Of a stretch of DNA of 64,000 nucleotides, positions 1-64,000 are shown piece by piece. A program made the translations under genes and the position numbers. The stretch's first letter is position 1; every line of letters begins with the position of its first letter. The notes under the pieces are model-generated. The model made no database searches and was not told the origin of the DNA. It was given only the letters and a program-made list of their open reading frames with translations. This DNA is from Gammaproteobacteria bacterium (GTDB taxonomy: Bacteria > Pseudomonadota > Gammaproteobacteria > HK1): the NCBI GenBank assembly GCA_009937425.1, contig JAACFO010000009.1, positions 1-64,000 on the forward strand. The letters are read 5' to 3'.

Positions 1-115
1 GCACTTTCCGTAGGCTCGCGCCCCCCAGGCGTTACCTGGCACCCTGCCCTGTGGAGCCCGGACTTTCCTCCATGCCGACGGCCTAACCGTGACACAGCGA
101 CTGTCTAGCCGACTC
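1..115 (-). ncRNA. rnpB: RNase P RNA, 5' part (truncated by window edge)
   Basis: Catalytic RNA of ribonuclease P, which trims tRNA 5' leaders. Read on the minus strand, the segment carries the strongly conserved bacterial class A block GAGGAAAGTCCGGGCTCC followed by GGGCAGGGTGCCAGGTAACG and a run of G, exactly as at the start of gammaproteobacterial rnpB. The RNA 5' end is placed near 115, where GAGTCGGCTAGACAGTCGC resembles the first helix of the E. coli molecule. Only about the first third is in the window; the rest lies to the left of base 1. It is transcribed in the same direction as rsmI and sits just downstream of it, a common gammaproteobacterial arrangement. Confidence 0.93.
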
Positions 116-123
116 CCGTAACC

Positions 124-152
124 AGTGTCGGGGTTGCCGGTGGCCAGATCAA
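124..152 (-). promoter_or_regulatory. Possible sigma70 promoter of rnpB
   Basis: On the minus strand a TTGATC -35 element (147-152) is separated by 17 bases from GACACT (124-129). The predicted start, 8-9 bases downstream, coincides with the inferred RNA 5' end near 115. The -35 is good and the -10 poor, so the assignment rests mainly on position. Confidence 0.4.
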
Positions 153-173
153 GGCGGGCACCCTCACGGCGCG

Positions 174-1106
174 CTATTCCTCTCCGTGAGAAGACTCTTC
201 CTTGCCTGCCCCCGAGAGCGCGATGGCCTGTTGATACAGCGCGTTGCGCTTGCCGCCGGTGAGCCCCACGGCCACCGACACCGCCTGCTTGAGGGGCAGT
301 TCCGCGAGCAGCGCGCGCAGTAGATCCCTGGTGGAGACACTCGCCGTGTCGCCGTCTTCATCGGCGGACGGGGCGCCGGCGACGACGATGACGAACTCTC
401 CCCGGCATTGCTCCACGTGTGTCTCCAGCCACACCTGCAACTCCGCCAATGTTCCACGCATCACCGTCTCGTGAATCTTGGTCAACTCCCGGGCCAGCAC
501 CGCGGGGCGCTCGTCGCCGAACTCCGCGGCCAGATCCGCTACCGCCTGCAGCACGCGGCGCGGTGATTCGTAGAAGACCAGCGTGCGCTGCTCCGCCGCC
601 AGGGTTTGCAGATGGCGCCGGCGCGCACTCGCTCTGGCCGGTAGAAAACCCTCGAAACAGAAGCGGTCCGTGGCCAGTCCCGCGACGCTGAGAGCACACA
701 CGACGGCACTGGGCCCGGGGATCGGTATGACGGCGTACCCCTGCTCGCGCATCGCCGCCACCAGACGAAAACCGGGGTCGTTGATGAGCGGTGTGCCGGC
801 ATCGGAAATGAGCGCCATACGCTCACCCGCGGCGATGCGTTCGACGATGCGCGCGACCTGATGTGCCTCGTTGTGCTCGTGAAAAGAGCGGCACGCGGTT
901 CCAATCCCATAGTGAGCAAGGAGCTTCGCGCTGTGGCGGGTGTCTTCGGCGAGGATCAGGTCCACTGAGCCGAGCACATCAATGGCACGGCTGCTGAGAT
1001 CCTGAAGATTACCAATGGGCGTCGCGACGACATACAGGGCGCCGCCCGCAGTTGCTCTTCGCGACGTGGCGCTTGCTTCAATACTGGATCCGGCTCGAGC
1101 CACCAT
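174..1106 (-). CDS. rsmI: 16S rRNA (cytidine1402-2'-O)-methyltransferase RsmI
   Basis: SAM-dependent methylation of the 2'-hydroxyl of C1402 in the decoding centre of 16S rRNA; cytoplasmic. The N-terminal LYVVATPIGNLQDLS, then LILAEDTRHS, ISDAGTPLINDPG and PGPSAV are signature blocks of the tetrapyrrole-methylase-fold RsmI (YraL) family, followed by the usual FEGFLP and FYESPRR segments. The track ORF begins at 1154, but the first 16 residues precede the family start; the ATG at 1106 (MVARAGSS) gives 310 aa, close to the family length. It is divergent from lpoA with about 240 bp between them, which is the usual rsmI/lpoA arrangement, and lies upstream of rnpB on the same strand. Confidence 0.95.
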   Translation of the reverse strand: MVARAGSSIEASATSRRATAGGALYVVATPIGNLQDLSSRAIDVLGSVDLILAEDTRHSAKLLAHYGIGTACRSFHEHNEAHQVARIVERIAAGERMALISDAGTPLINDPGFRLVAAMREQGYAVIPIPGPSAVVCALSVAGLATDRFCFEGFLPARASARRRHLQTLAAEQRTLVFYESPRRVLQAVADLAAEFGDERPAVLARELTKIHETVMRGTLAELQVWLETHVEQCRGEFVIVVAGAPSADEDGDTASVSTRDLLRALLAELPLKQAVSVAVGLTGGKRNALYQQAIALSGAGKEESSHGEE

Positions 1107-1348
1107 AACGATTCCGCATTGGTACCATGGGCCCATTCTACGCGCTGGCCGCAACTGCGTCGCAGGGCGGCTGATGGACTCTGACCGTGTAGGCGCGACG
1201 AGGCACGCTTGTCAGCCGATGGCGCGACCCGCTGTCCGTTGCGACGCCGGGGTGGAAGCGGGCGCGTCTTTGCAGCACAATCCACGCGCAACTTTGCCCA
1301 ACTTTGCATTGAACGCAAAGCAACGCTCCAGGTCCAATCCGGCATTAC

Positions 1349-3244
1349 ATGCTCAACACGCGCACGCTCAGTACCGTAATACTCGCTACCGCCCTGATAG
1401 TGGGTTGTGAAAGCGTTCCTCAACGTTCCGAAACCGACGACCGGGAAGCGACCCGGGTCGCCCGCACCCACATGCAGACCGGTGAGTATCTGCCGGCAGC
1501 GCAGGAGTACCTGCGGCTTGCCGGTATCTCCCAGGGCGATGCCGCCCTCGCCTACCGGCTGGACGCGGCATCGGCGTTCGTTCTCGCCAAGCGGCCGGAC
1601 GCCGCGGTGCAAATTCTCAATGGCATTCGCGGGCAGCAGCTGTCGAGGAATTTGCAGATCAGAAGAAACCTCGTGCGGGCACAACTGGCACTGGCCGAAC
1701 AGCAACCGGAACAGGCATTGACCTTGCTCGACGCGGCGCCTGCCGACGATGCGCCAGCGCAATTGTTAGCGCGATACCACAGTGTACGTGCCGACGCACT
1801 GGAAGCGACCGGAGAGCATATGGAATCCGCCCGCGCGCGGGTTCAGCTGGAACTGCTTCTCACCGACAGCGCCGCGCTCAGCGAAAATCGCCGACGAATT
1901 TGGGAATCGCTGACGCAGCTTTCCCCCGAGGCACTGGAAGCGGCGCACATTCCACCGCCAAGCACGCTGGGTGGCTGGCTCGAGCTGGCGGCACTCGGCA
2001 ACTCCGACATTACCGATCCCCACGCCCTGGGCCAGGCCATCGCATTGTGGCGTCATCGTTACCCGGGCCATCCGGCCGGCGAGAACGTCGTGCCGATGCT
2101 GGTGGAAGACAGCTACATCGCCTGGGCACCGGCACGCAGTGTAGCCCTGCTGCTGCCCTTCGATGGTCAATTCGCGAAAGCAGCGGATGCGGTACGCGAT
2201 GGTTTCATGGCTGCATGGTTCAGCGACCCTGACATGGAGAATCGACCGGCGGTGTTGGTACGCGATACGTCCGCTGGCGACATCAAGGATATTTACAACC
2301 GTGCCATCGAAGAAGGTGCCGACTTCGTCGTCGGACCCCTCAGGCGCGTGAGCGTAACGCGCCTGGCCGCATCGGCGAGCATGCCGGTGCCGACGCTGAC
2401 CCTCAATCATGCAGATGCCGCCAGCGGGGCAAGCACCGACACTGCGCCCGCCGGCCCCACAATCGGTTTATTTCAGTTCGCACTGTCTCCGGAATCCGAG
2501 GCGCGGCTGGTGGCGGAATACGCCTGGTTCGCCGGCCACACGAACGCGGCTGTGCTCGCCCCCGCCGGCGCCTGGGGCGAGCGTGTTGCGACTGCCTTTG
2601 GCGGCGCCTGGAAAGACCTTGGCGGCAGCGTGGTCGAGTCGCAGCGCTATTTGAACGATGGCTCCGACATGTCGTCACCCGTAAGAAAATTGCTCAATAT
2701 CGACGAGAGCGACGCACGCTACCGTACACTCAAGAAAGTGCTCGGCGGCGACGTCAAACAGGAAGCCCGTCGGCGTCAGGACGTGCACTTCGTGTTCATG
2801 GCTGCCTTCCCTCGCCAGGCGCGGCAGTTGCGGCCGCAGCTGGAGTTCCATCGGGCACAGGATCTGCCCGTCTATTCCACTTCACATATTTATACCGGCA
2901 TCGCGGATCCCGACTCGGATCGAGATATCGACGGTGTCGTCTTCGGTGACATGCCCTGGGTGCTCGATCCTGCCCACAGCGGCGCAGAGCTTCGCCGCGA
3001 GGTCGAGACGCTTTGGTCCGGTTCGTCGAACGCCTTCATACGCTTGTACGCTTTCGGCGCCGATGCCTATTCCCTGGTGAAGCAACTCGGCACACTGCGC
3101 GCCCAGCACTACGCGGAATTTCAGGGCGTGACCGGAAGGCTTTCTCTGAGTGAAAACAATCAAATCAATCGCCGGCTCATGTGGGCACGGTTCAAAAAGG
3201 GCACCCCGCGGATACTCGACGACGACCCCAAACCGATACAGTAG
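1349..3244 (+). CDS. lpoA: Penicillin-binding protein activator LpoA (outer-membrane lipoprotein)
   Basis: Outer-membrane lipoprotein that reaches through the periplasm to stimulate the bifunctional peptidoglycan synthase PBP1A. The 631-aa product starts with a lipoprotein signal ending in ALIVGC (Cys20). A TPR-like helical N-terminal half (about 25-250) is followed by a periplasmic-binding-protein-like C-terminal half opening at SVALLLPFDGQFAKAADAVR, the typical LpoA (LppC/YraM) architecture, and the length is close to that of the Haemophilus and Pseudomonas proteins. The stop codon TAG overlaps the GTG start of yraN by one base, so the two are probably translationally coupled. The 242 bp upstream, shared with rsmI, must hold divergent promoters, but I saw no strong consensus there. 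Confidence 0.93.
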   Translation: MLNTRTLSTVILATALIVGCESVPQRSETDDREATRVARTHMQTGEYLPAAQEYLRLAGISQGDAALAYRLDAASAFVLAKRPDAAVQILNGIRGQQLSRNLQIRRNLVRAQLALAEQQPEQALTLLDAAPADDAPAQLLARYHSVRADALEATGEHMESARARVQLELLLTDSAALSENRRRIWESLTQLSPEALEAAHIPPPSTLGGWLELAALGNSDITDPHALGQAIALWRHRYPGHPAGENVVPMLVEDSYIAWAPARSVALLLPFDGQFAKAADAVRDGFMAAWFSDPDMENRPAVLVRDTSAGDIKDIYNRAIEEGADFVVGPLRRVSVTRLAASASMPVPTLTLNHADAASGASTDTAPAGPTIGLFQFALSPESEARLVAEYAWFAGHTNAAVLAPAGAWGERVATAFGGAWKDLGGSVVESQRYLNDGSDMSSPVRKLLNIDESDARYRTLKKVLGGDVKQEARRRQDVHFVFMAAFPRQARQLRPQLEFHRAQDLPVYSTSHIYTGIADPDSDRDIDGVVFGDMPWVLDPAHSGAELRREVETLWSGSSNAFIRLYAFGADAYSLVKQLGTLRAQHYAEFQGVTGRLSLSENNQINRRLMWARFKKGTPRILDDDPKPIQ

Positions 3245-3624
3245 TGAACACATCTCGTGTTAGCGCAGTGGAACGCGGCGCCTGGGCCGAAGACCTGGCT
3301 TGCCGGCATTTACGCGATCAGGGCCTGCGGCTGGTGGCGCGCAACTATCGTTGCCGGCACGGCGAAATCGATCTGGTGATGCAGGACCAATCCTGCATCG
3401 CATTTATCGAAGTACGCCTGCGCAGCCGTACCGATTTCGGAAGCGGTGCGGAAAGTGTCGATGCCAGGAAACAGAAGCGCCTGTTGGCGAGCGCGGAACA
3501 CTATCTTCAACGCCATGCCACACTACTGGCTGATTGCCGCTTCGACGTAGTTTCCGTACTACGCAGCGGCAAAACGCATCAGCTGGAATGGATACGAAAT
3601 GCGTTCGGGGCATTCGGCGCTTGA
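3244..3624 (+). CDS. yraN: YraN/UPF0102 nuclease-like protein
   Basis: Small (126 aa) restriction-endonuclease-fold protein of the UPF0102 family, almost always next to lpoA; its cellular role is not settled, though nuclease activity is assumed from the fold. Conserved blocks are GAWAEDLACRHL, LVARNYRCRHGEIDLV, FIEVRLR and the C-terminal RFDVVSV. The motif GEIDLV...FIEV holds the acidic residues expected for metal binding. The usual family sequence is FVEVKxR; here it is FIEVRLR, a conservative Lys to Arg change at a likely catalytic position. The start is the GTG overlapping the lpoA stop; the upstream extension in the ORF track lies inside lpoA. The neighbours usually found after it (diaA, dolP) are not present here. 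Confidence 0.9.
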   Translation: MNTSRVSAVERGAWAEDLACRHLRDQGLRLVARNYRCRHGEIDLVMQDQSCIAFIEVRLRSRTDFGSGAESVDARKQKRLLASAEHYLQRHATLLADCRFDVVSVLRSGKTHQLEWIRNAFGAFGA

Positions 3625-3644
3625 TTTGATTCGATTTTCACCCA

Positions 3645-4136
3645 TCACGCCTTCATCGCGTCGCGGTAAATGGAGGCATCCCCCTCGCTGAAGCAACACG
3701 CAACGATCAGGGCAAATCGATCCTCGAACTCGCCCATGATGGAAGTCGCCACAACCGCGGCTTCGAGCCTCGGATACGCGTAAACACCCGTACTGATGGC
3801 CGGAAACGCAATACTGGTGAGGTCCCGCTGGAGTGCAAGCTCGAAAGAGCGCCTGTAACAGCTCTCGAGCAGAGCCGCCTCACCGCTCTGTCCTCCCTGC
3901 CATACCGGCCCGACGGTATGGATGATGAACCTGGCCGGCAAATCGAAGCCGCTCGTGAGCTTGGCATCGCCGGTCTCACAACCCCCAAGAGCCCGGCATT
4001 CGTCGAACAGCCCCGGGCCGGCCGCCCGGTGAATGGCGCCGTCCACGCCACCCCCACCCAATAGTGACGTATTGGCGGCATTGACGATGGCATCGACTTG
4101 TAGTTCAGTGATGTCTCCAACCTCGATGGTAATCAT
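3645..4136 (-). CDS. Macro domain protein (ADP-ribose/O-acetyl-ADP-ribose hydrolase type)
   Basis: MacroD/YmdB-like single macro domain, 163 aa, predicted cytoplasmic. These enzymes hydrolyse O-acetyl-ADP-ribose or remove mono-ADP-ribose from acidic residues. Diagnostic blocks are [27 protein letters not shown], which contains the catalytic Asn and Asp region and the glycine-rich substrate loop, then [10 protein letters not shown] and the phosphate-binding loop [13 protein letters not shown]. The ATG at 4136 (MITIEVGD) matches the family start; the 54-residue extension in the track has no homology pattern. It is convergent with yraN and nearly back-to-back with the DUF3301 gene (start 4164). 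Confidence 0.92.
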
Positions 4137-4163
4137 GACCGCCTGTTGAACCTTTGAATCACC

Positions 4164-4490
4164 GTGTGGTATCCGCAAGAGAACCTGTTGCTCGCACTCG
4201 CCATCATTGGCGGCGTGCTGATCTTCTGGCGCAATACGCTGCGCGCCCGCGAACATGCCATTCGTGCCAGTCGCGCGGCCTGCAAGACCCGGGGACACCA
4301 GTTTCTCGACGATACAGTGTCACTCTCACGCCTGGGGGTTGCCCGCGGCGCGGGGGGCTGGCCGCTTCTGCGCCGCACTTACGAGTTCGAATTCAGCGCT
4401 GACGGCTACGATCGCTTCGTGGGCTATGTCACATTGTTCGGGAGCCGGGTCGAGTCAGTATATCTGCCGGACGGCGCCCGGGAATTCTAG
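4164..4490 (+). CDS. DUF3301 family membrane-anchored protein
   Basis: 108-aa protein matching the pattern of the DUF3301 family of gammaproteobacteria, function unknown. One N-terminal membrane segment ([15 protein letters not shown], about 8-22) is followed by a basic stretch and a soluble domain with [18 protein letters not shown] and VESVYLPD, which resembles a small beta-sheet domain. Cytoplasmic orientation of the soluble part is suggested by the positive residues after the helix. GTG is the start (MWYPQEN). It ends one base before the end of the oppositely oriented sspB. Confidence 0.75.
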
Positions 4491-4491
4491 A

Positions 4492-4896
4492 TTATTTTAC
4501 GATCCGCAAAGCCGGCTGGGCCTTGGATTTTTCCCCGCGCTTGAGCTTGTCGTCCCCGCCGGGCCCCGGCGGCGGATCGTCTTGGTGCTCTTCCTCCCCA
4601 AAGGACATTCCCGCGCCATTTTCCTTGGCGAAAATCGCCAGCACAGCACCGGTGGGCACGCTGACCGGAAAGGACTTACCCCCGAATCGTGCATCGAACA
4701 CGATCCAATCATTATCCATGGAAAGTCCGCTGACCGCGGCGGCCGAGACGTTTAACGATATCTGGCCGTCCTTTACGTATTCGGACGGGACGCGTACGCC
4801 TTCGGCATCGGCGTTCACAACAATGTGCGGCGTCAGATCGTTATCGAGAATCCATTCATGGATAGCGCGCACAAGATACGGACGGCTGGAAGTCAT
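4492..4896 (-). CDS. sspB: ClpXP protease specificity-enhancing factor SspB
   Basis: Adaptor that binds ssrA-tagged and other substrates and delivers them to ClpXP. The 134-aa protein has the folded N-terminal domain (RPYLVRAIHEWILDND to about 100; PHIVVNADAEGVRVP, LNVS, FDARFGGK, VPTGAVLAIFA) followed by a flexible acidic linker (GEEEHQDD) and the C-terminal ClpX-binding tail PALRIVK, so both working ends of the adaptor are intact. It lies 67 bases downstream of sspA on the same strand, the normal sspAB arrangement. Confidence 0.96.
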   Translation of the reverse strand: MTSSRPYLVRAIHEWILDNDLTPHIVVNADAEGVRVPSEYVKDGQISLNVSAAAVSGLSMDNDWIVFDARFGGKSFPVSVPTGAVLAIFAKENGAGMSFGEEEHQDDPPPGPGGDDKLKRGEKSKAQPALRIVK

Positions 4897-4963
4897 GAGG
4901 AAATCCGCTTTGTGGCACTCATGCGCTTTCCCATCGATCCCGCGCGCTGCGTGCGCTTACGCG

Positions 4964-5593
4964 TCAGCGCTCGCCCATCTCCCTCTCGGCATCGGACAGG
5001 CTGGCCTCGAATGCTTCACGCTCGAACAAGCGTTCTGCGTAATCCATGACAGGCTTCCCCTGCCGCGGCAGACTGATCTTGTAGTGCGGCAATCGCCACA
5101 GCAACGGCGCCAGATAGCAATCCGCGAGGGAATAATCATCCGACATGAAATGGGCCTTCTGCGCGAATATCGGAGCAACGGCCGTTAGATGATCCCGCAA
5201 GCTCTTGCGGGCGGTCTCGGCGGCCGCGCTGTTGCCGGTTTCGATTGTCGCAGCCAGACTGAATATGTCCCGCCTGATCCTGTATCGATAAAGTCTGTTA
5301 CTTGCACGAGCCACCGGATCCACCGGCATCAGCGGTGGATGGGGAAAGCGCTCGTCCAAGTACTCCATTATGATCTGGGCCTCGTAGAGCACGAGTTCCC
5401 TGTCGACCAATGTGAGAATGGTGTTGTAGGGATTGAGGTCAATCAGATCCTCGGGCCGCTCGTCGGCGGCGACGGTGTGGATTTCCACGTTGATCGCCTT
5501 CTCGGCGAGTACGAAGCGTACGGCATGACTGGCCGCATCGGAGGCGTCGGAATACAACGTCATTACCGATCTACGATTGGCTAGCATCGCCAT
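4964..5593 (-). CDS. sspA: Stringent starvation protein A (GST-fold RNA polymerase-associated protein)
   Basis: SspA binds RNA polymerase and alters promoter choice in stationary phase and acid stress. It has a glutathione S-transferase fold without transferase activity. The 209-aa product shows the thioredoxin-like N-terminal domain and the segment LYEAQIIMEYLDERFPHPPLMPVDPVARA, which is nearly invariant in SspA. Start at 5593 is supported by GGAG about 10 bases upstream; a second in-frame ATG (residue 3) is also possible. It is followed by sspB and preceded, after about 90 bp, by petC, so it may share transcription with the bc1 operon, as in Pseudomonas. Confidence 0.95.
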   Translation of the reverse strand: MAMLANRRSVMTLYSDASDAASHAVRFVLAEKAINVEIHTVAADERPEDLIDLNPYNTILTLVDRELVLYEAQIIMEYLDERFPHPPLMPVDPVARASNRLYRYRIRRDIFSLAATIETGNSAAAETARKSLRDHLTAVAPIFAQKAHFMSDDYSLADCYLAPLLWRLPHYKISLPRQGKPVMDYAERLFEREAFEASLSDAEREMGER

Positions 5594-5681
5594 GAAATAG
5601 TCTCCAAGAGCACCCAGTCACCCCTTATGATTGTTTGGCCCCGGTCCAAGAATTGAGCAAACGCCCGGCTGGCGCTTGGCC

Positions 5682-6506
5682 TCAATGCACGTCTCTCCAA
5701 TAGTCCTTGTAGAGGGCCCGTGCGACCAGGGCAAAAACACCGAGAAAGATAATTACCCAGTATCCCAACTGGAAACGCGCGAGCTTGGCGGGCTCGCCAG
5801 CATAGTCGAGGAAGTTCACCAAATCACGAACTGCCCTTCGGAACTCGGCCGGCTGCATCGAACCCGGGATAGTGACCTCCAACATGTCGGTCACATGGCT
5901 CGTTTTTCCATCCTTGGTTGTAACTGCCGTATGCAGCTTCAGACCTTTTCCGTCCGATTCGATTCCCGCGACGTGCTCGGATACCACGTCCGCAGGGCGC
6001 TCAGCCTTGATGTAGCTTTGCACACCTTGCAGAGGCCAGAGAACGTGCGGCATACCAACATCGGGAAACATGAGGTTGTTGACGCCAAACGGCCTTGCCG
6101 GGTTGGGATCCGCATAGAAGGTCGTCAGGTAAGTGTAAAGCCAATCCGTACCACGGGCGCGCGCAATCACCGACAGGTCCGGAGGCGGGACGCCGAACCA
6201 ACCGGACGCGTCGTCGGCGCGCATGGCGATGGTCATCGTATCGCCGATTGTATCGGTGTTGAACATGAGATGTTCCGCGACCAGGTCATGCTCGAGCCCG
6301 ATGTCGTCCGCCAACCGGCTGTAGCGCATGAATGCCATTGAATGACAACCCATGCAGTAATTGACGAATACCCTGGCACCACTTTGCAGGGATTTCTGAT
6401 TGGTGATATCGGTCTTGGCACTCATTGGCGGCACACCACCGGCGCCCAGGGTCACGAGCGGCACGAGACTGAAAACAATCGCAGCAATGATCCTGTTCAT
6501 CTTCAC
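5682..6506 (-). CDS. petC: Ubiquinol-cytochrome c reductase, cytochrome c1 subunit
   Basis: Haem c-carrying subunit of the cytochrome bc1 complex; passes electrons from the Rieske protein to soluble cytochrome c on the periplasmic side. The 274-aa precursor has a signal peptide (about 1-22), the haem-binding CMGCH motif near residue 52, and a C-terminal membrane anchor (YWVIIFLGVFALVARALY). FGVNNLMFPDVGMPHVLWPL is the distal region providing the axial ligand methionine. The gene overlaps petB by four bases (ATGA type), as expected for the coupled petABC operon. Confidence 0.97.
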   Translation of the reverse strand: MKMNRIIAAIVFSLVPLVTLGAGGVPPMSAKTDITNQKSLQSGARVFVNYCMGCHSMAFMRYSRLADDIGLEHDLVAEHLMFNTDTIGDTMTIAMRADDASGWFGVPPPDLSVIARARGTDWLYTYLTTFYADPNPARPFGVNNLMFPDVGMPHVLWPLQGVQSYIKAERPADVVSEHVAGIESDGKGLKLHTAVTTKDGKTSHVTDMLEVTIPGSMQPAEFRRAVRDLVNFLDYAGEPAKLARFQLGYWVIIFLGVFALVARALYKDYWRDVH

Positions 6507-7897
6507 GTCACCCGCTCAGGAACCGGTTTCGGCTCATTCAACTTCGTGTACATCGATCCCAATACGAATACCACGTAGTAACCGATAACCAGGAGCGAGC
6601 TCACGAGAATCAGAGTGCCCTTCTCTGAATCGAATCTGATGGCATCGAAGAAAACAAACAGAACGGCCACAATGCCCAGGACCGTATAGTTAAAGCTCGC
6701 CGTGCGCGCTTTGCTGTAGAGCCAAAGAATCAGGAAAAAGGAAAAGTACAATTCGCCGAGACGGAAACCGAGTTCGGAACCGGCCGCCGTCGGCGCCTGG
6801 GTGCCGAGGTACCCGAGCACGAAGAACGTGATTATGAATACACCAAGCAACAGCCTGAACATCGGGCCACGATATCGAACGGACTTGATTGGGTTTCGGT
6901 CCAGCCACGGCAGGACGAAGAAAACCAGCACCGACGCAAACATGGCGATCACGCCGGTCAGCTTGTCGGGGATTGCCCGCAAGATGGCGTAGTAGGGGGT
7001 GAAATACCACACCGGCGCGATGTGTTCCGGCGTCTTGAGCGGATTGGCGGGGACGAAGTTCGGTTGCTCTATAAAATAACCGAAAAATGTCGGTGCGAAG
7101 AACATGATGGCGGCGAACAGGATCAAGCACACCGCGACCCCCCAGATATCCTTCACCGTGTAGTAAGGATGAAACGGGATGCCGTCGCGCGGGATGCCGT
7201 TCGCATCCTTGTCCTTCTTAATCTCGATACCATCGGGATTGTTGGAACCAACCTCGTGCAAAGCCATAACGTGCGCGGCCACGAGGCCGAGCAAGGCGAG
7301 TGGCACGGCAGCCACGTGCAGCGCGAAGAAACGGTTCAGGGTCGCGTCTGCGATGACATAGTCGCCGCGAATCCACAGTGTAAGCGGGTCACCCAGATCG
7401 AAGGGCAAGGCGCCGAACAGTGAAATGATCACCTGCGCACCCCAGTAGGACATCTGCCCCCACGGCAGCAGGTAACCGAAGAATCCCTCGACCATCATGC
7501 ACAGATAAATGAGCATGCCGATGATCCAGAGGAGTTCGCGGGGTTTTTTGAACGAGCCGTACATCAGTCCGCGAAACATGTGCAGGTAGACAACCAGGAA
7601 GAAGAACGAGGCACCGGTCGAATGCATGTACCGGATAAGCCAGCCCATGGGCACCTCGCGCATGATGTACTCGACGGACGCGAAGGCTTCGTCGGCGCTC
7701 GGCTTGTAGAACATCGTAAGCCAGATCCCGGATACGATCTGGATCACCAGCATCAGCAGGGCCAGGGAGCCAAAGTAATACCAAAAATTAAAATTCTTGG
7801 GCGCGTAGTACTTCGCCAGATGCTCGTTCCATAACTTCGAGAGCGGAAAGCGTGCGTCGGTCCATTCCAGCAGTCCAGTCAGCATCGCTTTCATCAC
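6503..7897 (-). CDS. petB: Ubiquinol-cytochrome c reductase, cytochrome b subunit
   Basis: Central membrane subunit of complex III carrying two b haems and the quinol oxidation/reduction sites. 464 aa with multiple membrane helices; WLIRYMHSTGASFFFLVVYLHMFRG and LNRFFALHVAAVPLALLGLVAAHVMALH contain the paired haem-ligand histidines, and PVWYFTPYYAILR replaces the usual PEW-type Qo-site motif by PVWYF. The latter is a recurring proteobacterial variant rather than damage. Start is MMKAMLTG at 7897; the second ATG is equally possible. Overlaps both petA and petC by four bases. Confidence 0.97.
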   Translation of the reverse strand: MMKAMLTGLLEWTDARFPLSKLWNEHLAKYYAPKNFNFWYYFGSLALLMLVIQIVSGIWLTMFYKPSADEAFASVEYIMREVPMGWLIRYMHSTGASFFFLVVYLHMFRGLMYGSFKKPRELLWIIGMLIYLCMMVEGFFGYLLPWGQMSYWGAQVIISLFGALPFDLGDPLTLWIRGDYVIADATLNRFFALHVAAVPLALLGLVAAHVMALHEVGSNNPDGIEIKKDKDANGIPRDGIPFHPYYTVKDIWGVAVCLILFAAIMFFAPTFFGYFIEQPNFVPANPLKTPEHIAPVWYFTPYYAILRAIPDKLTGVIAMFASVLVFFVLPWLDRNPIKSVRYRGPMFRLLLGVFIITFFVLGYLGTQAPTAAGSELGFRLGELYFSFFLILWLYSKARTASFNYTVLGIVAVLFVFFDAIRFDSEKGTLILVSSLLVIGYYVVFVLGSMYTKLNEPKPVPERVT

Positions 7898-8481
7898 GTG
7901 CTCCCCTCGTCGACACCTACAAGGATGCGCGTATCGCTCAAATACTTATGGGGCGGAACGACCAGGTTGGTCGGCGCCGGCACCCCCGCGTAGACGCGGC
8001 CCGCATAGTCGAACATCGAACCGTGACAGGGACAGAAGAACCCTCCCGGCCAGCCGGCCCCCAGGGGGGCCTGGTCCTGCTTGATGTAGGAGGGCGAGCA
8101 ACCCAGATGCGTGCAGATGCCTATGAGCACGAGTAGCTCCGGCTTGATGGATCGGAAGTCGTTCCTGGCATACGCGGGCTGCTGATCCTGAGTGGAGCCC
8201 GGATCCCGGAGCCGCTCGTCGAGGCCCGGCAGAGAATCGAGAATTTCCGGCGTGCGGCTGACCACCCAAACGGGCTGGCCACGCCACTTGTAGGTCACCA
8301 TCTGGCCGGGCTCAATTTTGCTGATATCCACCTCGATGGGGGCGCCGATGGCACGCGCCCGCTCGCTCGGTTGCCAGGCGGCCACGAACGGCACGGCCGT
8401 ACCAACGGCGGCCACGCCACCGACAACTGCGACGCTCGCGGTGAGAAATCGACGCCGACCGGCATCCACATCGGTACTCAT
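7894..8481 (-). CDS. petA: Ubiquinol-cytochrome c reductase, Rieske iron-sulfur subunit
   Basis: Rieske [2Fe-2S] protein of the bc1 complex. 195 aa: a Tat-type N-terminus with RRRFLT and a single membrane helix (about 15-35), then the periplasmic cluster domain with CTHLGC and CPCHGS, which supply two Cys and two His ligands. The first gene of petABC; AAGGAG lies 9-15 bases upstream of the ATG. The 183-bp region before it is shared with the divergent degS-like gene and contains a candidate promoter. Confidence 0.97.
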   Translation of the reverse strand: MSTDVDAGRRRFLTASVAVVGGVAAVGTAVPFVAAWQPSERARAIGAPIEVDISKIEPGQMVTYKWRGQPVWVVSRTPEILDSLPGLDERLRDPGSTQDQQPAYARNDFRSIKPELLVLIGICTHLGCSPSYIKQDQAPLGAGWPGGFFCPCHGSMFDYAGRVYAGVPAPTNLVVPPHKYLSDTRILVGVDEGST

Positions 8482-8590
8482 GGTCTAGATAGCTCCTTGT
8501 TCGGGATCGCCTGCGGAGGTGCTATTGTTGTCGCGATTCCGGGTGTTCCAGGCTGGGTTCGAAGCACACGTCTGGCTTAACTTGCTAAGA

Positions 8591-8617
8591 ATCCTATAAA
8601 CGGCACGTAGAGGTCAA
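8591..8617 (-). promoter_or_regulatory. Candidate promoter of petABC
   Basis: Minus-strand TTGACC (8612-8617) followed after 15 bases by TAGGAT (8591-8596). Spacing is shorter than ideal and there is an alternative TATAGG reading two bases earlier. It would give a leader of roughly 100 bases before petA. Assigned from sequence only. Confidence 0.3.
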
Positions 8618-8664
8618 GCCAACGGCCCGCCGGGAACGACTACGGGCACTCGGGGGCGAATGAT

Positions 8665-9780
8665 ATGCGATCGGTCACAGTGTTCAAGTTTGCCCTGCAA
8701 TCGGTCACGGCCGGCCTGGCGCTGGCCTTCGTCGTTTTGCTGCTGAAACCCGAGTGGATTGCGGATATTTCCCGCACCACAGGGGAAATTCGAGGCCAGC
8801 GGGATGATGTGATTTCCTATTCCCGGGCTGTGCTCATCGCCACACCTGCCGTGGTCAACGTCCATACCGCCAAAGCCATCAACAGCCTGCCAAGCCCACT
8901 GTTGAGCGATCCTTTCTTCAAGCGCTATTTCGCCGATCCGCTGCCCGCAACGCCCACACAGATCGCCCGCAGCCGCGGCTCCGGCGTGATCATGAGCGCC
9001 GAGGGATTCGTGGTCACCAATCATCACCTGATCCGCGGCGCCGACGAGATCCGGGTCATGCTCCAGGACGGCCGGGAAGCGAGCGCCACGGTATTCGGGG
9101 CGGATCCGGACACCGATCTGGCCGTACTGAAGATAGAACTGCCCGACCTGCCCGCCATCGCCATCAACGAGGCCCGACAGCCCCGGGTGGGCGACGTGGT
9201 ACTCGCCATCGGCAACCCCTTCGGCGTCGGCAAAACCGTGACCATGGGCATCGTCAGCGCCACCGGGCGCAGTCGCATCGGCCTCAACACCTTCGAGGAC
9301 TTCATCCAGACAGACGCAGCCATTAATCCGGGCAATTCCGGCGGCGCCCTCATCAATCCCTACGGGGAGCTCATTGGCATCAACACCGCCGTCTACTCCG
9401 ATTCCGGCGGGTCCCAGGGGATCGGCTTCGCCATCCCGGCGGCGCTGGCCCACCGGGTCATGCAGGAAATCGTGGATCACGGCTACGTGATCCGGGGCTG
9501 GCTGGGGATCGAAGTACAAGCCTTCGCCAGGACCGAAGCTGGCGCCCCGGCGTCGGTGACGGTGGTCAACGTGCTGGCAAAAACGCCGGCGGAAAGAGCC
9601 GATCTGCGGGCGGGAGACATTTTGACCCAGGTCGACGATACGCCCGTCGCCGATCCCCAGAGCGCCCTCAACGCCATCGCCAGGGTGAAGCCGGGGAATC
9701 GGGTGTCGCTGGGAATCTTGCGCAACGGAGAAGCGCGCCAGGTGGTGGTCACGGTGGCGCAACGCCCGCCGGAGGGATAA
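8665..9780 (+). CDS. DegS/AlgW-type membrane-anchored periplasmic serine protease
   Basis: HtrA-family protease. N-terminal membrane anchor (LQSVTAGLALAFVVLLL, about 11-27) rather than a cleaved signal, trypsin-like domain, and a single PDZ domain (about 275-365) make it DegS/AlgW-like, 371 aa. In E. coli and Pseudomonas this enzyme senses misfolded outer-membrane proteins and cleaves the anti-sigma factor RseA/MucA. Catalytic triad by motif: His121 (TNHHLI), Asp151 (DTDLAVLK) and Ser225 (PGNSGGAL). The family consensus around the His is TNxHV; here TNHHL. It is divergent from petABC and close to his genes and murA, the same neighbourhood as algW in Pseudomonas. I leave the symbol empty because degS and algW are synonyms across lineages. 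Confidence 0.93.
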   Translation: MRSVTVFKFALQSVTAGLALAFVVLLLKPEWIADISRTTGEIRGQRDDVISYSRAVLIATPAVVNVHTAKAINSLPSPLLSDPFFKRYFADPLPATPTQIARSRGSGVIMSAEGFVVTNHHLIRGADEIRVMLQDGREASATVFGADPDTDLAVLKIELPDLPAIAINEARQPRVGDVVLAIGNPFGVGKTVTMGIVSATGRSRIGLNTFEDFIQTDAAINPGNSGGALINPYGELIGINTAVYSDSGGSQGIGFAIPAALAHRVMQEIVDHGYVIRGWLGIEVQAFARTEAGAPASVTVVNVLAKTPAERADLRAGDILTQVDDTPVADPQSALNAIARVKPGNRVSLGILRNGEARQVVVTVAQRPPEG

Positions 9781-9805
9781 TCTTCGGCGACCTCCCGAAC
9801 TGCAG

Positions 9806-10720
9806 ATGGTGATCGAAGTGGGACATGAATTGCGATTTCAGGCGATGACAATCCCGAACACGTCCTGGGACGCATTGCTGGCGCGCTTCCAGAATATCGA
9901 GGAGCTGGGATTCGACATCGCCGGCATGGCGGATCACTTCGTGGATTGGAGTAATCCTCCCAGTCCCTGGTTCGACCTGTGGACTCACGCCGCCGCAATT
10001 GCAGCCAGTACCAGCCGCGTAAAACTCTCCACCTGCGTCGCTCAGATCCCGCTTCGCAATCCGGCCATGTGCGCGCGCCAGGCGCTCTCGGTGGATCACA
10101 TTTCCAATGGCCGGTTGGAGCTGGGGCTGGGGCTGGGACTCACCATCGATCCTTCCTACGCCATGATGGGTATCCCCAATTGGGACAACAAGGAACGGGT
10201 GGCGCGTTTCGTGGAGTACGTGGAGATCGTCGATCAACTGTTGACCAATGAAGTCACGAGCTACAAGGGGAAGTTCTACGAGATCAACGAGGCAGTGATG
10301 AATCCGCGACCGCTGCAAAAACCCCGTCCGCCCATCATGATCGCAGCCATGGGGCCGGTGATGCTGAAAAACGCGGCTCGCTATGCCGATATCTGGAACA
10401 GCATCAGCTTTGCCGAGGACTTCGAAGATCAGATGAAAGAGACACGCCATCGAATGGAGTTGGTCGATGAGCACTGCGCTGCCATCGGCAGGGATCCTGG
10501 CACCCTGCGGCGATCCTATTTGATGTTCGACGCCAAGGCGCGACCCAGTGGCGGGAAAATCAAATACTACGAGTCCGAATCCATCTTTACCGAGATGGTG
10601 GAACGCATCATGGAATTGGGGATAACCGACATCGGAATGTACTATCCCGTGCAGGAAGAACAGTTACCGATGTTCGAGAAAATAGCGACCGATGTCATTC
10701 CGAAGCTTCGGCGTCGATAA
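9806..10720 (+). CDS. LLM-class (luciferase-like) flavin/F420 oxidoreductase
   Basis: Bacterial luciferase-like monooxygenase superfamily, 304 aa, cytoplasmic. Visible family features: IEELGFDIAGMADHF near the N-terminus, ISNGRLELGLGLG (SxGRxxLGLGxG), YEINEAVMNPRPLQKPRPPIMIAA (the standard PxPxQxPxPPI segment) and AARYADIWN. The cofactor (FMN or F420) and substrate cannot be assigned. It follows the protease by 25 bases on the same strand and could be co-transcribed, but the two have no known functional link. Its 3' end overlaps the oppositely oriented hisC by 26 bases. Confidence 0.85.
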   Translation: MVIEVGHELRFQAMTIPNTSWDALLARFQNIEELGFDIAGMADHFVDWSNPPSPWFDLWTHAAAIAASTSRVKLSTCVAQIPLRNPAMCARQALSVDHISNGRLELGLGLGLTIDPSYAMMGIPNWDNKERVARFVEYVEIVDQLLTNEVTSYKGKFYEINEAVMNPRPLQKPRPPIMIAAMGPVMLKNAARYADIWNSISFAEDFEDQMKETRHRMELVDEHCAAIGRDPGTLRRSYLMFDAKARPSGGKIKYYESESIFTEMVERIMELGITDIGMYYPVQEEQLPMFEKIATDVIPKLRRR

Positions 10721-11813
10721 TCTCTTTCAGGGCATGTAAAAACGCCGCGTTTTCCTCCGGCCGGCCGATGGTTACGCGTAGGCAGTCTCTGAGCAACGAA
10801 CTGGCACCGTGTAAGTTCTTTACCAACACGCCGCGCTCGCGCAGCGCAGCCGCCATCGCGCTACCAGTCCCTCGATGGGTACGAACAAGCAGAAAATTAG
10901 CTTGGCTGGGCCAGACTCGAATTCCGTCCATGACAGCGAGACGCGCGTACAGTTCGTCCCGATCGCGGACGATCTGCCGTGTTTGTTCTTCAAACAATGG
11001 GTAATGGGAAAGCGCGAGATCAGCACTGGCTTGGGTGAGAGCGTTGAGATTGTAGGGAAGCCGCAGCTTGTCGAGTTCGCGCGTCCAAGCCGGCGCACCG
11101 GCGAGCACGCCGAGCCGCAACCCGGCGAGACCCAGCTTCGACACGGTGCGCAACACCAGCAAGTTAGGCCGTTCCTCGAGCTGTGAAAAAAAGCTCGCCC
11201 CGGCGAAGGGCGCATAGGCCTCGTCGACAACGACCAAACCGCTCGTTGCATCCAGAATCGCTTCCACGTGCCCGGTATCGAACAGGTTACCAGTGGGATT
11301 GTTCGGGTACGCGAGAAAGGTGAGCGCCGGCTGATGCGTGCGTATCGCTTCCAGGGTCGCATCCAAACGAATACTGAAATCACCTTCATCCAGCGGCACG
11401 CTCTCGAAGCGTCGCCCGGTAGCCCGCGCCACCAATGCGTACATGGCAAAGCTCGGATCCGGCGCAAACACGACACTGCCCGGACCGCCGATTGCCAGTA
11501 TCAGCAGTTGGATGAGTTCATCGGAGCCGTTGCCGAGTAACATTTCGGCAGATGCCGGCACCTCCAGGGCGACCCGCAGGCGCTCTTTCAGCTGTGACGC
11601 TTTCGGGTCCGGGTAGCGATTAACGTCGATGCCGCGCAAGCGTTCGAGCCATTCGTCCTTGAGTCCCGCCGGCCATGGATAAGGATTTTCCATGGCGTCG
11701 AGCTTGATGAGTCCGTGGGCATCGGCCACCGCGTAGGCCGTGAGTGCGCGCACCTGCGGCGGGATCAAACGCGCAATGTACTCGTCGGCGGATTCGTCAT
11801 TCGGCGCACCCAC
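10695..11813 (-). CDS. hisC: Histidinol-phosphate aminotransferase
   Basis: PLP-dependent fold-type I aminotransferase converting imidazole acetol-phosphate to L-histidinol phosphate with glutamate. 372 aa. LLGNGSDELIQLLI, AYPNNPTGN, VVVDEAYAPF and the PLP-lysine segment TVSKLGLAGLRLG are all present, as is the C-terminal LRVTIGRPEEN. GTG start at 11813 has GAGGAAG just upstream. Third gene of murA-hisG-hisD-hisC, ten bases after hisD. Its tail overlaps the LLM-class gene from the other strand. Confidence 0.96.
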   Translation of the reverse strand: MGAPNDESADEYIARLIPPQVRALTAYAVADAHGLIKLDAMENPYPWPAGLKDEWLERLRGIDVNRYPDPKASQLKERLRVALEVPASAEMLLGNGSDELIQLLILAIGGPGSVVFAPDPSFAMYALVARATGRRFESVPLDEGDFSIRLDATLEAIRTHQPALTFLAYPNNPTGNLFDTGHVEAILDATSGLVVVDEAYAPFAGASFFSQLEERPNLLVLRTVSKLGLAGLRLGVLAGAPAWTRELDKLRLPYNLNALTQASADLALSHYPLFEEQTRQIVRDRDELYARLAVMDGIRVWPSQANFLLVRTHRGTGSAMAAALRERGVLVKNLHGASSLLRDCLRVTIGRPEENAAFLHALKEIIDAEASE

Positions 11814-11823
11814 GCGAGCTTCC

Positions 11824-13137
11824 TCAGTTGCCCGGATCGTCTTGGGCGCGCAACTCGGCCGAGCGAGCGTGGGCAGTCAGTCCTTCACCCCGGGCAAGCA
11901 CTACCGCCGTGGGTGCCAGGCGCGCCGCGCCGGACGCCGAGCAGCCGATGACACTGGTGCGTTTTTGAAAATCGTACACACCCAGAGGCGACGAAAAGCG
12001 TGCGGTGCCCGCGGTGGGCAACACATGATTGGGACCGGCGCAGTAATCGCCGAGAACCTCGGGCGTATGGCGGCCAAGAAAAACGGCGCCAGCGTGACGG
12101 ATGCGCGGCAATAGTTGCTCGGGCTCATCCACGCACAGCTCCAGATGTTCCGGTGCGATGCGATTGCACAGGGCCACGCCTTCATCGAGATCACGCACCT
12201 GGATCATCGCACCGCGAGACGCCAGCGCCTCGGCAATGATGTCGCGGCGCTCCATGTCCGGCAGCAGGCGGTTAATGGCGGCCTGCACGACATCCATGTA
12301 GGCGCCATCGGGACACAGTACAATCGCGCGGGCCTGCTCATCGTGCTCGGCTTGGGAAAACAAATCCATGGCAATCCAGTCCGCCGGGGTCCCGGCGTCG
12401 CACAACACCAGAATTTCCGACGGTCCGGCGACCATGTCGATGCCGACAACACCGAAAAGCTGGCGCTTGGCTTCAGCCACATAAGCATTGCCGGGCCCGA
12501 CGATCTTGTCCACCGCCGGTACGCTGGCAGTACCGAAGGCGAGCGCCGCCACTGCCTGGGCGCCACCGATACTGAATACCATGTCGACGCCGGCAACATG
12601 GGCCGCCGCCAGCACCAGATCATTGAGTTCACCGTCCCGGGCCGGCACGGTCATGATCACCTCGCCGACGCCGGCGACGCGGGCGGGGATGACGTTCATC
12701 AACACCGAAGACGGATAGGCCGCTTTGCCGCCGGGAACGTAAACACCGACGCGGTCCAGCGCGGTAATCTGCTGCCCGAGCAAGGTGCCGTCCGGCTCCC
12801 GATAAGACCAGGTCTCCTGGCATTGGTGCTGGTGGTAGGCGCGGATGCGATCGGCGGCGAAGGTCAGCGCGTCCCGTTGCGATCCATCCAGTGCATCGAA
12901 GGCTGCGCTCAAGCGACTGTGCTCCACCTGCAGGGCCCTGGCGTCGGCCGCTTCGAGCCCGTCGAAGCGCCGCGTGTACTCCACAAGCGCCGCGTCGCCG
13001 CGGGCCCGAACGTCTTCGATGATGTCGCCGACGGCCTTCTCCACGTCGGCGTCGCGACCCTCATGGGCCGCCAAAAGCGCGCTGAAGCGATCCTCGAAAT
13101 CCCCGTCATCGGTGGCGAGCCGCCGCAGTTGGCTCAT
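11824..13137 (-). CDS. hisD: Histidinol dehydrogenase
   Basis: Zinc- and NAD-dependent enzyme performing the last two steps of histidine synthesis (histidinol to histidine). The ATG at 13137 (MSQLRRLAT) gives 437 aa, the normal length; the 119-residue extension in the track reads through hisG in another frame and is rejected. Signature blocks: [72 protein letters not shown] and the zinc-site [10 protein letters not shown], with [12 protein letters not shown] near the end. Overlaps hisG by four bases, so the two are translationally coupled. Confidence 0.97.
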
Positions 13138-13769
13138 GGCGCGGGATCCTCGGCCACGGCGTTCGACAAACTGTCGATGAATGTCTTCATGCGCGCGTGT
13201 TTCATCTTCATGGACGCCTTGTTGGCGATTAAACGCGTGCTGATCGGGCACACTTCCTCGACTTCCACCAAACCATTGGCCGCGAGCGTACTGCCGGTAT
13301 CCACCAAATCCACGATGCAGTCCGCCAGCCCCACCACCGGCGCTAACTCCATGGATCCGTAGAGCTTGATTATCTCGGCCTGCACGCCGGCCGCAGCGAA
13401 AAAACGCCTGGTGCTCTCCACATACTTCGTTGCCACCCGCGGGCGCCTCGGCAACGTCTCGCGGCCGCGGCGAACCGCGACCACCATGCGGCACCGAGCG
13501 ATGCCCAGGTCCAACGGTTCGTAGAGCCCCTCGCCACCGTGCTCCAGCAATACGTCCTTGCCGGCGAGGCCGAGGTCCGCCGCGCCGTGCTCGACGAAGG
13601 TGGGAACATCCTGAGCCCGCAACACCAGCATCCGCACGTCATCGAGGTTGGTGTCGAATACGAGTTTTCGGCTGGTTTCAGGGTCGTCACCGGGACGTAT
13701 GCCCGCCGTATCGAGCAACGGCAACGCCTCGCGATAAATGCGGCCCTTGGAAATGGCAATAGTGAGCAT
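13134..13769 (-). CDS. hisG: ATP phosphoribosyltransferase, short form
   Basis: First and feedback-controlled step of histidine synthesis. ATG at 13769 ([19 protein letters not shown]) yields 211 aa, the short HisG form lacking the C-terminal ACT-like regulatory domain. Blocks [21 protein letters not shown] and [16 protein letters not shown] are typical; the latter is the PRPP-binding loop. By family knowledge short HisG needs the HisRS-like partner HisZ for activity and histidine inhibition; hisZ is not in this window, consistent with Pseudomonas, where it lies elsewhere. Sits 16 bases after murA. Confidence 0.96.
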
Positions 13770-13785
13770 GGACGGAAAAGTCCAA

Positions 13786-15300
<1,515 letters not shown>

Positions 15301-15304
<4 letters not shown>

Positions 15305-15639
15305 GATTTCGCGGGACTCCGCTCTCCGGCCAGTACCCGCTCGAGATTAGCTGCACCGGCCAGCGCGAGCATTTGCGCCGGAAGATTCAAAAATTCAATG
15401 CGGCCATCCCTGCGAGCCGCCTCACGCAACCACTCGACCAGCAGAGCGAGCCCGGCACTGTCCGTATGCGTCACCTGGTCGAGATCGATCTGAAAAACCG
15501 CCTCATCGGGAAACATTTCCACACTCTGCCGCCACAGATCGCTCACGGAGTGGAAGGTCATCGCTCCGTGCACCCCGAAGCTCCGGGTATCTCGACGCTG
15601 GATGGTCGCGCCTGGTTGTCGTTGATCATCAGCAGCCAC
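15301..15639 (-). CDS. mlaB: MlaB, STAS-domain subunit of the Mla phospholipid transporter
   Basis: Cytoplasmic STAS-domain protein that stabilises the MlaFE ABC transporter. 112 aa from a GTG start preceded by AGGGGACT. The STAS core FQIDLDQVTHTDSAGLALLVEWLREA contains the conserved DSAG-like loop, followed by IEFLNLPAQMLALAGAANLERVL. The N-terminal 30 residues are variable and the true start could be the internal ATG of MTFHSVSD. Gene order is mlaF-E-D-B; mlaC, normally between D and B, is missing. Confidence 0.87.
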
Positions 15640-15648
15640 AATAGTCCC

Positions 15649-16116
15649 CTAGCTGCCGCCTTCCGCCGCCTTGTTGTACAGGAACTGCCCGATCACCTGC
15701 TCGAGCACGATGGCTGACTGGGTCAACGTAATCTCACCACCGCCGGTCAGAAATTCTTCGTCTCCGCCCGCCTCCAGGCCGATGTATTGCTCTCCAAGAA
15801 GACCCGCTGTGAAAATGCTCGCCGACGTATCCATGGGGATTCGTTCGTAGCGGGGATTCACGGAAAAGCGGACAACGGCCTCGTAGGTGTTATCGTCGAA
15901 TCCGATTTCCGTAACCCGGCCAATGCGCACGCCGGCCATGGTCACGGGAGCGCGAACCTTGAGGCCGCCGATGTTGTCGAATCGGGCCGTCACCTGATAC
16001 CCGTCCGGCGCGGTGAGCTCGGCGAGATTACTGACTTTCATGGCAAGCATCAGCAACGCCGCCAATCCCAGCGCGACAAATAATCCGACACCCACCTCTA
16101 CCGTTTTACTGTACAT
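15649..16116 (-). CDS. mlaD: MlaD, MCE-domain inner-membrane subunit of the Mla transporter
   Basis: Periplasmic hexameric ring subunit that passes phospholipids between MlaFE and the periplasmic carrier. 155 aa: one N-terminal membrane helix (VGVGLFVALGLAALLMLAM, about 8-26) and the MCE domain (VTARFDNIGGLKVRAPVTMAGVRIGRV). AGLLGEQYIGLEAGG is the conserved end of the domain. The C-terminal helix that follows is short, so the protein is a little shorter than E. coli MlaD. It is 22 bases after mlaE and 9 bases before mlaB. Confidence 0.95.
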   Translation of the reverse strand: MYSKTVEVGVGLFVALGLAALLMLAMKVSNLAELTAPDGYQVTARFDNIGGLKVRAPVTMAGVRIGRVTEIGFDDNTYEAVVRFSVNPRYERIPMDTSASIFTAGLLGEQYIGLEAGGDEEFLTGGGEITLTQSAIVLEQVIGQFLYNKAAEGGS

Positions 16117-16138
16117 GGTTTCCGTCCAAACACGCTGT

Positions 16139-16915
16139 TTAGTTGAACATTAATGCCGTCAACACGAAATCCAGCCCGAGTATCGCCAGCGACGAGTGCA
16201 CGACTGTGCGCGTAGTCGCCGCACTTACACCCTCGGAGGTGGGCATCGCATCGTAACCCTCGAATACCGCAATCCAGGTGACGACCACGCCGAACACCAC
16301 ACTTTTAACAACACCATTCAATACATCATCGTACAAATCCACCGCCGATTGCATCTGCGACCAGAACGCACCTTCATCGACGCCAAGCAAACCCACGCCG
16401 ACGAAATAGCCGCCCATTACGCCCACCGCGCTGAACATGGCTGCCAGCAAAGGCATGGAAAAAACACCTGCCACGAATCGCGGCGCTACCACCCTGCGCA
16501 GGGGATCCACCGCCATCATCTCCATACCGTCGAGCTGCTCGGTGGCCTTCATGAGGCCTATTTCCGCTGTCAGGGCAGAGCCTGCTCGTCCGGCAAACAA
16601 CAGCGCCGCTACTACGGGCCCGAGCTCGCGCACCAGTGACAAGGCCACGACGGTGCCGAGGGCCTCCTCGGCGCCGAAATCGACCAGCGTATTATAGCCC
16701 TGCAAGCCCAACACCATGCCGACGAAGACGCCTGACACGACCGTGATGACCAGTGAGCGCACACCCACGGACCACATCTGGGCGATGACCAGCTTCGGGC
16801 GCATCAGCAGCGCCGGGATCCCCGCCAGCACGTAGAGAAAAAAGATCGTGCCCCGTCCGAGCCGTTCGAAAAATGTCAGACCCGTGCGTCCGAATCGGCG
16901 CAGCAAAGCGATCAT
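16139..16915 (-). CDS. mlaE: MlaE, permease subunit of the Mla phospholipid transporter
   Basis: Inner-membrane permease of the MlaFEDB complex that maintains outer-membrane lipid asymmetry. 258 aa with about five to six membrane helices; family blocks are [65 protein letters not shown] (the EQ-loop facing the ATPase) and the C-terminal [30 protein letters not shown]. Overlaps mlaF by four bases. Confidence 0.97.
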
Positions 16916-17775
16916 GGAAGCGGACCCGAAATCAAATCATCGAAATAGTCCCGAGCAGGATAATGAAAGGGTACCGGTCCGTCGGCCAGGCCCTGCAAGA
17001 ACTGCGTGACCCATTCTGATTTCGACCTGCCTAGATCCTCGGGCGTACCCTCGCCGACGACCTTACCGCCGGACAACACATAGATGTAGTCGGCAATCGA
17101 CGCGGTCTCGGGGACGTCGTGGGAGACAATAATACTGGTCAATTGCAGTGCTTCGTTGAGACGGCGAATGAGTTGCACCAGCACGCCCATGGAGATCGGA
17201 TCCTGGCCTGAGAAGGGCTCGTCATACATGACCATCATCGGATCGAGCACGATAGCGCGCGCCAGAGCCACGCGCCTCGCCATTCCGCCGGAAAGCTCAC
17301 GGGGGAAAAGATCACGCGCACCCCGCAGCCCCACTGCTTCGAGTTTCATGAAGACCAGGTTGCGTATCATCGCGTCGCTGAGGTCCGTGTGCTCACGCAC
17401 CGGAAAGGCGACGTTTTCGAACACGTCCAAATCCGTCAGTAGCGCCCCGCTCTGGAACAGCATGCCCATACGCCGGCGCAGGCTGAACAGGCGCTCGCGG
17501 GACAGGCCGTGGACGTCCAGACCGTCCACCACCACAGAGCCGGAATCCGGCTTCAATTGCCCGGCGATGAGCTTTAACAGCGTGGTCTTACCGGTGCCGC
17601 TGGGGCCCATGATTGCGGTGATTTTTCCGCGCTCGATATTGATATCGACGCCATCGAATATCAGCCGGCCGCCACGAGTGAAGTGCAGGTCCTTGACGCC
17701 TACAACCGGCTTGGGGCGCGTAACGCCCGAGGATGGCTGACCCTCAACTTGATTCAAACGGTCACCATTCGCCAC
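16912..17775 (-). CDS. mlaF: MlaF, ATPase subunit of the Mla phospholipid transporter
   Basis: ABC ATPase driving the Mla system. 287 aa with Walker [10 protein letters not shown], signature [15 protein letters not shown], Walker [13 protein letters not shown] and switch His in IIVSHD. The first 25 residues before VVGVKDLHF are unusually long and poorly conserved; a later start cannot be excluded, but GTG at 17775 follows closely after secF. First gene of mlaFEDB-ibaG-murA. Confidence 0.95.
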
Positions 17776-17782
17776 GGCCCAG

Positions 17783-18721
17783 TCACGGCCTGGCGTCGGC
17801 CTCCGACCCTTCCTTTTGCACGGGCATGAAGTCTGCCTTTATCACGCCCAGCGCGAGCGCCGACGTGCTGGCAACGTAGATGGACGAGTACGTACCGATG
17901 ACGACACCTACGATGAGTGCCGTAGCAAATTCATGAATCAGCTCTCCACCCAGGAAAAACAACGCTACAAGCACCAGCAATGTCGTCAAGGATGTGATTA
18001 TGGTGCGTGACAAGGTTTGATTGAGGGATGCGTTGAAAATCTGGACGGCCGTTCCCTTGCGCATGGTGCGGAAATTTTCGCGCACGCGGTCGAATACCAC
18101 GATGGTATCGTTGAGGGAATAACCGATGACCGCAAGCACGGCAGCGAGAACAGTGAGATCGAACTCGAGTCCCAAAACCGAGAAGAATCCAATAGTCACA
18201 ATGACATCGTGAAACAACGCCGCAACAGCGCCCAGGGAAAACTTCCACTGAAATCGCAACGAGACGTAGATGAGAATGGCGCCTAGAGCGATCAGCATGG
18301 CGAGTCCGCCCTGCTCGGTCAATTCCTCACCAACTTGTGGACCAACGAACTCCACGCGCCGCAACTGCATGTCGTCGCCGCCGTTTTTCCTGAGAAGACG
18401 CAGCACGTTGCTGCTGAGTTCAGCCTTGCTGAGGTCGTCGCGGGGCGCGAGGCGCACGAGCACATCGCGGGTCGTCCCGAAATATTGAACGGTCGCCTCC
18501 GGAAAGCCCGCCGCTGCAAGATCGATTCGCACCTGACCCAGGTCCGCGCTTTGCGGATAACCCACCTCGATGAGCGTGCCGCCGGTAAAATCGATACCGT
18601 AGTTGAGGCCGCGCACACCGACAGAGACCAGCGACACGAGCAGTAGTACGCCGGAGAAAATCAAGGCCAGCTTGCGCTGCCTCATGAAGTCGATGTTCGT
18701 CTGCTTTTTCAGTAATTCCAT
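17783..18721 (-). CDS. secF: Protein translocase subunit SecF
   Basis: RND-type membrane protein that works with SecD and YajC on the periplasmic side of SecYEG, using proton motive force to complete secretion. 312 aa with six membrane helices; IDFTGGTLIEV and the conserved transmembrane blocks YSLNDTIVVFDRVRENFR and SLNQTLSRTIITSLTTLLVLVALFFLGG identify it. Four bases after secD and eight before mlaF on the same strand, so mla transcription may start inside or run through from sec. Confidence 0.97.
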   Translation of the reverse strand: MELLKKQTNIDFMRQRKLALIFSGVLLLVSLVSVGVRGLNYGIDFTGGTLIEVGYPQSADLGQVRIDLAAAGFPEATVQYFGTTRDVLVRLAPRDDLSKAELSSNVLRLLRKNGGDDMQLRRVEFVGPQVGEELTEQGGLAMLIALGAILIYVSLRFQWKFSLGAVAALFHDVIVTIGFFSVLGLEFDLTVLAAVLAVIGYSLNDTIVVFDRVRENFRTMRKGTAVQIFNASLNQTLSRTIITSLTTLLVLVALFFLGGELIHEFATALIVGVVIGTYSSIYVASTSALALGVIKADFMPVQKEGSEADARP

Positions 18722-18724
18722 GGT

Positions 18725-20581
18725 CTAGATTTGCAGCTTGGGAACGCGCCTGCCTCCGTAAAAAAGATTGATTACGGCGCGCGTTCCCATGATGGCGGTG
18801 AACATGGACGTGGCGATACCGATGGAAAGCGTGATGGCGAAGCCCTTGATCGGTCCCGTACCGAACCCGAACAGCACGACAGCCGCGATCAGCGTCGTAA
18901 TATTGGCATCGGCAATCGTCGAGAATGCCTTCTTATAGCCGGCCTCGATACTCGCCTGAGGCGTGTTGCCGTTACGGATCTCCTCGCGGATCCGCTCGAA
19001 TATCAGCACGTTGGCGTCTACCGCCATACCGGTGGTGAGAACTATTCCGGCGATGCCGGGTAAGGTCAGAGTCGCCTGCAACATCGACAGCACGGCAACG
19101 ATCATGACCAGATTGAAGGTCAGCGCGAGATTCGCCACCAGGCCGAACACCCTGTAATAAACCGCCATGAAGACGAGCACCAGAATGAAGCCGATGATGA
19201 CGGACCGAAATCCCTGTTCGATGTTCTCCGCGCCAAGGCTCGGTCCCACCGTTCGCTCCTCGATGATCTCCACGGGAGCGGCCAGCGCACCGGCGCGCAG
19301 CAGCAGCGCCAGGTCGCGTGCTTCCTCGGTACTGTCCAAACCGGTGATCTGGAATCGCTTACCCAGCTGATCGCGGATGGTCGCGACGTTGATGACCGTT
19401 TCCTCGGTGATGGTCTTTTTCACTTCCAGACCATCCACGAGCCGTGTTTCCGACTTGTTTTCGATGAAAACCGTTGCCATCGGACGACCGATCTTGTCCC
19501 GCGTGCGCTTCGAGAACAGGCTCGCACCCTTGCCGTCCAATGTAATGAACACCGCCGGCGTTCCGCTTTGCTGATCAAGACCCGATGACGCGTCCGTGAT
19601 GTATTCACCGGACAGCATGACACTGCGTTTGAGCAGAATCGGCGAGCCGTCACTTTCCCGGTACAGTCTCGCCGTGGCAGGGACACGCCCTGCGAGTGCT
19701 TCCTGTACAGAGTGCTCGGTATCCGCCATGCGAAATTCCAGAGTCGCCGTTGCACCCAGGATCTCTTTGGCTTTCGCCGTATCCTGCACGCCGGGCAGCT
19801 GCACGACGATGCGATCGCTGCCCTGCTGCTGAATCACCGGCTCCGCAACTCCAAGCTCGTTGACCCGGTTGCGCAGGGTCGTGATGTTCTGTTGCAGTGC
19901 GAAGCGCTTCACGTCGGCCACGGCCCGCTCGTTCAGCTTTACCAGAATCTCTGGCTGGCGGCCGTCATCACGCTCGCTGACGTCGAGCTCCGACAGCTCG
20001 CGCCGAATAAGATCGTAGGCGCGCTGGCGCGTGTCTTCGTCCCGGAAACCGAGGAGCACACCACCGTTATCCCGGCGTGCAATGCCGGCGTAGCGAATCT
20101 TCTCCTCGCGAAGCATCTGGCGCAGGTCGGCAGCGTAACGCTGCTCCGCCAGGCGAATAGCCCCGTCCATGTCGACTTCCATGAGGAAGTGCACGCCGCC
20201 GCGTAAGTCCAGACCCAGGTACATGGGCAGGGCGCCGAGACCCTCCAGCCACGGGGGGGTTGCCGGCGCCAGATTGAGCGCCACGACATATTGGCGCCCC
20301 AGCTCCCCGGCAATGTAGTCCTGGGCTTTGAGCTGGGTGTTTTCGTCGGCAAAGCGCAGCAGCAGATTGCGATCGTTGCGCTCGACCCGCAACGCCTCCA
20401 CTCCGAGACTCTGTAGCCCGCCGACTATGCGCCCTTCGAGGATCTCATCGATGGGAGCATCCCGGTCGGCCTTAACCTGCACCGCGGGGTTATTGCCGTA
20501 GAGATTGGGCAGCGCGAAAAAAATGCCGATGACCAGCACCGCCACGATAAGCAGGTATTTCCAAACAGGATATTGGTTCAT
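18725..20581 (-). CDS. secD: Protein translocase subunit SecD
   Basis: Large partner of SecF. 618 aa: N-terminal helix, a periplasmic P1 domain (about 30-430) including GLDLRGGVHFLMEVDMDGA, and a C-terminal six-helix bundle with PGIAGIVLTTGMAVDANVLIFERIREE, the conserved proton-relay region. Starts ATGAACCAATATCC at 20581, preceded by a 63-base gap after yajC that holds a perfect 9-bp hairpin. Standard yajC-secD-secF order. Confidence 0.97.
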   Translation of the reverse strand: MNQYPVWKYLLIVAVLVIGIFFALPNLYGNNPAVQVKADRDAPIDEILEGRIVGGLQSLGVEALRVERNDRNLLLRFADENTQLKAQDYIAGELGRQYVVALNLAPATPPWLEGLGALPMYLGLDLRGGVHFLMEVDMDGAIRLAEQRYAADLRQMLREEKIRYAGIARRDNGGVLLGFRDEDTRQRAYDLIRRELSELDVSERDDGRQPEILVKLNERAVADVKRFALQQNITTLRNRVNELGVAEPVIQQQGSDRIVVQLPGVQDTAKAKEILGATATLEFRMADTEHSVQEALAGRVPATARLYRESDGSPILLKRSVMLSGEYITDASSGLDQQSGTPAVFITLDGKGASLFSKRTRDKIGRPMATVFIENKSETRLVDGLEVKKTITEETVINVATIRDQLGKRFQITGLDSTEEARDLALLLRAGALAAPVEIIEERTVGPSLGAENIEQGFRSVIIGFILVLVFMAVYYRVFGLVANLALTFNLVMIVAVLSMLQATLTLPGIAGIVLTTGMAVDANVLIFERIREEIRNGNTPQASIEAGYKKAFSTIADANITTLIAAVVLFGFGTGPIKGFAITLSIGIATSMFTAIMGTRAVINLFYGGRRVPKLQI

Positions 20582-20598
20582 CTATGGCCGCCGGAGAA

Positions 20599-20621
20599 TC
20601 GGCACCGCCTTACGGTGCCGA
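20599..20621 (-). other. Perfect stem-loop between yajC and secD
   Basis: TCGGCACCG-CCTTA-CGGTGCCGA: a 9-bp perfect stem with a 5-base loop in the 63-bp gap, about 20 bases before the secD start. No U-run follows in the transcribed direction, so it is not a classical terminator; mRNA stabilisation, processing or control of secD translation are possible. Confidence 0.5.
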
Positions 20622-20644
20622 ATGAGGTTCGGAGGATTCCGACT

Positions 20645-20974
20645 TCAGGTGGATTTAATGGTTCCCTTGGGCAGGGTGGCCGCCACCGAGCTTCGCTGGA
20701 GCTTCACGTCCACGCCTTCGGCTATGTTCAGGGTCAAAAAGGTGTCGCCGACTTCGACTATTTTGCCCAGAACGCCACCGTTGGTTACCACTTCGTCGCC
20801 TTTGGCAACGGCTTCGACCATCTTCTTGTGCTCCTTGGCACGCTTCTGCTGCGGGCGAATGAGCAGAAAGTAGAAGACCGCGAACAGCAGAACCAGGAAC
20901 ATGATGTCGCCGTAGGGGGCCCCCCCGCCGGCTCCGCCCGTCTGCGCGTATGCGTCGGATATAAAGAATCCCAT
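20645..20974 (-). CDS. yajC: Preprotein translocase subunit YajC
   Basis: Small inner-membrane component of the SecDF-YajC complex. ATG at 20974 (MGFFISDAYAQ) gives 109 aa. One membrane helix (IMFLVLLFAVFYFLLIRPQQKRAKEH) with the hallmark LIRPQQKR, and the cytoplasmic domain with GDEVVTNGGVLGKIVEVGD. A glycine/alanine-rich segment with YAQTGGAGGGAP precedes the helix, as is usual. Located 44 bases downstream of tgt. Confidence 0.96.
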   Translation of the reverse strand: MGFFISDAYAQTGGAGGGAPYGDIMFLVLLFAVFYFLLIRPQQKRAKEHKKMVEAVAKGDEVVTNGGVLGKIVEVGDTFLTLNIAEGVDVKLQRSSVAATLPKGTIKST

Positions 20975-21018
20975 ACTTAAAACCCCGAGTCGTCGTGGTG
21001 AGTTCAACTAGCGCGCGA

Positions 21019-23225
<2,207 letters not shown>

Positions 23226-23362
23226 GCGCCGCGATGTTAGCAGATCGGCCTTCCGGCATCGGCAGCACTGCCGGGCCGTGGAGTGGGACCCGGAGAGAGA
23301 CTTCCCGCGATACGCGATAAAATGCATGCGCGCAGTGGGATACCGTCAGGAGGGTAATCGGC

Positions 23363-24421
23363 GTGGATAAAGAACGCACAAAGGCATTTGCCGAAGAGGT
23401 CTTCAGAGACATGGCCGGCGCGATGACCGCCGGGCTCGGGTTCATTGGTGTTAAGACCGGACTCTTTGAGTGCATGGCAGGCAAGGGCTGGATGACGTCG
23501 GAGGAGGTGGCGCTGGAAAGCAACCTGCAGGCGCGTTACGTGGAAGAGTGGTTGAAGGGCATGGTCTCCGCGGGTTATCTCGAATTCGACCCCGCGCCGC
23601 AGACATACCGTTTGCCCGATGAGCATGCATATTTGCTCGCCTCGGAGGGCACCGACCACTTCATGGGAGGCCTCTTGTCCTTTGTGCCGGTATTGCTTCG
23701 CGCCGCACCGAGAGTCGCGGTCGCATTCGAGCAAGGCGGAGGCGTGCCGTTCGAGGAATACGGCACCGACGGTGTCCAGGCCCTCGACATGATCAATCGC
23801 GGGCAGTACGAGCAGCGCCTCTTGCCGACAGGTTGGCTCAAGTCACTGCCGGACGTGGTGGAACGGCTGGAAGCAGGAGGCCGGGCGTTGGATGTGGGTT
23901 GCGGTGCGGGAAGCGTCGTGCTGACGCTGGCGCGAGCGTTCCCCCGGGCAACCGTCGTGGGACTGGACCCGGATCGCGAATCCATCAAGCACGCGAAAGC
24001 CGCCGCCGCGGCGGCGGACATGAGCGAGCGGGTACGATTCGTCGCTCAGAAGACCAGTGACCTGGAACCCGGCGAGACTTTCGACTTCATCACGGTTTGC
24101 GATTGCATTCACGATCTTGCCGACCCGATTCGAACGCTCGAAGAAATACGCGCGCTTCTCGAATCCCACGGCGTTCTGTTTGTTATAGAACCCAAGGCCG
24201 CCGACAGGCTCGAGGACAACCGCGGTGCGATTTCGACCATGTACTATGGCTTCAGCGTCTTGCATTGCATGACCCAGTCGCTGGCAAACGGGGGACCAGG
24301 GCTCGGCACCTGCATGGGCCCCGCGCGCACGGAAGAATTAATGAGGGAGGCGGGCTTCACGGCTTTCGAAACCCTGGATATCAGGAGTTCCGTGCTGTCG
24401 TTTTACGCGGTTCGGCACTGA
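23363..24421 (+). CDS. Winged-helix class I SAM-dependent methyltransferase
   Basis: 352 aa. N-terminal winged-helix dimerisation domain (about 1-95; LGFIGVKTGLFECMAGKGWMTSEEVA and YVEEWLKGMVSAGYLE), then a Rossmann methyltransferase domain with motif I LDVGCGAGSVVL near 175, VVGLDPD and FDFITVCDCIHDLADP. This layout is shared with Rv2258c-like and O-methyltransferase-type small-molecule methyltransferases; the substrate is unknown. GTG start with AGGAGGG 8-14 bases upstream. Lone gene between queA and tRNA-Leu; no linked biosynthetic genes. Confidence 0.88.
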   Translation: MDKERTKAFAEEVFRDMAGAMTAGLGFIGVKTGLFECMAGKGWMTSEEVALESNLQARYVEEWLKGMVSAGYLEFDPAPQTYRLPDEHAYLLASEGTDHFMGGLLSFVPVLLRAAPRVAVAFEQGGGVPFEEYGTDGVQALDMINRGQYEQRLLPTGWLKSLPDVVERLEAGGRALDVGCGAGSVVLTLARAFPRATVVGLDPDRESIKHAKAAAAAADMSERVRFVAQKTSDLEPGETFDFITVCDCIHDLADPIRTLEEIRALLESHGVLFVIEPKAADRLEDNRGAISTMYYGFSVLHCMTQSLANGGPGLGTCMGPARTEELMREAGFTAFETLDIRSSVLSFYAVRH

Positions 24422-24467
24422 CCCCAGCCGCTGGTGCTATTCGCCGCCGCCAGATGGCCACGGCGCT

Positions 24468-24497
24468 TTGCCCCCGGATACAGGTGTTCCTTATACT
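24468..24497 (+). promoter_or_regulatory. Sigma70 promoter of tRNA-Leu
   Basis: TTGCCC (24468-24473), 18-base spacer, TATACT (24492-24497), followed by a GC-rich discriminator and a start about 20 bases before the mature tRNA. GC-rich discriminators are a known feature of stringently controlled stable RNA promoters. Confidence 0.55.
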
Positions 24498-24524
24498 ACG
24501 CCGTCTGTGGCCCACCGAATCCCT

Positions 24525-24611
24525 GCCGGGGTGGCGGAACTGGTAGACGCGCCAGACTCAAAATCTGGTATGGGAAACCATGTGAGAGTTCGAGTCTCTC
24601 TCCCGGCACCA
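24525..24611 (+). tRNA. tRNA-Leu, anticodon CAA
   Basis: 87-nt class II tRNA with an encoded CCA end. Acceptor arms GCCGGGG and TCCCGGC pair (last pair G-U). The anticodon stem CCAGA/TCTGG frames loop CTCAAAA, so the anticodon CAA (24559-24561) reads UUG leucine codons. A long variable arm (TATGGGAAACCATGT region) and GAGAGTTCGAGTCTCTC T-arm complete the fold. Followed by accessory genes, but no integrase or repeated 3' end of the tRNA was seen nearby. Confidence 0.95.
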
Positions 24612-24791
24612 CTTTTCGAGATAGTGATCACTCACCGTTGTATCGTCGTACGCAGAATCTGGGCTCGGGCCTCGGCAAGTTCTTGATTGTCGCGTCAGTG
24701 CGTGCAACTTGCTTCCGATTCTGATACTTAGCAAGTGCCTTTCACAGCCAGTCTGACCGAGGTAATCAGCGATTAATCTCCGCGAAACCCG

Positions 24792-27700
24792 ATGGCTCTT
24801 TCCATAAGAGTGATCGTTCCCGCGCAAAATAATCACTCTAAACGATCAGCAACGACTCATTTTCAAGACACTATTATCTTGCTCAACGACTTACATCGGT
24901 CCGATTCCTCCAGGACACAGGCGCTCCGTTTGATGGTGGTCGTGTGGGTGGCAGTGGTCCTGCTGTCGGGTTGTAAAACGGTCGAGTCCGGACCGCCGGC
25001 GATTTCGCTCGAACAGGCCAAGAAGGTCACGGCGACCTTCGAATGGCAATCCTTCACTCCGCCACCCAAGTCCATCGACGATATCACCGCAATTCTCGAC
25101 GATCACCAACTTGTGGATCCGAAAGCGGTGGAGCGCGCTCGGGCGAGGGCAACTACCGAACCGGCGCCCGGCATTAGTGGCATAGATTTGGCGGAGTTCT
25201 TTTGGAACCGTGGCCTGGCGGCACGGAAAATCGGCGACAGCCGGCAGTACCTCGCAGACCTCAGAGAGGCTGAACGTCTGTCGCGAGACATGGACGGCGA
25301 TTCCAGATTCGACATCCTCTGGGATTTGTCGAATGCCGAACTGTTGTCAGGTAGATTCGCTGACGCGATCCATCACCGCGAGCAGTCGCTTGCCTTCGTC
25401 CCGTCAAACCGCCGCGGTTCGCAGATCGCGCGCGGGGCAGTTCTGGCCGTTCATTACGGTCGCGCCGGAGATCTGCTAGCTGCGGAACAACTACTGAAGA
25501 GATCGGAAGCGCTGCTCGCGCAGGCGAAGTCGTGGCGATCGTGGCACGAATGGAACAACCTCTGGACGGCTCAGATCGCGCGAGCAAAAGCCAATCTCCT
25601 CGATGTGAAGGGGCAATATGCGAATGCCGAGCAACACTACCGAGCCGCCATCGTGAAATTCCGGAAGGATTTCGAAACCCACCCCGAGGCCACATACAGC
25701 GCGATACACATCGAATTGAGCCACGCCGAGCTGGCCGAGAACCTTCTCCGTCAAGATCGATTGATCGAGGGAGAGATCGAGGCAAGAAAGGCGGTAATGG
25801 AATCGCTCTCCCGGGTCGGACGCGATTCGCAGGACACCGCTCTGCAATTAAAGACCCTGGTCCGCGTGATTGGCGCGCAAGGTCGCCATGCGGAAGCCGA
25901 GCAGCTGGCGCGTGCATTGACCGACATCTACCGAATGACGGGCGCACCGAGAGACTCGTTTCAGTTGGCGCTCGCCCGCGCCGAGCTTGCCGAGGCGCTG
26001 GTCAACCAGGAACGTTGGACAGCGGCAAATGACGTATTCGAGTCAATCAAAGCAGACCTGGCTACGGATGCCGTCACGTTCGATCAGTTCTTTTCTCGTG
26101 AGATAAATTGGGCCGTAGCACTCGTGAGCAGCGGCCGGGCCGCCGACGCGGAAGAGGTGGCCCGACTGGCATGGCAGCATCATCAGTCGTCGCTGGGACC
26201 CAAACATTACCTCACGGCCGAAGCGCATGGGGTGCTTGCCATTGCGCTCACAAAGCTCGGTATGCAGCAGCAGGCAAGGGACGCGTTTGAAGCATCGGTG
26301 CCGATATTGTTGACGCACTCTCGTCGAAGCGACGCGGAAGGGGACAATCAATCCGCCAAGGAGAAGCGCCTCCGCCTCATACTCGAGGCCTACATGGACC
26401 TCCTGGCAAGATTCGAACACGCCAGCGTCGCCCGTGAATTCGATGCGATGGACGAAACCTTCCGGCTGGCCCAGTTTGCCCGCGGACAATCGGTGCAGCG
26501 GGCCTTGTCGGCGAACGCGGCCCGCGCTGCTGCCGGCGACGTAGAGCTTGCGAGGCTCGTGCGACTCGAGCAGGACGCCGTCAAGCAGATCGGCGCGTTA
26601 TACGGGTTGCTGGCGCGTGCGGTATCGGAAACGACGTACAGGCCCAGCGAGGCCGCGCTCGAGGAACTCAGGGTGCGAATCGACACACTGCGTGACGCTC
26701 GGGCCGCATTTGCCGAAGCGATTGAAGCACGTTTCCCCGAATATGTCGCACTCATGAACCCGAAGCCGGCAGCCATCGCCGCGGCGCGTGCCAGCCTGCG
26801 GCCCGGCGAGGCGCTGGTGGTGACCTATGTTGGGAATGACGAGACCTACGTTTGGGCGGTGCCCAAGGCCGGACAGGTCGCATTCGCCGCGGCCCCGCTC
26901 GGGCGTGAGAGAGTGGCCGCGGTCATTGGTAGTCTGCGCCGATCGCTTGATCCGCAGGCGGCCTCGCTGGGAGACATCCCGTCATTCGACGTCGGTTTGT
27001 CGCATCGTCTTTATCGAGAGCTGCTGGCGCCGGTGACGCCGGGATGGCAGCAAGCGCAGAGCCTGCTGGTGGTCGCGGATGGCTCACTCGGGCAGCTGCC
27101 GTTGTCGGTGCTGACGACTAAGCCCGCGCCACCGGCCCAGGAGAGGAAGCCACTGTTCTCCGAATACCGCGACATCCCCTGGCTCGTGCGCAGCCATGCG
27201 GTGACGGTGCTGCCGTCCGTATCGTCCTTGGCGACGTTACGGAAGCTGCCGCCCGCGGCGCCGACGCGGCGCGCCTTTGCGGGCTTCGGTGATCCGTGGT
27301 TCAGTCAGGCACAGGCCGCTGAAGCCGAAGCAGAGAAGCCAACGCAGCCTGCGGCGTTGGCCTCGCGCGGCGCGCTCGAGGTGCGCGGCTTGCCGGTGTC
27401 ATTGCGCACCACGCCAGCGCTCGAAGGCGTATCGAGCGCGAACCTGGCAATGCTGCCGCGTCTTCCGGATACGGGTGATGAGGTGAAGAGCATCGCGCTC
27501 GCGCTCAATGCGGATCTCTCGCGCGACGTATTCACCGGTAAGGCGGCGACCGAAGACCGGGTTAAGTCGATCACACTCTCGGGGTACAAGGTGCTTGCGT
27601 TCGCCACCCACGGGCTGGTGCCCGGCGACCTTGATGGACTCACCCAACCCGCGCTGGCGCTGACATCGCCGCAGGTGGCGGGCGGCAGTGAGGACGGGCT

Positions 27701-28094
27701 GCTGACCATGGGCGAGATTCTGGGGCTCAGGCTGGACGCCGATTGGGTGGTGCTCTCGGCATGCAACACTGCGGCAGGTGCGGGCGCCGGCGCAGAAGCC
27801 GTCTCGGGGCTCGGGCGCGCGTTCTTCTATGCCGGCACGCGGGCGCTCTTGGTCTCGAACTGGCCGGTCGAGACGACCAGCGCGCGAGCCCTGACGACCG
27901 ATCTGTTCAGGCGTCAGAGCGCCGATCCCACCCTCTCCCGGGCCGAGTCCCTCCGCCGAACGATGAACGCCCTGATCGACGGGCCGGGCTTCGTGGATGC
28001 TCAAGGCCGCACCGTTTTCTCCTACGCCCATCCGATTTTTTGGGCACCGTTCTCACTTGTCGGCGACGCTGGCGGACACGCGGCCGGGAGTTAG
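24792..28094 (+). CDS. Exported TPR-CHAT caspase-like protein (probable lipoprotein)
   Basis: 1100-aa protein. A hydrophobic segment ending VVLLSGC (Cys60 of the ORF) looks like a lipoprotein signal. It lacks positive charge if started at the ATG at 24933, so a start upstream is needed; 24792 is the only upstream ATG, and a TTG at 24879 is also possible. Residues about 140-600 are alpha-helical with TPR-like repeats (for example YANAEQHYRAAIVKF, RHAEAEQLARAL). The C-terminal CHAT domain (about 760-1090) has the caspase-type dyad His940 (FATHGLV) and Cys991 (LSACNTAAG), then GLGRAFFYAGTRALLVSNWPV. CHAT proteases are caspase relatives; TPR-CHAT proteins can be regulated proteases, as in gasdermin or Craspase systems, but no such partner is encoded here. 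The substrate is unknown. Confidence 0.85.
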   Translation: MALSIRVIVPAQNNHSKRSATTHFQDTIILLNDLHRSDSSRTQALRLMVVVWVAVVLLSGCKTVESGPPAISLEQAKKVTATFEWQSFTPPPKSIDDITAILDDHQLVDPKAVERARARATTEPAPGISGIDLAEFFWNRGLAARKIGDSRQYLADLREAERLSRDMDGDSRFDILWDLSNAELLSGRFADAIHHREQSLAFVPSNRRGSQIARGAVLAVHYGRAGDLLAAEQLLKRSEALLAQAKSWRSWHEWNNLWTAQIARAKANLLDVKGQYANAEQHYRAAIVKFRKDFETHPEATYSAIHIELSHAELAENLLRQDRLIEGEIEARKAVMESLSRVGRDSQDTALQLKTLVRVIGAQGRHAEAEQLARALTDIYRMTGAPRDSFQLALARAELAEALVNQERWTAANDVFESIKADLATDAVTFDQFFSREINWAVALVSSGRAADAEEVARLAWQHHQSSLGPKHYLTAEAHGVLAIALTKLGMQQQARDAFEASVPILLTHSRRSDAEGDNQSAKEKRLRLILEAYMDLLARFEHASVAREFDAMDETFRLAQFARGQSVQRALSANAARAAAGDVELARLVRLEQDAVKQIGALYGLLARAVSETTYRPSEAALEELRVRIDTLRDARAAFAEAIEARFPEYVALMNPKPAAIAAARASLRPGEALVVTYVGNDETYVWAVPKAGQVAFAAAPLGRERVAAVIGSLRRSLDPQAASLGDIPSFDVGLSHRLYRELLAPVTPGWQQAQSLLVVADGSLGQLPLSVLTTKPAPPAQERKPLFSEYRDIPWLVRSHAVTVLPSVSSLATLRKLPPAAPTRRAFAGFGDPWFSQAQAAEAEAEKPTQPAALASRGALEVRGLPVSLRTTPALEGVSSANLAMLPRLPDTGDEVKSIALALNADLSRDVFTGKAATEDRVKSITLSGYKVLAFATHGLVPGDLDGLTQPALALTSPQVAGGSEDGLLTMGEILGLRLDADWVVLSACNTAAGAGAGAEAVSGLGRAFFYAGTRALLVSNWPVETTSARALTTDLFRRQSADPTLSRAESLRRTMNALIDGPGFVDAQGRTVFSYAHPIFWAPFSLVGDAGGHAAGS
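24807..24839. repeat. Inverted repeat upstream of or at the start of the CHAT gene
   Basis: AGAGTGAT (24807-24814) and ATCACTCT (24832-24839) are perfect 8-bp arms separated by 17 bases. Arms of this size and spacing suit a dimeric regulator. The AT-richer composition here suggests that the region from about 24790 to 24900 is partly regulatory rather than coding, which bears on the choice of the CHAT start codon. Confidence 0.4.
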
Positions 28095-28168
28095 AACGTC
28101 GCCAACTCGATTTGGCGCACAGGCACCTCCCTTGACGCTGACCAGGTGCGATGTGCTGAGTGAGTAGT

Positions 28169-28987
28169 TCATGCGCTCAGCAGCTTGTTGATTTCGTTTC
28201 CGGGAGTCGCATCCGCCGTCCAGCCGAAGCTTCCCTGATTCCGCATCTCGGTACCCGCCCGCAACAAAGTCGCTATTACCGCGCGCGCCAGCGCGCCGCC
28301 GATACTGATGCGCTTGGCTCCGGCCTCGCCTAATTGCGCTACCGTCACATTCTTCAGCGGAGGTGCCAGAACGTTCACCGGTTTGTTGACCGCATCGACC
28401 ACCGTGCGCACTTCTTCCAGCGTCGTCAGGGCCGGGGCGTATAGAACGTCCGCGCCGGCAGCTTCGAATGCCTGCAATCGGCGGATCGTATCGTCGAGAT
28501 CCTGCCGACCCCGCAACAGATTCTCGGCGCGCGCCGTCAAGGTGAAGTGAAAATCCAGCGACCTGGCCGCCTCCACGGCCGCCTGCACCCTTTCCACTGC
28601 CAGGTCGAAGTCATAAATCGGCTTGTCGGAATCCCCGCTGAAGTCCTCGATGGACCCGCCGACAACGCCCGCTTCGGCTGCCAGCCGGATGGTATCGGCA
28701 GCCCCTTCGGGACTGTCGGAAAAACATTTCTCCAAGTCGGCGCTCACCGGCAGATCGGTGGCGGCACAAAGCGCACAGCAGTGCGCAAGCTTCTCCTCCA
28801 GTGACACCGCCCCGTCCGCGCGCCCAATGGAGTTTGCGTACCCCGAGCTGGTGGTTGCCAACGCCTCGAAACCCTGGGCGGCGAGCAAACGCGCCGAGCC
28901 GGGATCCCACGGGTTTGGAATTATGAAAGCACCGCTGCGCTCGTGCAGCGCCCAGAATTTCTTCGCCTTTTCTGCCTGTGTCGCCAT
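28169..28987 (-). CDS. Isocitrate lyase/PEP mutase family protein
   Basis: 272-aa (beta/alpha)8 protein of the ICL/PEPM superfamily, cytoplasmic. Blocks: IIPNPWDPGSARLLAAQGFEALATTSSG, LPVSADLEKCF, GVVGGSIEDFSG (metal-binding Glu-Asp pair) and FTLTARAENLLRG. Members cleave or form C-C or P-C bonds next to a carboxylate (2-methylisocitrate lyase, oxaloacetate hydrolase, PEP mutase). The ICL-type KKCGH catalytic loop is absent, so isocitrate lyase proper is excluded; reaction unknown. ATG at 28987 is preceded by GGAGATC; the upstream extension is rejected. Convergent with the CHAT gene and divergent from the radical SAM gene. Confidence 0.83.
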   Translation of the reverse strand: MATQAEKAKKFWALHERSGAFIIPNPWDPGSARLLAAQGFEALATTSSGYANSIGRADGAVSLEEKLAHCCALCAATDLPVSADLEKCFSDSPEGAADTIRLAAEAGVVGGSIEDFSGDSDKPIYDFDLAVERVQAAVEAARSLDFHFTLTARAENLLRGRQDLDDTIRRLQAFEAAGADVLYAPALTTLEEVRTVVDAVNKPVNVLAPPLKNVTVAQLGEAGAKRISIGGALARAVIATLLRAGTEMRNQGSFGWTADATPGNEINKLLSA

Positions 28988-29174
28988 CGTGATCTCCGTT
29001 CGCCGCAGCAAGTTGCCCGTACCTAACGGCCAAACCAGCACAAGATTACTGCAAGAAGCCGACCATATGGTCGGTCAATTTGGTCAACTCCGGCACCATA
29101 CGCTCAGATGACCCGAATGTTCACCCAGACCAACTTTTGGGGGCGCAAAAAGGGGTAATGGTACCGGCAGCGCC

Positions 29175-31106
29175 ATGGCTACCGACGACAGCAAACCAAT
29201 GAAGAGCGCGCGCCGGCACGAAAGGCCGGGGCCAGTACGGCTGCTGCTCATCAATCCCCGCTTTCCGGAAAGTTTCTGGAGCTTTCGCTGGGGGATCGAC
29301 AAGGTACTGACCGACAGACGCGCCGTAAATCCGCCGCTGGGCCTTGCCACCCTGGCTGCCTTGTGCCCCCCGGATTGGGAGGTCAGCATCGTCGATGAGA
29401 ATGTCGAAGCGCTGCCCGTCGGGGGGCACGCCGACATCGTCGGGGTATGCGGCATGGGCGTGCAGCACGCCCGCCAGGTCGAGCTTCTGAGCTTCTACCG
29501 CAGACAGGGGGCATTCGTCGTCGCCGGAGGCAGCTTCGCCTCGCTCTGCCCGGAGCGCTATGAGGGTCTGGCAGACACGGTGATCGCGGGTGAGGCCGAG
29601 TACATCTGGCCCGCCTTTTGCCGTGACTACATGCGTGGTGCGACGCAGAGTTCCTACCGGGAAGTGGGTGTGGTGGATCTCGCCGACTCGCCCACGCCAC
29701 GCTTCGAGTTGCTGAAGCTCGAACGCTACGTGAGCGCGAGCCTGCAATTCTCCCGGGGTTGTCCCTACCGTTGCGAGTTTTGCGACATCATCGTGATGTT
29801 CGGCCGCCGGCCACGCACCAAGACCCCGGAGCAGATCGGCGTGGAGCTCGATGGACTGCGCGCGCTAGGCATTCGCCGCGTGTTCTTCGTCGATGACAAC
29901 CTCATCGGTCACAAGCCCAGGGCCAAAGTGCTGCTTGCTTTCCTCATCAACTATCAGCGCCGGCACGGCTACGCATTCCAGTTCGGTACCGAAGCGTCGA
30001 TAAACGTTGCCGAGGATCGGGAATTGCTGGCGCTACTGCGTGACGCCAGCTTCACCTGGCTGTTCATCGGTATCGAATCCCCCGACGCGGCGAGCCTCGA
30101 GGAGGCGGGCAAGGCACAAAATCTTCGCGCCGATATGTTGACCGCGGTGCGGACGATTTACAGCCATGGCATCGATCTGCTGGCCGGGTTCATCGTCGGC
30201 TTCGACAACGACACGCGCGACAGCTTCGAGCATCAGTACCGCTTCATCACGGCCTCGGGCATCCAGGTCGCGATGGTCGGATTGCTGAGCGCGCTGCCGC
30301 GCACGCCACTCTACGAGCGGTTGCAACGCGAGGGGCGTCTGCTGCCCGAAACTCGAGAAGGCGACAATACGCGCGTCGGCACAAACTTCATTCCGCGCCA
30401 GATGTCTTACGACGCCATGGTGACGGGCTACACGGAGCTCTGGCGACGGCTAACCTGCGATGCGAGTATTTCCGAACGGATACTGGCCAAGACCCGCTAC
30501 CTGCGCCGACCGATCTACGTCAGTGGGGAATCGCTCTCGGAGCGCCTTGCGTTGCTGGCGAGATTCGTACTGCACGGCCTTCTCGCGGGCGGCCCGAGGC
30601 GCTGGTTTTATTTCTCCAGGAGCTTTCTGGGGAGCCCGCCGACTACCTGGGCCCTGGTCGTCAACGACTGGGTATGCGCTCTCTCGATGCAACACTTCGC
30701 GATGCGCCACCTGTGCGCGTCCGCGGCCAACGAGCGCAGCATGGCACAGGCGACTCTCGACTTTATCCGGCAACAGTGCGACACCGGCCTGCGCCAACGT
30801 ACCTTGGAAGCATCACTGCATCTGGGCAAACAGGGCACGCAGCTCATCATCACGATACGCGGCGCGGTGGATAAAAGCTTTTTCATCCGCGCCACACGGC
30901 GTATCGAGAAACTGCTCGAGTGCTCGGCGACGACACTCAGCCTGCGCATCGAATCACTGGCCGCCGGCGAGCGCCGGCACGTCATGCGGTCGTTGCGCCG
31001 GCTCAGCCGCTATGGCGATCGCGTCACCGTGAGAATGAGCACATCGGTCAGCGCCCTGCTTCCCGTCGATTGGTCGGCGTTCCAGCGCGATCTGGATGAA
31101 GTCTGA
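29175..31106 (+). CDS. B12-binding-domain radical SAM protein with C-terminal STAS-like domain
   Basis: 643 aa. N-terminal cobalamin-binding-like Rossmann domain (about 20-160; VRLLLINPRFPESFW, NPPLGLATLAALCP), radical SAM core with CPYRCEFC (Cys196, Cys200, Cys203) near FSRGC, FFVDDNLIGHKPRAK and FIGIESPD, then a DUF4070-like helical region (about 400-490). These features are shared with hopanoid-methylase-like (HpnP-type) and other class B methylases, but no hopanoid genes are nearby. Residues about 555-643 (LIITIRGAVDKSFFIRATRRIEKLL and following strand-helix-strand pattern) resemble a STAS fold; that is inference. ATG with little Shine-Dalgarno. Isolated gene between divergent and convergent neighbours. 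Confidence 0.82.
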   Translation: MATDDSKPMKSARRHERPGPVRLLLINPRFPESFWSFRWGIDKVLTDRRAVNPPLGLATLAALCPPDWEVSIVDENVEALPVGGHADIVGVCGMGVQHARQVELLSFYRRQGAFVVAGGSFASLCPERYEGLADTVIAGEAEYIWPAFCRDYMRGATQSSYREVGVVDLADSPTPRFELLKLERYVSASLQFSRGCPYRCEFCDIIVMFGRRPRTKTPEQIGVELDGLRALGIRRVFFVDDNLIGHKPRAKVLLAFLINYQRRHGYAFQFGTEASINVAEDRELLALLRDASFTWLFIGIESPDAASLEEAGKAQNLRADMLTAVRTIYSHGIDLLAGFIVGFDNDTRDSFEHQYRFITASGIQVAMVGLLSALPRTPLYERLQREGRLLPETREGDNTRVGTNFIPRQMSYDAMVTGYTELWRRLTCDASISERILAKTRYLRRPIYVSGESLSERLALLARFVLHGLLAGGPRRWFYFSRSFLGSPPTTWALVVNDWVCALSMQHFAMRHLCASAANERSMAQATLDFIRQQCDTGLRQRTLEASLHLGKQGTQLIITIRGAVDKSFFIRATRRIEKLLECSATTLSLRIESLAAGERRHVMRSLRRLSRYGDRVTVRMSTSVSALLPVDWSAFQRDLDEV

Positions 31107-31121
31107 TGCAGCGAATGTCGC

Positions 31122-32396
31122 TCAGCGCAGCGTGACGTTGAAGACGCGTGTTTCGGCCGAGTTGTCACCGATTTTCCGCTCGATTTTGACGGAAACCGTA
31201 TCGCCCGGGTGTTTGTCGAGCAATCCCATCTTGATGCCGGCGAGATCACTCACCGGCCGACCCTGGAGCCCTACGATGCGGTCCCCTGCCTCGAGTCCGG
31301 CTTCTTCGGCGCCGCTGCCGTCGGCGAACGACAAAACGCTGACTCGGCCGGGCTCGGTGCCCAGCATCACGCCGAGCATGCCTGCGGGCGGTAGCTCGAG
31401 CATCTCCGAGACGAGCATGAAGTCGCCATCTTCCTGGTGAAACGACGGCGAGTCGTGGGTGCCGCCCTGGAGCACCACACTGACCGCGTCCGCAGGCTCG
31501 CGTCGTGTGACGCGCGCGGGGATCCCGGAGCGAATGACATGACCGGTGCCCGCCAACACCACCAGCCGACTTTCGGGATGCTCGACCATAAAGCGCGCCG
31601 TACGTTCCGCCATTCCTTCGTCCCACAGCAGTTGAACCTCGAAGAACTGCTCGAAATCGCCGCGGGTCTCTTCCGGATGCTGCTCGAACGCAGTCTTTAT
31701 GCGCTCACGGTATCGTTGCCCGGAGCGTTCCACGGTGCCGGGGAGGCTGGCGCGTTCCTCGTCACTCAGATTGTCCATGTCGCCGAGGCCGACCTTGGCG
31801 GTGATCTCCGCCGCAACGTTGAGGGCGACGATGGCGATCCCCTGGGTGCGCGCAAAGCTCAAGATGGGCTCGTAGAGCCGGTAGTCGAAACGCCATCGAT
31901 TGTAGTACTCGGTGAGCCTGAGCATGTCTTCGGCGTCGATACGGCCGGCGACGAAATCATCCAGGTGGGCCTGAAACGGTTGCTGGAAGAACTCCATGGC
32001 GATGACCATACGGAGGTTCCGGCGGTGCAGCCGGCAGATGATCTCGAGCTGGTTGAGGTGGTGATCGTAGCGGTCGTGGCTCTCGCCCACGAATACCACG
32101 CGGCTCTGCGCGAGGACGCCGATCAAGGTCTCGAAATCGAACTCGGCATCGCCGGCGATCACCTCGGGCGCTTGCCAACCGCTGCCGGCAGCGGCTTCGC
32201 TGCAGGCTTTCTCGGAAGAAGCTTCGGCAACCGCCCCAAGCAGCGACAACACCAGCATGCAGACAAAGACCGCGTGGAGAAGGATTATGGAGTGCCGCCC
32301 GGGCGTTTTCCGAAGAGAATTGACTCCGGATTGGGTTTTCTTACAAGTTAGCGTCGGTAAGTGCACGGAGATTCCAGTTGAACCGATTTTTTCCAT
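31122..32396 (-). CDS. Exported ChaN-like protein with C-terminal PDZ domain
   Basis: 424 aa. After a signal segment (about 35-60, ILLHAVFVCMLVLSLLGAVAEA) comes a ChaN/DUF399 domain: VVFVGESHDRYDHHLNQLEII, VIAMEFFQQPFQAHLDDFVAG, and VLAGTGHVIRSGIPARV. The ChaN fold binds haem in Campylobacter and is proposed to act in iron uptake; GESHD and GTGHV carry the conserved His residues. The C-terminal 90 residues form a PDZ domain (MLGVMLGTEPG, GLEAGDRIVGLQGRPVSDLAGI). Start at 32396 is supported by AGGA just upstream; it overlaps the divergent metallopeptidase start by 19 bases, so their promoters lie inside each other's coding regions. Confidence 0.83.
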   Translation of the reverse strand: MEKIGSTGISVHLPTLTCKKTQSGVNSLRKTPGRHSIILLHAVFVCMLVLSLLGAVAEASSEKACSEAAAGSGWQAPEVIAGDAEFDFETLIGVLAQSRVVFVGESHDRYDHHLNQLEIICRLHRRNLRMVIAMEFFQQPFQAHLDDFVAGRIDAEDMLRLTEYYNRWRFDYRLYEPILSFARTQGIAIVALNVAAEITAKVGLGDMDNLSDEERASLPGTVERSGQRYRERIKTAFEQHPEETRGDFEQFFEVQLLWDEGMAERTARFMVEHPESRLVVLAGTGHVIRSGIPARVTRREPADAVSVVLQGGTHDSPSFHQEDGDFMLVSEMLELPPAGMLGVMLGTEPGRVSVLSFADGSGAEEAGLEAGDRIVGLQGRPVSDLAGIKMGLLDKHPGDTVSVKIERKIGDNSAETRVFNVTLR

Positions 32397-34534
32397 ATGT
32401 CCTGTCGTCGATTTTGGCGTGGATGCTTTGCGCTTCGGTCATGGCAGAAACCACAATCCAGCACGATCTGGTGGTGAAGCTCGAGCCGCAGGACGGGTAT
32501 CTCGCGGCCCAGGATCGCATACGGTTTCCTCAACCAGTCGCCGCACACGAGAGCGAGCTGACCTTCACCCTCAATGCCGGCATGGTGCCCGTCGTCGATC
32601 CACCTGCCCGTCTCGTGGCCAGCGACAGATACCTGCAAGAACCTGCAACGTTTATCCGCTACACGGTAATCTTACCGAAAGGCGCGCCTGGATTGACATT
32701 ACGGTACCAGGGCCGCCTGGCGCAACGTCCTGCTGATACCGAACGATCCGCACCGGTGGAGGATCTTTTCACGGCCGGCCATATCGGTCCTGAAGGTGTG
32801 TACCTGTCCGGTGCGAGCCATTGGTTTCCACGCATAGACAACGGCCTGGTCAGCTTCTCCCTGGAAGTCGATCTTCCCACCGGGTGGACGGCGGTCAGTC
32901 AGGGAAAGCGTAGCGTGGGCGAGAGCCGTAGCGCACGATCCGTGGACCGCTGGGTCGAAGACCAACCCCAGGACGATATCATGCTGGTCGCGAACCGCTT
33001 CCACGTCTATCAACGGGACACGCGGCATGCCGGTGCCTACGCCTTTCTCCTGCGCCCTGAGCGCGCGCTCGCCCATCGTTACCTGGAAGCCACGGCGCGC
33101 TACGTGGATCTCTACACCCGACTCATCGGGCCATACCCTTACGCCAAGTTCGCGTTGGTAGAGAATTTCCGGGAGACCGGTTACGGCTTTCCATCGTTTA
33201 CCCTCCTGGGCTCGAGGGTTATTCGTCTTCCGTTCATTATCCATACGTCCTATCCCCACGAGATCCTGCACAACTGGTGGGGCAACGGCGTCTACGTCGA
33301 CTATGCCAGCGGCAACTGGAGCGAGGGACTCACGGCGTATCTGGCGGATTACCTGATCCGGGAGGAACGCGGACAAGGTGTCGAGTACCGACGCTCCGCG
33401 CTGCAGAAGTACCGCAACTACGTGGGGCAGGAGCAGGACTTCGCCCTCGGAGAGTTCCGTGCCAAGCACGGCGAGGCGTCCGAGGCGGTCGGCTACAACA
33501 AGGCGCTCATGTTCTTTCACATGCTGAGGCGGCGGCTGGGCGAGCGTGTGTTTATCGATGGATTGCGGCGGTTCTATACCGAGCAGCGGTTTCGCGTTGC
33601 CGGCTATTCTGATCTGCAAGCGGCTTTCGAGGCCGAGAGCGGACTGGAACTGCAGCAGGATTTCGACCAGTGGGTGAGTCGCGTGGGCGCACCGACGCTG
33701 CATGTGCGCGATGTTCACGTCCGGGAGACGGCTGGCGGCTACCAGCTGACCGCCCGGCTCGAACAGAGCCAGGATGATCCTGCCTATCGATTGCAGGTGC
33801 CGGTGGCGGTGCAGCTCGAGGGACGCGACGACGGGCTTCGCCACGAGCTTTTAATGAGCGAAAAGAATCTGGAGGTTAATCTCACATTCCCTACGCGGCC
33901 AATACGGTTCGCCGTGGATCCGGAATTTGATTTGTTCCGCCGGCTCGACACGGCCGAGATCCCGCCGGCTCTCGGCGAGCTCTTCGGTTCGGACCAAGCG
34001 CTTTTTGTGTTACCGGCGGCTGCACCGGATACGCTGCGCGAGGCTTACCGCGGTCTCGTCTCGCGCTTCGGCGCCGGCAGGGTCATTACCGACACGAATG
34101 CGGAGCCATTACCGGCCGATCGGCCCGTGTGGATTCTCGGCTGGGAGAACCGCCATCGTGCAGCCTTGGCGCACGAATTCCTGGCCGAGGATGTAAGCTT
34201 CGAACCGCAAGGAGTACGCATTCACGGTGAGCTGCGTGACCGCGATGAGGAGTGCGTGGTGCTCGTAGCGCGGCGCGACCGCGGCGAGAGTGCTGCGCTG
34301 GCATGGATTGGCTGCGAGAATCCCGAGGCATTCGCGGGACTCGCCAGAAAGCTTCCCCATTACAGCAAGTACGGGTACCTGAGCTTTGCCGGCAGCGAAC
34401 CGGCGAACGTGTTGAAAGGTCAGTGGCGGGTGAGCGCGTCACCGTTGAACGTTACTCTGCGCCCGACACCCGACAACCACCCGCTTCGTCTCGAGCAGCG
34501 GCGATCCTTAATCGATACCATCGACGCTCCTTGA
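32378..34534 (+). CDS. Exported M1-type (gluzincin) metallopeptidase
   Basis: 718 aa with a cleavable signal (about 1-23, ending VMAETT). The zinc site is HEILH (294-298) with the third ligand Glu316 in NWSEGLTAY; there are 17 residues between, one fewer than in classical M1 aminopeptidases. The GAMEN exopeptidase motif is not evident; VENFRETGYGFPSFTLLG occupies that position, so aminopeptidase activity is uncertain. A large C-terminal part (about 430-718) of unknown fold contains FVLPAAAPDTLREAYRGL. TTG start with GGAG upstream. It is followed after 17 bases by the enolase-superfamily gene and could head that operon. Confidence 0.85.
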   Translation: MNRFFPYVLSSILAWMLCASVMAETTIQHDLVVKLEPQDGYLAAQDRIRFPQPVAAHESELTFTLNAGMVPVVDPPARLVASDRYLQEPATFIRYTVILPKGAPGLTLRYQGRLAQRPADTERSAPVEDLFTAGHIGPEGVYLSGASHWFPRIDNGLVSFSLEVDLPTGWTAVSQGKRSVGESRSARSVDRWVEDQPQDDIMLVANRFHVYQRDTRHAGAYAFLLRPERALAHRYLEATARYVDLYTRLIGPYPYAKFALVENFRETGYGFPSFTLLGSRVIRLPFIIHTSYPHEILHNWWGNGVYVDYASGNWSEGLTAYLADYLIREERGQGVEYRRSALQKYRNYVGQEQDFALGEFRAKHGEASEAVGYNKALMFFHMLRRRLGERVFIDGLRRFYTEQRFRVAGYSDLQAAFEAESGLELQQDFDQWVSRVGAPTLHVRDVHVRETAGGYQLTARLEQSQDDPAYRLQVPVAVQLEGRDDGLRHELLMSEKNLEVNLTFPTRPIRFAVDPEFDLFRRLDTAEIPPALGELFGSDQALFVLPAAAPDTLREAYRGLVSRFGAGRVITDTNAEPLPADRPVWILGWENRHRAALAHEFLAEDVSFEPQGVRIHGELRDRDEECVVLVARRDRGESAALAWIGCENPEAFAGLARKLPHYSKYGYLSFAGSEPANVLKGQWRVSASPLNVTLRPTPDNHPLRLEQRRSLIDTIDAP

Positions 34535-34551
34535 TATCGTCAGCGCCGTCC

Positions 34552-35646
34552 ATGACAACGATTAGCGAAATTGTTCTTCATCGACTGAGGGTCCCCCTGA
34601 CGGTGCCTTACAAGTTGTCCTTAGTGGAGCTGCGCGCTTTCGACACCATCCTGGTGGAAGTGCATGATGGGGATGGCCGCGTCGGATACGGAGAGGCCAC
34701 GCTGCTCACGGGATACACCCAGGAGAGCACGAACCAGAGTTGGGACCTCGCCTGTCGGCTGTGCCGGGACATGGCGGGAAAATCGACCGGAGACATCAAG
34801 CGACGCGCGGGCGAGCACGATGCACAGGCAGCATTCACCAGCACCGCGATCACCACCGCTGTCGAGATGCTGGAAGCTAACTCCTGGTTGCGGAGCGAGC
34901 AGCGTACCGAAGTGCGGTTACTTGCATTGCTGCACGGTGAGACCGACGGTGAGCTCGCGGACGAGATCCGAATCCGCGTGGAACAGGGCTACAACACCTT
35001 CAAGGTCAAAGTGGGTTTCCACGCGGACACGGATCTCGCCCGGGTGGAACTCATCCAGAAGCTCCTCGCCGGGCGTGGGCAGATTCGCATCGACGCCAAT
35101 CAAGGTTACTCGACGGTGGATGCCTGCCGATTTGCCGGCGCCTTGGATCCGCAGGGCATCGAGCTGCTCGAGCAGACCTGCCGGGCAGGCGACTGGGAAG
35201 CAGCCGCGACGGTGGCAAAGGTCAGCACGGTGCCGATGATGCTCGACGAATCCATCTACACCCTGGACGACGTCGAGCGCGCTGCCAAGCTCGATGCGGC
35301 AGCTTACATCAAGTTCAAGCTCATGAAGGCCGGCGGCTGCGAGAAGCTCGCCCGTGCGCTGGATCGGATCCGCGAGCTCGGCATGATCCCGGTGCTCGGC
35401 AATGGCGTCGCGTGCGACATCGGCTGTTGGATGGAGGCCCGTATGGCAGGAGAGCTGATCCACAACGCGGGTGAGATGAACGGCTTTCTTAAAACCGAGC
35501 ACCCGATCGTGGAAAATCCCATGCCCGTGGAGTCCGGCGCCGTCGTCCTGGACCCGGATTACTGGCCACGGCTCGACCAGGCGGCGCTGGAGCGGTACGG
35601 GAAAGCCACGCTGCGTTGCTTGCCCCACGGCAGCGAGGAGGCTTGA
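34552..35646 (+). CDS. Enolase-superfamily enzyme of the muconate lactonizing/mandelate racemase type
   Basis: 364 aa from ATG at 34552; the 100-residue extension in the track belongs to another frame of the preceding gene. N-terminal capping domain (about 1-120; VPLTVPYKLSL, VGYGEATLLTGYT) and a TIM barrel with the MLE-subgroup catalytic set: Lys151/Lys153 (FKVKVG), metal ligands Asp181 (RIDANQGY), Glu207 (ELLEQT) and Asp232 (LDES), and Lys256 (IKFKLMKAGG). The two-lysine pattern fits cycloisomerases, epimerases and OSBS-like enzymes and differs from methylaspartate ammonia-lyase, which would be the expected partner of glutamate mutase. Its stop is directly followed by the glmS start with no gap, implying coupled translation. 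Substrate unknown. Confidence 0.86.
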   Translation: MTTISEIVLHRLRVPLTVPYKLSLVELRAFDTILVEVHDGDGRVGYGEATLLTGYTQESTNQSWDLACRLCRDMAGKSTGDIKRRAGEHDAQAAFTSTAITTAVEMLEANSWLRSEQRTEVRLLALLHGETDGELADEIRIRVEQGYNTFKVKVGFHADTDLARVELIQKLLAGRGQIRIDANQGYSTVDACRFAGALDPQGIELLEQTCRAGDWEAAATVAKVSTVPMMLDESIYTLDDVERAAKLDAAAYIKFKLMKAGGCEKLARALDRIRELGMIPVLGNGVACDIGCWMEARMAGELIHNAGEMNGFLKTEHPIVENPMPVESGAVVLDPDYWPRLDQAALERYGKATLRCLPHGSEEA

Positions 35647-36105
35647 ATGTCGACGACAGGCAACATGGACCGCAAGACCCTCGTGACCGGCGTCATCGGA
35701 GCGGACACCCACATCGTCGGAAACCGCATCCTCAGCATGGCCCTCGAGCAGGCGGGCTACAAGGTGGTGACCCTCGGCGCCCTGACGCCGGCCGACGAGT
35801 TCGTCAAAGCCGCCATCGAAACGGCGGCCGACGGGATCATGGTCTCTTCGCTCTACGGTCAAGGAGAGCTCGATTGCCGCGGCTTTCGGGATCTCTGTGT
35901 GGAAGCCGGACTCGACGATATCCTGCTCTATGCGGGTGGAAATCTGGTGGTCGGTAAGCAACCCTGGCCGGAAGTGGAGAGACGCTTCGTGGACATGGGC
36001 TTCGACCGCGCCTTTCCGCCGGGAACCCGTGGCGAGGAAGTGATTGCGAGCCTCGCCAGGGACTTCGAGGCGAGACAGCAAGGCAAACGGAGGGCGGAGG
36101 ATTGA
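35647..36105 (+). CDS. glmS: Glutamate mutase (methylaspartate mutase) sigma subunit
   Basis: Cobalamin-binding small subunit of adenosylcobalamin-dependent glutamate mutase, which interconverts L-glutamate and (2S,3S)-3-methylaspartate. 152 aa. Base-off/His-on motif DTHIVG (Asp20, His22, Gly25), followed by [14 protein letters not shown] and [35 protein letters not shown], very close to the clostridial sigma subunit. Overlaps the L protein by four bases and abuts the enolase-family gene. Usually called glmS/mamA; not the glucosamine synthase of the same symbol. Confidence 0.96.
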
Positions 36106-37526
36106 CGGCCCTGCTCATCGACTTCGGCAGCACTTACACAAAGCTACGGGCAGTCTCCCTGGACCCGCCGCGTGTCCTCGCCTCGGGACAGGGACCCTCC
36201 ACGGTGAGCACGGATATCACCATCGGGATGCAGGCGGCGCTGGCCGATCTGGAGCGACACCTGGGAACGCTTCCCGAGTTCGAGTACCGGCTCGCCTGCA
36301 GCAGCGCAGCAGGTGGATTGCGCATGGTCACCATCGGATTGGTACGCGAGCTTACCGCGGAGGCCGCGCGTCAGGCAGCCCTCGGTGCGGGAGCACGGCT
36401 CGTGGGCACGTTCGCACAACGCCTGACCCGCGATGACGCGGCAGCAATGGAGGCGCTGGCACCCGACATCGTGCTGCTTGCCGGCGGCACCGACGGCGGC
36501 AACGCCCATGTGATCCGGCAAAATGCGCTGACGTTGGCCGAGACATCCATCGAATGTCCGATCATCGTCGCCGGAAACCGCGCGGCAGCCGACGACATCC
36601 AGGATCGGCTCGCCGCAGGGGGAAAGACTGCACTGGTGACCGAGAACGTCATGCCCGAGTTCGCAGCGCTCAACATCGAGCCCGCGCGGGCAGCGATTCG
36701 AAAGGTCTTCATCGATCGCATCGTTCACGGCAAAGGCATCGACCGCGCGGCCGAACTGTTCGATGAGGTACTGATGCCGACACCCGCCGCGGTGATGGAG
36801 GGAGCACGACTGCTTGCCGAGGGCTGTGATGGTGTGGAAGGCGTCGGTCCGCTGCTCCTGGTGGACGTTGGCGGAGCCACCACCGACGTTCACTCCATTG
36901 CGACAGGAGAGCCGAGTGAAAGCGGCGTTGTCACCAGGGGCTTGCCGGAACCCTACGTCAAGCGAACCGTGGAAGGTGATCTGGGCATGCGCCACAATGT
37001 GCTTGCAGTGGTCGAAGAAGCAGGGCTTGATGTTTTGGCAGCCGACAGCGGCCTCGGGGCATCGCAGGTGGAGGAACTCGTGGCGGTATTCGCCGACGAT
37101 GTCGAGCGACTGCCGGCGTCACCCCAGGAGCGGGCGGTCGACAGAGCCCTTGCCCGGGCAACGGTTCGAATTGCGATCAAGCGACACGCGGGCACCATCG
37201 AAACCGTGCACACCGCAAACGGACCGGTCAGCGTGCAGCGCGGCAAGGATCTGAGCCACATCGCCATGATGGTCGGCACCGGCGGTGCCCTGGTGCACAG
37301 TGAGCGGCCGGCATTCATCCTGGAAGGCGGCCTGGCCAGTCCCGCGGATCCCCTCTCCCTCGGTCCACGCAACCCTCGCCTCATGATCGACGACGGCTAC
37401 TTGCTCTACGCCATCGGGCTTCTCAGCGCCGTTGCGCCTGCCGCGGCCGTTCGACTCGCGCACGCGCAGCTCAAAGCGGTCGAGCCCGAAAATTCCGGTA
37501 CCGGAACCAGTGCCGCATCCAGGTAA
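36102..37526 (+). CDS. glmL: GlmL/MutL, glutamate mutase-associated ASKHA ATPase
   Basis: 474 aa. Product of the gene found between the sigma and epsilon subunit genes of glutamate mutase; presumed chaperone or reactivator of the B12 enzyme. Starts [18 protein letters not shown], the phosphate-1 loop of actin/Hsp70-like ATPases; LAGGTDGGN and [16 protein letters not shown] supply further nucleotide-binding loops, and [21 protein letters not shown] is characteristic. TTG start overlapping the glmS stop; the 3' end overlaps the next gene by 17 bases. Not DNA mismatch-repair MutL. Confidence 0.94.
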
Positions 37527-39021
37527 GTCACTGCCATTCGGCGCCGCTCGCATACCGGACGACGTGTTCGAGTCCATGCGCCGCGAGAATCTCACTCGTT
37601 GGCCGACCGGTGCCGAGGTCGACATGGACGAGGCGGCCGACTACCACCGAAGCCTGCCCGAGCATAAGCAGCTCGGGATGGTAATGCGCAAGGCCGTCCA
37701 GGAGGGCTGCTGTCTCACCCAGCCCCGAGGCGGTTTCGGAACTGTAGAGATGCAGAAGCACCTCATGCAGACCCTGGATCGCGACGGACTGGCCGATATC
37801 GTGCCGACCACCACCGATAGCTACACCCGCAACGAACAGTGGCAGAACGCGCAGAAAGGAATGGAGGAATCTTCCAGCGCCGGTCGCTCGCTGCTGAACG
37901 GCTATCCCATGGTGAACTACGGGGTGAAGCTGAGCCGGGAACTCATCGAGGCCATCGACAAGCCCGCCATCGTTTTGTCGGGCACTGCCATGCCCAGGCT
38001 CACCGCCGAGATTGGACTCGCCGCCGGTTACTCGGGCTACCTGGGCTCCGGTATCGCCTACGTCACCTCGTACACCAAAGATCTCGGCATCGAAGCCGGT
38101 ATTCGCAACTACCAATACCTGGATCGTCTGGCCGCCGCGTATCAGGAGCGGGGTGTCGAGCTGCACCGCCGCCAACCCGGATTCCTGACCGGCACCAACA
38201 TTCCGCCGTCCATCGCTATCGTCGTGTGCGTGTTGGATGCCCTGCTGGCGGCCGAGCAGGGAGTGAAAAACTACGGACTCGAGCTCGGCCAAACCCTTCA
38301 CCTGATCCAGGACGCGGCGGCTATTCGAGCCTGCGGCGAGCTTTGCCAGGAGTACCTGGTCCGAGGCGGCCACACGGAAGTCTTCACCCCGGTGACATCG
38401 CTGCACTGGATGGGCGCGTGGCCACAGGACGAGGCACAGGCAGCTGCGTTGATCGTTTACGGCGGAGTGCTCGCGGCCGCTGGAGGAGCAGTGAGTGTCA
38501 CCACCAAGAGCACCCACGAAGCCATCGGCATCCCGACGCCGGAGGCCAACGCCGAGGGCTTGCGCATGACCCGAATGGGCATTTACCTGGCACGCACGAT
38601 TCGCCTCGAGGGCCTCGATGAGTACGAACGAGAGAAACAGCTCATCGGCCGCGAAGTACGCCCGGTGGTGGAAAAGGTCCTGGACATGGGCGATGGGGAC
38701 GTGGCCCTCGGATCCGTGCGCGCCATCGAGGCGGGCGTGCTGGACATTCCCTGGTCGCCCAACCGGCATGTAAAAAGCCGCGTGCTACCAGCACGCGATG
38801 TGGACGGATATCTTCGTATTCTCGAGCCCGGCGACATGCCGATACCCAAGGACGCCCTCGAGTATCACCAGGAGAGACTGCGTATGCGCGCCGAGCGTGA
38901 TAGTCAACCGTATGGGCCGGACCTCGCCGTGTCGAGCGTGTACGAAATCTCCGAGACCCTGGATCGCCTGCTACCGTTTCCCTGGCGTGATGAAGTGCTA
39001 ACGAAGGGGCCGAAGGGGTGA
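37510..39021 (+). CDS. glmE: Glutamate mutase (methylaspartate mutase) epsilon subunit
   Basis: Catalytic TIM-barrel subunit that binds glutamate and the adenosyl group. 503 aa from GTG at 37510; homology to the clostridial protein begins near IPDDVFESMRREN, followed by WPTGAEVD, AGRSLLNGYPMVNYGVK, FLTGTNIPPSIAIVVCVLDALLAAEQGVKNYGLELGQ, WMGAWPQDEAQA and THEAIGIPTPEANAEG. The N-terminal 15 residues are uncertain because no clear Shine-Dalgarno exists. It completes a full S-L-E set, so the mutase is probably functional. No methylaspartate ammonia-lyase gene follows. Confidence 0.95.
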   Translation: MPHPGKSLPFGAARIPDDVFESMRRENLTRWPTGAEVDMDEAADYHRSLPEHKQLGMVMRKAVQEGCCLTQPRGGFGTVEMQKHLMQTLDRDGLADIVPTTTDSYTRNEQWQNAQKGMEESSSAGRSLLNGYPMVNYGVKLSRELIEAIDKPAIVLSGTAMPRLTAEIGLAAGYSGYLGSGIAYVTSYTKDLGIEAGIRNYQYLDRLAAAYQERGVELHRRQPGFLTGTNIPPSIAIVVCVLDALLAAEQGVKNYGLELGQTLHLIQDAAAIRACGELCQEYLVRGGHTEVFTPVTSLHWMGAWPQDEAQAAALIVYGGVLAAAGGAVSVTTKSTHEAIGIPTPEANAEGLRMTRMGIYLARTIRLEGLDEYEREKQLIGREVRPVVEKVLDMGDGDVALGSVRAIEAGVLDIPWSPNRHVKSRVLPARDVDGYLRILEPGDMPIPKDALEYHQERLRMRAERDSQPYGPDLAVSSVYEISETLDRLLPFPWRDEVLTKGPKG

Positions 39022-39103
39022 AGTTTGCACATTGACCTGCATCATGGCATGGCCCCGGCAGCTCTGGTAATTGGTTGGGATCGGTACACCAGGAGACGCA
39101 ACG

Positions 39104-39895
39104 GTGAGTAAAAAGACGGGTATCCCTCGGGCCGAGCAGGCAGAGAATATACCGGCGCAGAATCCGAAACCGGTGAAGAATCCGCAAAAGCGGCGCTACG
39201 TGGATCCATCCTGCGCCTACTGTCCGCCCAGCGTGCGCGCCTGCCGGCAGGGCGAGGACGAAGAGCGCGGACCGGGCTTCTGCCCGTCCAGGGTAGCCCG
39301 GGAGACCGTCGACGACGCCTTCGAGCTCTATTCCGATCCGTTCGTGCGCAAGGTCGCACAAGTGTCGGCGCGCGTTGAAAGCGAAGGCTACTGCCGATGG
39401 ACCCGGGTCGAGGAGATCTGCGCCTTCGCTCGCCGCATGGGCTTCAAGAAAATCGGCATCGCCACCTGCATCAGCTTTGTCGATCAAGCGTATACCCTTA
39501 GCGGCATTCTCGAGAGCCACGGCTTCGAGGTCGCCTCGGCTGCGTGTAAGCACGGCAGCGTTGCCAAGGAGTCCATCGGCTTGAAGGATTCGGAAAAGAT
39601 CCGCCCAGGTGGGCACGAGTCCATGTGCAACCCGGTCTCCCAGGCGCAGCTTCTCAACCAGGCCGGCTGCGAGTTCAATGTCGTACTGGGCCTTTGCATC
39701 GGACACGACAGCCTGTTCTTCAAGCACTCCGAAGGACTCGCCACCACGCTGGTCGCCAAGGACCGCGTGCTCGCCCATAATCCCATTGGTGCCCTGAACC
39801 TGGCAGATTCGTACTATGAAAAGGTCTGGGGACCGGAGCGTCCAAGCAAGCCACCGAAGCTGCCGAAGCAGGGACGGCGGCGTAAGGAGAGTTGA
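39104..39895 (+). CDS. DUF1847 cysteine-rich protein
   Basis: 263 aa from GTG at 39104 (AGGAGA about 8 bases upstream). Cys-rich N-terminal motif CAYCPPSVRAC with a further GFCPS suggests a zinc or iron-sulfur site (about 45-75). The core RMGFKKIGIATCISFVDQAYTLSGILESHGFEVAS, AACKHG, ESMCNPVSQAQLLNQAGCEFNVVLGLCIGHDSLF matches DUF1847, common in anaerobes and facultative bacteria; function unknown. Lys/Pro-rich ends. Lies between glutamate mutase and the haemerythrin gene, 3 bases before the latter, so co-expression is likely. Confidence 0.8.
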   Translation: MSKKTGIPRAEQAENIPAQNPKPVKNPQKRRYVDPSCAYCPPSVRACRQGEDEERGPGFCPSRVARETVDDAFELYSDPFVRKVAQVSARVESEGYCRWTRVEEICAFARRMGFKKIGIATCISFVDQAYTLSGILESHGFEVASAACKHGSVAKESIGLKDSEKIRPGGHESMCNPVSQAQLLNQAGCEFNVVLGLCIGHDSLFFKHSEGLATTLVAKDRVLAHNPIGALNLADSYYEKVWGPERPSKPPKLPKQGRRRKES

Positions 39896-39898
39896 CCC

Positions 39899-40294
39899 AT
39901 GGCTTTGTTTACATGGAAGGACGAGTATCTCCTCGGCCTGGAGCCGCTGGACTTCGAACACAAGGACCTTTTCGAGTGCATCAACAATTTGTACGAGCAG
40001 TGCAGAATCCAAACCGAAGGAGGCGAGATCGAGGATTGTCTAGGTCAACTGCACGTGCGGCTGGTCGCGCACTTCGCCCTCGAGGAGAAAACCATGTGCG
40101 AGATGAAGAATCCTCACTACGAAGCTCACAAGGCCGAGCACGATCGATTTCTCGAGGAAGTCACGGAAGTCGTAGCCAGCTTCGGCACAACCCCTGACGA
40201 GGAACACGTGGAAGCATTTGCCATTCGGGTGAAGGAGTGGATCCTGACCCACATCACCACCACCGATCGACAACTGGTTACGCGCGGACGCTGA
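39899..40294 (+). CDS. Bacteriohaemerythrin
   Basis: 131-aa single-domain haemerythrin, a non-haem diiron protein that binds O2. All expected iron ligands are visible: His21 (FEHKDLF), His58 and Glu62 (HFALEE), His73 and His77 (HYEAHKAEH), His118 and Asp123 (HITTTD). AAGGAG is 10 bases upstream of the ATG. Encoded between DUF1847 and fumarate reductase in a series that includes an oxygen-sensitive cobalamin radical enzyme, so a role in O2 scavenging, sensing or delivery is a reasonable inference. Confidence 0.94.
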   Translation: MALFTWKDEYLLGLEPLDFEHKDLFECINNLYEQCRIQTEGGEIEDCLGQLHVRLVAHFALEEKTMCEMKNPHYEAHKAEHDRFLEEVTEVVASFGTTPDEEHVEAFAIRVKEWILTHITTTDRQLVTRGR

Positions 40295-40372
40295 CAGAAA
40301 GACGAATCGGCGCCAAAATAGACTGACCCGTTCGACGCATGCCGCGACGACGGCATACGGAGAAGGGCCACA

Positions 40373-41125
40373 TTGAAATCGACCACCTTCAAACAAGAGG
40401 CACCTGTTGCGGCAGGCGCTGCCCGTTCACAACTCCTGTATGAGATCGCCAGCGGCGTCAGCGGGCTCGCGCTGGCGTTGTTCATGTGGGGGCATCTGCT
40501 GCTCGTGGGCTCCATACTGCTCGGGGCACGGGGATTCGACAGCCTCGCGGGCTGGCTCGAGGACAACTGGATCGCGCAACCCACGGTGGTGGTAGTACTG
40601 GTGCTGTTCCTGCTGCACGCCGCCATGGCCAGCCGCAAGATACCGGCTCAGCTGCGCGAACGCCGGCGCATGATCGCGCTTGCCCGCGGGCTCAAGCAGT
40701 CCAGGGGGCCGCCTGGCTCGGCCTTCCAGCCCCATCTCGAATCCATGTTGTGGATCTGGCAGGTGCGTACCGGCATGGTGATCCTGGTTCTGGGCAGCTT
40801 CCACGTGTTGCTGCTGGGCGTCGACGTGTTGACGCCCCTGTTCGGTGAGAGCACGGGCATCGAGGCGGCGACGTCCACCGCGCGGGTTCGCGGCGGTCTC
40901 TGGCCCATCTATGCCGTGCTTCTGCTGGCGGTGGAATTCCACGCCAGCGTTGGCCTGTATCGCCTGTTCGTTAAATGGGGTGCGGGCGCATGGCTCACAC
41001 GACCAACACTGCATCGCCTGGAGCAAATCATATTCTGGCTCGTCCTGGGACTCGGTGCAGTGACCCTCGTGGTCCTCGCCGGCGTGATCGAGCCGCCGTT
41101 CGCCTTCCTGTTGAACGGTTCATGA
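40373..41125 (+). CDS. frdC: Fumarate reductase/succinate dehydrogenase diheme cytochrome b subunit
   Basis: 250 aa with five membrane helices. Four histidines at helix positions equivalent to the haem ligands of Wolinella FrdC are seen: His41 (MWGHLLL), His82 (LLHAAMASRKIP), His144 (SFHVLLLG) and His190 (EFHASVGLYRLFVKWG), predicting two b haems and menaquinol-linked quinol:fumarate reductase of the single large anchor type. TTG start with GGAGAAGGG upstream. Overlaps frdA by four bases. Confidence 0.92.
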   Translation: MKSTTFKQEAPVAAGAARSQLLYEIASGVSGLALALFMWGHLLLVGSILLGARGFDSLAGWLEDNWIAQPTVVVVLVLFLLHAAMASRKIPAQLRERRRMIALARGLKQSRGPPGSAFQPHLESMLWIWQVRTGMVILVLGSFHVLLLGVDVLTPLFGESTGIEAATSTARVRGGLWPIYAVLLLAVEFHASVGLYRLFVKWGAGAWLTRPTLHRLEQIIFWLVLGLGAVTLVVLAGVIEPPFAFLLNGS

Positions 41126-43077
41126 GCGGCGGCGCAATACACACGACTGACGTTCTGGTGATCGGCGGCGGGCTTGCCGGGGAGCGTACCGCCATCGAAG
41201 TTGCGGCGGCGGGCCACAGCGTGACCGTACTCTCCGTGGTGCCGCCGCGGCGCAGTCACAGTTGCGCGGCCCAGGGCGGCATGCAGGCCGCGCTCGCCAA
41301 CTGCGTCAAGGCCGAAGGCGATAGCACCGACTGGCATTTCCTGGATACGGTCCGCGGCTCGGACTGGGGAGCCGATCAGGAGGTGACACGGATCTTCGCC
41401 GAAGAAGCACCGGTGGCTGTGCGTGAGCTGGCACACATGGGGGTCCCCTGGACACGCGTGCGCGGGGGCGCGAACGCCTACTTCATAAAGGGCGACCGCG
41501 TTGCCATCGACGAGCCGGAGGAGAAAGCCGGCCTGATCATGCACAGGGACTTCGGCGGCACGGCAAAATGGCGCGCCTGCTATGCGGCAGCCGGCACCGG
41601 TCACGCAGTGCTCTACGCGGTGGATTCCGAGGTGGTGCGTCTCGGCATCACGGTGCGCGATCGCATGGAAGCCGTGGCCCTGATCCACGAGGACGGGCGC
41701 TGCTGGGGCGTCGTCGCCAGATGCCTGCGCACAGGACATCACGGAGCATTTCTGGCGAAGGCCACGATCATAGCCACCGGCGGATTCGGGCGCGTCTACG
41801 GTCAGTACACCACCAACGCCACCATCAACGAAGGCACAGGCACCGCCATCGCGCTGGCAACCGGCGCTGTGCCCCTGGGCAACATGGAAGCCATCCAGTA
41901 CCACCCCACTGCCCTCGCGCCCAGCGGCATCCTCGTGACCGAAGGCTGTCGCGGCGACGGCGGCTACCTGCTCGACAAGGATGGCCGCCGCTTCATGGTG
42001 GATGCCGAACCGGAGAAACAGGAACTCGCCAGCCGCGACGTGGTCTCGCGGCACATGGTGGAATGCATGCGCGCCGGCAAGGGTGTGGAGACGCCCTACG
42101 GACCGCACCTGTGGCTCGATCTCCGTCATCTCGGTAAAAAACACCTGACCACGAAGTTGCGCGAAGTGTGGGATATCTGTCACGACTTCGTCGGCGTCAA
42201 TCCGGAAAAGGAACTGATCCCGGTGCGGCCGACGCAGCACTATTCCATGGGTGGTATACGCACCAACAAAGATGGTGAGGCTTACGGTATGCGCGGGTTG
42301 TTCGCCGCCGGGGAAGCCGCCTGCTGGGACATGCACGGTTTCAACCGGCTGGGTGGTAACAGCCTGTCGGAGACCATCGTGGCCGGGCGCATCGTCGGGC
42401 GGCGGGTCGCAGGCTTCGTTTCCGAAACATCCCTGCATGTGGACACGCGTATCGCCATGGATGCCATAGCGGCGGCGGAATCCCGCGCGAAAGAATGGCT
42501 GGCGCGCAGCGGCAGCGGTCCCAGCGTCTATGGGATCCGCGATGCAATGGGTGAAACCATGATGCAACTGGTGGGCGTATTCCGCAGCGGCGATGAGCTG
42601 GAACGGGCGGTAAGCAACTTGAGATCCTTGCTGGATGACTGTCGCAAGGCCGTGCTGCGCTCGAAAGTACCCGGGATGAATCCGGAACTCTCCTTCGCCC
42701 TGCGGCTCGAGGGGATGCTGAAACTCTCACTGGTGACCGCCATTGGAGCGCTCGCACGCACCGAGAGCCGCGGCGCTCATTTCCGTACCGACTACCCTTT
42801 GCGCGACGACGCCAATTGGCTGAACCGCACACTGGTGCGCTGGCCCGTGGATGCGTCGGAGCCGGTCTTCTCCTATGAACCGGTGGGCCTCCTGGATCTG
42901 CCGCCAGGGCATCGTGGCTACGGCAGTGACCATCGCCACGAGATGCGGTGCTCCATCGGCGACTACAACTCCGCGGTCGCCGATGCGCAACAGGCCCAGG
43001 GACGTCTGCCGACACGGGAAGAATTCGGCAGCCGCATGCACTGGGGCGCATGGCAGAACACAGGCGCAGTCACATGA
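41122..43077 (+). CDS. frdA: Fumarate reductase/succinate dehydrogenase flavoprotein subunit
   Basis: 651 aa, covalent FAD subunit. DVLVIGGGLAGERTAIE is the dinucleotide-binding fold; the flavin-linking His46 lies in RRSHSCAAQGGMQ; EAIQYHPTALAPSG, GDGGYLLDKDGRRFM and QHYSMGGIRTN are catalytic-region blocks, then GLFAAGEAACWDMHGFNRLGGNSLSETIVAGR. The gene order C-A-B and the diheme anchor suggest a Wolinella-like QFR; direction (fumarate reduction or succinate oxidation) cannot be decided from sequence. ATG at 41122; the longer ORF is inside frdC. Confidence 0.95.
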   Translation: MSGGAIHTTDVLVIGGGLAGERTAIEVAAAGHSVTVLSVVPPRRSHSCAAQGGMQAALANCVKAEGDSTDWHFLDTVRGSDWGADQEVTRIFAEEAPVAVRELAHMGVPWTRVRGGANAYFIKGDRVAIDEPEEKAGLIMHRDFGGTAKWRACYAAAGTGHAVLYAVDSEVVRLGITVRDRMEAVALIHEDGRCWGVVARCLRTGHHGAFLAKATIIATGGFGRVYGQYTTNATINEGTGTAIALATGAVPLGNMEAIQYHPTALAPSGILVTEGCRGDGGYLLDKDGRRFMVDAEPEKQELASRDVVSRHMVECMRAGKGVETPYGPHLWLDLRHLGKKHLTTKLREVWDICHDFVGVNPEKELIPVRPTQHYSMGGIRTNKDGEAYGMRGLFAAGEAACWDMHGFNRLGGNSLSETIVAGRIVGRRVAGFVSETSLHVDTRIAMDAIAAAESRAKEWLARSGSGPSVYGIRDAMGETMMQLVGVFRSGDELERAVSNLRSLLDDCRKAVLRSKVPGMNPELSFALRLEGMLKLSLVTAIGALARTESRGAHFRTDYPLRDDANWLNRTLVRWPVDASEPVFSYEPVGLLDLPPGHRGYGSDHRHEMRCSIGDYNSAVADAQQAQGRLPTREEFGSRMHWGAWQNTGAVT

Positions 43078-43835
43078 GCGAGGCGACGAAGACGAGGCGG
43101 CTGCGATTCGAGATCTTCCGTTACAACCCGCAAGATCCCGCATCGAAACCCCATGTGGAGCATTTCGAGCTCGACGAAACACCCTACATGTCGCTGTTCC
43201 TCGCGCTGAATCAGATCCGCGAGCACGATGATCCCAGCCTGCAATTCGACTTCGCCTGCCGCTCCGCCGTTTGCGGCTCCTGCGGCATGATGGTGAACGG
43301 CCGCCCGGCTCTGGCCTGCCGCACGCAGACCAGCGATTTGCCCACTGTGATACGCCTGTATCCGCTACCGGTATTCAAGCTCATCGGCGATCTCTCCGTG
43401 GACACCGGCAGCTGGTTTCGTGCGCTGGCGGAACACGTGGAAGGCTGGGTGCACGAGCGCGCCCTGTTCGACGAGAATGCGCCGGAAGAGCGCATGAACG
43501 ACGATGTTGCCCAGGCCATCTACGCGGCCGACCGGTGCATCGAATGCGGATGCTGCATCGCCGCCTGCGGCGTGGCGAACGTCAACGGAGACTTCGCGGG
43601 TCCTGCCGGACTGAATCGCGTCGCGCGTTTCATGCTGGACCCCCGCGACCGTCGCGAGGACGCGGACTGGTTCGACATCGTTGCCAATGAGGACGGTGTC
43701 TTCGGCTGCCTCGGCATGATGGCGTGCCACGACGTTTGCCCTAAGGAACTCCCGCTGCTGGAGGTATACGGTTTTCTACGCAGGAAGATGCTGGCAGCGG
43801 GCCTGGGTGTCGGCACGGCGGCGCGATCGGGCTGA
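43074..43835 (+). CDS. frdB: Fumarate reductase/succinate dehydrogenase iron-sulfur subunit
   Basis: 253 aa from ATG at 43074, overlapping frdA by four bases. The N-terminal plant ferredoxin-type domain has CRSAVCGSCGM plus a downstream Cys (ALAC) for [2Fe-2S]. The C-terminal domain has CIECGCCIAACG and CLGMMACHDVCPK for the [4Fe-4S] and [3Fe-4S] clusters. Completes the frdCAB operon. The next gene is 140 bases away and unrelated. Confidence 0.95.
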   Translation: MSEATKTRRLRFEIFRYNPQDPASKPHVEHFELDETPYMSLFLALNQIREHDDPSLQFDFACRSAVCGSCGMMVNGRPALACRTQTSDLPTVIRLYPLPVFKLIGDLSVDTGSWFRALAEHVEGWVHERALFDENAPEERMNDDVAQAIYAADRCIECGCCIAACGVANVNGDFAGPAGLNRVARFMLDPRDRREDADWFDIVANEDGVFGCLGMMACHDVCPKELPLLEVYGFLRRKMLAAGLGVGTAARSG

Positions 43836-43938
43836 CCTCGGAGTTGAGCGGCAAGGTCAACGCTTACGTCATAAGCATTTTGATATCACGCTTGGTGGCA
43901 CGAGGCTCGTTTCTGGCGGTTTTCTCGCTCAAACCGTA

Positions 43939-43952
43939 GAATCCGGGCTGAA
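43939..43952 (+). repeat. 14-bp repeat GAATCCGGGCTGAA, copy 1
   Basis: Identical to 45431-45444. This copy lies 23 bases before the first caspase gene and overlaps a possible -10 (TAGAAT, 43937-43942). The repeat may be a shared regulator site or a remnant of the duplication that made the two caspase genes. Confidence 0.5.
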
Positions 43953-43975
43953 CAAAGGGTGCACTACCGGGCCCC

Positions 43976-45424
43976 ATGAGCAGCAACCTCCTGCATCGGC
44001 GCGCGGTGTCATTGCCTGCCCTGGTGATGGCGATCCTCGCGCATCTCATTCCCGCGACGGCGTTGGCGGCGGATCGCGTCGCCCTGATCATCGGCAATGC
44101 CGACTATCCCAGCGCACCGCTGCGCAATCCCGTGAACGACGCCCGCGCCATGTCCCGGGCATTGCGCAAACTCGAGTTCGAAGTCTTCAGCTTGGAGAAC
44201 GCCAACAAGCGGCAAATGGAACAGGCCATCGTGCGCTTTGCAAGCCGATTGAAAAAAGACAGCTCAGGCCTTTTCTACTACGCCGGTCACGGCGTGCAGG
44301 TGAACGGACGCAACTTTCTCATTCCCGTCGATGCAGACATCGACTCGGAACGCGAGATACGCATCGAAACCGTGGGCGTAAATGTGGTGTTGGACGAATT
44401 GGGTTACGTGGGCAATCGCATGAACATCGTGATACTGGATGCCTGCCGCAACAACCCGTTCGAGCGTCGCCTGCGCGGGGGATCCAGAGGGCTGGCCGCC
44501 ATCGACGCCGCCCGCGGCACGCTCATCGCCTATGCAACGGCTCCGGGATCGGTTGCGCTGGACGGCGACGGGCAGAACGGGATCTACACCGAAGAGTTAC
44601 TGAGTGCACTTCAGAACCCGGGGCTCCAGGTAGAAGAGGTGTTCAAAAGAGTTCGCATCGGTGTCGCGCGCCGCTCGAGGCAGCAGCAGATCCCCTGGGA
44701 ATCCTCATCACTTACGGGCAGCTTCGTCTTTAACGCAGCGCCCGCGACATCCACGGCGCAGAGCGGCGCGGGGAATCAGGCGGAGTTGCTCTTCTGGCAG
44801 AGCGTTTCCAGGAGCGACAATCCGGACACCTACCGGGCCTACCTGCGTCAGTTCCCCGAGGGCATGTTCACTGATCTTGCCCGCATTCGGCTCGAGGATC
44901 TTCAAGTGGGGGGTCCTGGTGCAAAGGCGCACACCGCGGGGGCTCCGGCGCAGGGAACGCTCCTGGCCAAGGCCGAACCCGAACCCAGCGTGAGCGAGAA
45001 AATCATGGTCATCGGCATTATAGAGCCGCAGGGAACGGTATGGGGCTACTGCGAGCAAGGTGTCGACGGGGATGCGATCGCCACGCAAGCGGGCGAGTAT
45101 CTCCGAACGGCTCGCGGCTTCAGTTTTTTGCATCGATGGCATCGGAACCAGGATACCCGCGGCCTTTGGAAATATTCGGGGCCGCGTCCGAGCCCCTATG
45201 AGGAGAAGATTCAGGCATACGGGAAATGGAACGGCGTGGACGGGGTTCTGGTGTTCAGATACGAGGCCAGCGGCAGCTACTGCGCGAGAATCAAAATCGA
45301 GGCGTATCTCTACGATGTCGCCAGGGAAACCAGTTACCAACAAAAGGGCGAACTTGGAGACGTCGCTCGGATGACCGGCGAATTGACGGCCAAGTTTGCC
45401 AAGGGACGGGGCATAAAGCCGTGA
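43976..45424 (+). CDS. Exported caspase-like (peptidase C14) protein, copy 1
   Basis: 482 aa. Signal peptide (about 1-32, ending ATALAADR), then a caspase p20-like domain with the dyad His105 (YYAGHGVQ) and Cys157 (ILDACRNNPF), plus VALIIGNADYP and RGGSRGLAAIDAARGTLIAYATAPG. A linker repeat-like segment FWQSVSRSDNPDTYRAYLRQFPEGMF (about 272-297) is typical of bacterial caspase-family proteins. The C-terminal 120 residues (IMVIGIIEPQG, GVDGVLVFRYEASG, IKIEAYLYDVARET) resemble a TolB-N/LpoB-like alpha-beta domain; inference only. Bacterial homologues cleave after basic residues. No toxin, STAND or NTPase partner is adjacent. Paralogue follows directly. Confidence 0.9.
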   Translation: MSSNLLHRRAVSLPALVMAILAHLIPATALAADRVALIIGNADYPSAPLRNPVNDARAMSRALRKLEFEVFSLENANKRQMEQAIVRFASRLKKDSSGLFYYAGHGVQVNGRNFLIPVDADIDSEREIRIETVGVNVVLDELGYVGNRMNIVILDACRNNPFERRLRGGSRGLAAIDAARGTLIAYATAPGSVALDGDGQNGIYTEELLSALQNPGLQVEEVFKRVRIGVARRSRQQQIPWESSSLTGSFVFNAAPATSTAQSGAGNQAELLFWQSVSRSDNPDTYRAYLRQFPEGMFTDLARIRLEDLQVGGPGAKAHTAGAPAQGTLLAKAEPEPSVSEKIMVIGIIEPQGTVWGYCEQGVDGDAIATQAGEYLRTARGFSFLHRWHRNQDTRGLWKYSGPRPSPYEEKIQAYGKWNGVDGVLVFRYEASGSYCARIKIEAYLYDVARETSYQQKGELGDVARMTGELTAKFAKGRGIKP

Positions 45425-45430
45425 TGCGCC

Positions 45431-45444
45431 GAATCCGGGCTGAA
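45431..45444 (+). repeat. 14-bp repeat GAATCCGGGCTGAA, copy 2
   Basis: Second copy, 73 bases before the second caspase start. Here it forms part of a short hairpin (CGGGC-TGAA-GCCCG, 45436-45449) just after the first caspase gene, so in this location it could also act on transcript ends, although no U-run follows. Confidence 0.5.
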
Positions 45445-45517
45445 GCCCGCTAAGCGAAGTTTCACCCTTTACGGCGGCCGTTGTTAAACTGTGGACATCT
45501 GTCGGAGGACTCACGCG

Positions 45518-46945
45518 GTGCTGCGTACCCTGGCCCTGGCGACCATTTTCTTCACGTGGTTCCTGGCCACGACTGTACTGGGCCAGGAGAACCATCCCTC
45601 TCGCGTAGCCCTGGTTATCGGTAACAGCAGCTACCCCGACGCTCCGCTTCGCAACGCCGTCAACGATGCCCGCTCCATGAGCAAGCGCCTGTCGAAGCTC
45701 GGCTTCCAGGTGATTACCGCAGAGAACACCGCTCGGGATGCCATGCAAGAATCCATCCTCGAGTTCGCCTCCAGGCTCGAGGGCGAGACCACCGGTCTGT
45801 TCTACTACGCCGGCCATGGCATTCAATCCCGGGGCCGCAACTATCTGCTGCCCGTGGACGCCGAGGTCAGCAGCGAACGCGCCCTCAGGTTCGAGGCCGT
45901 GGACGTGCAGGCGGTTCTCGAGGAGATGGAATTCGCCGGCAATCGCATCAACATCGTCATACTCGATGCCTGCCGCAACAATCCCTTCGAACGGCGGTTT
46001 CGCGGTGGCTCGCGGGGCCTCGCGGCCATCGACGCGGCTCGCGGCACTCTCATCGCCTATGCGACGGCGCCCGGAGCAGTAGCCGCCGACGGTGACGGCG
46101 ACAACGGGCTTTACACCGCCGAGCTGCTGGCCGCTCTCCAGGTACCCAACCTGAAGGTCGAAGAAGTCTTCAAGCGGGTGCGTGTGGCGGTTGCCGCGCG
46201 CACCGGCGGCGCCCAGGTGCCTTGGGAATCCTCCTCGCTGACCGGCGACCTGGTATTCAATCGTCAGGGGGCAGCGGCTCAGGGCCCGTCCCCGGCACCG
46301 GCACGGATCAGTAATCACGAGGCGATATTCTGGGAAACCATCCAGGACAGTGAAAACCCCGAAGACTTCCGCGCCTATCTCAGGCAGTACCCACAGGGCA
46401 CATTCGCAAGCCTCGCGCTGATTCGCGTGTCCGCGATGGAGGAGACCGCCCGGGGCACGGAGATCACCGCCGCCCTTGACTCCGGGGATGCGACCGCAAG
46501 TACCGTCGTGTCTCCCCCATCTTCCACCATGCAATTGAGGGTCGCGCTGTTACCCTTCGACGGCTGGCACGTCTGGGGGAACCTCAATAACGCCCTGTAC
46601 AACATGAAAAGGGGCGCCACATACGTCATCAGAAACGATTCGCGACTCCATCTCGTGTACGCCCACCACAATCCCCACGCCGACGCGGACCGCTTCTGGG
46701 AGGGGTCAATGATCCACAAGACACCGAAGCGCGATGAAGTGCTCGCTGCCGGCCGCGAGTACGACGCCGACATCGTTTTGACATACTTCTTCAAACGGAG
46801 CGCCAATCAGATCCACCTGGAAGCCTATCTGTTCGACATCCGCAACGGCACGACCATGAAACGCGAAATGACCACGGCCATCGGACGCGGAAACGCGAAG
46901 ATACTCACCAGGCAACTCCTGGACGACCTGTTTGCGGACGGTTGA
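45518..46945 (+). CDS. Exported caspase-like (peptidase C14) protein, copy 2
   Basis: 475 aa from GTG at 45518, which has GGAGGA 8 bases upstream; the track start at 45491 has none. Signal peptide (about 1-22, LALATIFFTWFLATTVLGQ). The caspase domain is highly similar to copy 1: His100 (YYAGHGIQ), Cys152 (ILDACRNNPFERR), RGGSRGLAAIDAARGTLIAYATAPG, and the linker FWETIQDSENPEDFRAYLRQYPQGTF. The C-terminal domain (LRVALLPFDGWHVWG, YDADIVLTYFF, IHLEAYLFDIRNGT) has diverged more than the protease domain. Tandem duplicate, separated by 93 bases; it converges on the exported protein gene at 46959. Confidence 0.9.
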   Translation: MLRTLALATIFFTWFLATTVLGQENHPSRVALVIGNSSYPDAPLRNAVNDARSMSKRLSKLGFQVITAENTARDAMQESILEFASRLEGETTGLFYYAGHGIQSRGRNYLLPVDAEVSSERALRFEAVDVQAVLEEMEFAGNRINIVILDACRNNPFERRFRGGSRGLAAIDAARGTLIAYATAPGAVAADGDGDNGLYTAELLAALQVPNLKVEEVFKRVRVAVAARTGGAQVPWESSSLTGDLVFNRQGAAAQGPSPAPARISNHEAIFWETIQDSENPEDFRAYLRQYPQGTFASLALIRVSAMEETARGTEITAALDSGDATASTVVSPPSSTMQLRVALLPFDGWHVWGNLNNALYNMKRGATYVIRNDSRLHLVYAHHNPHADADRFWEGSMIHKTPKRDEVLAAGREYDADIVLTYFFKRSANQIHLEAYLFDIRNGTTMKREMTTAIGRGNAKILTRQLLDDLFADG

Positions 46946-46958
46946 AGTAACTCCAGCG

Positions 46959-47687
46959 CTAAAGCTCCTCCTTCCCAATCGCAGCCAGTACCCTGAGCGC
47001 CTGGCGCGTACATTCATGCTCCGCCATCCAAGCCGCGCGGTGCGCATCCGTGGCGAGGTTCGGCATCAGCACCGTATGCAACTGCTCGCCATTATCCTCG
47101 GACCAGAAACGCGCCACGTAGGTGCCACCATCAGAGAGCGTCAACTCCTTCGGCCACGCCACGTAGCGTTTACCCCGGGGCCACTTGATTCGTGCGCTGC
47201 GTGCGTTGTCACCGGTACTTGCGAAACCCACGACGGCGCCGGAGCGGGCGGCGGCCCACCACAGCATGGCCGGCCGATCCGGGCGCAGACAGTAGTTACC
47301 TTCGCGGGCGATGTCGATCCCCCAGATGTCTGGCCGGCCGGTGGGCAGCGGCTTTAATCCGCCGCGAAATACCGCCAGGGTTGTCGGCGATTTCGCTTCC
47401 TCGGTAATCAGCCGCGAAAGCGAGTCTACGAGTTGTCTGTCCGAGCTCGAGGCCGACGTGTCGGGTGCGCCGCTATAGGGACCGGATAGCTTGATGGTCT
47501 TGCCCGCCGACGAAATCATCACTACCGAGGCGCCGGCGGCGACACGCATCGGTCGAACGCCATCGATGACGACACCCACTTTAATCGACGGATCGCTGGA
47601 AGCGATGACCACCAAATCCGCTGCCTGGCTCGATGCCGCCCACCCCGCGAGGACCATGAAAACCAGAAACACTCGTCTCATGGGCAT
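46959..47687 (-). CDS. Exported protein of unknown function
   Basis: 242 aa from ATG at 47687; AAGGAG lies 8 bases upstream, inside the end of the cyclase gene. Signal peptide (MRRVFLVFMVLAGWAASSQA). The mature part starts with a beta-rich segment (DLVVIASSDPSIKVGVVIDG, VVMISSAGKTIKLSGPYSG) that resembles the N-terminal region of proteins encoded with CHASE2 cyclases, then ends with a helical region (LATDAHRAAWMAEHECTRQALRVLAAI). I do not recognise a named domain. It is translationally coupled to the CHASE2 cyclase, so a periplasmic partner of that sensor is likely. Confidence 0.75.
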   Translation of the reverse strand: MPMRRVFLVFMVLAGWAASSQAADLVVIASSDPSIKVGVVIDGVRPMRVAAGASVVMISSAGKTIKLSGPYSGAPDTSASSSDRQLVDSLSRLITEEAKSPTTLAVFRGGLKPLPTGRPDIWGIDIAREGNYCLRPDRPAMLWWAAARSGAVVGFASTGDNARSARIKWPRGKRYVAWPKELTLSDGGTYVARFWSEDNGEQLHTVLMPNLATDAHRAAWMAEHECTRQALRVLAAIGKEEL

Positions 47688-47689
47688 GC

Positions 47690-49639
47690 TCACTTCTCCT
47701 TCATGACGATCAGGCTTCCAGACTCACCGGCGGCGAGGCGCTGGAGATGAAAAGCCACTAAAGCATCCGCAGGATATCGCCGGGCGAGCTCGCGCAATGC
47801 GCGCTCCGCTTGCGGGTCCTTGGCGGACAAGAGCCCGTAGGCGGCCATGTACTCGTCGATACCGCTGTAACTGTCATCATCATTCGGGACTGGTTCAAAA
47901 GCCACAATGCTCTCGGATTTACCCTTGAGGACCAGTTCGCCAACGGGTCGGACTTTTGCGGCGTGGCAGCGGTCGATGGTTGTGCCACCGATGCAGACAC
48001 GGGTGCCGACTTGCTTGTTGACGCTCTCTAGACGCGCCGCCGAGTTGATGGCATCGCCGGTAGCGGTGTAATCAAAGTGTTGCGCTCCGCCGAAATTTCC
48101 AACCACCGCAATGCCGGTGTTGACGCCGATGCGTGTCACGCCAAAGTCAATCGCCTGGTTTTGCTGGCGGGACGCGAACGCCCGACAATAAGCATCGAGC
48201 GCTACTGCGCAGGCGACCGCGCGCTCCGGGTGATCGGGTTGCTCGAGGGGAGCATTGAACATTATGTGCAGCGCGTCGCCGACAAATTTATCAATGGTGC
48301 CGCCGTGCTCGTAGACGATTGCGCAGGTGCCATCAAAATACGCATTCATGATCGTGACCAGCAACGCGGGCTCGGTGTTCTCCGTGAGCCGCGTGTAGTC
48401 GGCAATATCAGTGAACAGGAAGGTCACGTCACGGCGCTCCCCTCCAAGCCGAAGCCGATCCGGATTTTCGAGCATGTGTTCCACCACAGCGGGTGCGACG
48501 AACTTCGAAAAGGCATTCTGGATGAAGCGTCTGTGCACCTGCTCGTCGCGCCAACGCCAGGCGTAGCTGAGTCCCGCAGCCAACCCGAGAGCAAGCGTCG
48601 GTGCTACCACAGGCAACAGCTGTCCGCTGTACTGAAACAGAGCGAATCCGCCTGTCCAGATGGCGCCCATGGCAACCAACAGGATGATGGCCTTGATGAC
48701 GACCGCAAGACTGCACATGACGACAAGCGCCCCGATGAGGGCAAATGCGACGGTCACCAGGGCACCCTGCCACGCGGGGCCATTCGGACCATGGCGTCCC
48801 TCGATTACCTGGGAAAGTGCGTGGGCTTGCAGGAGCACACCGGGCATTTCGTCTGCCCCACCATCGGCGATCACGGAGAAAGGTGTACGGTGCCGGTCCG
48901 CGAGATTCAGGTCGGCACCGATAAGCACAATACGGTCTCGGATCCAGGCATCGGGTAATAGTGCGACTGCGTGCGCAGGATAAGTGGCAAACGGCGGCGT
49001 CTCCGGATCCGGGGCACCCCGGAAGCGCAGGGTCAGCGAATCGCCCCCCGTAATAGTGATGCCAAGTGCATCGGCAACTGCCGCGACAAAGCCGAATTGC
49101 GGTTGCCCCTCGTGCCGGCGTCTCAGCTCAATCCCTCGCACCGTGCCATCGATACTATCCGTTGAGACCATCGGGATGCCCCTGGGAATACCATCGAGAT
49201 ACTCCGCCATGAATGCCGCCTGGCGCTCGGTCAATCCATCGGAGATCTCAGCCGAGGCCACGACTACCGGCACGGAAAGTGTCCGCAGTGTCTCTTGTAG
49301 CTCCATGTCCTTGTCCGGCTCGGAAGGCTGATCCAGAAGCATGTCGAGAGCAACGAGTCTCGCGCCCTTTGCCTCGAGAGATCGCAACAGGTCACTCACG
49401 AATCGGCGATCCAGTGGCGATCGATAGGCAAAAGCGGCGAGCGTGTCCTCGGTAACGGTAACGCCGACAATCTGTCGAGACTGCGGCTCCGGGGGCGTTA
49501 GCGTGGCGACGCGCAGATCGCGGGACCAGTTTTCCGCCACCCGTACGACGGGCAGCAGATAGTCAGCGTCGACTGCCGCCGCGGCGGCCACGACGACGAT
49601 CGCACTCAGGGTGAAAAGCTGTCTAGTCCGATTCTTCAC
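47690..49639 (-). CDS. CHASE2-domain adenylate/guanylate cyclase
   Basis: 649-aa membrane sensor. N-terminal helix (about 8-28), an extracytoplasmic CHASE2 domain (about 30-300; DRRFVSDLLRSLEAKGARLVALDMLLDQPSEPDKD, PDAWIRDRIVLIGADLNLADRHRTPF), three membrane helices (about 305-385), and a class III cyclase domain. The cyclase domain has metal Asp residues in FTDIADYTRL and GDALHIMF, the purine-site Lys in TIDKFVGD, and NSAARLE with transition-state Asn and Arg. The Lys and FDYTATGD pattern favours ATP. A short C-terminal helical tail follows. GTG start. The signal sensed is unknown; cAMP is the likely output. Confidence 0.92.
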   Translation of the reverse strand: MKNRTRQLFTLSAIVVVAAAAAVDADYLLPVVRVAENWSRDLRVATLTPPEPQSRQIVGVTVTEDTLAAFAYRSPLDRRFVSDLLRSLEAKGARLVALDMLLDQPSEPDKDMELQETLRTLSVPVVVASAEISDGLTERQAAFMAEYLDGIPRGIPMVSTDSIDGTVRGIELRRRHEGQPQFGFVAAVADALGITITGGDSLTLRFRGAPDPETPPFATYPAHAVALLPDAWIRDRIVLIGADLNLADRHRTPFSVIADGGADEMPGVLLQAHALSQVIEGRHGPNGPAWQGALVTVAFALIGALVVMCSLAVVIKAIILLVAMGAIWTGGFALFQYSGQLLPVVAPTLALGLAAGLSYAWRWRDEQVHRRFIQNAFSKFVAPAVVEHMLENPDRLRLGGERRDVTFLFTDIADYTRLTENTEPALLVTIMNAYFDGTCAIVYEHGGTIDKFVGDALHIMFNAPLEQPDHPERAVACAVALDAYCRAFASRQQNQAIDFGVTRIGVNTGIAVVGNFGGAQHFDYTATGDAINSAARLESVNKQVGTRVCIGGTTIDRCHAAKVRPVGELVLKGKSESIVAFEPVPNDDDSYSGIDEYMAAYGLLSAKDPQAERALRELARRYPADALVAFHLQRLAAGESGSLIVMKEK

Positions 49640-49662
49640 TTATAACGACGTCTGCAGTTACC

Positions 49663-50418
49663 CTAGGGCATCGTCACCCGCCCTCCATCGGCAACATAGG
49701 TCTGGCCGGTTGTGAAGCTGGATCGTTCCGACAGCAAAAACAGCACGCTTTCGGCAATTTCTTCGGGCTGCCCAATCCGTTTCAGGAAGGCCTCGTCCGC
49801 AAGACGCCGCATAGCGTCCGCACCCATAGATGAACCCATGTCGGTGTCTATCAGACCCGGCGCGACACAGTTCACCCGGATGTTCGGTCCGAAGGATGCT
49901 GCGCAACTCCTGGCAAAGGCGATGACAGCGGCCTTCGATGTGCTGTAAGTAATCATGCTGCCTCGCGCACGCAACCCGGCGATGGAAGCGATACACACGA
50001 TTCGGCCGTATTCTCTGGCCAACATTCCATCCTTGACCGCCATAACCGGCAGGTAGGTACCATCGAGATTGATCGAGAGCATGCGTCGCCACTTCTCGAA
50101 TTCCATCTCCCCATGGTGTTCCACACTGGCAACGCCGGCGCTGGTTACCAGCAGGTCAACGGGACCGAGCGTGCTTTCCACGGATTTGACCATCTCGGAT
50201 ACGGCATCTGGGTCGGAAACGTCGGCTTTGACTATCATCGCTTCGGCCCCCAGTGATTCGACTTGCGCCAGAGTTTCCACGGCCGCCTGCTGATTGCTCG
50301 CAAAATTAATCGCAACGCGAGCACCCGCACCCGCAAGCGCCAGACACGTCGCCCGGCCAATACCGCGCGATCCGCCCGTGACAAGTGCCGTTCGGCCCTC
50401 AAGCTCTGTTGTGCTCAT
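49663..50418 (-). CDS. Short-chain dehydrogenase/reductase (FabG-like)
   Basis: 251 aa classical SDR. Cofactor motif TGGSRGIGRATCLALA, DVSDPDAVSEMV, LLVTSAG (NAG variant), catalytic Ser-Tyr-Lys in IASIAGLRARGSMITYSTSKAA and the VAPGLIDTDMG loop; ends with YVADGGRVTMP. Arg after GGS suggests NADP(H). It resembles 3-oxoacyl-ACP reductases, but no other fatty-acid gene is near; more likely a stand-alone dehydrogenase. GGGGGTAA upstream of ATG. Downstream of the other minus-strand accessory genes. Confidence 0.9.
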   Translation of the reverse strand: MSTTELEGRTALVTGGSRGIGRATCLALAGAGARVAINFASNQQAAVETLAQVESLGAEAMIVKADVSDPDAVSEMVKSVESTLGPVDLLVTSAGVASVEHHGEMEFEKWRRMLSINLDGTYLPVMAVKDGMLAREYGRIVCIASIAGLRARGSMITYSTSKAAVIAFARSCAASFGPNIRVNCVAPGLIDTDMGSSMGADAMRRLADEAFLKRIGQPEEIAESVLFLLSERSSFTTGQTYVADGGRVTMP

Positions 50419-50535
50419 GGAATTACCCCCTGTTTAGTTGCGGCTAATGCACTGAGTAACATGTTATCAGCCAAACCAAAGCTCATGGGCCCGCCAAGGT
50501 GAACGTAAAGTACTTTGCCCCGGCACCTTCGACAT

Positions 50536-50934
50536 CTACTCCACTTGCTCGATGGCGCCCAGATCCGCAATCCAGTTCAACGCCGAACGACACCAATATT
50601 GTTTTCCCGGACGCAGCTCACCACGTTGGCGTGCGGTCCCAACCCGCAGCCCCAGAACTTTCTCGCCGCTGCCGACGGAAGTCGCATAAATGTGCGTACC
50701 ACATTCAGGGCAGAACGTCAGTGCGCGCTTGTTGCCGCTGTCGGCGGTTTTGATATAAGTTTTGAGACCACCGTTGTGCAGAGTGAACTGATTCTCCGGC
50801 ACGAAAACTATGGTGCGAAACGCCGTTCCGGATACCGCCTGGCAGTCCGTGCAATGACACACGATGACTTTGTCAGGGTCGACATCCGCTTCGTAGCTGA
50901 TATTACCGCAATGACATCCGCCGTCGATCTGCAT
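50536..50934 (-). CDS. GFA-family zinc-binding protein
   Basis: 132 aa, Mss4-like fold of the glutathione-dependent formaldehyde-activating (GFA) family. Zinc-binding Cys sets: GGCHCGNISYE, VCHCTDCQAVSG and FCPECGTHIY. Start at 50934 has GGAGGAAG upstream; the nine earlier residues are rejected. Most family members other than true Gfa have no assigned reaction. 23 bases downstream of the 2-hydroxyacid dehydrogenase gene. Confidence 0.88.
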   Translation of the reverse strand: MQIDGGCHCGNISYEADVDPDKVIVCHCTDCQAVSGTAFRTIVFVPENQFTLHNGGLKTYIKTADSGNKRALTFCPECGTHIYATSVGSGEKVLGLRVGTARQRGELRPGKQYWCRSALNWIADLGAIEQVE

Positions 50935-50957
50935 GAACCTTCCTCCGTTAACTGGAA

Positions 50958-52010
50958 TCAAGAACCGAAACGCTTCGCGTATTCGCTCAGCCGTTGTTTG
51001 AATTTCGGGGTATCGAGCACGGCAGGGTTAACCACGTGCGCGGGCGAGTGGCCACCCATGGTCGATTGCACGGCGGCAACATCTGCCGCGCCATTCCCCG
51101 CCATGCACTGATCCGTCCAGCAAAGAGCATGGGGCGCGAGAATCACGTTGTCGAGAGACAGGATGGGGTCGTCGTCCTCTGGCGGTTCTTGCTCCAGCAC
51201 GTCCAAACCGGCGCCGGCGATGCGTTTCGCCTGCAGGGTCTCGAATAGCGCTGTCTGGTCGACAACCGGTCCCCGGGATGTATTGATGAGAAAAGCACTC
51301 GTCTTCATCAACTCCAGCATGGGCCCGTCGACGATTCCGCGGGTGGTCTCGCTCAAAGGACAACTGACACTCAGGATGTCGGACTCACGGAACAAGTCCT
51401 CCAGCGATACGAGGGTAACACCCAAGGCGGCCGCGGTCCGGCCGTCGGCATAGGGGTCGTGGGCGATAAAGTGCATGTCGAAGGGTTGCGCGAGCTTGAA
51501 AACTTCGGTGCCGATATTCCCCATCCCCAGGGACCCCAGCGTTCGCCCCACCAATCCCACGCCGTTGTATTGCGCCTTGCGCGCCCACCCTGTCGCACCC
51601 TCTCTGGCGATACGATCCTTGACCATGAGCCGCGAGGTCAGTGCAAGCATCAACATAATGATGCTCACGGCAACCGGGCGCCGCACCCCGTCCGGCGTTA
51701 TGGCCAATGCGACGGCGTTCCGGGTGCACGCCTCCACATCGATCCGGTCGTAGCCAACACCGAAGCGCGCGACCAGGGACAGCCGCCCCGGCGTTTCGAA
51801 GGTTTTTTGCGTAACCGATTCCAGCATGAGAATGACAGCATCCAAACCGGCCGCAGTGTCGGAATCGAGATCGGCTGTGTCGGGAAGGCTCACACAATCG
51901 ATGAGGGGATCATTATCCAGTGGCGACAAGTCGAACTCGGGGACGACCATCTCACCGTCGGCGCGACGAATGCCCTGACTGATCCCCACTCTGAATTGGC
52001 TCTTGGACAT
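50958..52010 (-). CDS. D-isomer-specific 2-hydroxyacid dehydrogenase
   Basis: 350 aa from ATG at 52010. Rossmann-type NAD domain with LGSLGMGNIGTEVFKLA (GxGxxG variant GMGNIG), SCPLSETTRGIVDG, LINTSRGPVVDQTALFETLQ (catalytic Arg) and GAGLDVLEQEPPEDDDPI (Glu); the catalytic His is represented by LAPHALCWT. Substrate unknown; VPEFDLSPL and FARFGVGYDR are typical. Four bases after the aldolase gene, so a paired pathway for hydroxy/oxo acids is likely. Confidence 0.9.
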   Translation of the reverse strand: MSKSQFRVGISQGIRRADGEMVVPEFDLSPLDNDPLIDCVSLPDTADLDSDTAAGLDAVILMLESVTQKTFETPGRLSLVARFGVGYDRIDVEACTRNAVALAITPDGVRRPVAVSIIMLMLALTSRLMVKDRIAREGATGWARKAQYNGVGLVGRTLGSLGMGNIGTEVFKLAQPFDMHFIAHDPYADGRTAAALGVTLVSLEDLFRESDILSVSCPLSETTRGIVDGPMLELMKTSAFLINTSRGPVVDQTALFETLQAKRIAGAGLDVLEQEPPEDDDPILSLDNVILAPHALCWTDQCMAGNGAADVAAVQSTMGGHSPAHVVNPAVLDTPKFKQRLSEYAKRFGS

Positions 52011-52014
52011 GACT

Positions 52015-52791
52015 TCACTCACAGCTGGCGCGCAGAGTCTCGAGCTCCGCGCGCAGCGTGTTGACGTACAGCTGGGTATCGGTACCGACGGCGATGAAAT
52101 CGTGGCCACGTGCGTACAGCTTCGCACCTTCCTCGGCGGTCTCGGCCACGCGGCCGAGGGATTTGCCGTGATCCCTGGCCGCCGTGGCAATGCGATCCAC
52201 CGCGGCAACGTAATCCGGGTGGTCGAACTGACCGGGAATTCCCAGACTCGTACTCAAGTCCAGATGCCCTATCCAGAGCCCATCTATACCTTCCACCGAC
52301 GCGATAGCGTCGACGTTCTCGGCCCCTTCCCGGGTTTCGACCAGAGCAAAGAGCACGCTGCGACGGTTCGCCGCTGCAAGCTTCTCGGCAACTGATCCGC
52401 CGGTGTAACCATCGTGCGCGATGCCGAGTGCGACACCGCGAGCACCCAATGGCGCGTACTTGGCGCACTGGACGATGCGCCTCGCTTCGTCCCGGGAAGC
52501 GACCATCGGCAGGATCAACCCTTCGGCGCCGGCGTCCAGGGCTCTGGCGATATTCTCGTAGGAACGCCCGGGAGGACGCACCAGCGCAGGCATTGAAGCC
52601 GCCTGCAGATACTGGAGAGTGCTTTTCAACGTATCGATGCCGAGCCCGCTGTGTTCGGTATCGAGAAACACGAACTCGCTGCCACCGGCGGCCAGCAGGT
52701 GGCCGATTCCGGGAACCGCGAATTCCCACACCAACGTGCCGGATTTAAGTGTTTTGCGACCCACCATGTCGCGTAGCGTGGCTCGATTCAT
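52015..52791 (-). CDS. HpcH/HpaI-family class II aldolase/citrate lyase-like protein
   Basis: 258 aa TIM barrel. Blocks EFVFLDTEHSGLGIDT (metal and acid region), PALVRPPG, LDAGAEGLILPMVASRDEARRIV (including Glu/metal site), KYAPLGARGV (substrate Arg) and LWIGHLDLSTSLGIPGQF (second metal Asp). The family cleaves 4-hydroxy-2-oxo acids to pyruvate plus an aldehyde; substrate unassigned. Coupled with the 2-hydroxyacid dehydrogenase downstream. GGAG upstream of the ATG. Confidence 0.9.
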   Translation of the reverse strand: MNRATLRDMVGRKTLKSGTLVWEFAVPGIGHLLAAGGSEFVFLDTEHSGLGIDTLKSTLQYLQAASMPALVRPPGRSYENIARALDAGAEGLILPMVASRDEARRIVQCAKYAPLGARGVALGIAHDGYTGGSVAEKLAAANRRSVLFALVETREGAENVDAIASVEGIDGLWIGHLDLSTSLGIPGQFDHPDYVAAVDRIATAARDHGKSLGRVAETAEEGAKLYARGHDFIAVGTDTQLYVNTLRAELETLRASCE

Positions 52792-52912
52792 TGGATGACT
52801 CCGTGAGAAACAGCAAGTGTTCGGGCACGGACCCCATTAAACGATGGAAAGACGCGAGGCACAAACCATTACAGTCTCCACGCACAATATCCATGATGGC
52901 GGTTTTTGCACG

Positions 52913-52918
52913 TATACT
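52913..52918 (+). promoter_or_regulatory. -10 element upstream of the multicopper oxidase gene
   Basis: TATACT, about 30 bases before the oxidase ATG, in a 156-bp divergent intergenic region. No good -35 at standard spacing (TCCATG at 17 bases), so the promoter may need an activator. No copper-regulator palindrome was recognised. Confidence 0.35.
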
Positions 52919-52947
52919 TGGCGAGTTCATTCAGCAGTTAGCAACCC

Positions 52948-54363
52948 ATGCAACAAAGTCGACGGGAATTCCTGATCACGGGCACGGCGCTTGCCGCGGC
53001 ATCGATCCTCGATGCGCCGATACAGGTGGCGAAGGCCAACGTGGCCGGGCACCGTCTTACTGCGAGCGCCGGGCGTATCCCATTGTTAGGAGCAGATGCT
53101 CCCGAAACCAAAGTCTGGACGTACAACGGCAATGTTCCGGGGCCGGTTTTGCGGCTGCGCCGCGGCGAGCGCTTCGAACTCGATTTCGAAAACGCACTCC
53201 AGCAACCGACCACTGTCCACTGGCATGGACTACGGGTGCCGAACGACATGGATGGTGTGCCCGTGCTCACCCAGGCTCCCGTAGCACCCGGTGGCCGCTT
53301 TCGATATGCCTTCGAGCTTCGAAACACGGGAACCTACTGGTATCACCCGCATTTTCAGAGCGCGGAGCAAGTGGATCGCGGTTTACACGGGGTCATCATC
53401 GTCGAAGATGACGATCCGCCTGCCGTTGACCGCGATTTGTTGTGGGTACTGGACGATTGGCGCCTCGACGGTCAGGGACAAATCGTCAATGACTTTGGCA
53501 ATCTGCACGACGCGAGTCATCAAGGCCGATTTGGCAACACGGCGTCGGTAAACGGTCGCGTCCCCGAGGACCTGGAGGTCCAATCCGGTGAGCGCATCCG
53601 TCTGCGGCTGGTGAACACCGCCAACGCCTGGATCTTCGGGCTCGACTTCGTTGCTCACTCACCAACAGTCATCGCCTACGACGGCCACGCTGTGGAGCCA
53701 CATCAACCAACCGGGGGACTCGTGATAGTGGGACCCTCTCAACGTGTGGACGTGATCCTGGATCTGAACGCTGCGCCCGGTGAGCGATTCGAAGTCATCG
53801 ACCGCTATTATTCCCGCCAACCGTACAAGTTGCTGGACCTGGTTTACGGCCAGAATCGGCTGCGCAGCAAAGCACCGGCGGACAAGGCCGCCCTGCCCCC
53901 GCCGGATTTGCCGCTACCCAGTCTCGCCACTGCCGAGCGCCACGAGATCGTTTTCTCCGGCGGCGCCATGGGCGGGATGCAAAGCGCGCGCTATGACGGG
54001 CAGGAAACCGGCATTCGGGAGCTGGCGCGGAAAGGCAAGATCTGGGCAATCAACGGAACGGTGGCGAGCAAACACGACGAGCCGCCGGTTTTGAAGCTCC
54101 GCCGCGGGCACTCCTACATCATCGAGTTCGTGAACGAAACAGCGTTCACACACCCAATCCATCTTCACGGCCACCCCATGAAGGTACTGGAAGCCAATGG
54201 TCGGAAGCCGGCGTGGGACCTATGGCGCGATACTCTGTTGCTGGAAGCCCGGGCCCGGGGCACGGTGGCCGTGATGGCGGACAATCCAGGCCGCTGGATG
54301 CTGCACTGTCATATACCCGAGCATCAGGAAGCAGGAATGATGGCGGTTGTTCAGGTGGATTGA
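52948..54363 (+). CDS. Tat-exported multicopper oxidase
   Basis: 471 aa. Tat signal RREFLITGTALAAASIL. Three cupredoxin domains with all four copper motifs: HWHGLR, YWYHPHF, HPIHLHGH and HCHIPEHQEAGMM, giving type 1 and trinuclear type 2/3 sites; the Met after HQEAG is the type 1 axial ligand. Candidate activities are laccase-like phenol oxidation or Cu(I)/metal oxidation. A short MGGMQ motif is present, but there is no long Met-rich insert, arguing against a CueO-type copper resistance oxidase. Isolated gene. Confidence 0.94.
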   Translation: MQQSRREFLITGTALAAASILDAPIQVAKANVAGHRLTASAGRIPLLGADAPETKVWTYNGNVPGPVLRLRRGERFELDFENALQQPTTVHWHGLRVPNDMDGVPVLTQAPVAPGGRFRYAFELRNTGTYWYHPHFQSAEQVDRGLHGVIIVEDDDPPAVDRDLLWVLDDWRLDGQGQIVNDFGNLHDASHQGRFGNTASVNGRVPEDLEVQSGERIRLRLVNTANAWIFGLDFVAHSPTVIAYDGHAVEPHQPTGGLVIVGPSQRVDVILDLNAAPGERFEVIDRYYSRQPYKLLDLVYGQNRLRSKAPADKAALPPPDLPLPSLATAERHEIVFSGGAMGGMQSARYDGQETGIRELARKGKIWAINGTVASKHDEPPVLKLRRGHSYIIEFVNETAFTHPIHLHGHPMKVLEANGRKPAWDLWRDTLLLEARARGTVAVMADNPGRWMLHCHIPEHQEAGMMAVVQVD

Positions 54364-54405
54364 ACCCGGGACTACACTTCAGGAATAAAAATCAGCACCC
54401 GGAAA

Positions 54406-54437
54406 CGCTGAGCGCCTCAATAAAGAGGCGCTCAGCG
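54406..54437. terminator. Strong stem-loop between convergent genes
   Basis: CGCTGAGCGCCTC-AATAAA-GAGGCGCTCAGCG: a perfect 13-bp stem with a 6-base loop, located between the multicopper oxidase stop (54363) and the small minus-strand ORF stop (54470). The minus-strand transcript continues with TTTCC, a weak U-run; the plus-strand side has none. A bidirectional transcription end or 3' mRNA-stabilising element is most likely. Confidence 0.6.
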
Positions 54438-54469
54438 GACGTACCTGAAATGAGAAGGAGGGTACTGGC

Positions 54470-54655
54470 TCAGGTAGATTCCTTGAGCCTCAGGAGAGCT
54501 AGTCTGTCCTGCTTGTCCTTAAGCAGTTGTCGCATATAAGAGACTGCATGGCGCGAACGCCGGTCTTGATTCTGAGCCACGTGGGTAATCTGATCCCCGA
54601 GCTTATCGATTTCCGACCTGAGTCGGTCTTCTGTCCAACGTATGTAATTCAACAT
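54470..54655 (-). CDS. Small hypothetical protein, 61 aa
   Basis: Highly charged and probably all alpha-helical (RWTEDRLRSEIDKLGDQIT, RQLLKDKQDRLALLRLKE); coiled-coil potential. No domain recognised. Only a weak Shine-Dalgarno (GGGTGGC) precedes the ATG. Support comes from its isolated position with a strong hairpin at its 3' end and from plausible soluble-protein composition, not from homology. Could be spurious. Confidence 0.45.
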   Translation of the reverse strand: MLNYIRWTEDRLRSEIDKLGDQITHVAQNQDRRSRHAVSYMRQLLKDKQDRLALLRLKEST

Positions 54656-54826
54656 GGTGCCACCCGCTTAAGAATCTCAAAGACTCTTAGTCAGGTTTAG
54701 TAGCTGGGAATCCGAATTCTACGGGCCGGGGGACGAACGGTCGCGGGTCACCGACAGACGGTAGGCGCGGAAAAGGCACCGTCAATTTCTTGTCGTCTGG
54801 ACTTGGTCCAGATCCCCCGGGCCGCC

Positions 54827-54855
54827 TTGAGGGTGGCCCGGTCAACTCCTATGCT
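54827..54855 (+). promoter_or_regulatory. Candidate sigma70 promoter of the THI5/SsuA-like gene
   Basis: TTGAGG (54827-54832), 17-base spacer, TATGCT (54850-54855), about 50 bases before the GTG start. The -35 overlaps a GC-rich hairpin (CCGGGCCGCC-TTGA-GGGTGGCCCGG, about 54817-54841), so secondary structure or a bound protein could affect it. Confidence 0.5.
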
Positions 54856-54904
54856 CGGTGTGGGTCGTCCATCGGCGGCCGCACATCCTCAAAGGAGATA
54901 CTCC

Positions 54905-55795
54905 GTGGGCCAGTGCCACGTCATGGTCACCCGACACTCGGCATTCTATACCCCGTTGCTCGTCACCATTGGCGGCGGCTTTCTGGCAGCCGAAGGAATC
55001 GACGCCACGTTTTCCATCGCCGAGACACCCCGGGACGTGCTCGCAGGTGTTCACGGAGGCACAGTCCAGGTCGCGCAGTCGGCAGTGTCGGCGAACTTCG
55101 GCGCTCTGGAACGTGGCAAGAAATCGCCACTGATCCATTTTGCACAGATCAACGAACGTGACGGTTTCATGCTTGTCGCCCGCGCCCCTGACGAGTCCTT
55201 CAGCTGGGAAAAGCTGAAAGGCAAAAAGGTGCTGGTGGATCACGGCCGGCAACCAATGGCCATGTTCAAGTACGCGTTGCACAAGGAGGGCGTCGACTAC
55301 GACGCCATCGAGGTCATCAACGCGGGTAATCCGCAAGCCATGGAGAAGGCTTTTCGCGACGGCCAGGGCGATTACGTGCACTTGCAGGGGCCGACGGCGC
55401 AGCAACTCGCCGGCGAAGGTCTCGGACAGGTCGTCGCCTGGCCCGGAAAATCCATCGGCCCGGTAGCCTTCAGCAGCCTGGCCGCTTCCCGCCAGTGGCT
55501 CAAGAGCCCGGACGCCGAGACCTTCATGCGTGCCTACCGGCGCGCCCGGGAGTTTGCCATAGAGATGGACCCGGATGAGGTGGCGTCAGTGGTGGGACGC
55601 TATTTCAATGAGATTGATCGGGATGCCTTAATCAAAGCCGTGGAATCGTACCAGGCGCTCGGGTGCTGGAGCCCCGGTGTGCGCATCACGCCGGAAGCCT
55701 TCAACACCACCCTCGACGTATTTCAGCGCAGCGGTCACATCACCAAGCGCCACGACTACAAGCACGTGGTCGCACAACCACCCGGCGAGGACTAA
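54905..55795 (+). CDS. SsuA/THI5-like (NitT/TauT) substrate-binding-type protein, no signal peptide
   Basis: 296 aa from GTG at 54905, chosen because AAAGGAGAT lies just upstream. Type II periplasmic-binding-protein fold: FYTPLLVTIGGGFLAAEGIDATFSIAETPRDVLAGVHGGTVQVAQSAVS, LKGKKVLVDHGRQPMAMFKYAL, AMEKAFRDGQGDYVHLQGP. From this start there is no signal peptide, and no ABC permease or ATPase is adjacent. A cytoplasmic relative of THI5-type enzymes or a ligand sensor is possible. A later, unrecognised signal is unlikely because the domain begins within about ten residues. Confidence 0.78.
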   Translation: MGQCHVMVTRHSAFYTPLLVTIGGGFLAAEGIDATFSIAETPRDVLAGVHGGTVQVAQSAVSANFGALERGKKSPLIHFAQINERDGFMLVARAPDESFSWEKLKGKKVLVDHGRQPMAMFKYALHKEGVDYDAIEVINAGNPQAMEKAFRDGQGDYVHLQGPTAQQLAGEGLGQVVAWPGKSIGPVAFSSLAASRQWLKSPDAETFMRAYRRAREFAIEMDPDEVASVVGRYFNEIDRDALIKAVESYQALGCWSPGVRITPEAFNTTLDVFQRSGHITKRHDYKHVVAQPPGED

Positions 55796-55822
55796 ACACC
55801 AGGCCCGGCCCGGTTACGGCGA

Positions 55823-56467
55823 TCAAATCGGCAGCGGGTTCAGATAGTGGCGACCCTTGCCCACATTCTGAAGCTTGTCGAACAACAATTCGTAGTCCGC
55901 GTCGCTATTGGCGAAGTCGATGGACGCAGCATTGACAATGACCAGGGGCGCGCCCTCGTAGTGATAAAAGAAGCGCGTGTAGGCGCTCACCAATCGCTGC
56001 AGATATTGCGCATCGACGGCCCGCTCGTAAGCGATACCACGGTTGGCAATGCGTTCCTGCAATACGCCCACCGGGGCCTGTAGATATACCACCAGATCGG
56101 GCTGCAACGGCTCGCCCACCACCTGTTTATACACTTGCTGGTAGAGCGTGAACTCGTCCGCTTCCAGGGTCAGCTCGGCGAACAGTCGATCCTTATCCAT
56201 CAGATAATCGGCAACGTGTACGCGGCTGAACAGATCCGATTGACGCAGCCCGTGGGTCTGGCGCGCCCGCTGGAGCAAGAAGTACAGCTGGGTCGAGAGC
56301 GCGTGAGCACGGGGGTTTTCGTAGAAACGCGCCAGAAACGGGTTCTCCTCCGGCTCTTCCAGTAACAACTCGGCGGCGAGGCTGTGGGCGAGGCGACGCG
56401 CCAGTGTCGTCTTGCCAACGCCTATGGGGCCCTCCACGACAACGTACTTGAGATCGCTTACCGCCAT
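55823..56467 (-). CDS. Deoxynucleoside kinase-family protein
   Basis: 214 aa. P-loop VVVEGPIGVGKTTLARRLA, LLLEEPEENPFLARFYENP, the DYLMDKDRLFA segment (replacing the DRS motif) and YLQAPVGVLQERIANRG (LID-like) identify the deoxyadenosine/deoxyguanosine kinase family, salvage of deoxynucleosides in the cytosol. ATG at 56467 is four bases after the folK stop; the earlier starts in the track lie inside folK. In several gammaproteobacteria this gene lies between folK and panB; panB is not next here. Confidence 0.9.
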   Translation of the reverse strand: MAVSDLKYVVVEGPIGVGKTTLARRLAHSLAAELLLEEPEENPFLARFYENPRAHALSTQLYFLLQRARQTHGLRQSDLFSRVHVADYLMDKDRLFAELTLEADEFTLYQQVYKQVVGEPLQPDLVVYLQAPVGVLQERIANRGIAYERAVDAQYLQRLVSAYTRFFYHYEGAPLVIVNAASIDFANSDADYELLFDKLQNVGKGRHYLNPLPI

Positions 56468-56471
56468 CGGA

Positions 56472-57008
56472 TCAAGGAGCATCCCGGGAATCGTCAACGC
56501 GCCGCAACGACCCATCCGGCAAGCGTCCCAGCAACGTCGCGACGGACCCAAGACCAGGAACGTCGAGGTCCGGCGCGAGGTCGAAGAGCGGCTTCAGCAC
56601 GAAGGCCCGTTCGTGCATCCGGGGGTGTGGCACCGTCAGGCGCCGGTCGCCAATCGTGCGGTCGCCATACATGAGCACGTCCAGATCGATAGTCCTCGGT
56701 TGCCAGCGGATGGGCCCGCGCAGGCGATCCTGATTCACTTCGATGAGCAGCAGAGCATCCAACAGCGCGTGGGGTTCGAGCCGCGTCTCGATGACCGCGA
56801 CGGCGTTGACGTAGTCCGGCTGTTGGCCCGGCCCGAGAGCCGGATTACTGTACAGGGGTGAGATTTCCAGGAGTTGGGTATTCGGCAATTCGGCCAGCGC
56901 ATCCCTGGCGCTGCGCACCTGTTGCACCGGCCCGTCGAGGTTGCTGCCGATTCCAATGTAGACGGTGCTCGTGAATGCCGTATCGACCCCCACGGCCGTC
57001 GCAGTCAT
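56472..57008 (-). CDS. folK: 2-amino-4-hydroxy-6-hydroxymethyldihydropteridine diphosphokinase
   Basis: Transfers pyrophosphate from ATP to hydroxymethyl-dihydropterin in folate synthesis. 178 aa from ATG at 57008. YIGIGSNLDGPVQQV, PDYVNAVAVIET, LLIEVNQDRLR, RWQPRTIDLDVLMYGD (metal Asp pair) and LTVPHPRMHERAFVLKPLFDLAPDL are all present. Overlaps the pcnB stop by four bases. The conserved pcnB-folK pairing is standard in gammaproteobacteria. Confidence 0.97.
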   Translation of the reverse strand: MTATAVGVDTAFTSTVYIGIGSNLDGPVQQVRSARDALAELPNTQLLEISPLYSNPALGPGQQPDYVNAVAVIETRLEPHALLDALLLIEVNQDRLRGPIRWQPRTIDLDVLMYGDRTIGDRRLTVPHPRMHERAFVLKPLFDLAPDLDVPGLGSVATLLGRLPDGSLRRVDDSRDAP

Positions 57009-58315
57009 GTCTGTGCCTGGGGCTGCCGGCGCCGTCCTCGCCGCCGGCGGCGGCGCTGGCCGGTTCCAGCCAACGCGAGCCTGCGGCCCGCATCGTCCAT
57101 CTCCTGAAACTTCGTCCACCACTCGGCCATCTCCGCAACATCCTCTCCCGATTCCGCGCGCAACAGCAGAAAATCGTAGGCGGCACGAAAGCGGGGCCTG
57201 CCCAGTAATTGTATCGCACGTTTACCCCGGCGCTGCTCGAGGCGCGCCTGCAGGCTCCATATCTCCCGCGCCGCCAGGGAGAATCGCCGCGGCACCGACA
57301 CCTGGGATATCTGACGCCCGAGGACATCCATACCCGCCGCATCGATGGCCTGAATGCTCGTCAATCCGCGGCTCTCGTGGGCGATGGCGTCTTTTTGCAC
57401 TGCAGGCCAGAGCAATGCCGCGAACAGAAAAGACGGTGTGACGGGTTTGTCCTCTTGAATACGCTGATCGGTGTTGTTCATTGCCTGCAGCACGAGTTGT
57501 GCCGCCGGGGCCAGGGGATCCTTGCTGAACAGATCGGCGCTTTCCACAAACAGGTACTTGAAGAGATCGTAGTGATTGAGTAGCTCGAAGCTTTGCGCTG
57601 CCGCTCCACCAAGAAACATCTTCAACACCTCTTCATAAAGACGTGCCGGGGGGATCTCTGCCAGCGTCGACGCGCACTCGGGGATCGCTGCCGCCGTTTC
57701 GTCGCCAAGCCGAAAACCGAGCTTGGCGGCAAAACGCACCGCCCGCAGCATGCGCACGGGATCTTCGCGGTAGCGGCGCACCGGATCACCGATGATGCGC
57801 AGAATCCCCGCCTCCAGGTCCGCCATGCCGCCGGTGAAATCCAGAACCGAGAAATCCCGGATGTCGTAGTACAGGCAATTGACGGAGAAATCCCGCCGCC
57901 AGACATCCTCTTCTATGCTGGTGCCGTAGGCGTTATCACGCACAATTCGGCCATTGACGCTGACACGGTCCTGATCATCGGAGTCTTCGACGGTGCCGCG
58001 CAATGTAGCGACTTCGATGATTTCCGGGCCGAAGCGCACGTGGGCAAGCCGAAAGCGCCGGCCGATGAGCCGCGCGCTTCGAAACAGCCGCTTGACCTGT
58101 TCCGGCTCGGCATCGGTTACGACGTCGAAATCCTTGGGCTCGCGCCCGAGCAATAGATCGCGTACGCCGCCGCCCACGAGGTAGCCCTCGAAGCCCGCTT
58201 TTTTCAGTGCGTAGAGGACCTTGAGGGCGCCATCACTGATATCGGCCCGCGAAATCGAGTGCTCGGGTCGGGGAATTCGTGTGGCCTGGGTAATAGTCTC
58301 TGGGTCCTTGGGCAC
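57005..58315 (-). CDS. pcnB: Poly(A) polymerase I
   Basis: Adds poly(A) tails that mark RNA for decay. The track ORF extends to 58438, which would run into tRNA-Glu on the opposite strand; GTG at 58315 (VPKDPETITQ) gives 436 aa and precedes all conserved sequence. GYLVGGGVRDLLLGREPKDFDVVTDAEP is the nucleotidyltransferase motif with the catalytic DFD; RRDFSVNCLYYD and REDPVRMLRAVRFAAKLGF follow. The C-terminus is strongly basic ([10 protein letters not shown]), as usual in bacterial PAP I and distinguishing it from CCA-adding enzymes. The start codon remains uncertain. Confidence 0.93.
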   Translation of the reverse strand: MPKDPETITQATRIPRPEHSISRADISDGALKVLYALKKAGFEGYLVGGGVRDLLLGREPKDFDVVTDAEPEQVKRLFRSARLIGRRFRLAHVRFGPEIIEVATLRGTVEDSDDQDRVSVNGRIVRDNAYGTSIEEDVWRRDFSVNCLYYDIRDFSVLDFTGGMADLEAGILRIIGDPVRRYREDPVRMLRAVRFAAKLGFRLGDETAAAIPECASTLAEIPPARLYEEVLKMFLGGAAAQSFELLNHYDLFKYLFVESADLFSKDPLAPAAQLVLQAMNNTDQRIQEDKPVTPSFLFAALLWPAVQKDAIAHESRGLTSIQAIDAAGMDVLGRQISQVSVPRRFSLAAREIWSLQARLEQRRGKRAIQLLGRPRFRAAYDFLLLRAESGEDVAEMAEWWTKFQEMDDAGRRLALAGTGQRRRRRRGRRRQPQAQT

Positions 58316-58333
58316 CGGATGTGCCTGGCGCGG

Positions 58334-58361
58334 TTGAGCGTGCTGGTGCGCCGCGTATAAT
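58334..58361 (+). promoter_or_regulatory. Sigma70 promoter of tRNA-Glu
   Basis: TTGAGC (58334-58339), 16-base spacer, perfect TATAAT (58356-58361), then a GC-rich discriminator (ACCACCGCGC). Transcription would start about 30 bases before the mature tRNA. It overlaps the upstream region of the divergent pcnB. Confidence 0.75.
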
Positions 58362-58399
58362 ACCACCGCGCTTGAAGCCGTACAGCTTTCCGCAACGCC

Positions 58400-58475
58400 G
58401 CTCCCTTCGTCTAGCGGTTCAGGATACCGCCCTCTCACGGCGGGGACAGGGGTTCGATTCCCCTAGGGAGCGCCA
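58400..58475 (+). tRNA. tRNA-Glu, anticodon CTC
   Basis: 76-nt tRNA with encoded CCA. GCTCCCT/AGGGAGC acceptor, anticodon stem CCGCC/GGCGG with loop CTCTCAC, so the anticodon CTC (58434-58436) reads GAG. T-arm AGGGGTTCGATTCCCCT. Many gammaproteobacteria use only the TTC isoacceptor; a CTC gene is common in GC-rich genomes. Confidence 0.96.
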
Positions 58476-58570
58476 TTTCCAGGACCGGACTCCCGCGGCT
58501 GCGCCAGCGCAATGACGTGTTGGCTGTTACCGCGTGAACTTGGTCCGGATCACGTTGGCAAAAAAAGAAT

Positions 58571-58771
58571 TTACTGTGCTCTGGGTGCGGCCCGCTGGGG
58601 AATACTCAACTCCCAGACAATCCCCTCTTCCAGCACCCGCTTTCTGTTCAGCAGTGATCTCAGATACTCCGGCGCCGAGTTGTACAACGCCCTGAGTTGA
58701 TTCTCGGTCAAAGAGTGCAGCTTTTCGTCGGTCATGTTCTTCCCCCGAGGCCGGCCCCCGATTGCGGTCAT
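58571..58771 (-). CDS. Small hypothetical protein, 66 aa
   Basis: Start at 58771 (MTAIGGRPRG) chosen because GAGGAGGA lies 5-6 bases upstream, one of the strongest ribosome-binding sites in the window; the track start at 58840 lacks one. Helical, hydrophilic middle (DEKLHSLTENQLRALYNSAPEYLRSLLNRKRVLEE) and a short C-terminal tail. No domain recognised. The 210 bp between this gene and the following SDR hold no other coding signal that I see. Confidence 0.6.
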   Translation of the reverse strand: MTAIGGRPRGKNMTDEKLHSLTENQLRALYNSAPEYLRSLLNRKRVLEEGIVWELSIPQRAAPRAQ

Positions 58772-58981
58772 CGGGGTCCTCCTCTCGTCTTGATTTGATT
58801 CTTCCACCAGAGCTGCAAGAAGCAGGCCATCCCCAATCAATCAATGACTTAGGCCATGGCCCTGTTAAAAATTCCGACAGGAGTTGGTCGTAGCCGAGCC
58901 GAAAAGTCCCAATAATTCAACGACTAACAGCGCTATCGAGGGTGTAAGAAATACCGACACCTTTTATTCATTGCATTCCCA

Positions 58982-59731
58982 TCAACCCTGCGCACTGGGC
59001 ACGACCACCAGCTGCGAGATGACCACGTGGGGCGGTTGCTGGAGCGCGAACAACACCGTACGGGCGACATCCTCCGGCGCCAGGCAAACGCCAAAATCGT
59101 CATAAAAGCTGTCGGCGCGGCTCTTGTCGCCCCAGCGATTGAGGGCGAAATTAGTACGCACCACACCTGGCAGAATCTCCGTCACGCGAATGCCCGTGCC
59201 GGCGAAGTCCAGACGCAATGATTCGCTGAATCCGTGCACCGCGTGCTTGCTGCCGGCGTAGATGGTGCCGGTGGCGTAGGGCCAAAGGCCGGCAATCGAA
59301 CCGATGTTCACGATATGGCCATGGTCGCGGGCGATCATTCCCTGGATGACGGCATGGGTAGTGCGTATGAGTCCGATCACGTTGGTCTCGATGATGCTGG
59401 CCCATTGCCCCGCATCGCCCTCGTCGAAGCGGCACCTGCCGCCCTCGTCGTGGCCTGCGTTGTTGACCAATATATCGATGTTGCGCCAGTCCTCGGGCAA
59501 CCGCGTGTACAAGCTCTCCACTGAAGACGCGTCGGTAACATCCAGTTGCAGTGCGTGCGCACCGCTTCCGAGTTTCTCGCAAAGATCCGCCAGCTTGTCT
59601 GCCCGCCGGCCGGCGCAAATGACGCGACAGCCGCTGCTCACCAGCATGGTCGCGATGCTTTCGCCAATACCGCTGCCGGCCCCTGTCACGAGAGCGGTAC
59701 CGCCCGCGGGAAATTCTGCTCCGGTTGCCAT
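58982..59731 (-). CDS. SDR-family NADP-dependent oxidoreductase (YdfG-like)
   Basis: 249 aa. Cofactor loop TGAGSGIGESIATML, CAGRRADKL (Arg-Arg pair for NADP), LDVTDASSVES, ILVNNAGHDEGG, catalytic IGSIAGLWPYATGTIYAGSKHAVHGF and LPGVVRTNF. This matches YdfG-type 3-hydroxy acid/serine dehydrogenases, but substrate assignment is not secure. AGGCAGG-type ribosome site upstream of the ATG. Divergent from cysG. Confidence 0.9.
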   Translation of the reverse strand: MATGAEFPAGGTALVTGAGSGIGESIATMLVSSGCRVICAGRRADKLADLCEKLGSGAHALQLDVTDASSVESLYTRLPEDWRNIDILVNNAGHDEGGRCRFDEGDAGQWASIIETNVIGLIRTTHAVIQGMIARDHGHIVNIGSIAGLWPYATGTIYAGSKHAVHGFSESLRLDFAGTGIRVTEILPGVVRTNFALNRWGDKSRADSFYDDFGVCLAPEDVARTVLFALQQPPHVVISQLVVVPSAQG

Positions 59732-59851
59732 TTCTACCTGCCTCCGTGTCCGTGTGTGAAAGGGACTTTACGCGACATTCCTGCGCATTCCATCCCTGGA
59801 GCGGCAATGACCCTCGCCCCCTGAGAGCCATCGGGTTACTCTGACGCGGTC

Positions 59852-61291
59852 ATGGATTATCTGCCCATATTCATCGATTTGCGCGGCCGGCGCTGCCTCG
59901 TTGTGGGCGGAGGCGAGGTGGCGGCGCGCAAAACCGACTTGCTGTTGCAGGCCGGCGCCGCGGTGCAGGCCGTGGCACCGGCGCTGGGTCCCGGCATGCA
60001 GGCGCTGGTCGACGACGGGCGCATCGGCCATCGCGACGGCAGATTCCACGAACCGGACCTGGACGGTACGCAACTGGTGATCGCCGCCAGCGACGACCGT
60101 GCCGTGAATGCCCGCGTGGCGGAGCTCGCCGACTCCCGGGGTGTGCCGGTGAACGTGGTGGACGATCCCGCCCTTTGCCGCTTCATCATGCCGGCCATCG
60201 TCGATCGCTCCCCGGTGCTGGCGGCAGTTTCCACCGGTGGGGCGTCACCGGTATTGGCGCGCCTGATTCGTGGGCGCCTCGAAGCGCTGATCCCGGCCGC
60301 ATTCGGCCGTCTAGCGGCGCTGGCAGGGGAATTTCGCGAGCAGGTGCGCAGGCGCATTGCCGATCCCACCCAGCGGCGTATGTTCTGGGAGCGGGTATTG
60401 GCGGGTCCCATCGCGGAGATGATCTATGCAGGTCGAGACGCGGATGCGCGACAATCACTGACGCAAGCCCTGGATGACAACCACGACGCGAGGGTTGCCA
60501 CCGGTGAAGTGTATCTGGTGGGCGCAGGACCCGGGGACCCGGACATGCTCACATTTCGAGCACTCCGGCTCATGCAGCAAGCGGACGTGGTGGTGCACGA
60601 TCGGCTCGTGTCACGCCGCGTTCTCGATCTCACTCGCCGTGACGCACCGCGGATCTATGCGGGAAAGAAGCGTGCCGATCACGCACTACCCCAGGAGAGT
60701 ATTAACGCGCTGCTGGTGCGCCTGGCCCGGGAAGGCAAACGGGTGTTGCGCCTGAAGGGAGGCGATCCGTTCATCTTCGGACGTGGCGGCGAAGAGATCG
60801 AAACCCTCGCCGGGGAAGGCATCCCGTTTCAAGTCGTTCCCGGCATAACCGCAGCAGCAGGCTGCGCCGCCTACGCTGGTATCCCGCTAACCCACAGAGA
60901 CCACGCCCAGAGTTGTGTATTCGTCACCGGTCATTTGAAAGACGGCACGGTAACACTCGACTGGGAGCACTTGACTCAACCGCGGCAAACCATCGTCATT
61001 TACATGGGGCTCGTGGGCCTGCCGATCATCTGCCGCGAGCTCATCGACCACGGTATGGCGGGAGACACCCCGGCCGCCCTGGTCGAACAAGGCACCACCG
61101 AGGTTCAACGGGTGTTCACGGCAACTGTCGCAACCCTGCCCGAGTCGGTGGCACAAGCCGACGTTCACGCACCAACTTTGATTATCATCGGCAGTGTCGT
61201 CCGGCTTCGTGAGAAATTGGACTGGTTCGAGACCGCCGCCGGGCGGCAAGCGAGTCTCGATCCCCAGTTCCGGATTGACGATCCGAAATAG
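59852..61291 (+). CDS. cysG: Siroheme synthase, trifunctional
   Basis: 479 aa fusion. N-terminal precorrin-2 dehydrogenase/sirohydrochlorin ferrochelatase domain (about 1-210; [55 protein letters not shown]) and C-terminal uroporphyrinogen-III C-methyltransferase (about 215-460; [73 protein letters not shown]). Makes siroheme for sulfite and nitrite reductases; those reductases are not in the window. Could also provide precorrin-2 for anaerobic cobalamin synthesis needed by glutamate mutase, an inference. Confidence 0.97.
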
Positions 61292-61315
61292 ACGGGCACC
61301 AAAGAGAAAGGCGAA

Positions 61316-61534
61316 TTACTTTCCGAGAGAGGCCAGTTTCTCCTGCTGCCGACGCAAGGCGGCGTGCAGTTTTTCTATTTCTGTATCGCGTTCTTTTACT
61401 GCTTCCAGCAGTGTATCAATGAGGTCGCACCCTTGTGCAAAGTGACGACCCGCCTCGGACTTGCTCGTTGCGATAGCGGCAGCGTCATCCGCCCATACGA
61501 TGGAGAGCTGCTTTAAACTCTTTCGATTGTGCAT
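61316..61534 (-). CDS. Small coiled-coil protein, 72 aa
   Basis: ATG at 61534 (MHNRKSLKQLS) has GGAGGA a few bases upstream; longer starts (61546, 61570) have weaker sites. Helical with a heptad-like C-terminus (LIDTLLEAVKERDTEIEKLHAALRRQQEKLASLGK) that should form a coiled coil. No domain recognised. Convergent with cysG, 24 bases away. Confidence 0.6.
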   Translation of the reverse strand: MHNRKSLKQLSIVWADDAAAIATSKSEAGRHFAQGCDLIDTLLEAVKERDTEIEKLHAALRRQQEKLASLGK

Positions 61535-61635
61535 CCGTTCCTCCATCTGCTTCGAAGCGAGTATCTGCATTCTGCGCGAAGAAGCTGCGCAATCCAACCG
61601 TGAGAACGAAGGGATAGGCAGGACGGTCCACGAAC

Positions 61636-62847
61636 TCAGGTCCGTGCAGCCTGCGCACCGATAAGCGGCCGCATGGCAAACAAGCCGGCAGCGGGGCCGA
61701 TGGTGAGCAGCAGGAACAACCAGCGGATTTCGATGAAGTGACTGGCGTACGTCAGGAGTTGAATGCTGATGATGGTGATGGAAAACCCGATGCAATTGAC
61801 GATGGTCAACGCGGAACCCACCAGTTCCTTCGGCGCATACAGGGCGTTCAGAGTAGAAAACTGCGGCGAATCACCCACGACGGTTGTCCCCCAGATCAGT
61901 AGAAACAGCAAAAAAATCGGTGAGGGCATGGAAAACACGAACGGCGACAGCATGCAGCAGATACCTGAAATACCAAGCTGAGCGGATGCCACACGGGCGC
62001 TTCCGAATTTTCCGGTCAGCAAACCTCCCGCGACACAACCGATGACACCGGCGCCTATAACGAGAAAAGCCCACAACGGAATATCAATGCTGACGGCCGT
62101 GCCGGATCCGATATGGATTGCGAGCATCACCGGGACGAATGCCCAGAAGGTGTAGAGCTCCCACATATGCCCGAAGTAGCCGTATGCAGAGGATCGGAAA
62201 TTCTTCGATTGAAAAATCACCTTGAGCGCAGTTGGATCGAACTTCGCGCCTTTCGTGAGATAGGGCCCGTCCGGCACCAGGGCATACATCACGAAGCCGC
62301 CGAATGCGGCGATAGCGGAAACGGACAGAATCACGCTCGACCAGGGCAAACTGTGGCCCAACGCCTTTAGTAAGTGCGGGAAAGCCGTACCCAGCACCAA
62401 CGCGCCAAGCAGAAATCCCATTGCCTTGCCCAGATCCCGTTGGTACCAACCGGCGGCAATTTTCATGCCGATAGGATAAATGCCCGCAAGAAAAAACCCA
62501 GTCAGAAATCGAAACACCACCAACGACCAGAGTCCTTCGGCGAACAGGTAAACGCCTGCATTGCAGAACGCACCGAGCAGCGTGCAAATGAGGAAGATCT
62601 TGCGCGGCGAGAAAATATCCGAGATCGCCATGACCGCAAACACGAGTGTGCCGCTGATGAAACCGAGTTGCACCGAGGAGGTCATGTACGCAAGCGCGTC
62701 CGGTGGAAGCCCCCAGAGCGTCTGCAAATCCGAAAGCACGGCGTTACCGGCGAACCATGGAGATGCGCCGGTGAATTGAGAGAATACAATCGCCGGCAAT
62801 ATATGCCGGGGGAGCTTAACCGTAGTGCTGGGTATCGGAATCTTCAC
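61636..62847 (-). CDS. MFS transporter
   Basis: About 403 aa with roughly 12 membrane helices, major facilitator superfamily. FTGASPWFAGNAVLSDLQTLWGLPPDALAYMTSSVQLGFISGTLVFAVMAISD, FRFLTGFFLAGIYPIGMKIAAGWYQRDLGKAMGFLLGALVLG (motif-like loop) and YFGHMWELYTFWAFVPV are seen. Substrate unknown. The true start is uncertain: the likely GTG at 62847 overlaps the end of the upstream regulator gene by 32 bases, and the track ORF extends much further into it. Overlap implies co-expression with the regulator. Confidence 0.85.
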   Translation of the reverse strand: MKIPIPSTTVKLPRHILPAIVFSQFTGASPWFAGNAVLSDLQTLWGLPPDALAYMTSSVQLGFISGTLVFAVMAISDIFSPRKIFLICTLLGAFCNAGVYLFAEGLWSLVVFRFLTGFFLAGIYPIGMKIAAGWYQRDLGKAMGFLLGALVLGTAFPHLLKALGHSLPWSSVILSVSAIAAFGGFVMYALVPDGPYLTKGAKFDPTALKVIFQSKNFRSSAYGYFGHMWELYTFWAFVPVMLAIHIGSGTAVSIDIPLWAFLVIGAGVIGCVAGGLLTGKFGSARVASAQLGISGICCMLSPFVFSMPSPIFLLFLLIWGTTVVGDSPQFSTLNALYAPKELVGSALTIVNCIGFSITIISIQLLTYASHFIEIRWLFLLLTIGPAAGLFAMRPLIGAQAART

Positions 62848-64000
62848 CCAACGCCTCGACGACGCTTTGATAGATGGCCGTTGTCTCCGGCGAAGGGGCC
62901 GCGTCGCGCTCCGTAGCCAACGCCCGCCGGCAGTTGTCGTACACATCCACTGCCTCGGCATGCCTTCCGAGCTGTCGATAACACAGCATCAAACGTCTGT
63001 AGAAGCCTTCCGCGAGGGCGTCGACTTCCAGACCGCGAGCGTATAATCGAGCCACTTGATCCCAACGCTGTTTCTCTTCCCAGTAGCGGGCCAACTCACT
63101 TGCGGCACGCAAGAACTTATTACGGAAGCGCTCCCGCGCAGATGCGTAGCGCGGCTGATCGCCTTCACTTGCCATGAATGGACCGCGATAGATCTCGAAC
63201 AGTCCATCGGCCAGATGCGTCACCAATGTCTCCGGTGGTCGCGGTCGCGTGTAGCCGAGGGTTTCATCAATTTCATTCAGCACGCACTCTAGTGCATGAA
63301 CATCCAGCCAGCAACAACTGGGATCCAGGCTAAGCCGCCCATGCTTGAGTCCGATAGCGCGATCGTGCGCAAGTATCTTTCGAAGCCGGTGCAGGGTCGT
63401 CGTAAGCGACCGGTGCGCGTAGTCCGCATCGATACGAGGCCATAACTCCGCGGCCAGGTCACGCTCTTTCACATCCATGGCGCCGAACGCGACCAACGCC
63501 TTGAGAAGCTCCACTGGTTTTTGCTGCGGCTTGGCACCCGTTCCGAGAGGCTGCCCCTGTTTGAACACTTGGAACTCTCCAAACGACCGAATACGGATCG
63601 GCCAGGGCCACTCGTCCACGGTGACCGGCGACACGTCGGGCATCAATTCCCGACTTCGAATGAGGTTTCTCACATAGTCGACTTCAATCCCGGATTCCAG
63701 TGCGTGCACACAAAGCTCGGCCATGACGCGGGGTTGCCACCACATAAAATGCGTAAACCCGTGATCGCGGCCCAGGCCGAACGCATAGCGCAACGCATTG
63801 AGACCGGAACGCGTGCGCCCGTGGGCGAGCGCGATGTGCGCGTAAGTCGAGAATGCCATGTATTCCATCAATCGATTGTCAATGCCGCGCGCAAGCCGGC
63901 GCGCGCGCCGAAGATTGGAAATCGTGCGCCGCTCATCTGCGAGCTCATGAAAAATCTCGGCCAGGGCAAGACGGCACAACACTTCGTAAAAAGGACAACC
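62816..64000 (-). CDS. BTAD/SARP-type transcriptional regulator, C-terminal part (runs off right edge)
   Basis: The reading frame is open to base 64000, so the track start at 63982 is artificial; 394 codons are visible. N-terminal visible part is helical and TPR-like (ISNLRRARRLARGID, HIALAHGRTRSGLNALRYAFGLGRDHG) as in MalT/LuxR-related STAND regulators. Then comes a DNA-binding winged helix (WPIRIRSFGEFQVFKQGQPL, QKPVELLKALVAFGAMDVKERDLAAELWP, HRSLTTTLHRLRKIL) followed by a bacterial transcriptional activator domain of TPR type (FMASEGDQPRYASARERFRNKFLRAASELARYWEE to the end). Probable ATP-dependent activator of the adjacent MFS transporter. Confidence 0.85.
   Translation of the reverse strand, partial: GCPFYEVLCRLALAEIFHELADERRTISNLRRARRLARGIDNRLMEYMAFSTYAHIALAHGRTRSGLNALRYAFGLGRDHGFTHFMWWQPRVMAELCVHALESGIEVDYVRNLIRSRELMPDVSPVTVDEWPWPIRIRSFGEFQVFKQGQPLGTGAKPQQKPVELLKALVAFGAMDVKERDLAAELWPRIDADYAHRSLTTTLHRLRKILAHDRAIGLKHGRLSLDPSCCWLDVHALECVLNEIDETLGYTRPRPPETLVTHLADGLFEIYRGPFMASEGDQPRYASARERFRNKFLRAASELARYWEEKQRWDQVARLYARGLEVDALAEGFYRRLMLCYRQLGRHAEAVDVYDNCRRALATERDAAPSPETTAIYQSVVEALGEDSDTQHYG

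Follow-up and report, generated by a model that had tools for sequence, protein, structure and literature searches.

We report that the 1100-residue TPR-CHAT protein encoded at 24792-28094 (forward strand) of a 64,000-nucleotide stretch of gammaproteobacterial DNA, hereafter the window, is, to judge from its sequence and that of its relatives, almost certainly an extracytoplasmic, membrane-anchored lipoprotein, and that genes of its kind recur close to genes for CHASE2 transmembrane nucleotidyl cyclases. The best-studied bacterial caspase relatives are cytoplasmic and act in defence or development. The recurrence of exported proteases beside cyclic-nucleotide membrane sensors in many bacteria hints at an undescribed envelope module of protease-linked signalling, and we would give about an even chance to the reading that the CHAT protein is an envelope protease working with the cyclic-nucleotide signalling of a CHASE2 cyclase, probably controlling it.

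Domain architecture and predicted fold

Pfam places TPR_12 at residues 439-506 (E 3.5e-10) and CHAT at residues 737-1092 (27000-28067, forward strand; E 9.1e-50), the latter with 170 bits for PF12770 against a curated cut-off of 24. An AlphaFold2 model of the 1100-residue protein, built with 50 relatives (pLDDT 85.2, pTM 0.85), predicts an extended solenoid of helices and, C-terminal to it, a mixed alpha/beta caspase-type domain; the alternating helices of the TPR solenoid, as delimited by Pfam and the model, would span model residues about 51-453 (25119-26327, forward strand). The catalytic pair of PF12770 is represented by His940 (codon 27609-27611), conserved in 83 of 83 aligned relatives, and by Cys991 (codon 27762-27764), conserved in 82 of 83. 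The TPR array and CHAT domain with a full dyad, as described in an earlier note on this DNA, are thus borne out, and the dyad is kept in essentially all of the aligned relatives. From these features we infer that the protein is a catalytically active, caspase-fold cysteine protease. A poorly ordered loop directly follows Cys991 (model residues 934-938, pLDDT below 50), and such disorder would fit a protease requiring activation, although it is only a hint.

Only a single CHAT gene was found in the source genome (4.87 Mb in 320 contigs). Its dN/dS of approximately 0.25 with respect to the gene of a sister genome, lower still towards the end of the CHAT region, indicates that the gene is under purifying selection. 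Searches of the PDB with the full protein sequence and with a CHAT profile gave no match, and a search with the family profile retrieved TPR proteins only.

Predicted export and lipid anchor

A hydrophobic core and lipobox (MVVVWVAVVLLSG-C61; 24933-24974, forward strand) end in the motif LLSGC, whose cysteine is residue 61 (24972-24974) when numbered from the longest start. When the three candidate starts were compared (ATG at 24792, TTG at 24879 and ATG at 24933), Cys61 was retained with any of them; since a start at 24933 would leave the n-region nearly absent, 24879 or 24792 is the likelier true start. The aligned ATG and the LSGC are kept in the sister gene, the product of which is 76% identical, despite diverged upstream DNA. 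An N-terminal signal peptide with a lipobox, as expected of a bacterial lipoprotein, was thus found both by the sequence test described below and in the sister gene.

Relatives were collected by pattern search of genome contigs, and the 61 sequences with a readable N-terminus, the window protein included, were scored for an export signal with a regular-expression lipobox and a hydropathy test, together with a control. A hydrophobic stretch with a lipobox, followed 21-35 residues later by a conserved PP motif, was seen in 34 of the 61, and a further 21 carry a candidate Sec-type signal by crude criteria, so that one or the other is present in 55. Six have longer N-termini, and at least one of these (L059) begins with a hydrophobic signal-like stretch; the latter protein (7700-11117 of its locus) carries MORN-like repeats between the signal sequence and the TPR region. 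In the control, lipobox-like motifs were found at none of 23 other cysteines of the same proteins. The residue after the lipobox cysteine is mostly Gln among the relatives and Lys in the window protein, which has two cysteines in all, the lipobox Cys61 and the nucleophile Cys991. One or two cysteines are likewise found in 45 of 50 mature relatives, as would be expected of proteins in an oxidising compartment that have retained no cysteine besides the nucleophile and the one carrying the lipid.

The lipobox claimed in the earlier note can therefore be regarded as real, given the comparable motif in the relatives, the empty control and the LSGC of the sister gene, and the predicted extracytoplasmic, membrane-anchored placement is supported by sequence. 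What did not hold is the idea that export sets this CHAT protein apart, as most relatives are predicted to be exported too. It is scarcely credible that the protein is instead a cytoplasmic protease whose N-terminal hydrophobicity is due to chance and whose translation begins after the lipobox. In favour of this, the start codon is a candidate only and the region upstream of the gene showed no consensus sigma-70 promoter; however, the motif is kept by the sister gene, recurs across the family at a stereotyped spacing and is confined to the one position, and other cysteines are nearly absent.

The window cluster and its surroundings

The impression in the earlier note that no partner lies nearby was not borne out either: relatives of the CHAT gene are linked to CHASE2 cyclases, secreted proteins and exported C14 proteins, and the same kinds of partner are present in the window itself, at 43.9-49.6 kb. 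Two predicted exported C14 caspase-like proteins are encoded there in tandem on the forward strand, A at 43976-45424 (dyad His105/Cys157) and B at 45491-46945 (dyad His109/Cys161; 48% identical to A), both with Pfam E-values of about 1e-42, N-terminal hydrophobic segments and YAGHG/LDAC motifs. Together with the CHAT protein they bear out the claim of three caspase-fold enzymes, all predicted to be exported, within about 22 kb. The two best sister-genome relatives of this duplicated pair (43976-46945) lie on separate contigs. Directly upstream of the pair, 40975-43835 encodes fumarate reductase-type flavoprotein and iron-sulphur subunits.

On the reverse strand follows p244 (46959-47693), a small secreted protein of 244 residues with two cysteines invariant among its relatives, for which neither a Pfam family nor a PDB relative was found. 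Its gene overlaps by 4 nucleotides the end of that for a CHASE2 transmembrane class III nucleotidyl cyclase (47690-49639, reverse strand; CHASE2 E 2e-29 and 103 bits, cyclase domain E 6e-16 and 59 bits, both above their cut-offs), with hydrophobic segments at residues 5-23, 304-322 and 341-359. For each of the five best full-length relatives of this cyclase, a CHAT or C14 gene is found at a distance of no more than about 7 kb. Judged by gene order, the window would hold the dispersed parts of a module that elsewhere forms a single run, the CHAT gene being separated from the rest by about 20 kb.

The CHAT gene itself directly follows tRNA-Leu(CAA) (24525-24611, forward strand), an order shared with the sister genome. 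A methyltransferase gene (23363-24421) between queA and the tRNA in the window is absent there in the sister genome, and the two genomes differ downstream of CHAT as well; the surroundings of the tRNA are thus variable. Downstream in the window are encoded a B12-binding radical SAM protein with DUF4070 (29175-31106) and a ChaN/Tiki-superfamily protein with a PDZ domain at its C-terminus (31122-32396). In the sister genome there is no CHASE2 match on the contig that carries the CHAT orthologue, and p244 is absent; another exported CHAT protein, of shorter length, is encoded there a few kb downstream of the C14 protein A orthologue (L092, 9944-12319).

Linkage to CHASE2 cyclases

When neighbouring genes were clustered at loci picked by CHAT alone, 17 loci proved to contain a CHASE2 cyclase and 12 a small secreted protein, SEC223; a structure model of SEC223 (pLDDT 76) gave no significant fold match. 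When co-conserved neighbours were counted in 27 genomes, 15 of 75 CHAT genes lay within 5 kb of a CHASE2 gene against 0.49 expected, as did 6 of 43 C14 genes of the window type against 0.30 expected, and in a repeat with 53 other Gammaproteobacteria carrying CHAT genes the count was 9 of 103 against 0.59, although the corresponding probabilities presume random placement and independent genomes and so overstate the certainty. The CHAT proteins of the repeat set are mostly of other, shorter types; many are encoded directly beside the CHASE2 gene, and most readable N-termini of those so paired begin with an export-like hydrophobic segment. Even so, the excess over chance is both large and repeated. 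Like the export signals, the dyad and the domain content, this genetic linkage is read from sequence.

Several gene orders recur, as called by a crude gene caller with which some short flanking ORFs are unreliable. The order CHAT-p244-cyclase is found in L099, where the lipobox LAGC marks the CHAT protein as a predicted lipoprotein, and in L100; CHAT-SEC223-cyclase occurs in several loci, CHAT-C14-SEC223-cyclase in L056 and C14-p244-cyclase in L102. Relatives of p244 adjoin CHASE2 cyclases in L099, L100, L102 and L103, and single runs of CHAT-p244-cyclase and CHAT-C14-cyclase are present in Tagaea and an Azospirillum MAG. Output domains of the cyclases in L109-L119 were assigned from motifs only. 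As assigned by eye, L058 (the same place as L105) carries a papain-like exported protease gene flanked by the genes for CHAT and the CHASE2 cyclase, and a similar protease gene adjoins the cyclase in L101 (11812-13377); this is possibly a third type of exported cysteine protease in the CHASE2 setting.

A proposed envelope module

In the model that we propose, the CHAT protein would be exported via the Sec pathway and lipid-anchored at Cys61, and Lys rather than Asp after this cysteine would, by the E. coli sorting rule, direct it to the outer membrane. The TPR solenoid would most likely recognise a partner that the CHAT domain would then cut. The module would combine exported proteases of the caspase fold (CHAT and/or C14) with a small secreted protein (of the p244 type in the window and of the SEC223 type in others) and the CHASE2 transmembrane cyclase, and its most likely job would be proteolytic control of the cyclase's periplasmic side, with cleavage of the CHASE2 ectodomain or of the small secreted partner altering the output of cyclic nucleotide, probably cAMP. 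In S. meliloti, a CyaD1 construct without the CHASE2 domain makes cAMP constitutively (PMC5498481), indicating that loss or inactivation of the ectodomain can activate a cyclase of this kind, and cAMP synthesis by CHASE2 cyclases rises upon signal perception via the outer-membrane protein NsrA (PMC13001267). Together, these findings suggest that a periplasmic protease could switch the cyclase by cutting its ectodomain or a bound partner.

The substrate, the direction of control and the cooperation of the CHAT protein with a cluster 20 kb away are what we infer here, and it is possible that control runs in the reverse direction or that the genes are merely co-regulated. Several observations run counter to the module. 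Only about a fifth of the CHAT genes of the first set lie beside a CHASE2 gene, and one genome (G197) has CHAT with no CHASE2 match at all. In the window the CHAT and cyclase genes are 20 kb from each other, and the sister genome shows neither p244 nor a CHASE2 match on its CHAT contig. Linkage could reflect co-regulation rather than physical action. The broadest form of the model, in which CHASE2 cyclases would be switched by proteolysis at their outer face, the cleavage being done by exported proteases of the caspase fold (CHAT, C14 and perhaps papain-like) and giving rise to a cyclic-nucleotide signal, in a module both widespread in Proteobacteria and undescribed, is tentative and in our estimate somewhat doubtful.

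Other roles are conceivable. The protein might be a general periplasmic processing or quality-control protease, with the cyclase co-located through a shared envelope regulon and being neither substrate nor direct partner; the majority of CHAT genes are not beside CHASE2, several genomes have many CHAT paralogues, and the L058 run holds a papain-like protease together with an OmpA-type protein. We nevertheless consider this unlikely, although with an appreciable chance of being right, since the linkage is found again in different CHAT subfamilies and in two classes of Proteobacteria, where the linked genes are often immediate neighbours. It is quite improbable that we are dealing with an anti-phage or cell-death system in which the exported caspases are effectors and the cyclase generates the signal as in Pycsar. 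PADLOC does yield a caspase-model match for the C14 proteins and PycC-model matches for the cyclase domain, but these are generic, the CHAT protein has none and neighbours show generic ones at most. The proteases would reside outside the cytoplasm, the compartment in which Pycsar messengers are made, and the CHASE2 domain faces out. This reading was tried and found weak, and in this respect the earlier note was right: there is no defence-system signature beyond generic domain matches, and 50 kb contained no close direct repeats suggestive of a CRISPR array. An equally slim chance is left for a sensor or scaffold whose CHAT domain mainly binds, perhaps like the transmembrane anti-sigma factor DdvA, the top Foldseek match (8rot_A, E 6e-12), as against a His/Cys dyad conserved in essentially all 83 sequences.

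CHAT proteases as a kind are known, and what appears new is their export across a large family and their tie to CHASE2. No paper combining "CHASE2" and "CHAT domain" was found in the searched literature, a weak result because subscription papers and preprints lay outside its scope. If the exported set is indeed tied to receptor cyclases, many CHAT and C14 genes now without explanation would gain a testable role, and CHASE2 cyclases, the signals of which are, to our knowledge, mostly unknown, a candidate route of activation.

Comparison with known systems

DdvA, separases and the Craspase TPR-CHAT protein occupy the top Foldseek ranks, with a loose global superposition (rmsd > 12 Å) that argues for the same domain types and not for close kinship. 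DdvA (PDB 8rot), the best match by E-value, is known here from its PDB title alone, and PDB queries with two other CHAT proteins did not retrieve it. Separase shares the helical scaffold and caspase-fold protease domain but is eukaryotic, with very low identity and different biology. Csx29 of the type III-E CRISPR effector Craspase (E 1e-9, target TM 0.49) likewise has a TPR solenoid followed by a CHAT domain with a His/Cys dyad; however, it is cytoplasmic and bound to Cas7-11, whereas the window protein is a predicted lipoprotein, and, of the Cas7-11 and CRISPR array with which Craspase is associated, a scan of 50 kb for CRISPR-like repeats found no array. HetF of Anabaena also combines TPR and CHAT in a membrane-linked protein whose active site is required, but a single transmembrane segment separates its CHAT and TPR parts, in that order, and its partner is the divisome (PMC8406250), whereas in the window protein the order is lipobox, TPR, CHAT.

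On the cyclase side, CyaD1, CyaD2 and CyaK of S. meliloti are CHASE2 receptor cyclases needing an envelope partner (PMC5498481, PMC13001267), although the known one, NsrA, is a beta-barrel outer-membrane protein and not a protease. In magnetotactic bacteria, MtxA is a secreted protein encoded just before a CHASE2-adenylate cyclase (PMC4439547); the p244 profile did not match the MtxA structure entry, and the word caspase is absent from that paper. Finally, although its caspase domain is predicted to be cytoplasmic, a C14-CHASE2 fusion of Trichodesmium unites a caspase fold and CHASE2 in one protein (PMC3501461).
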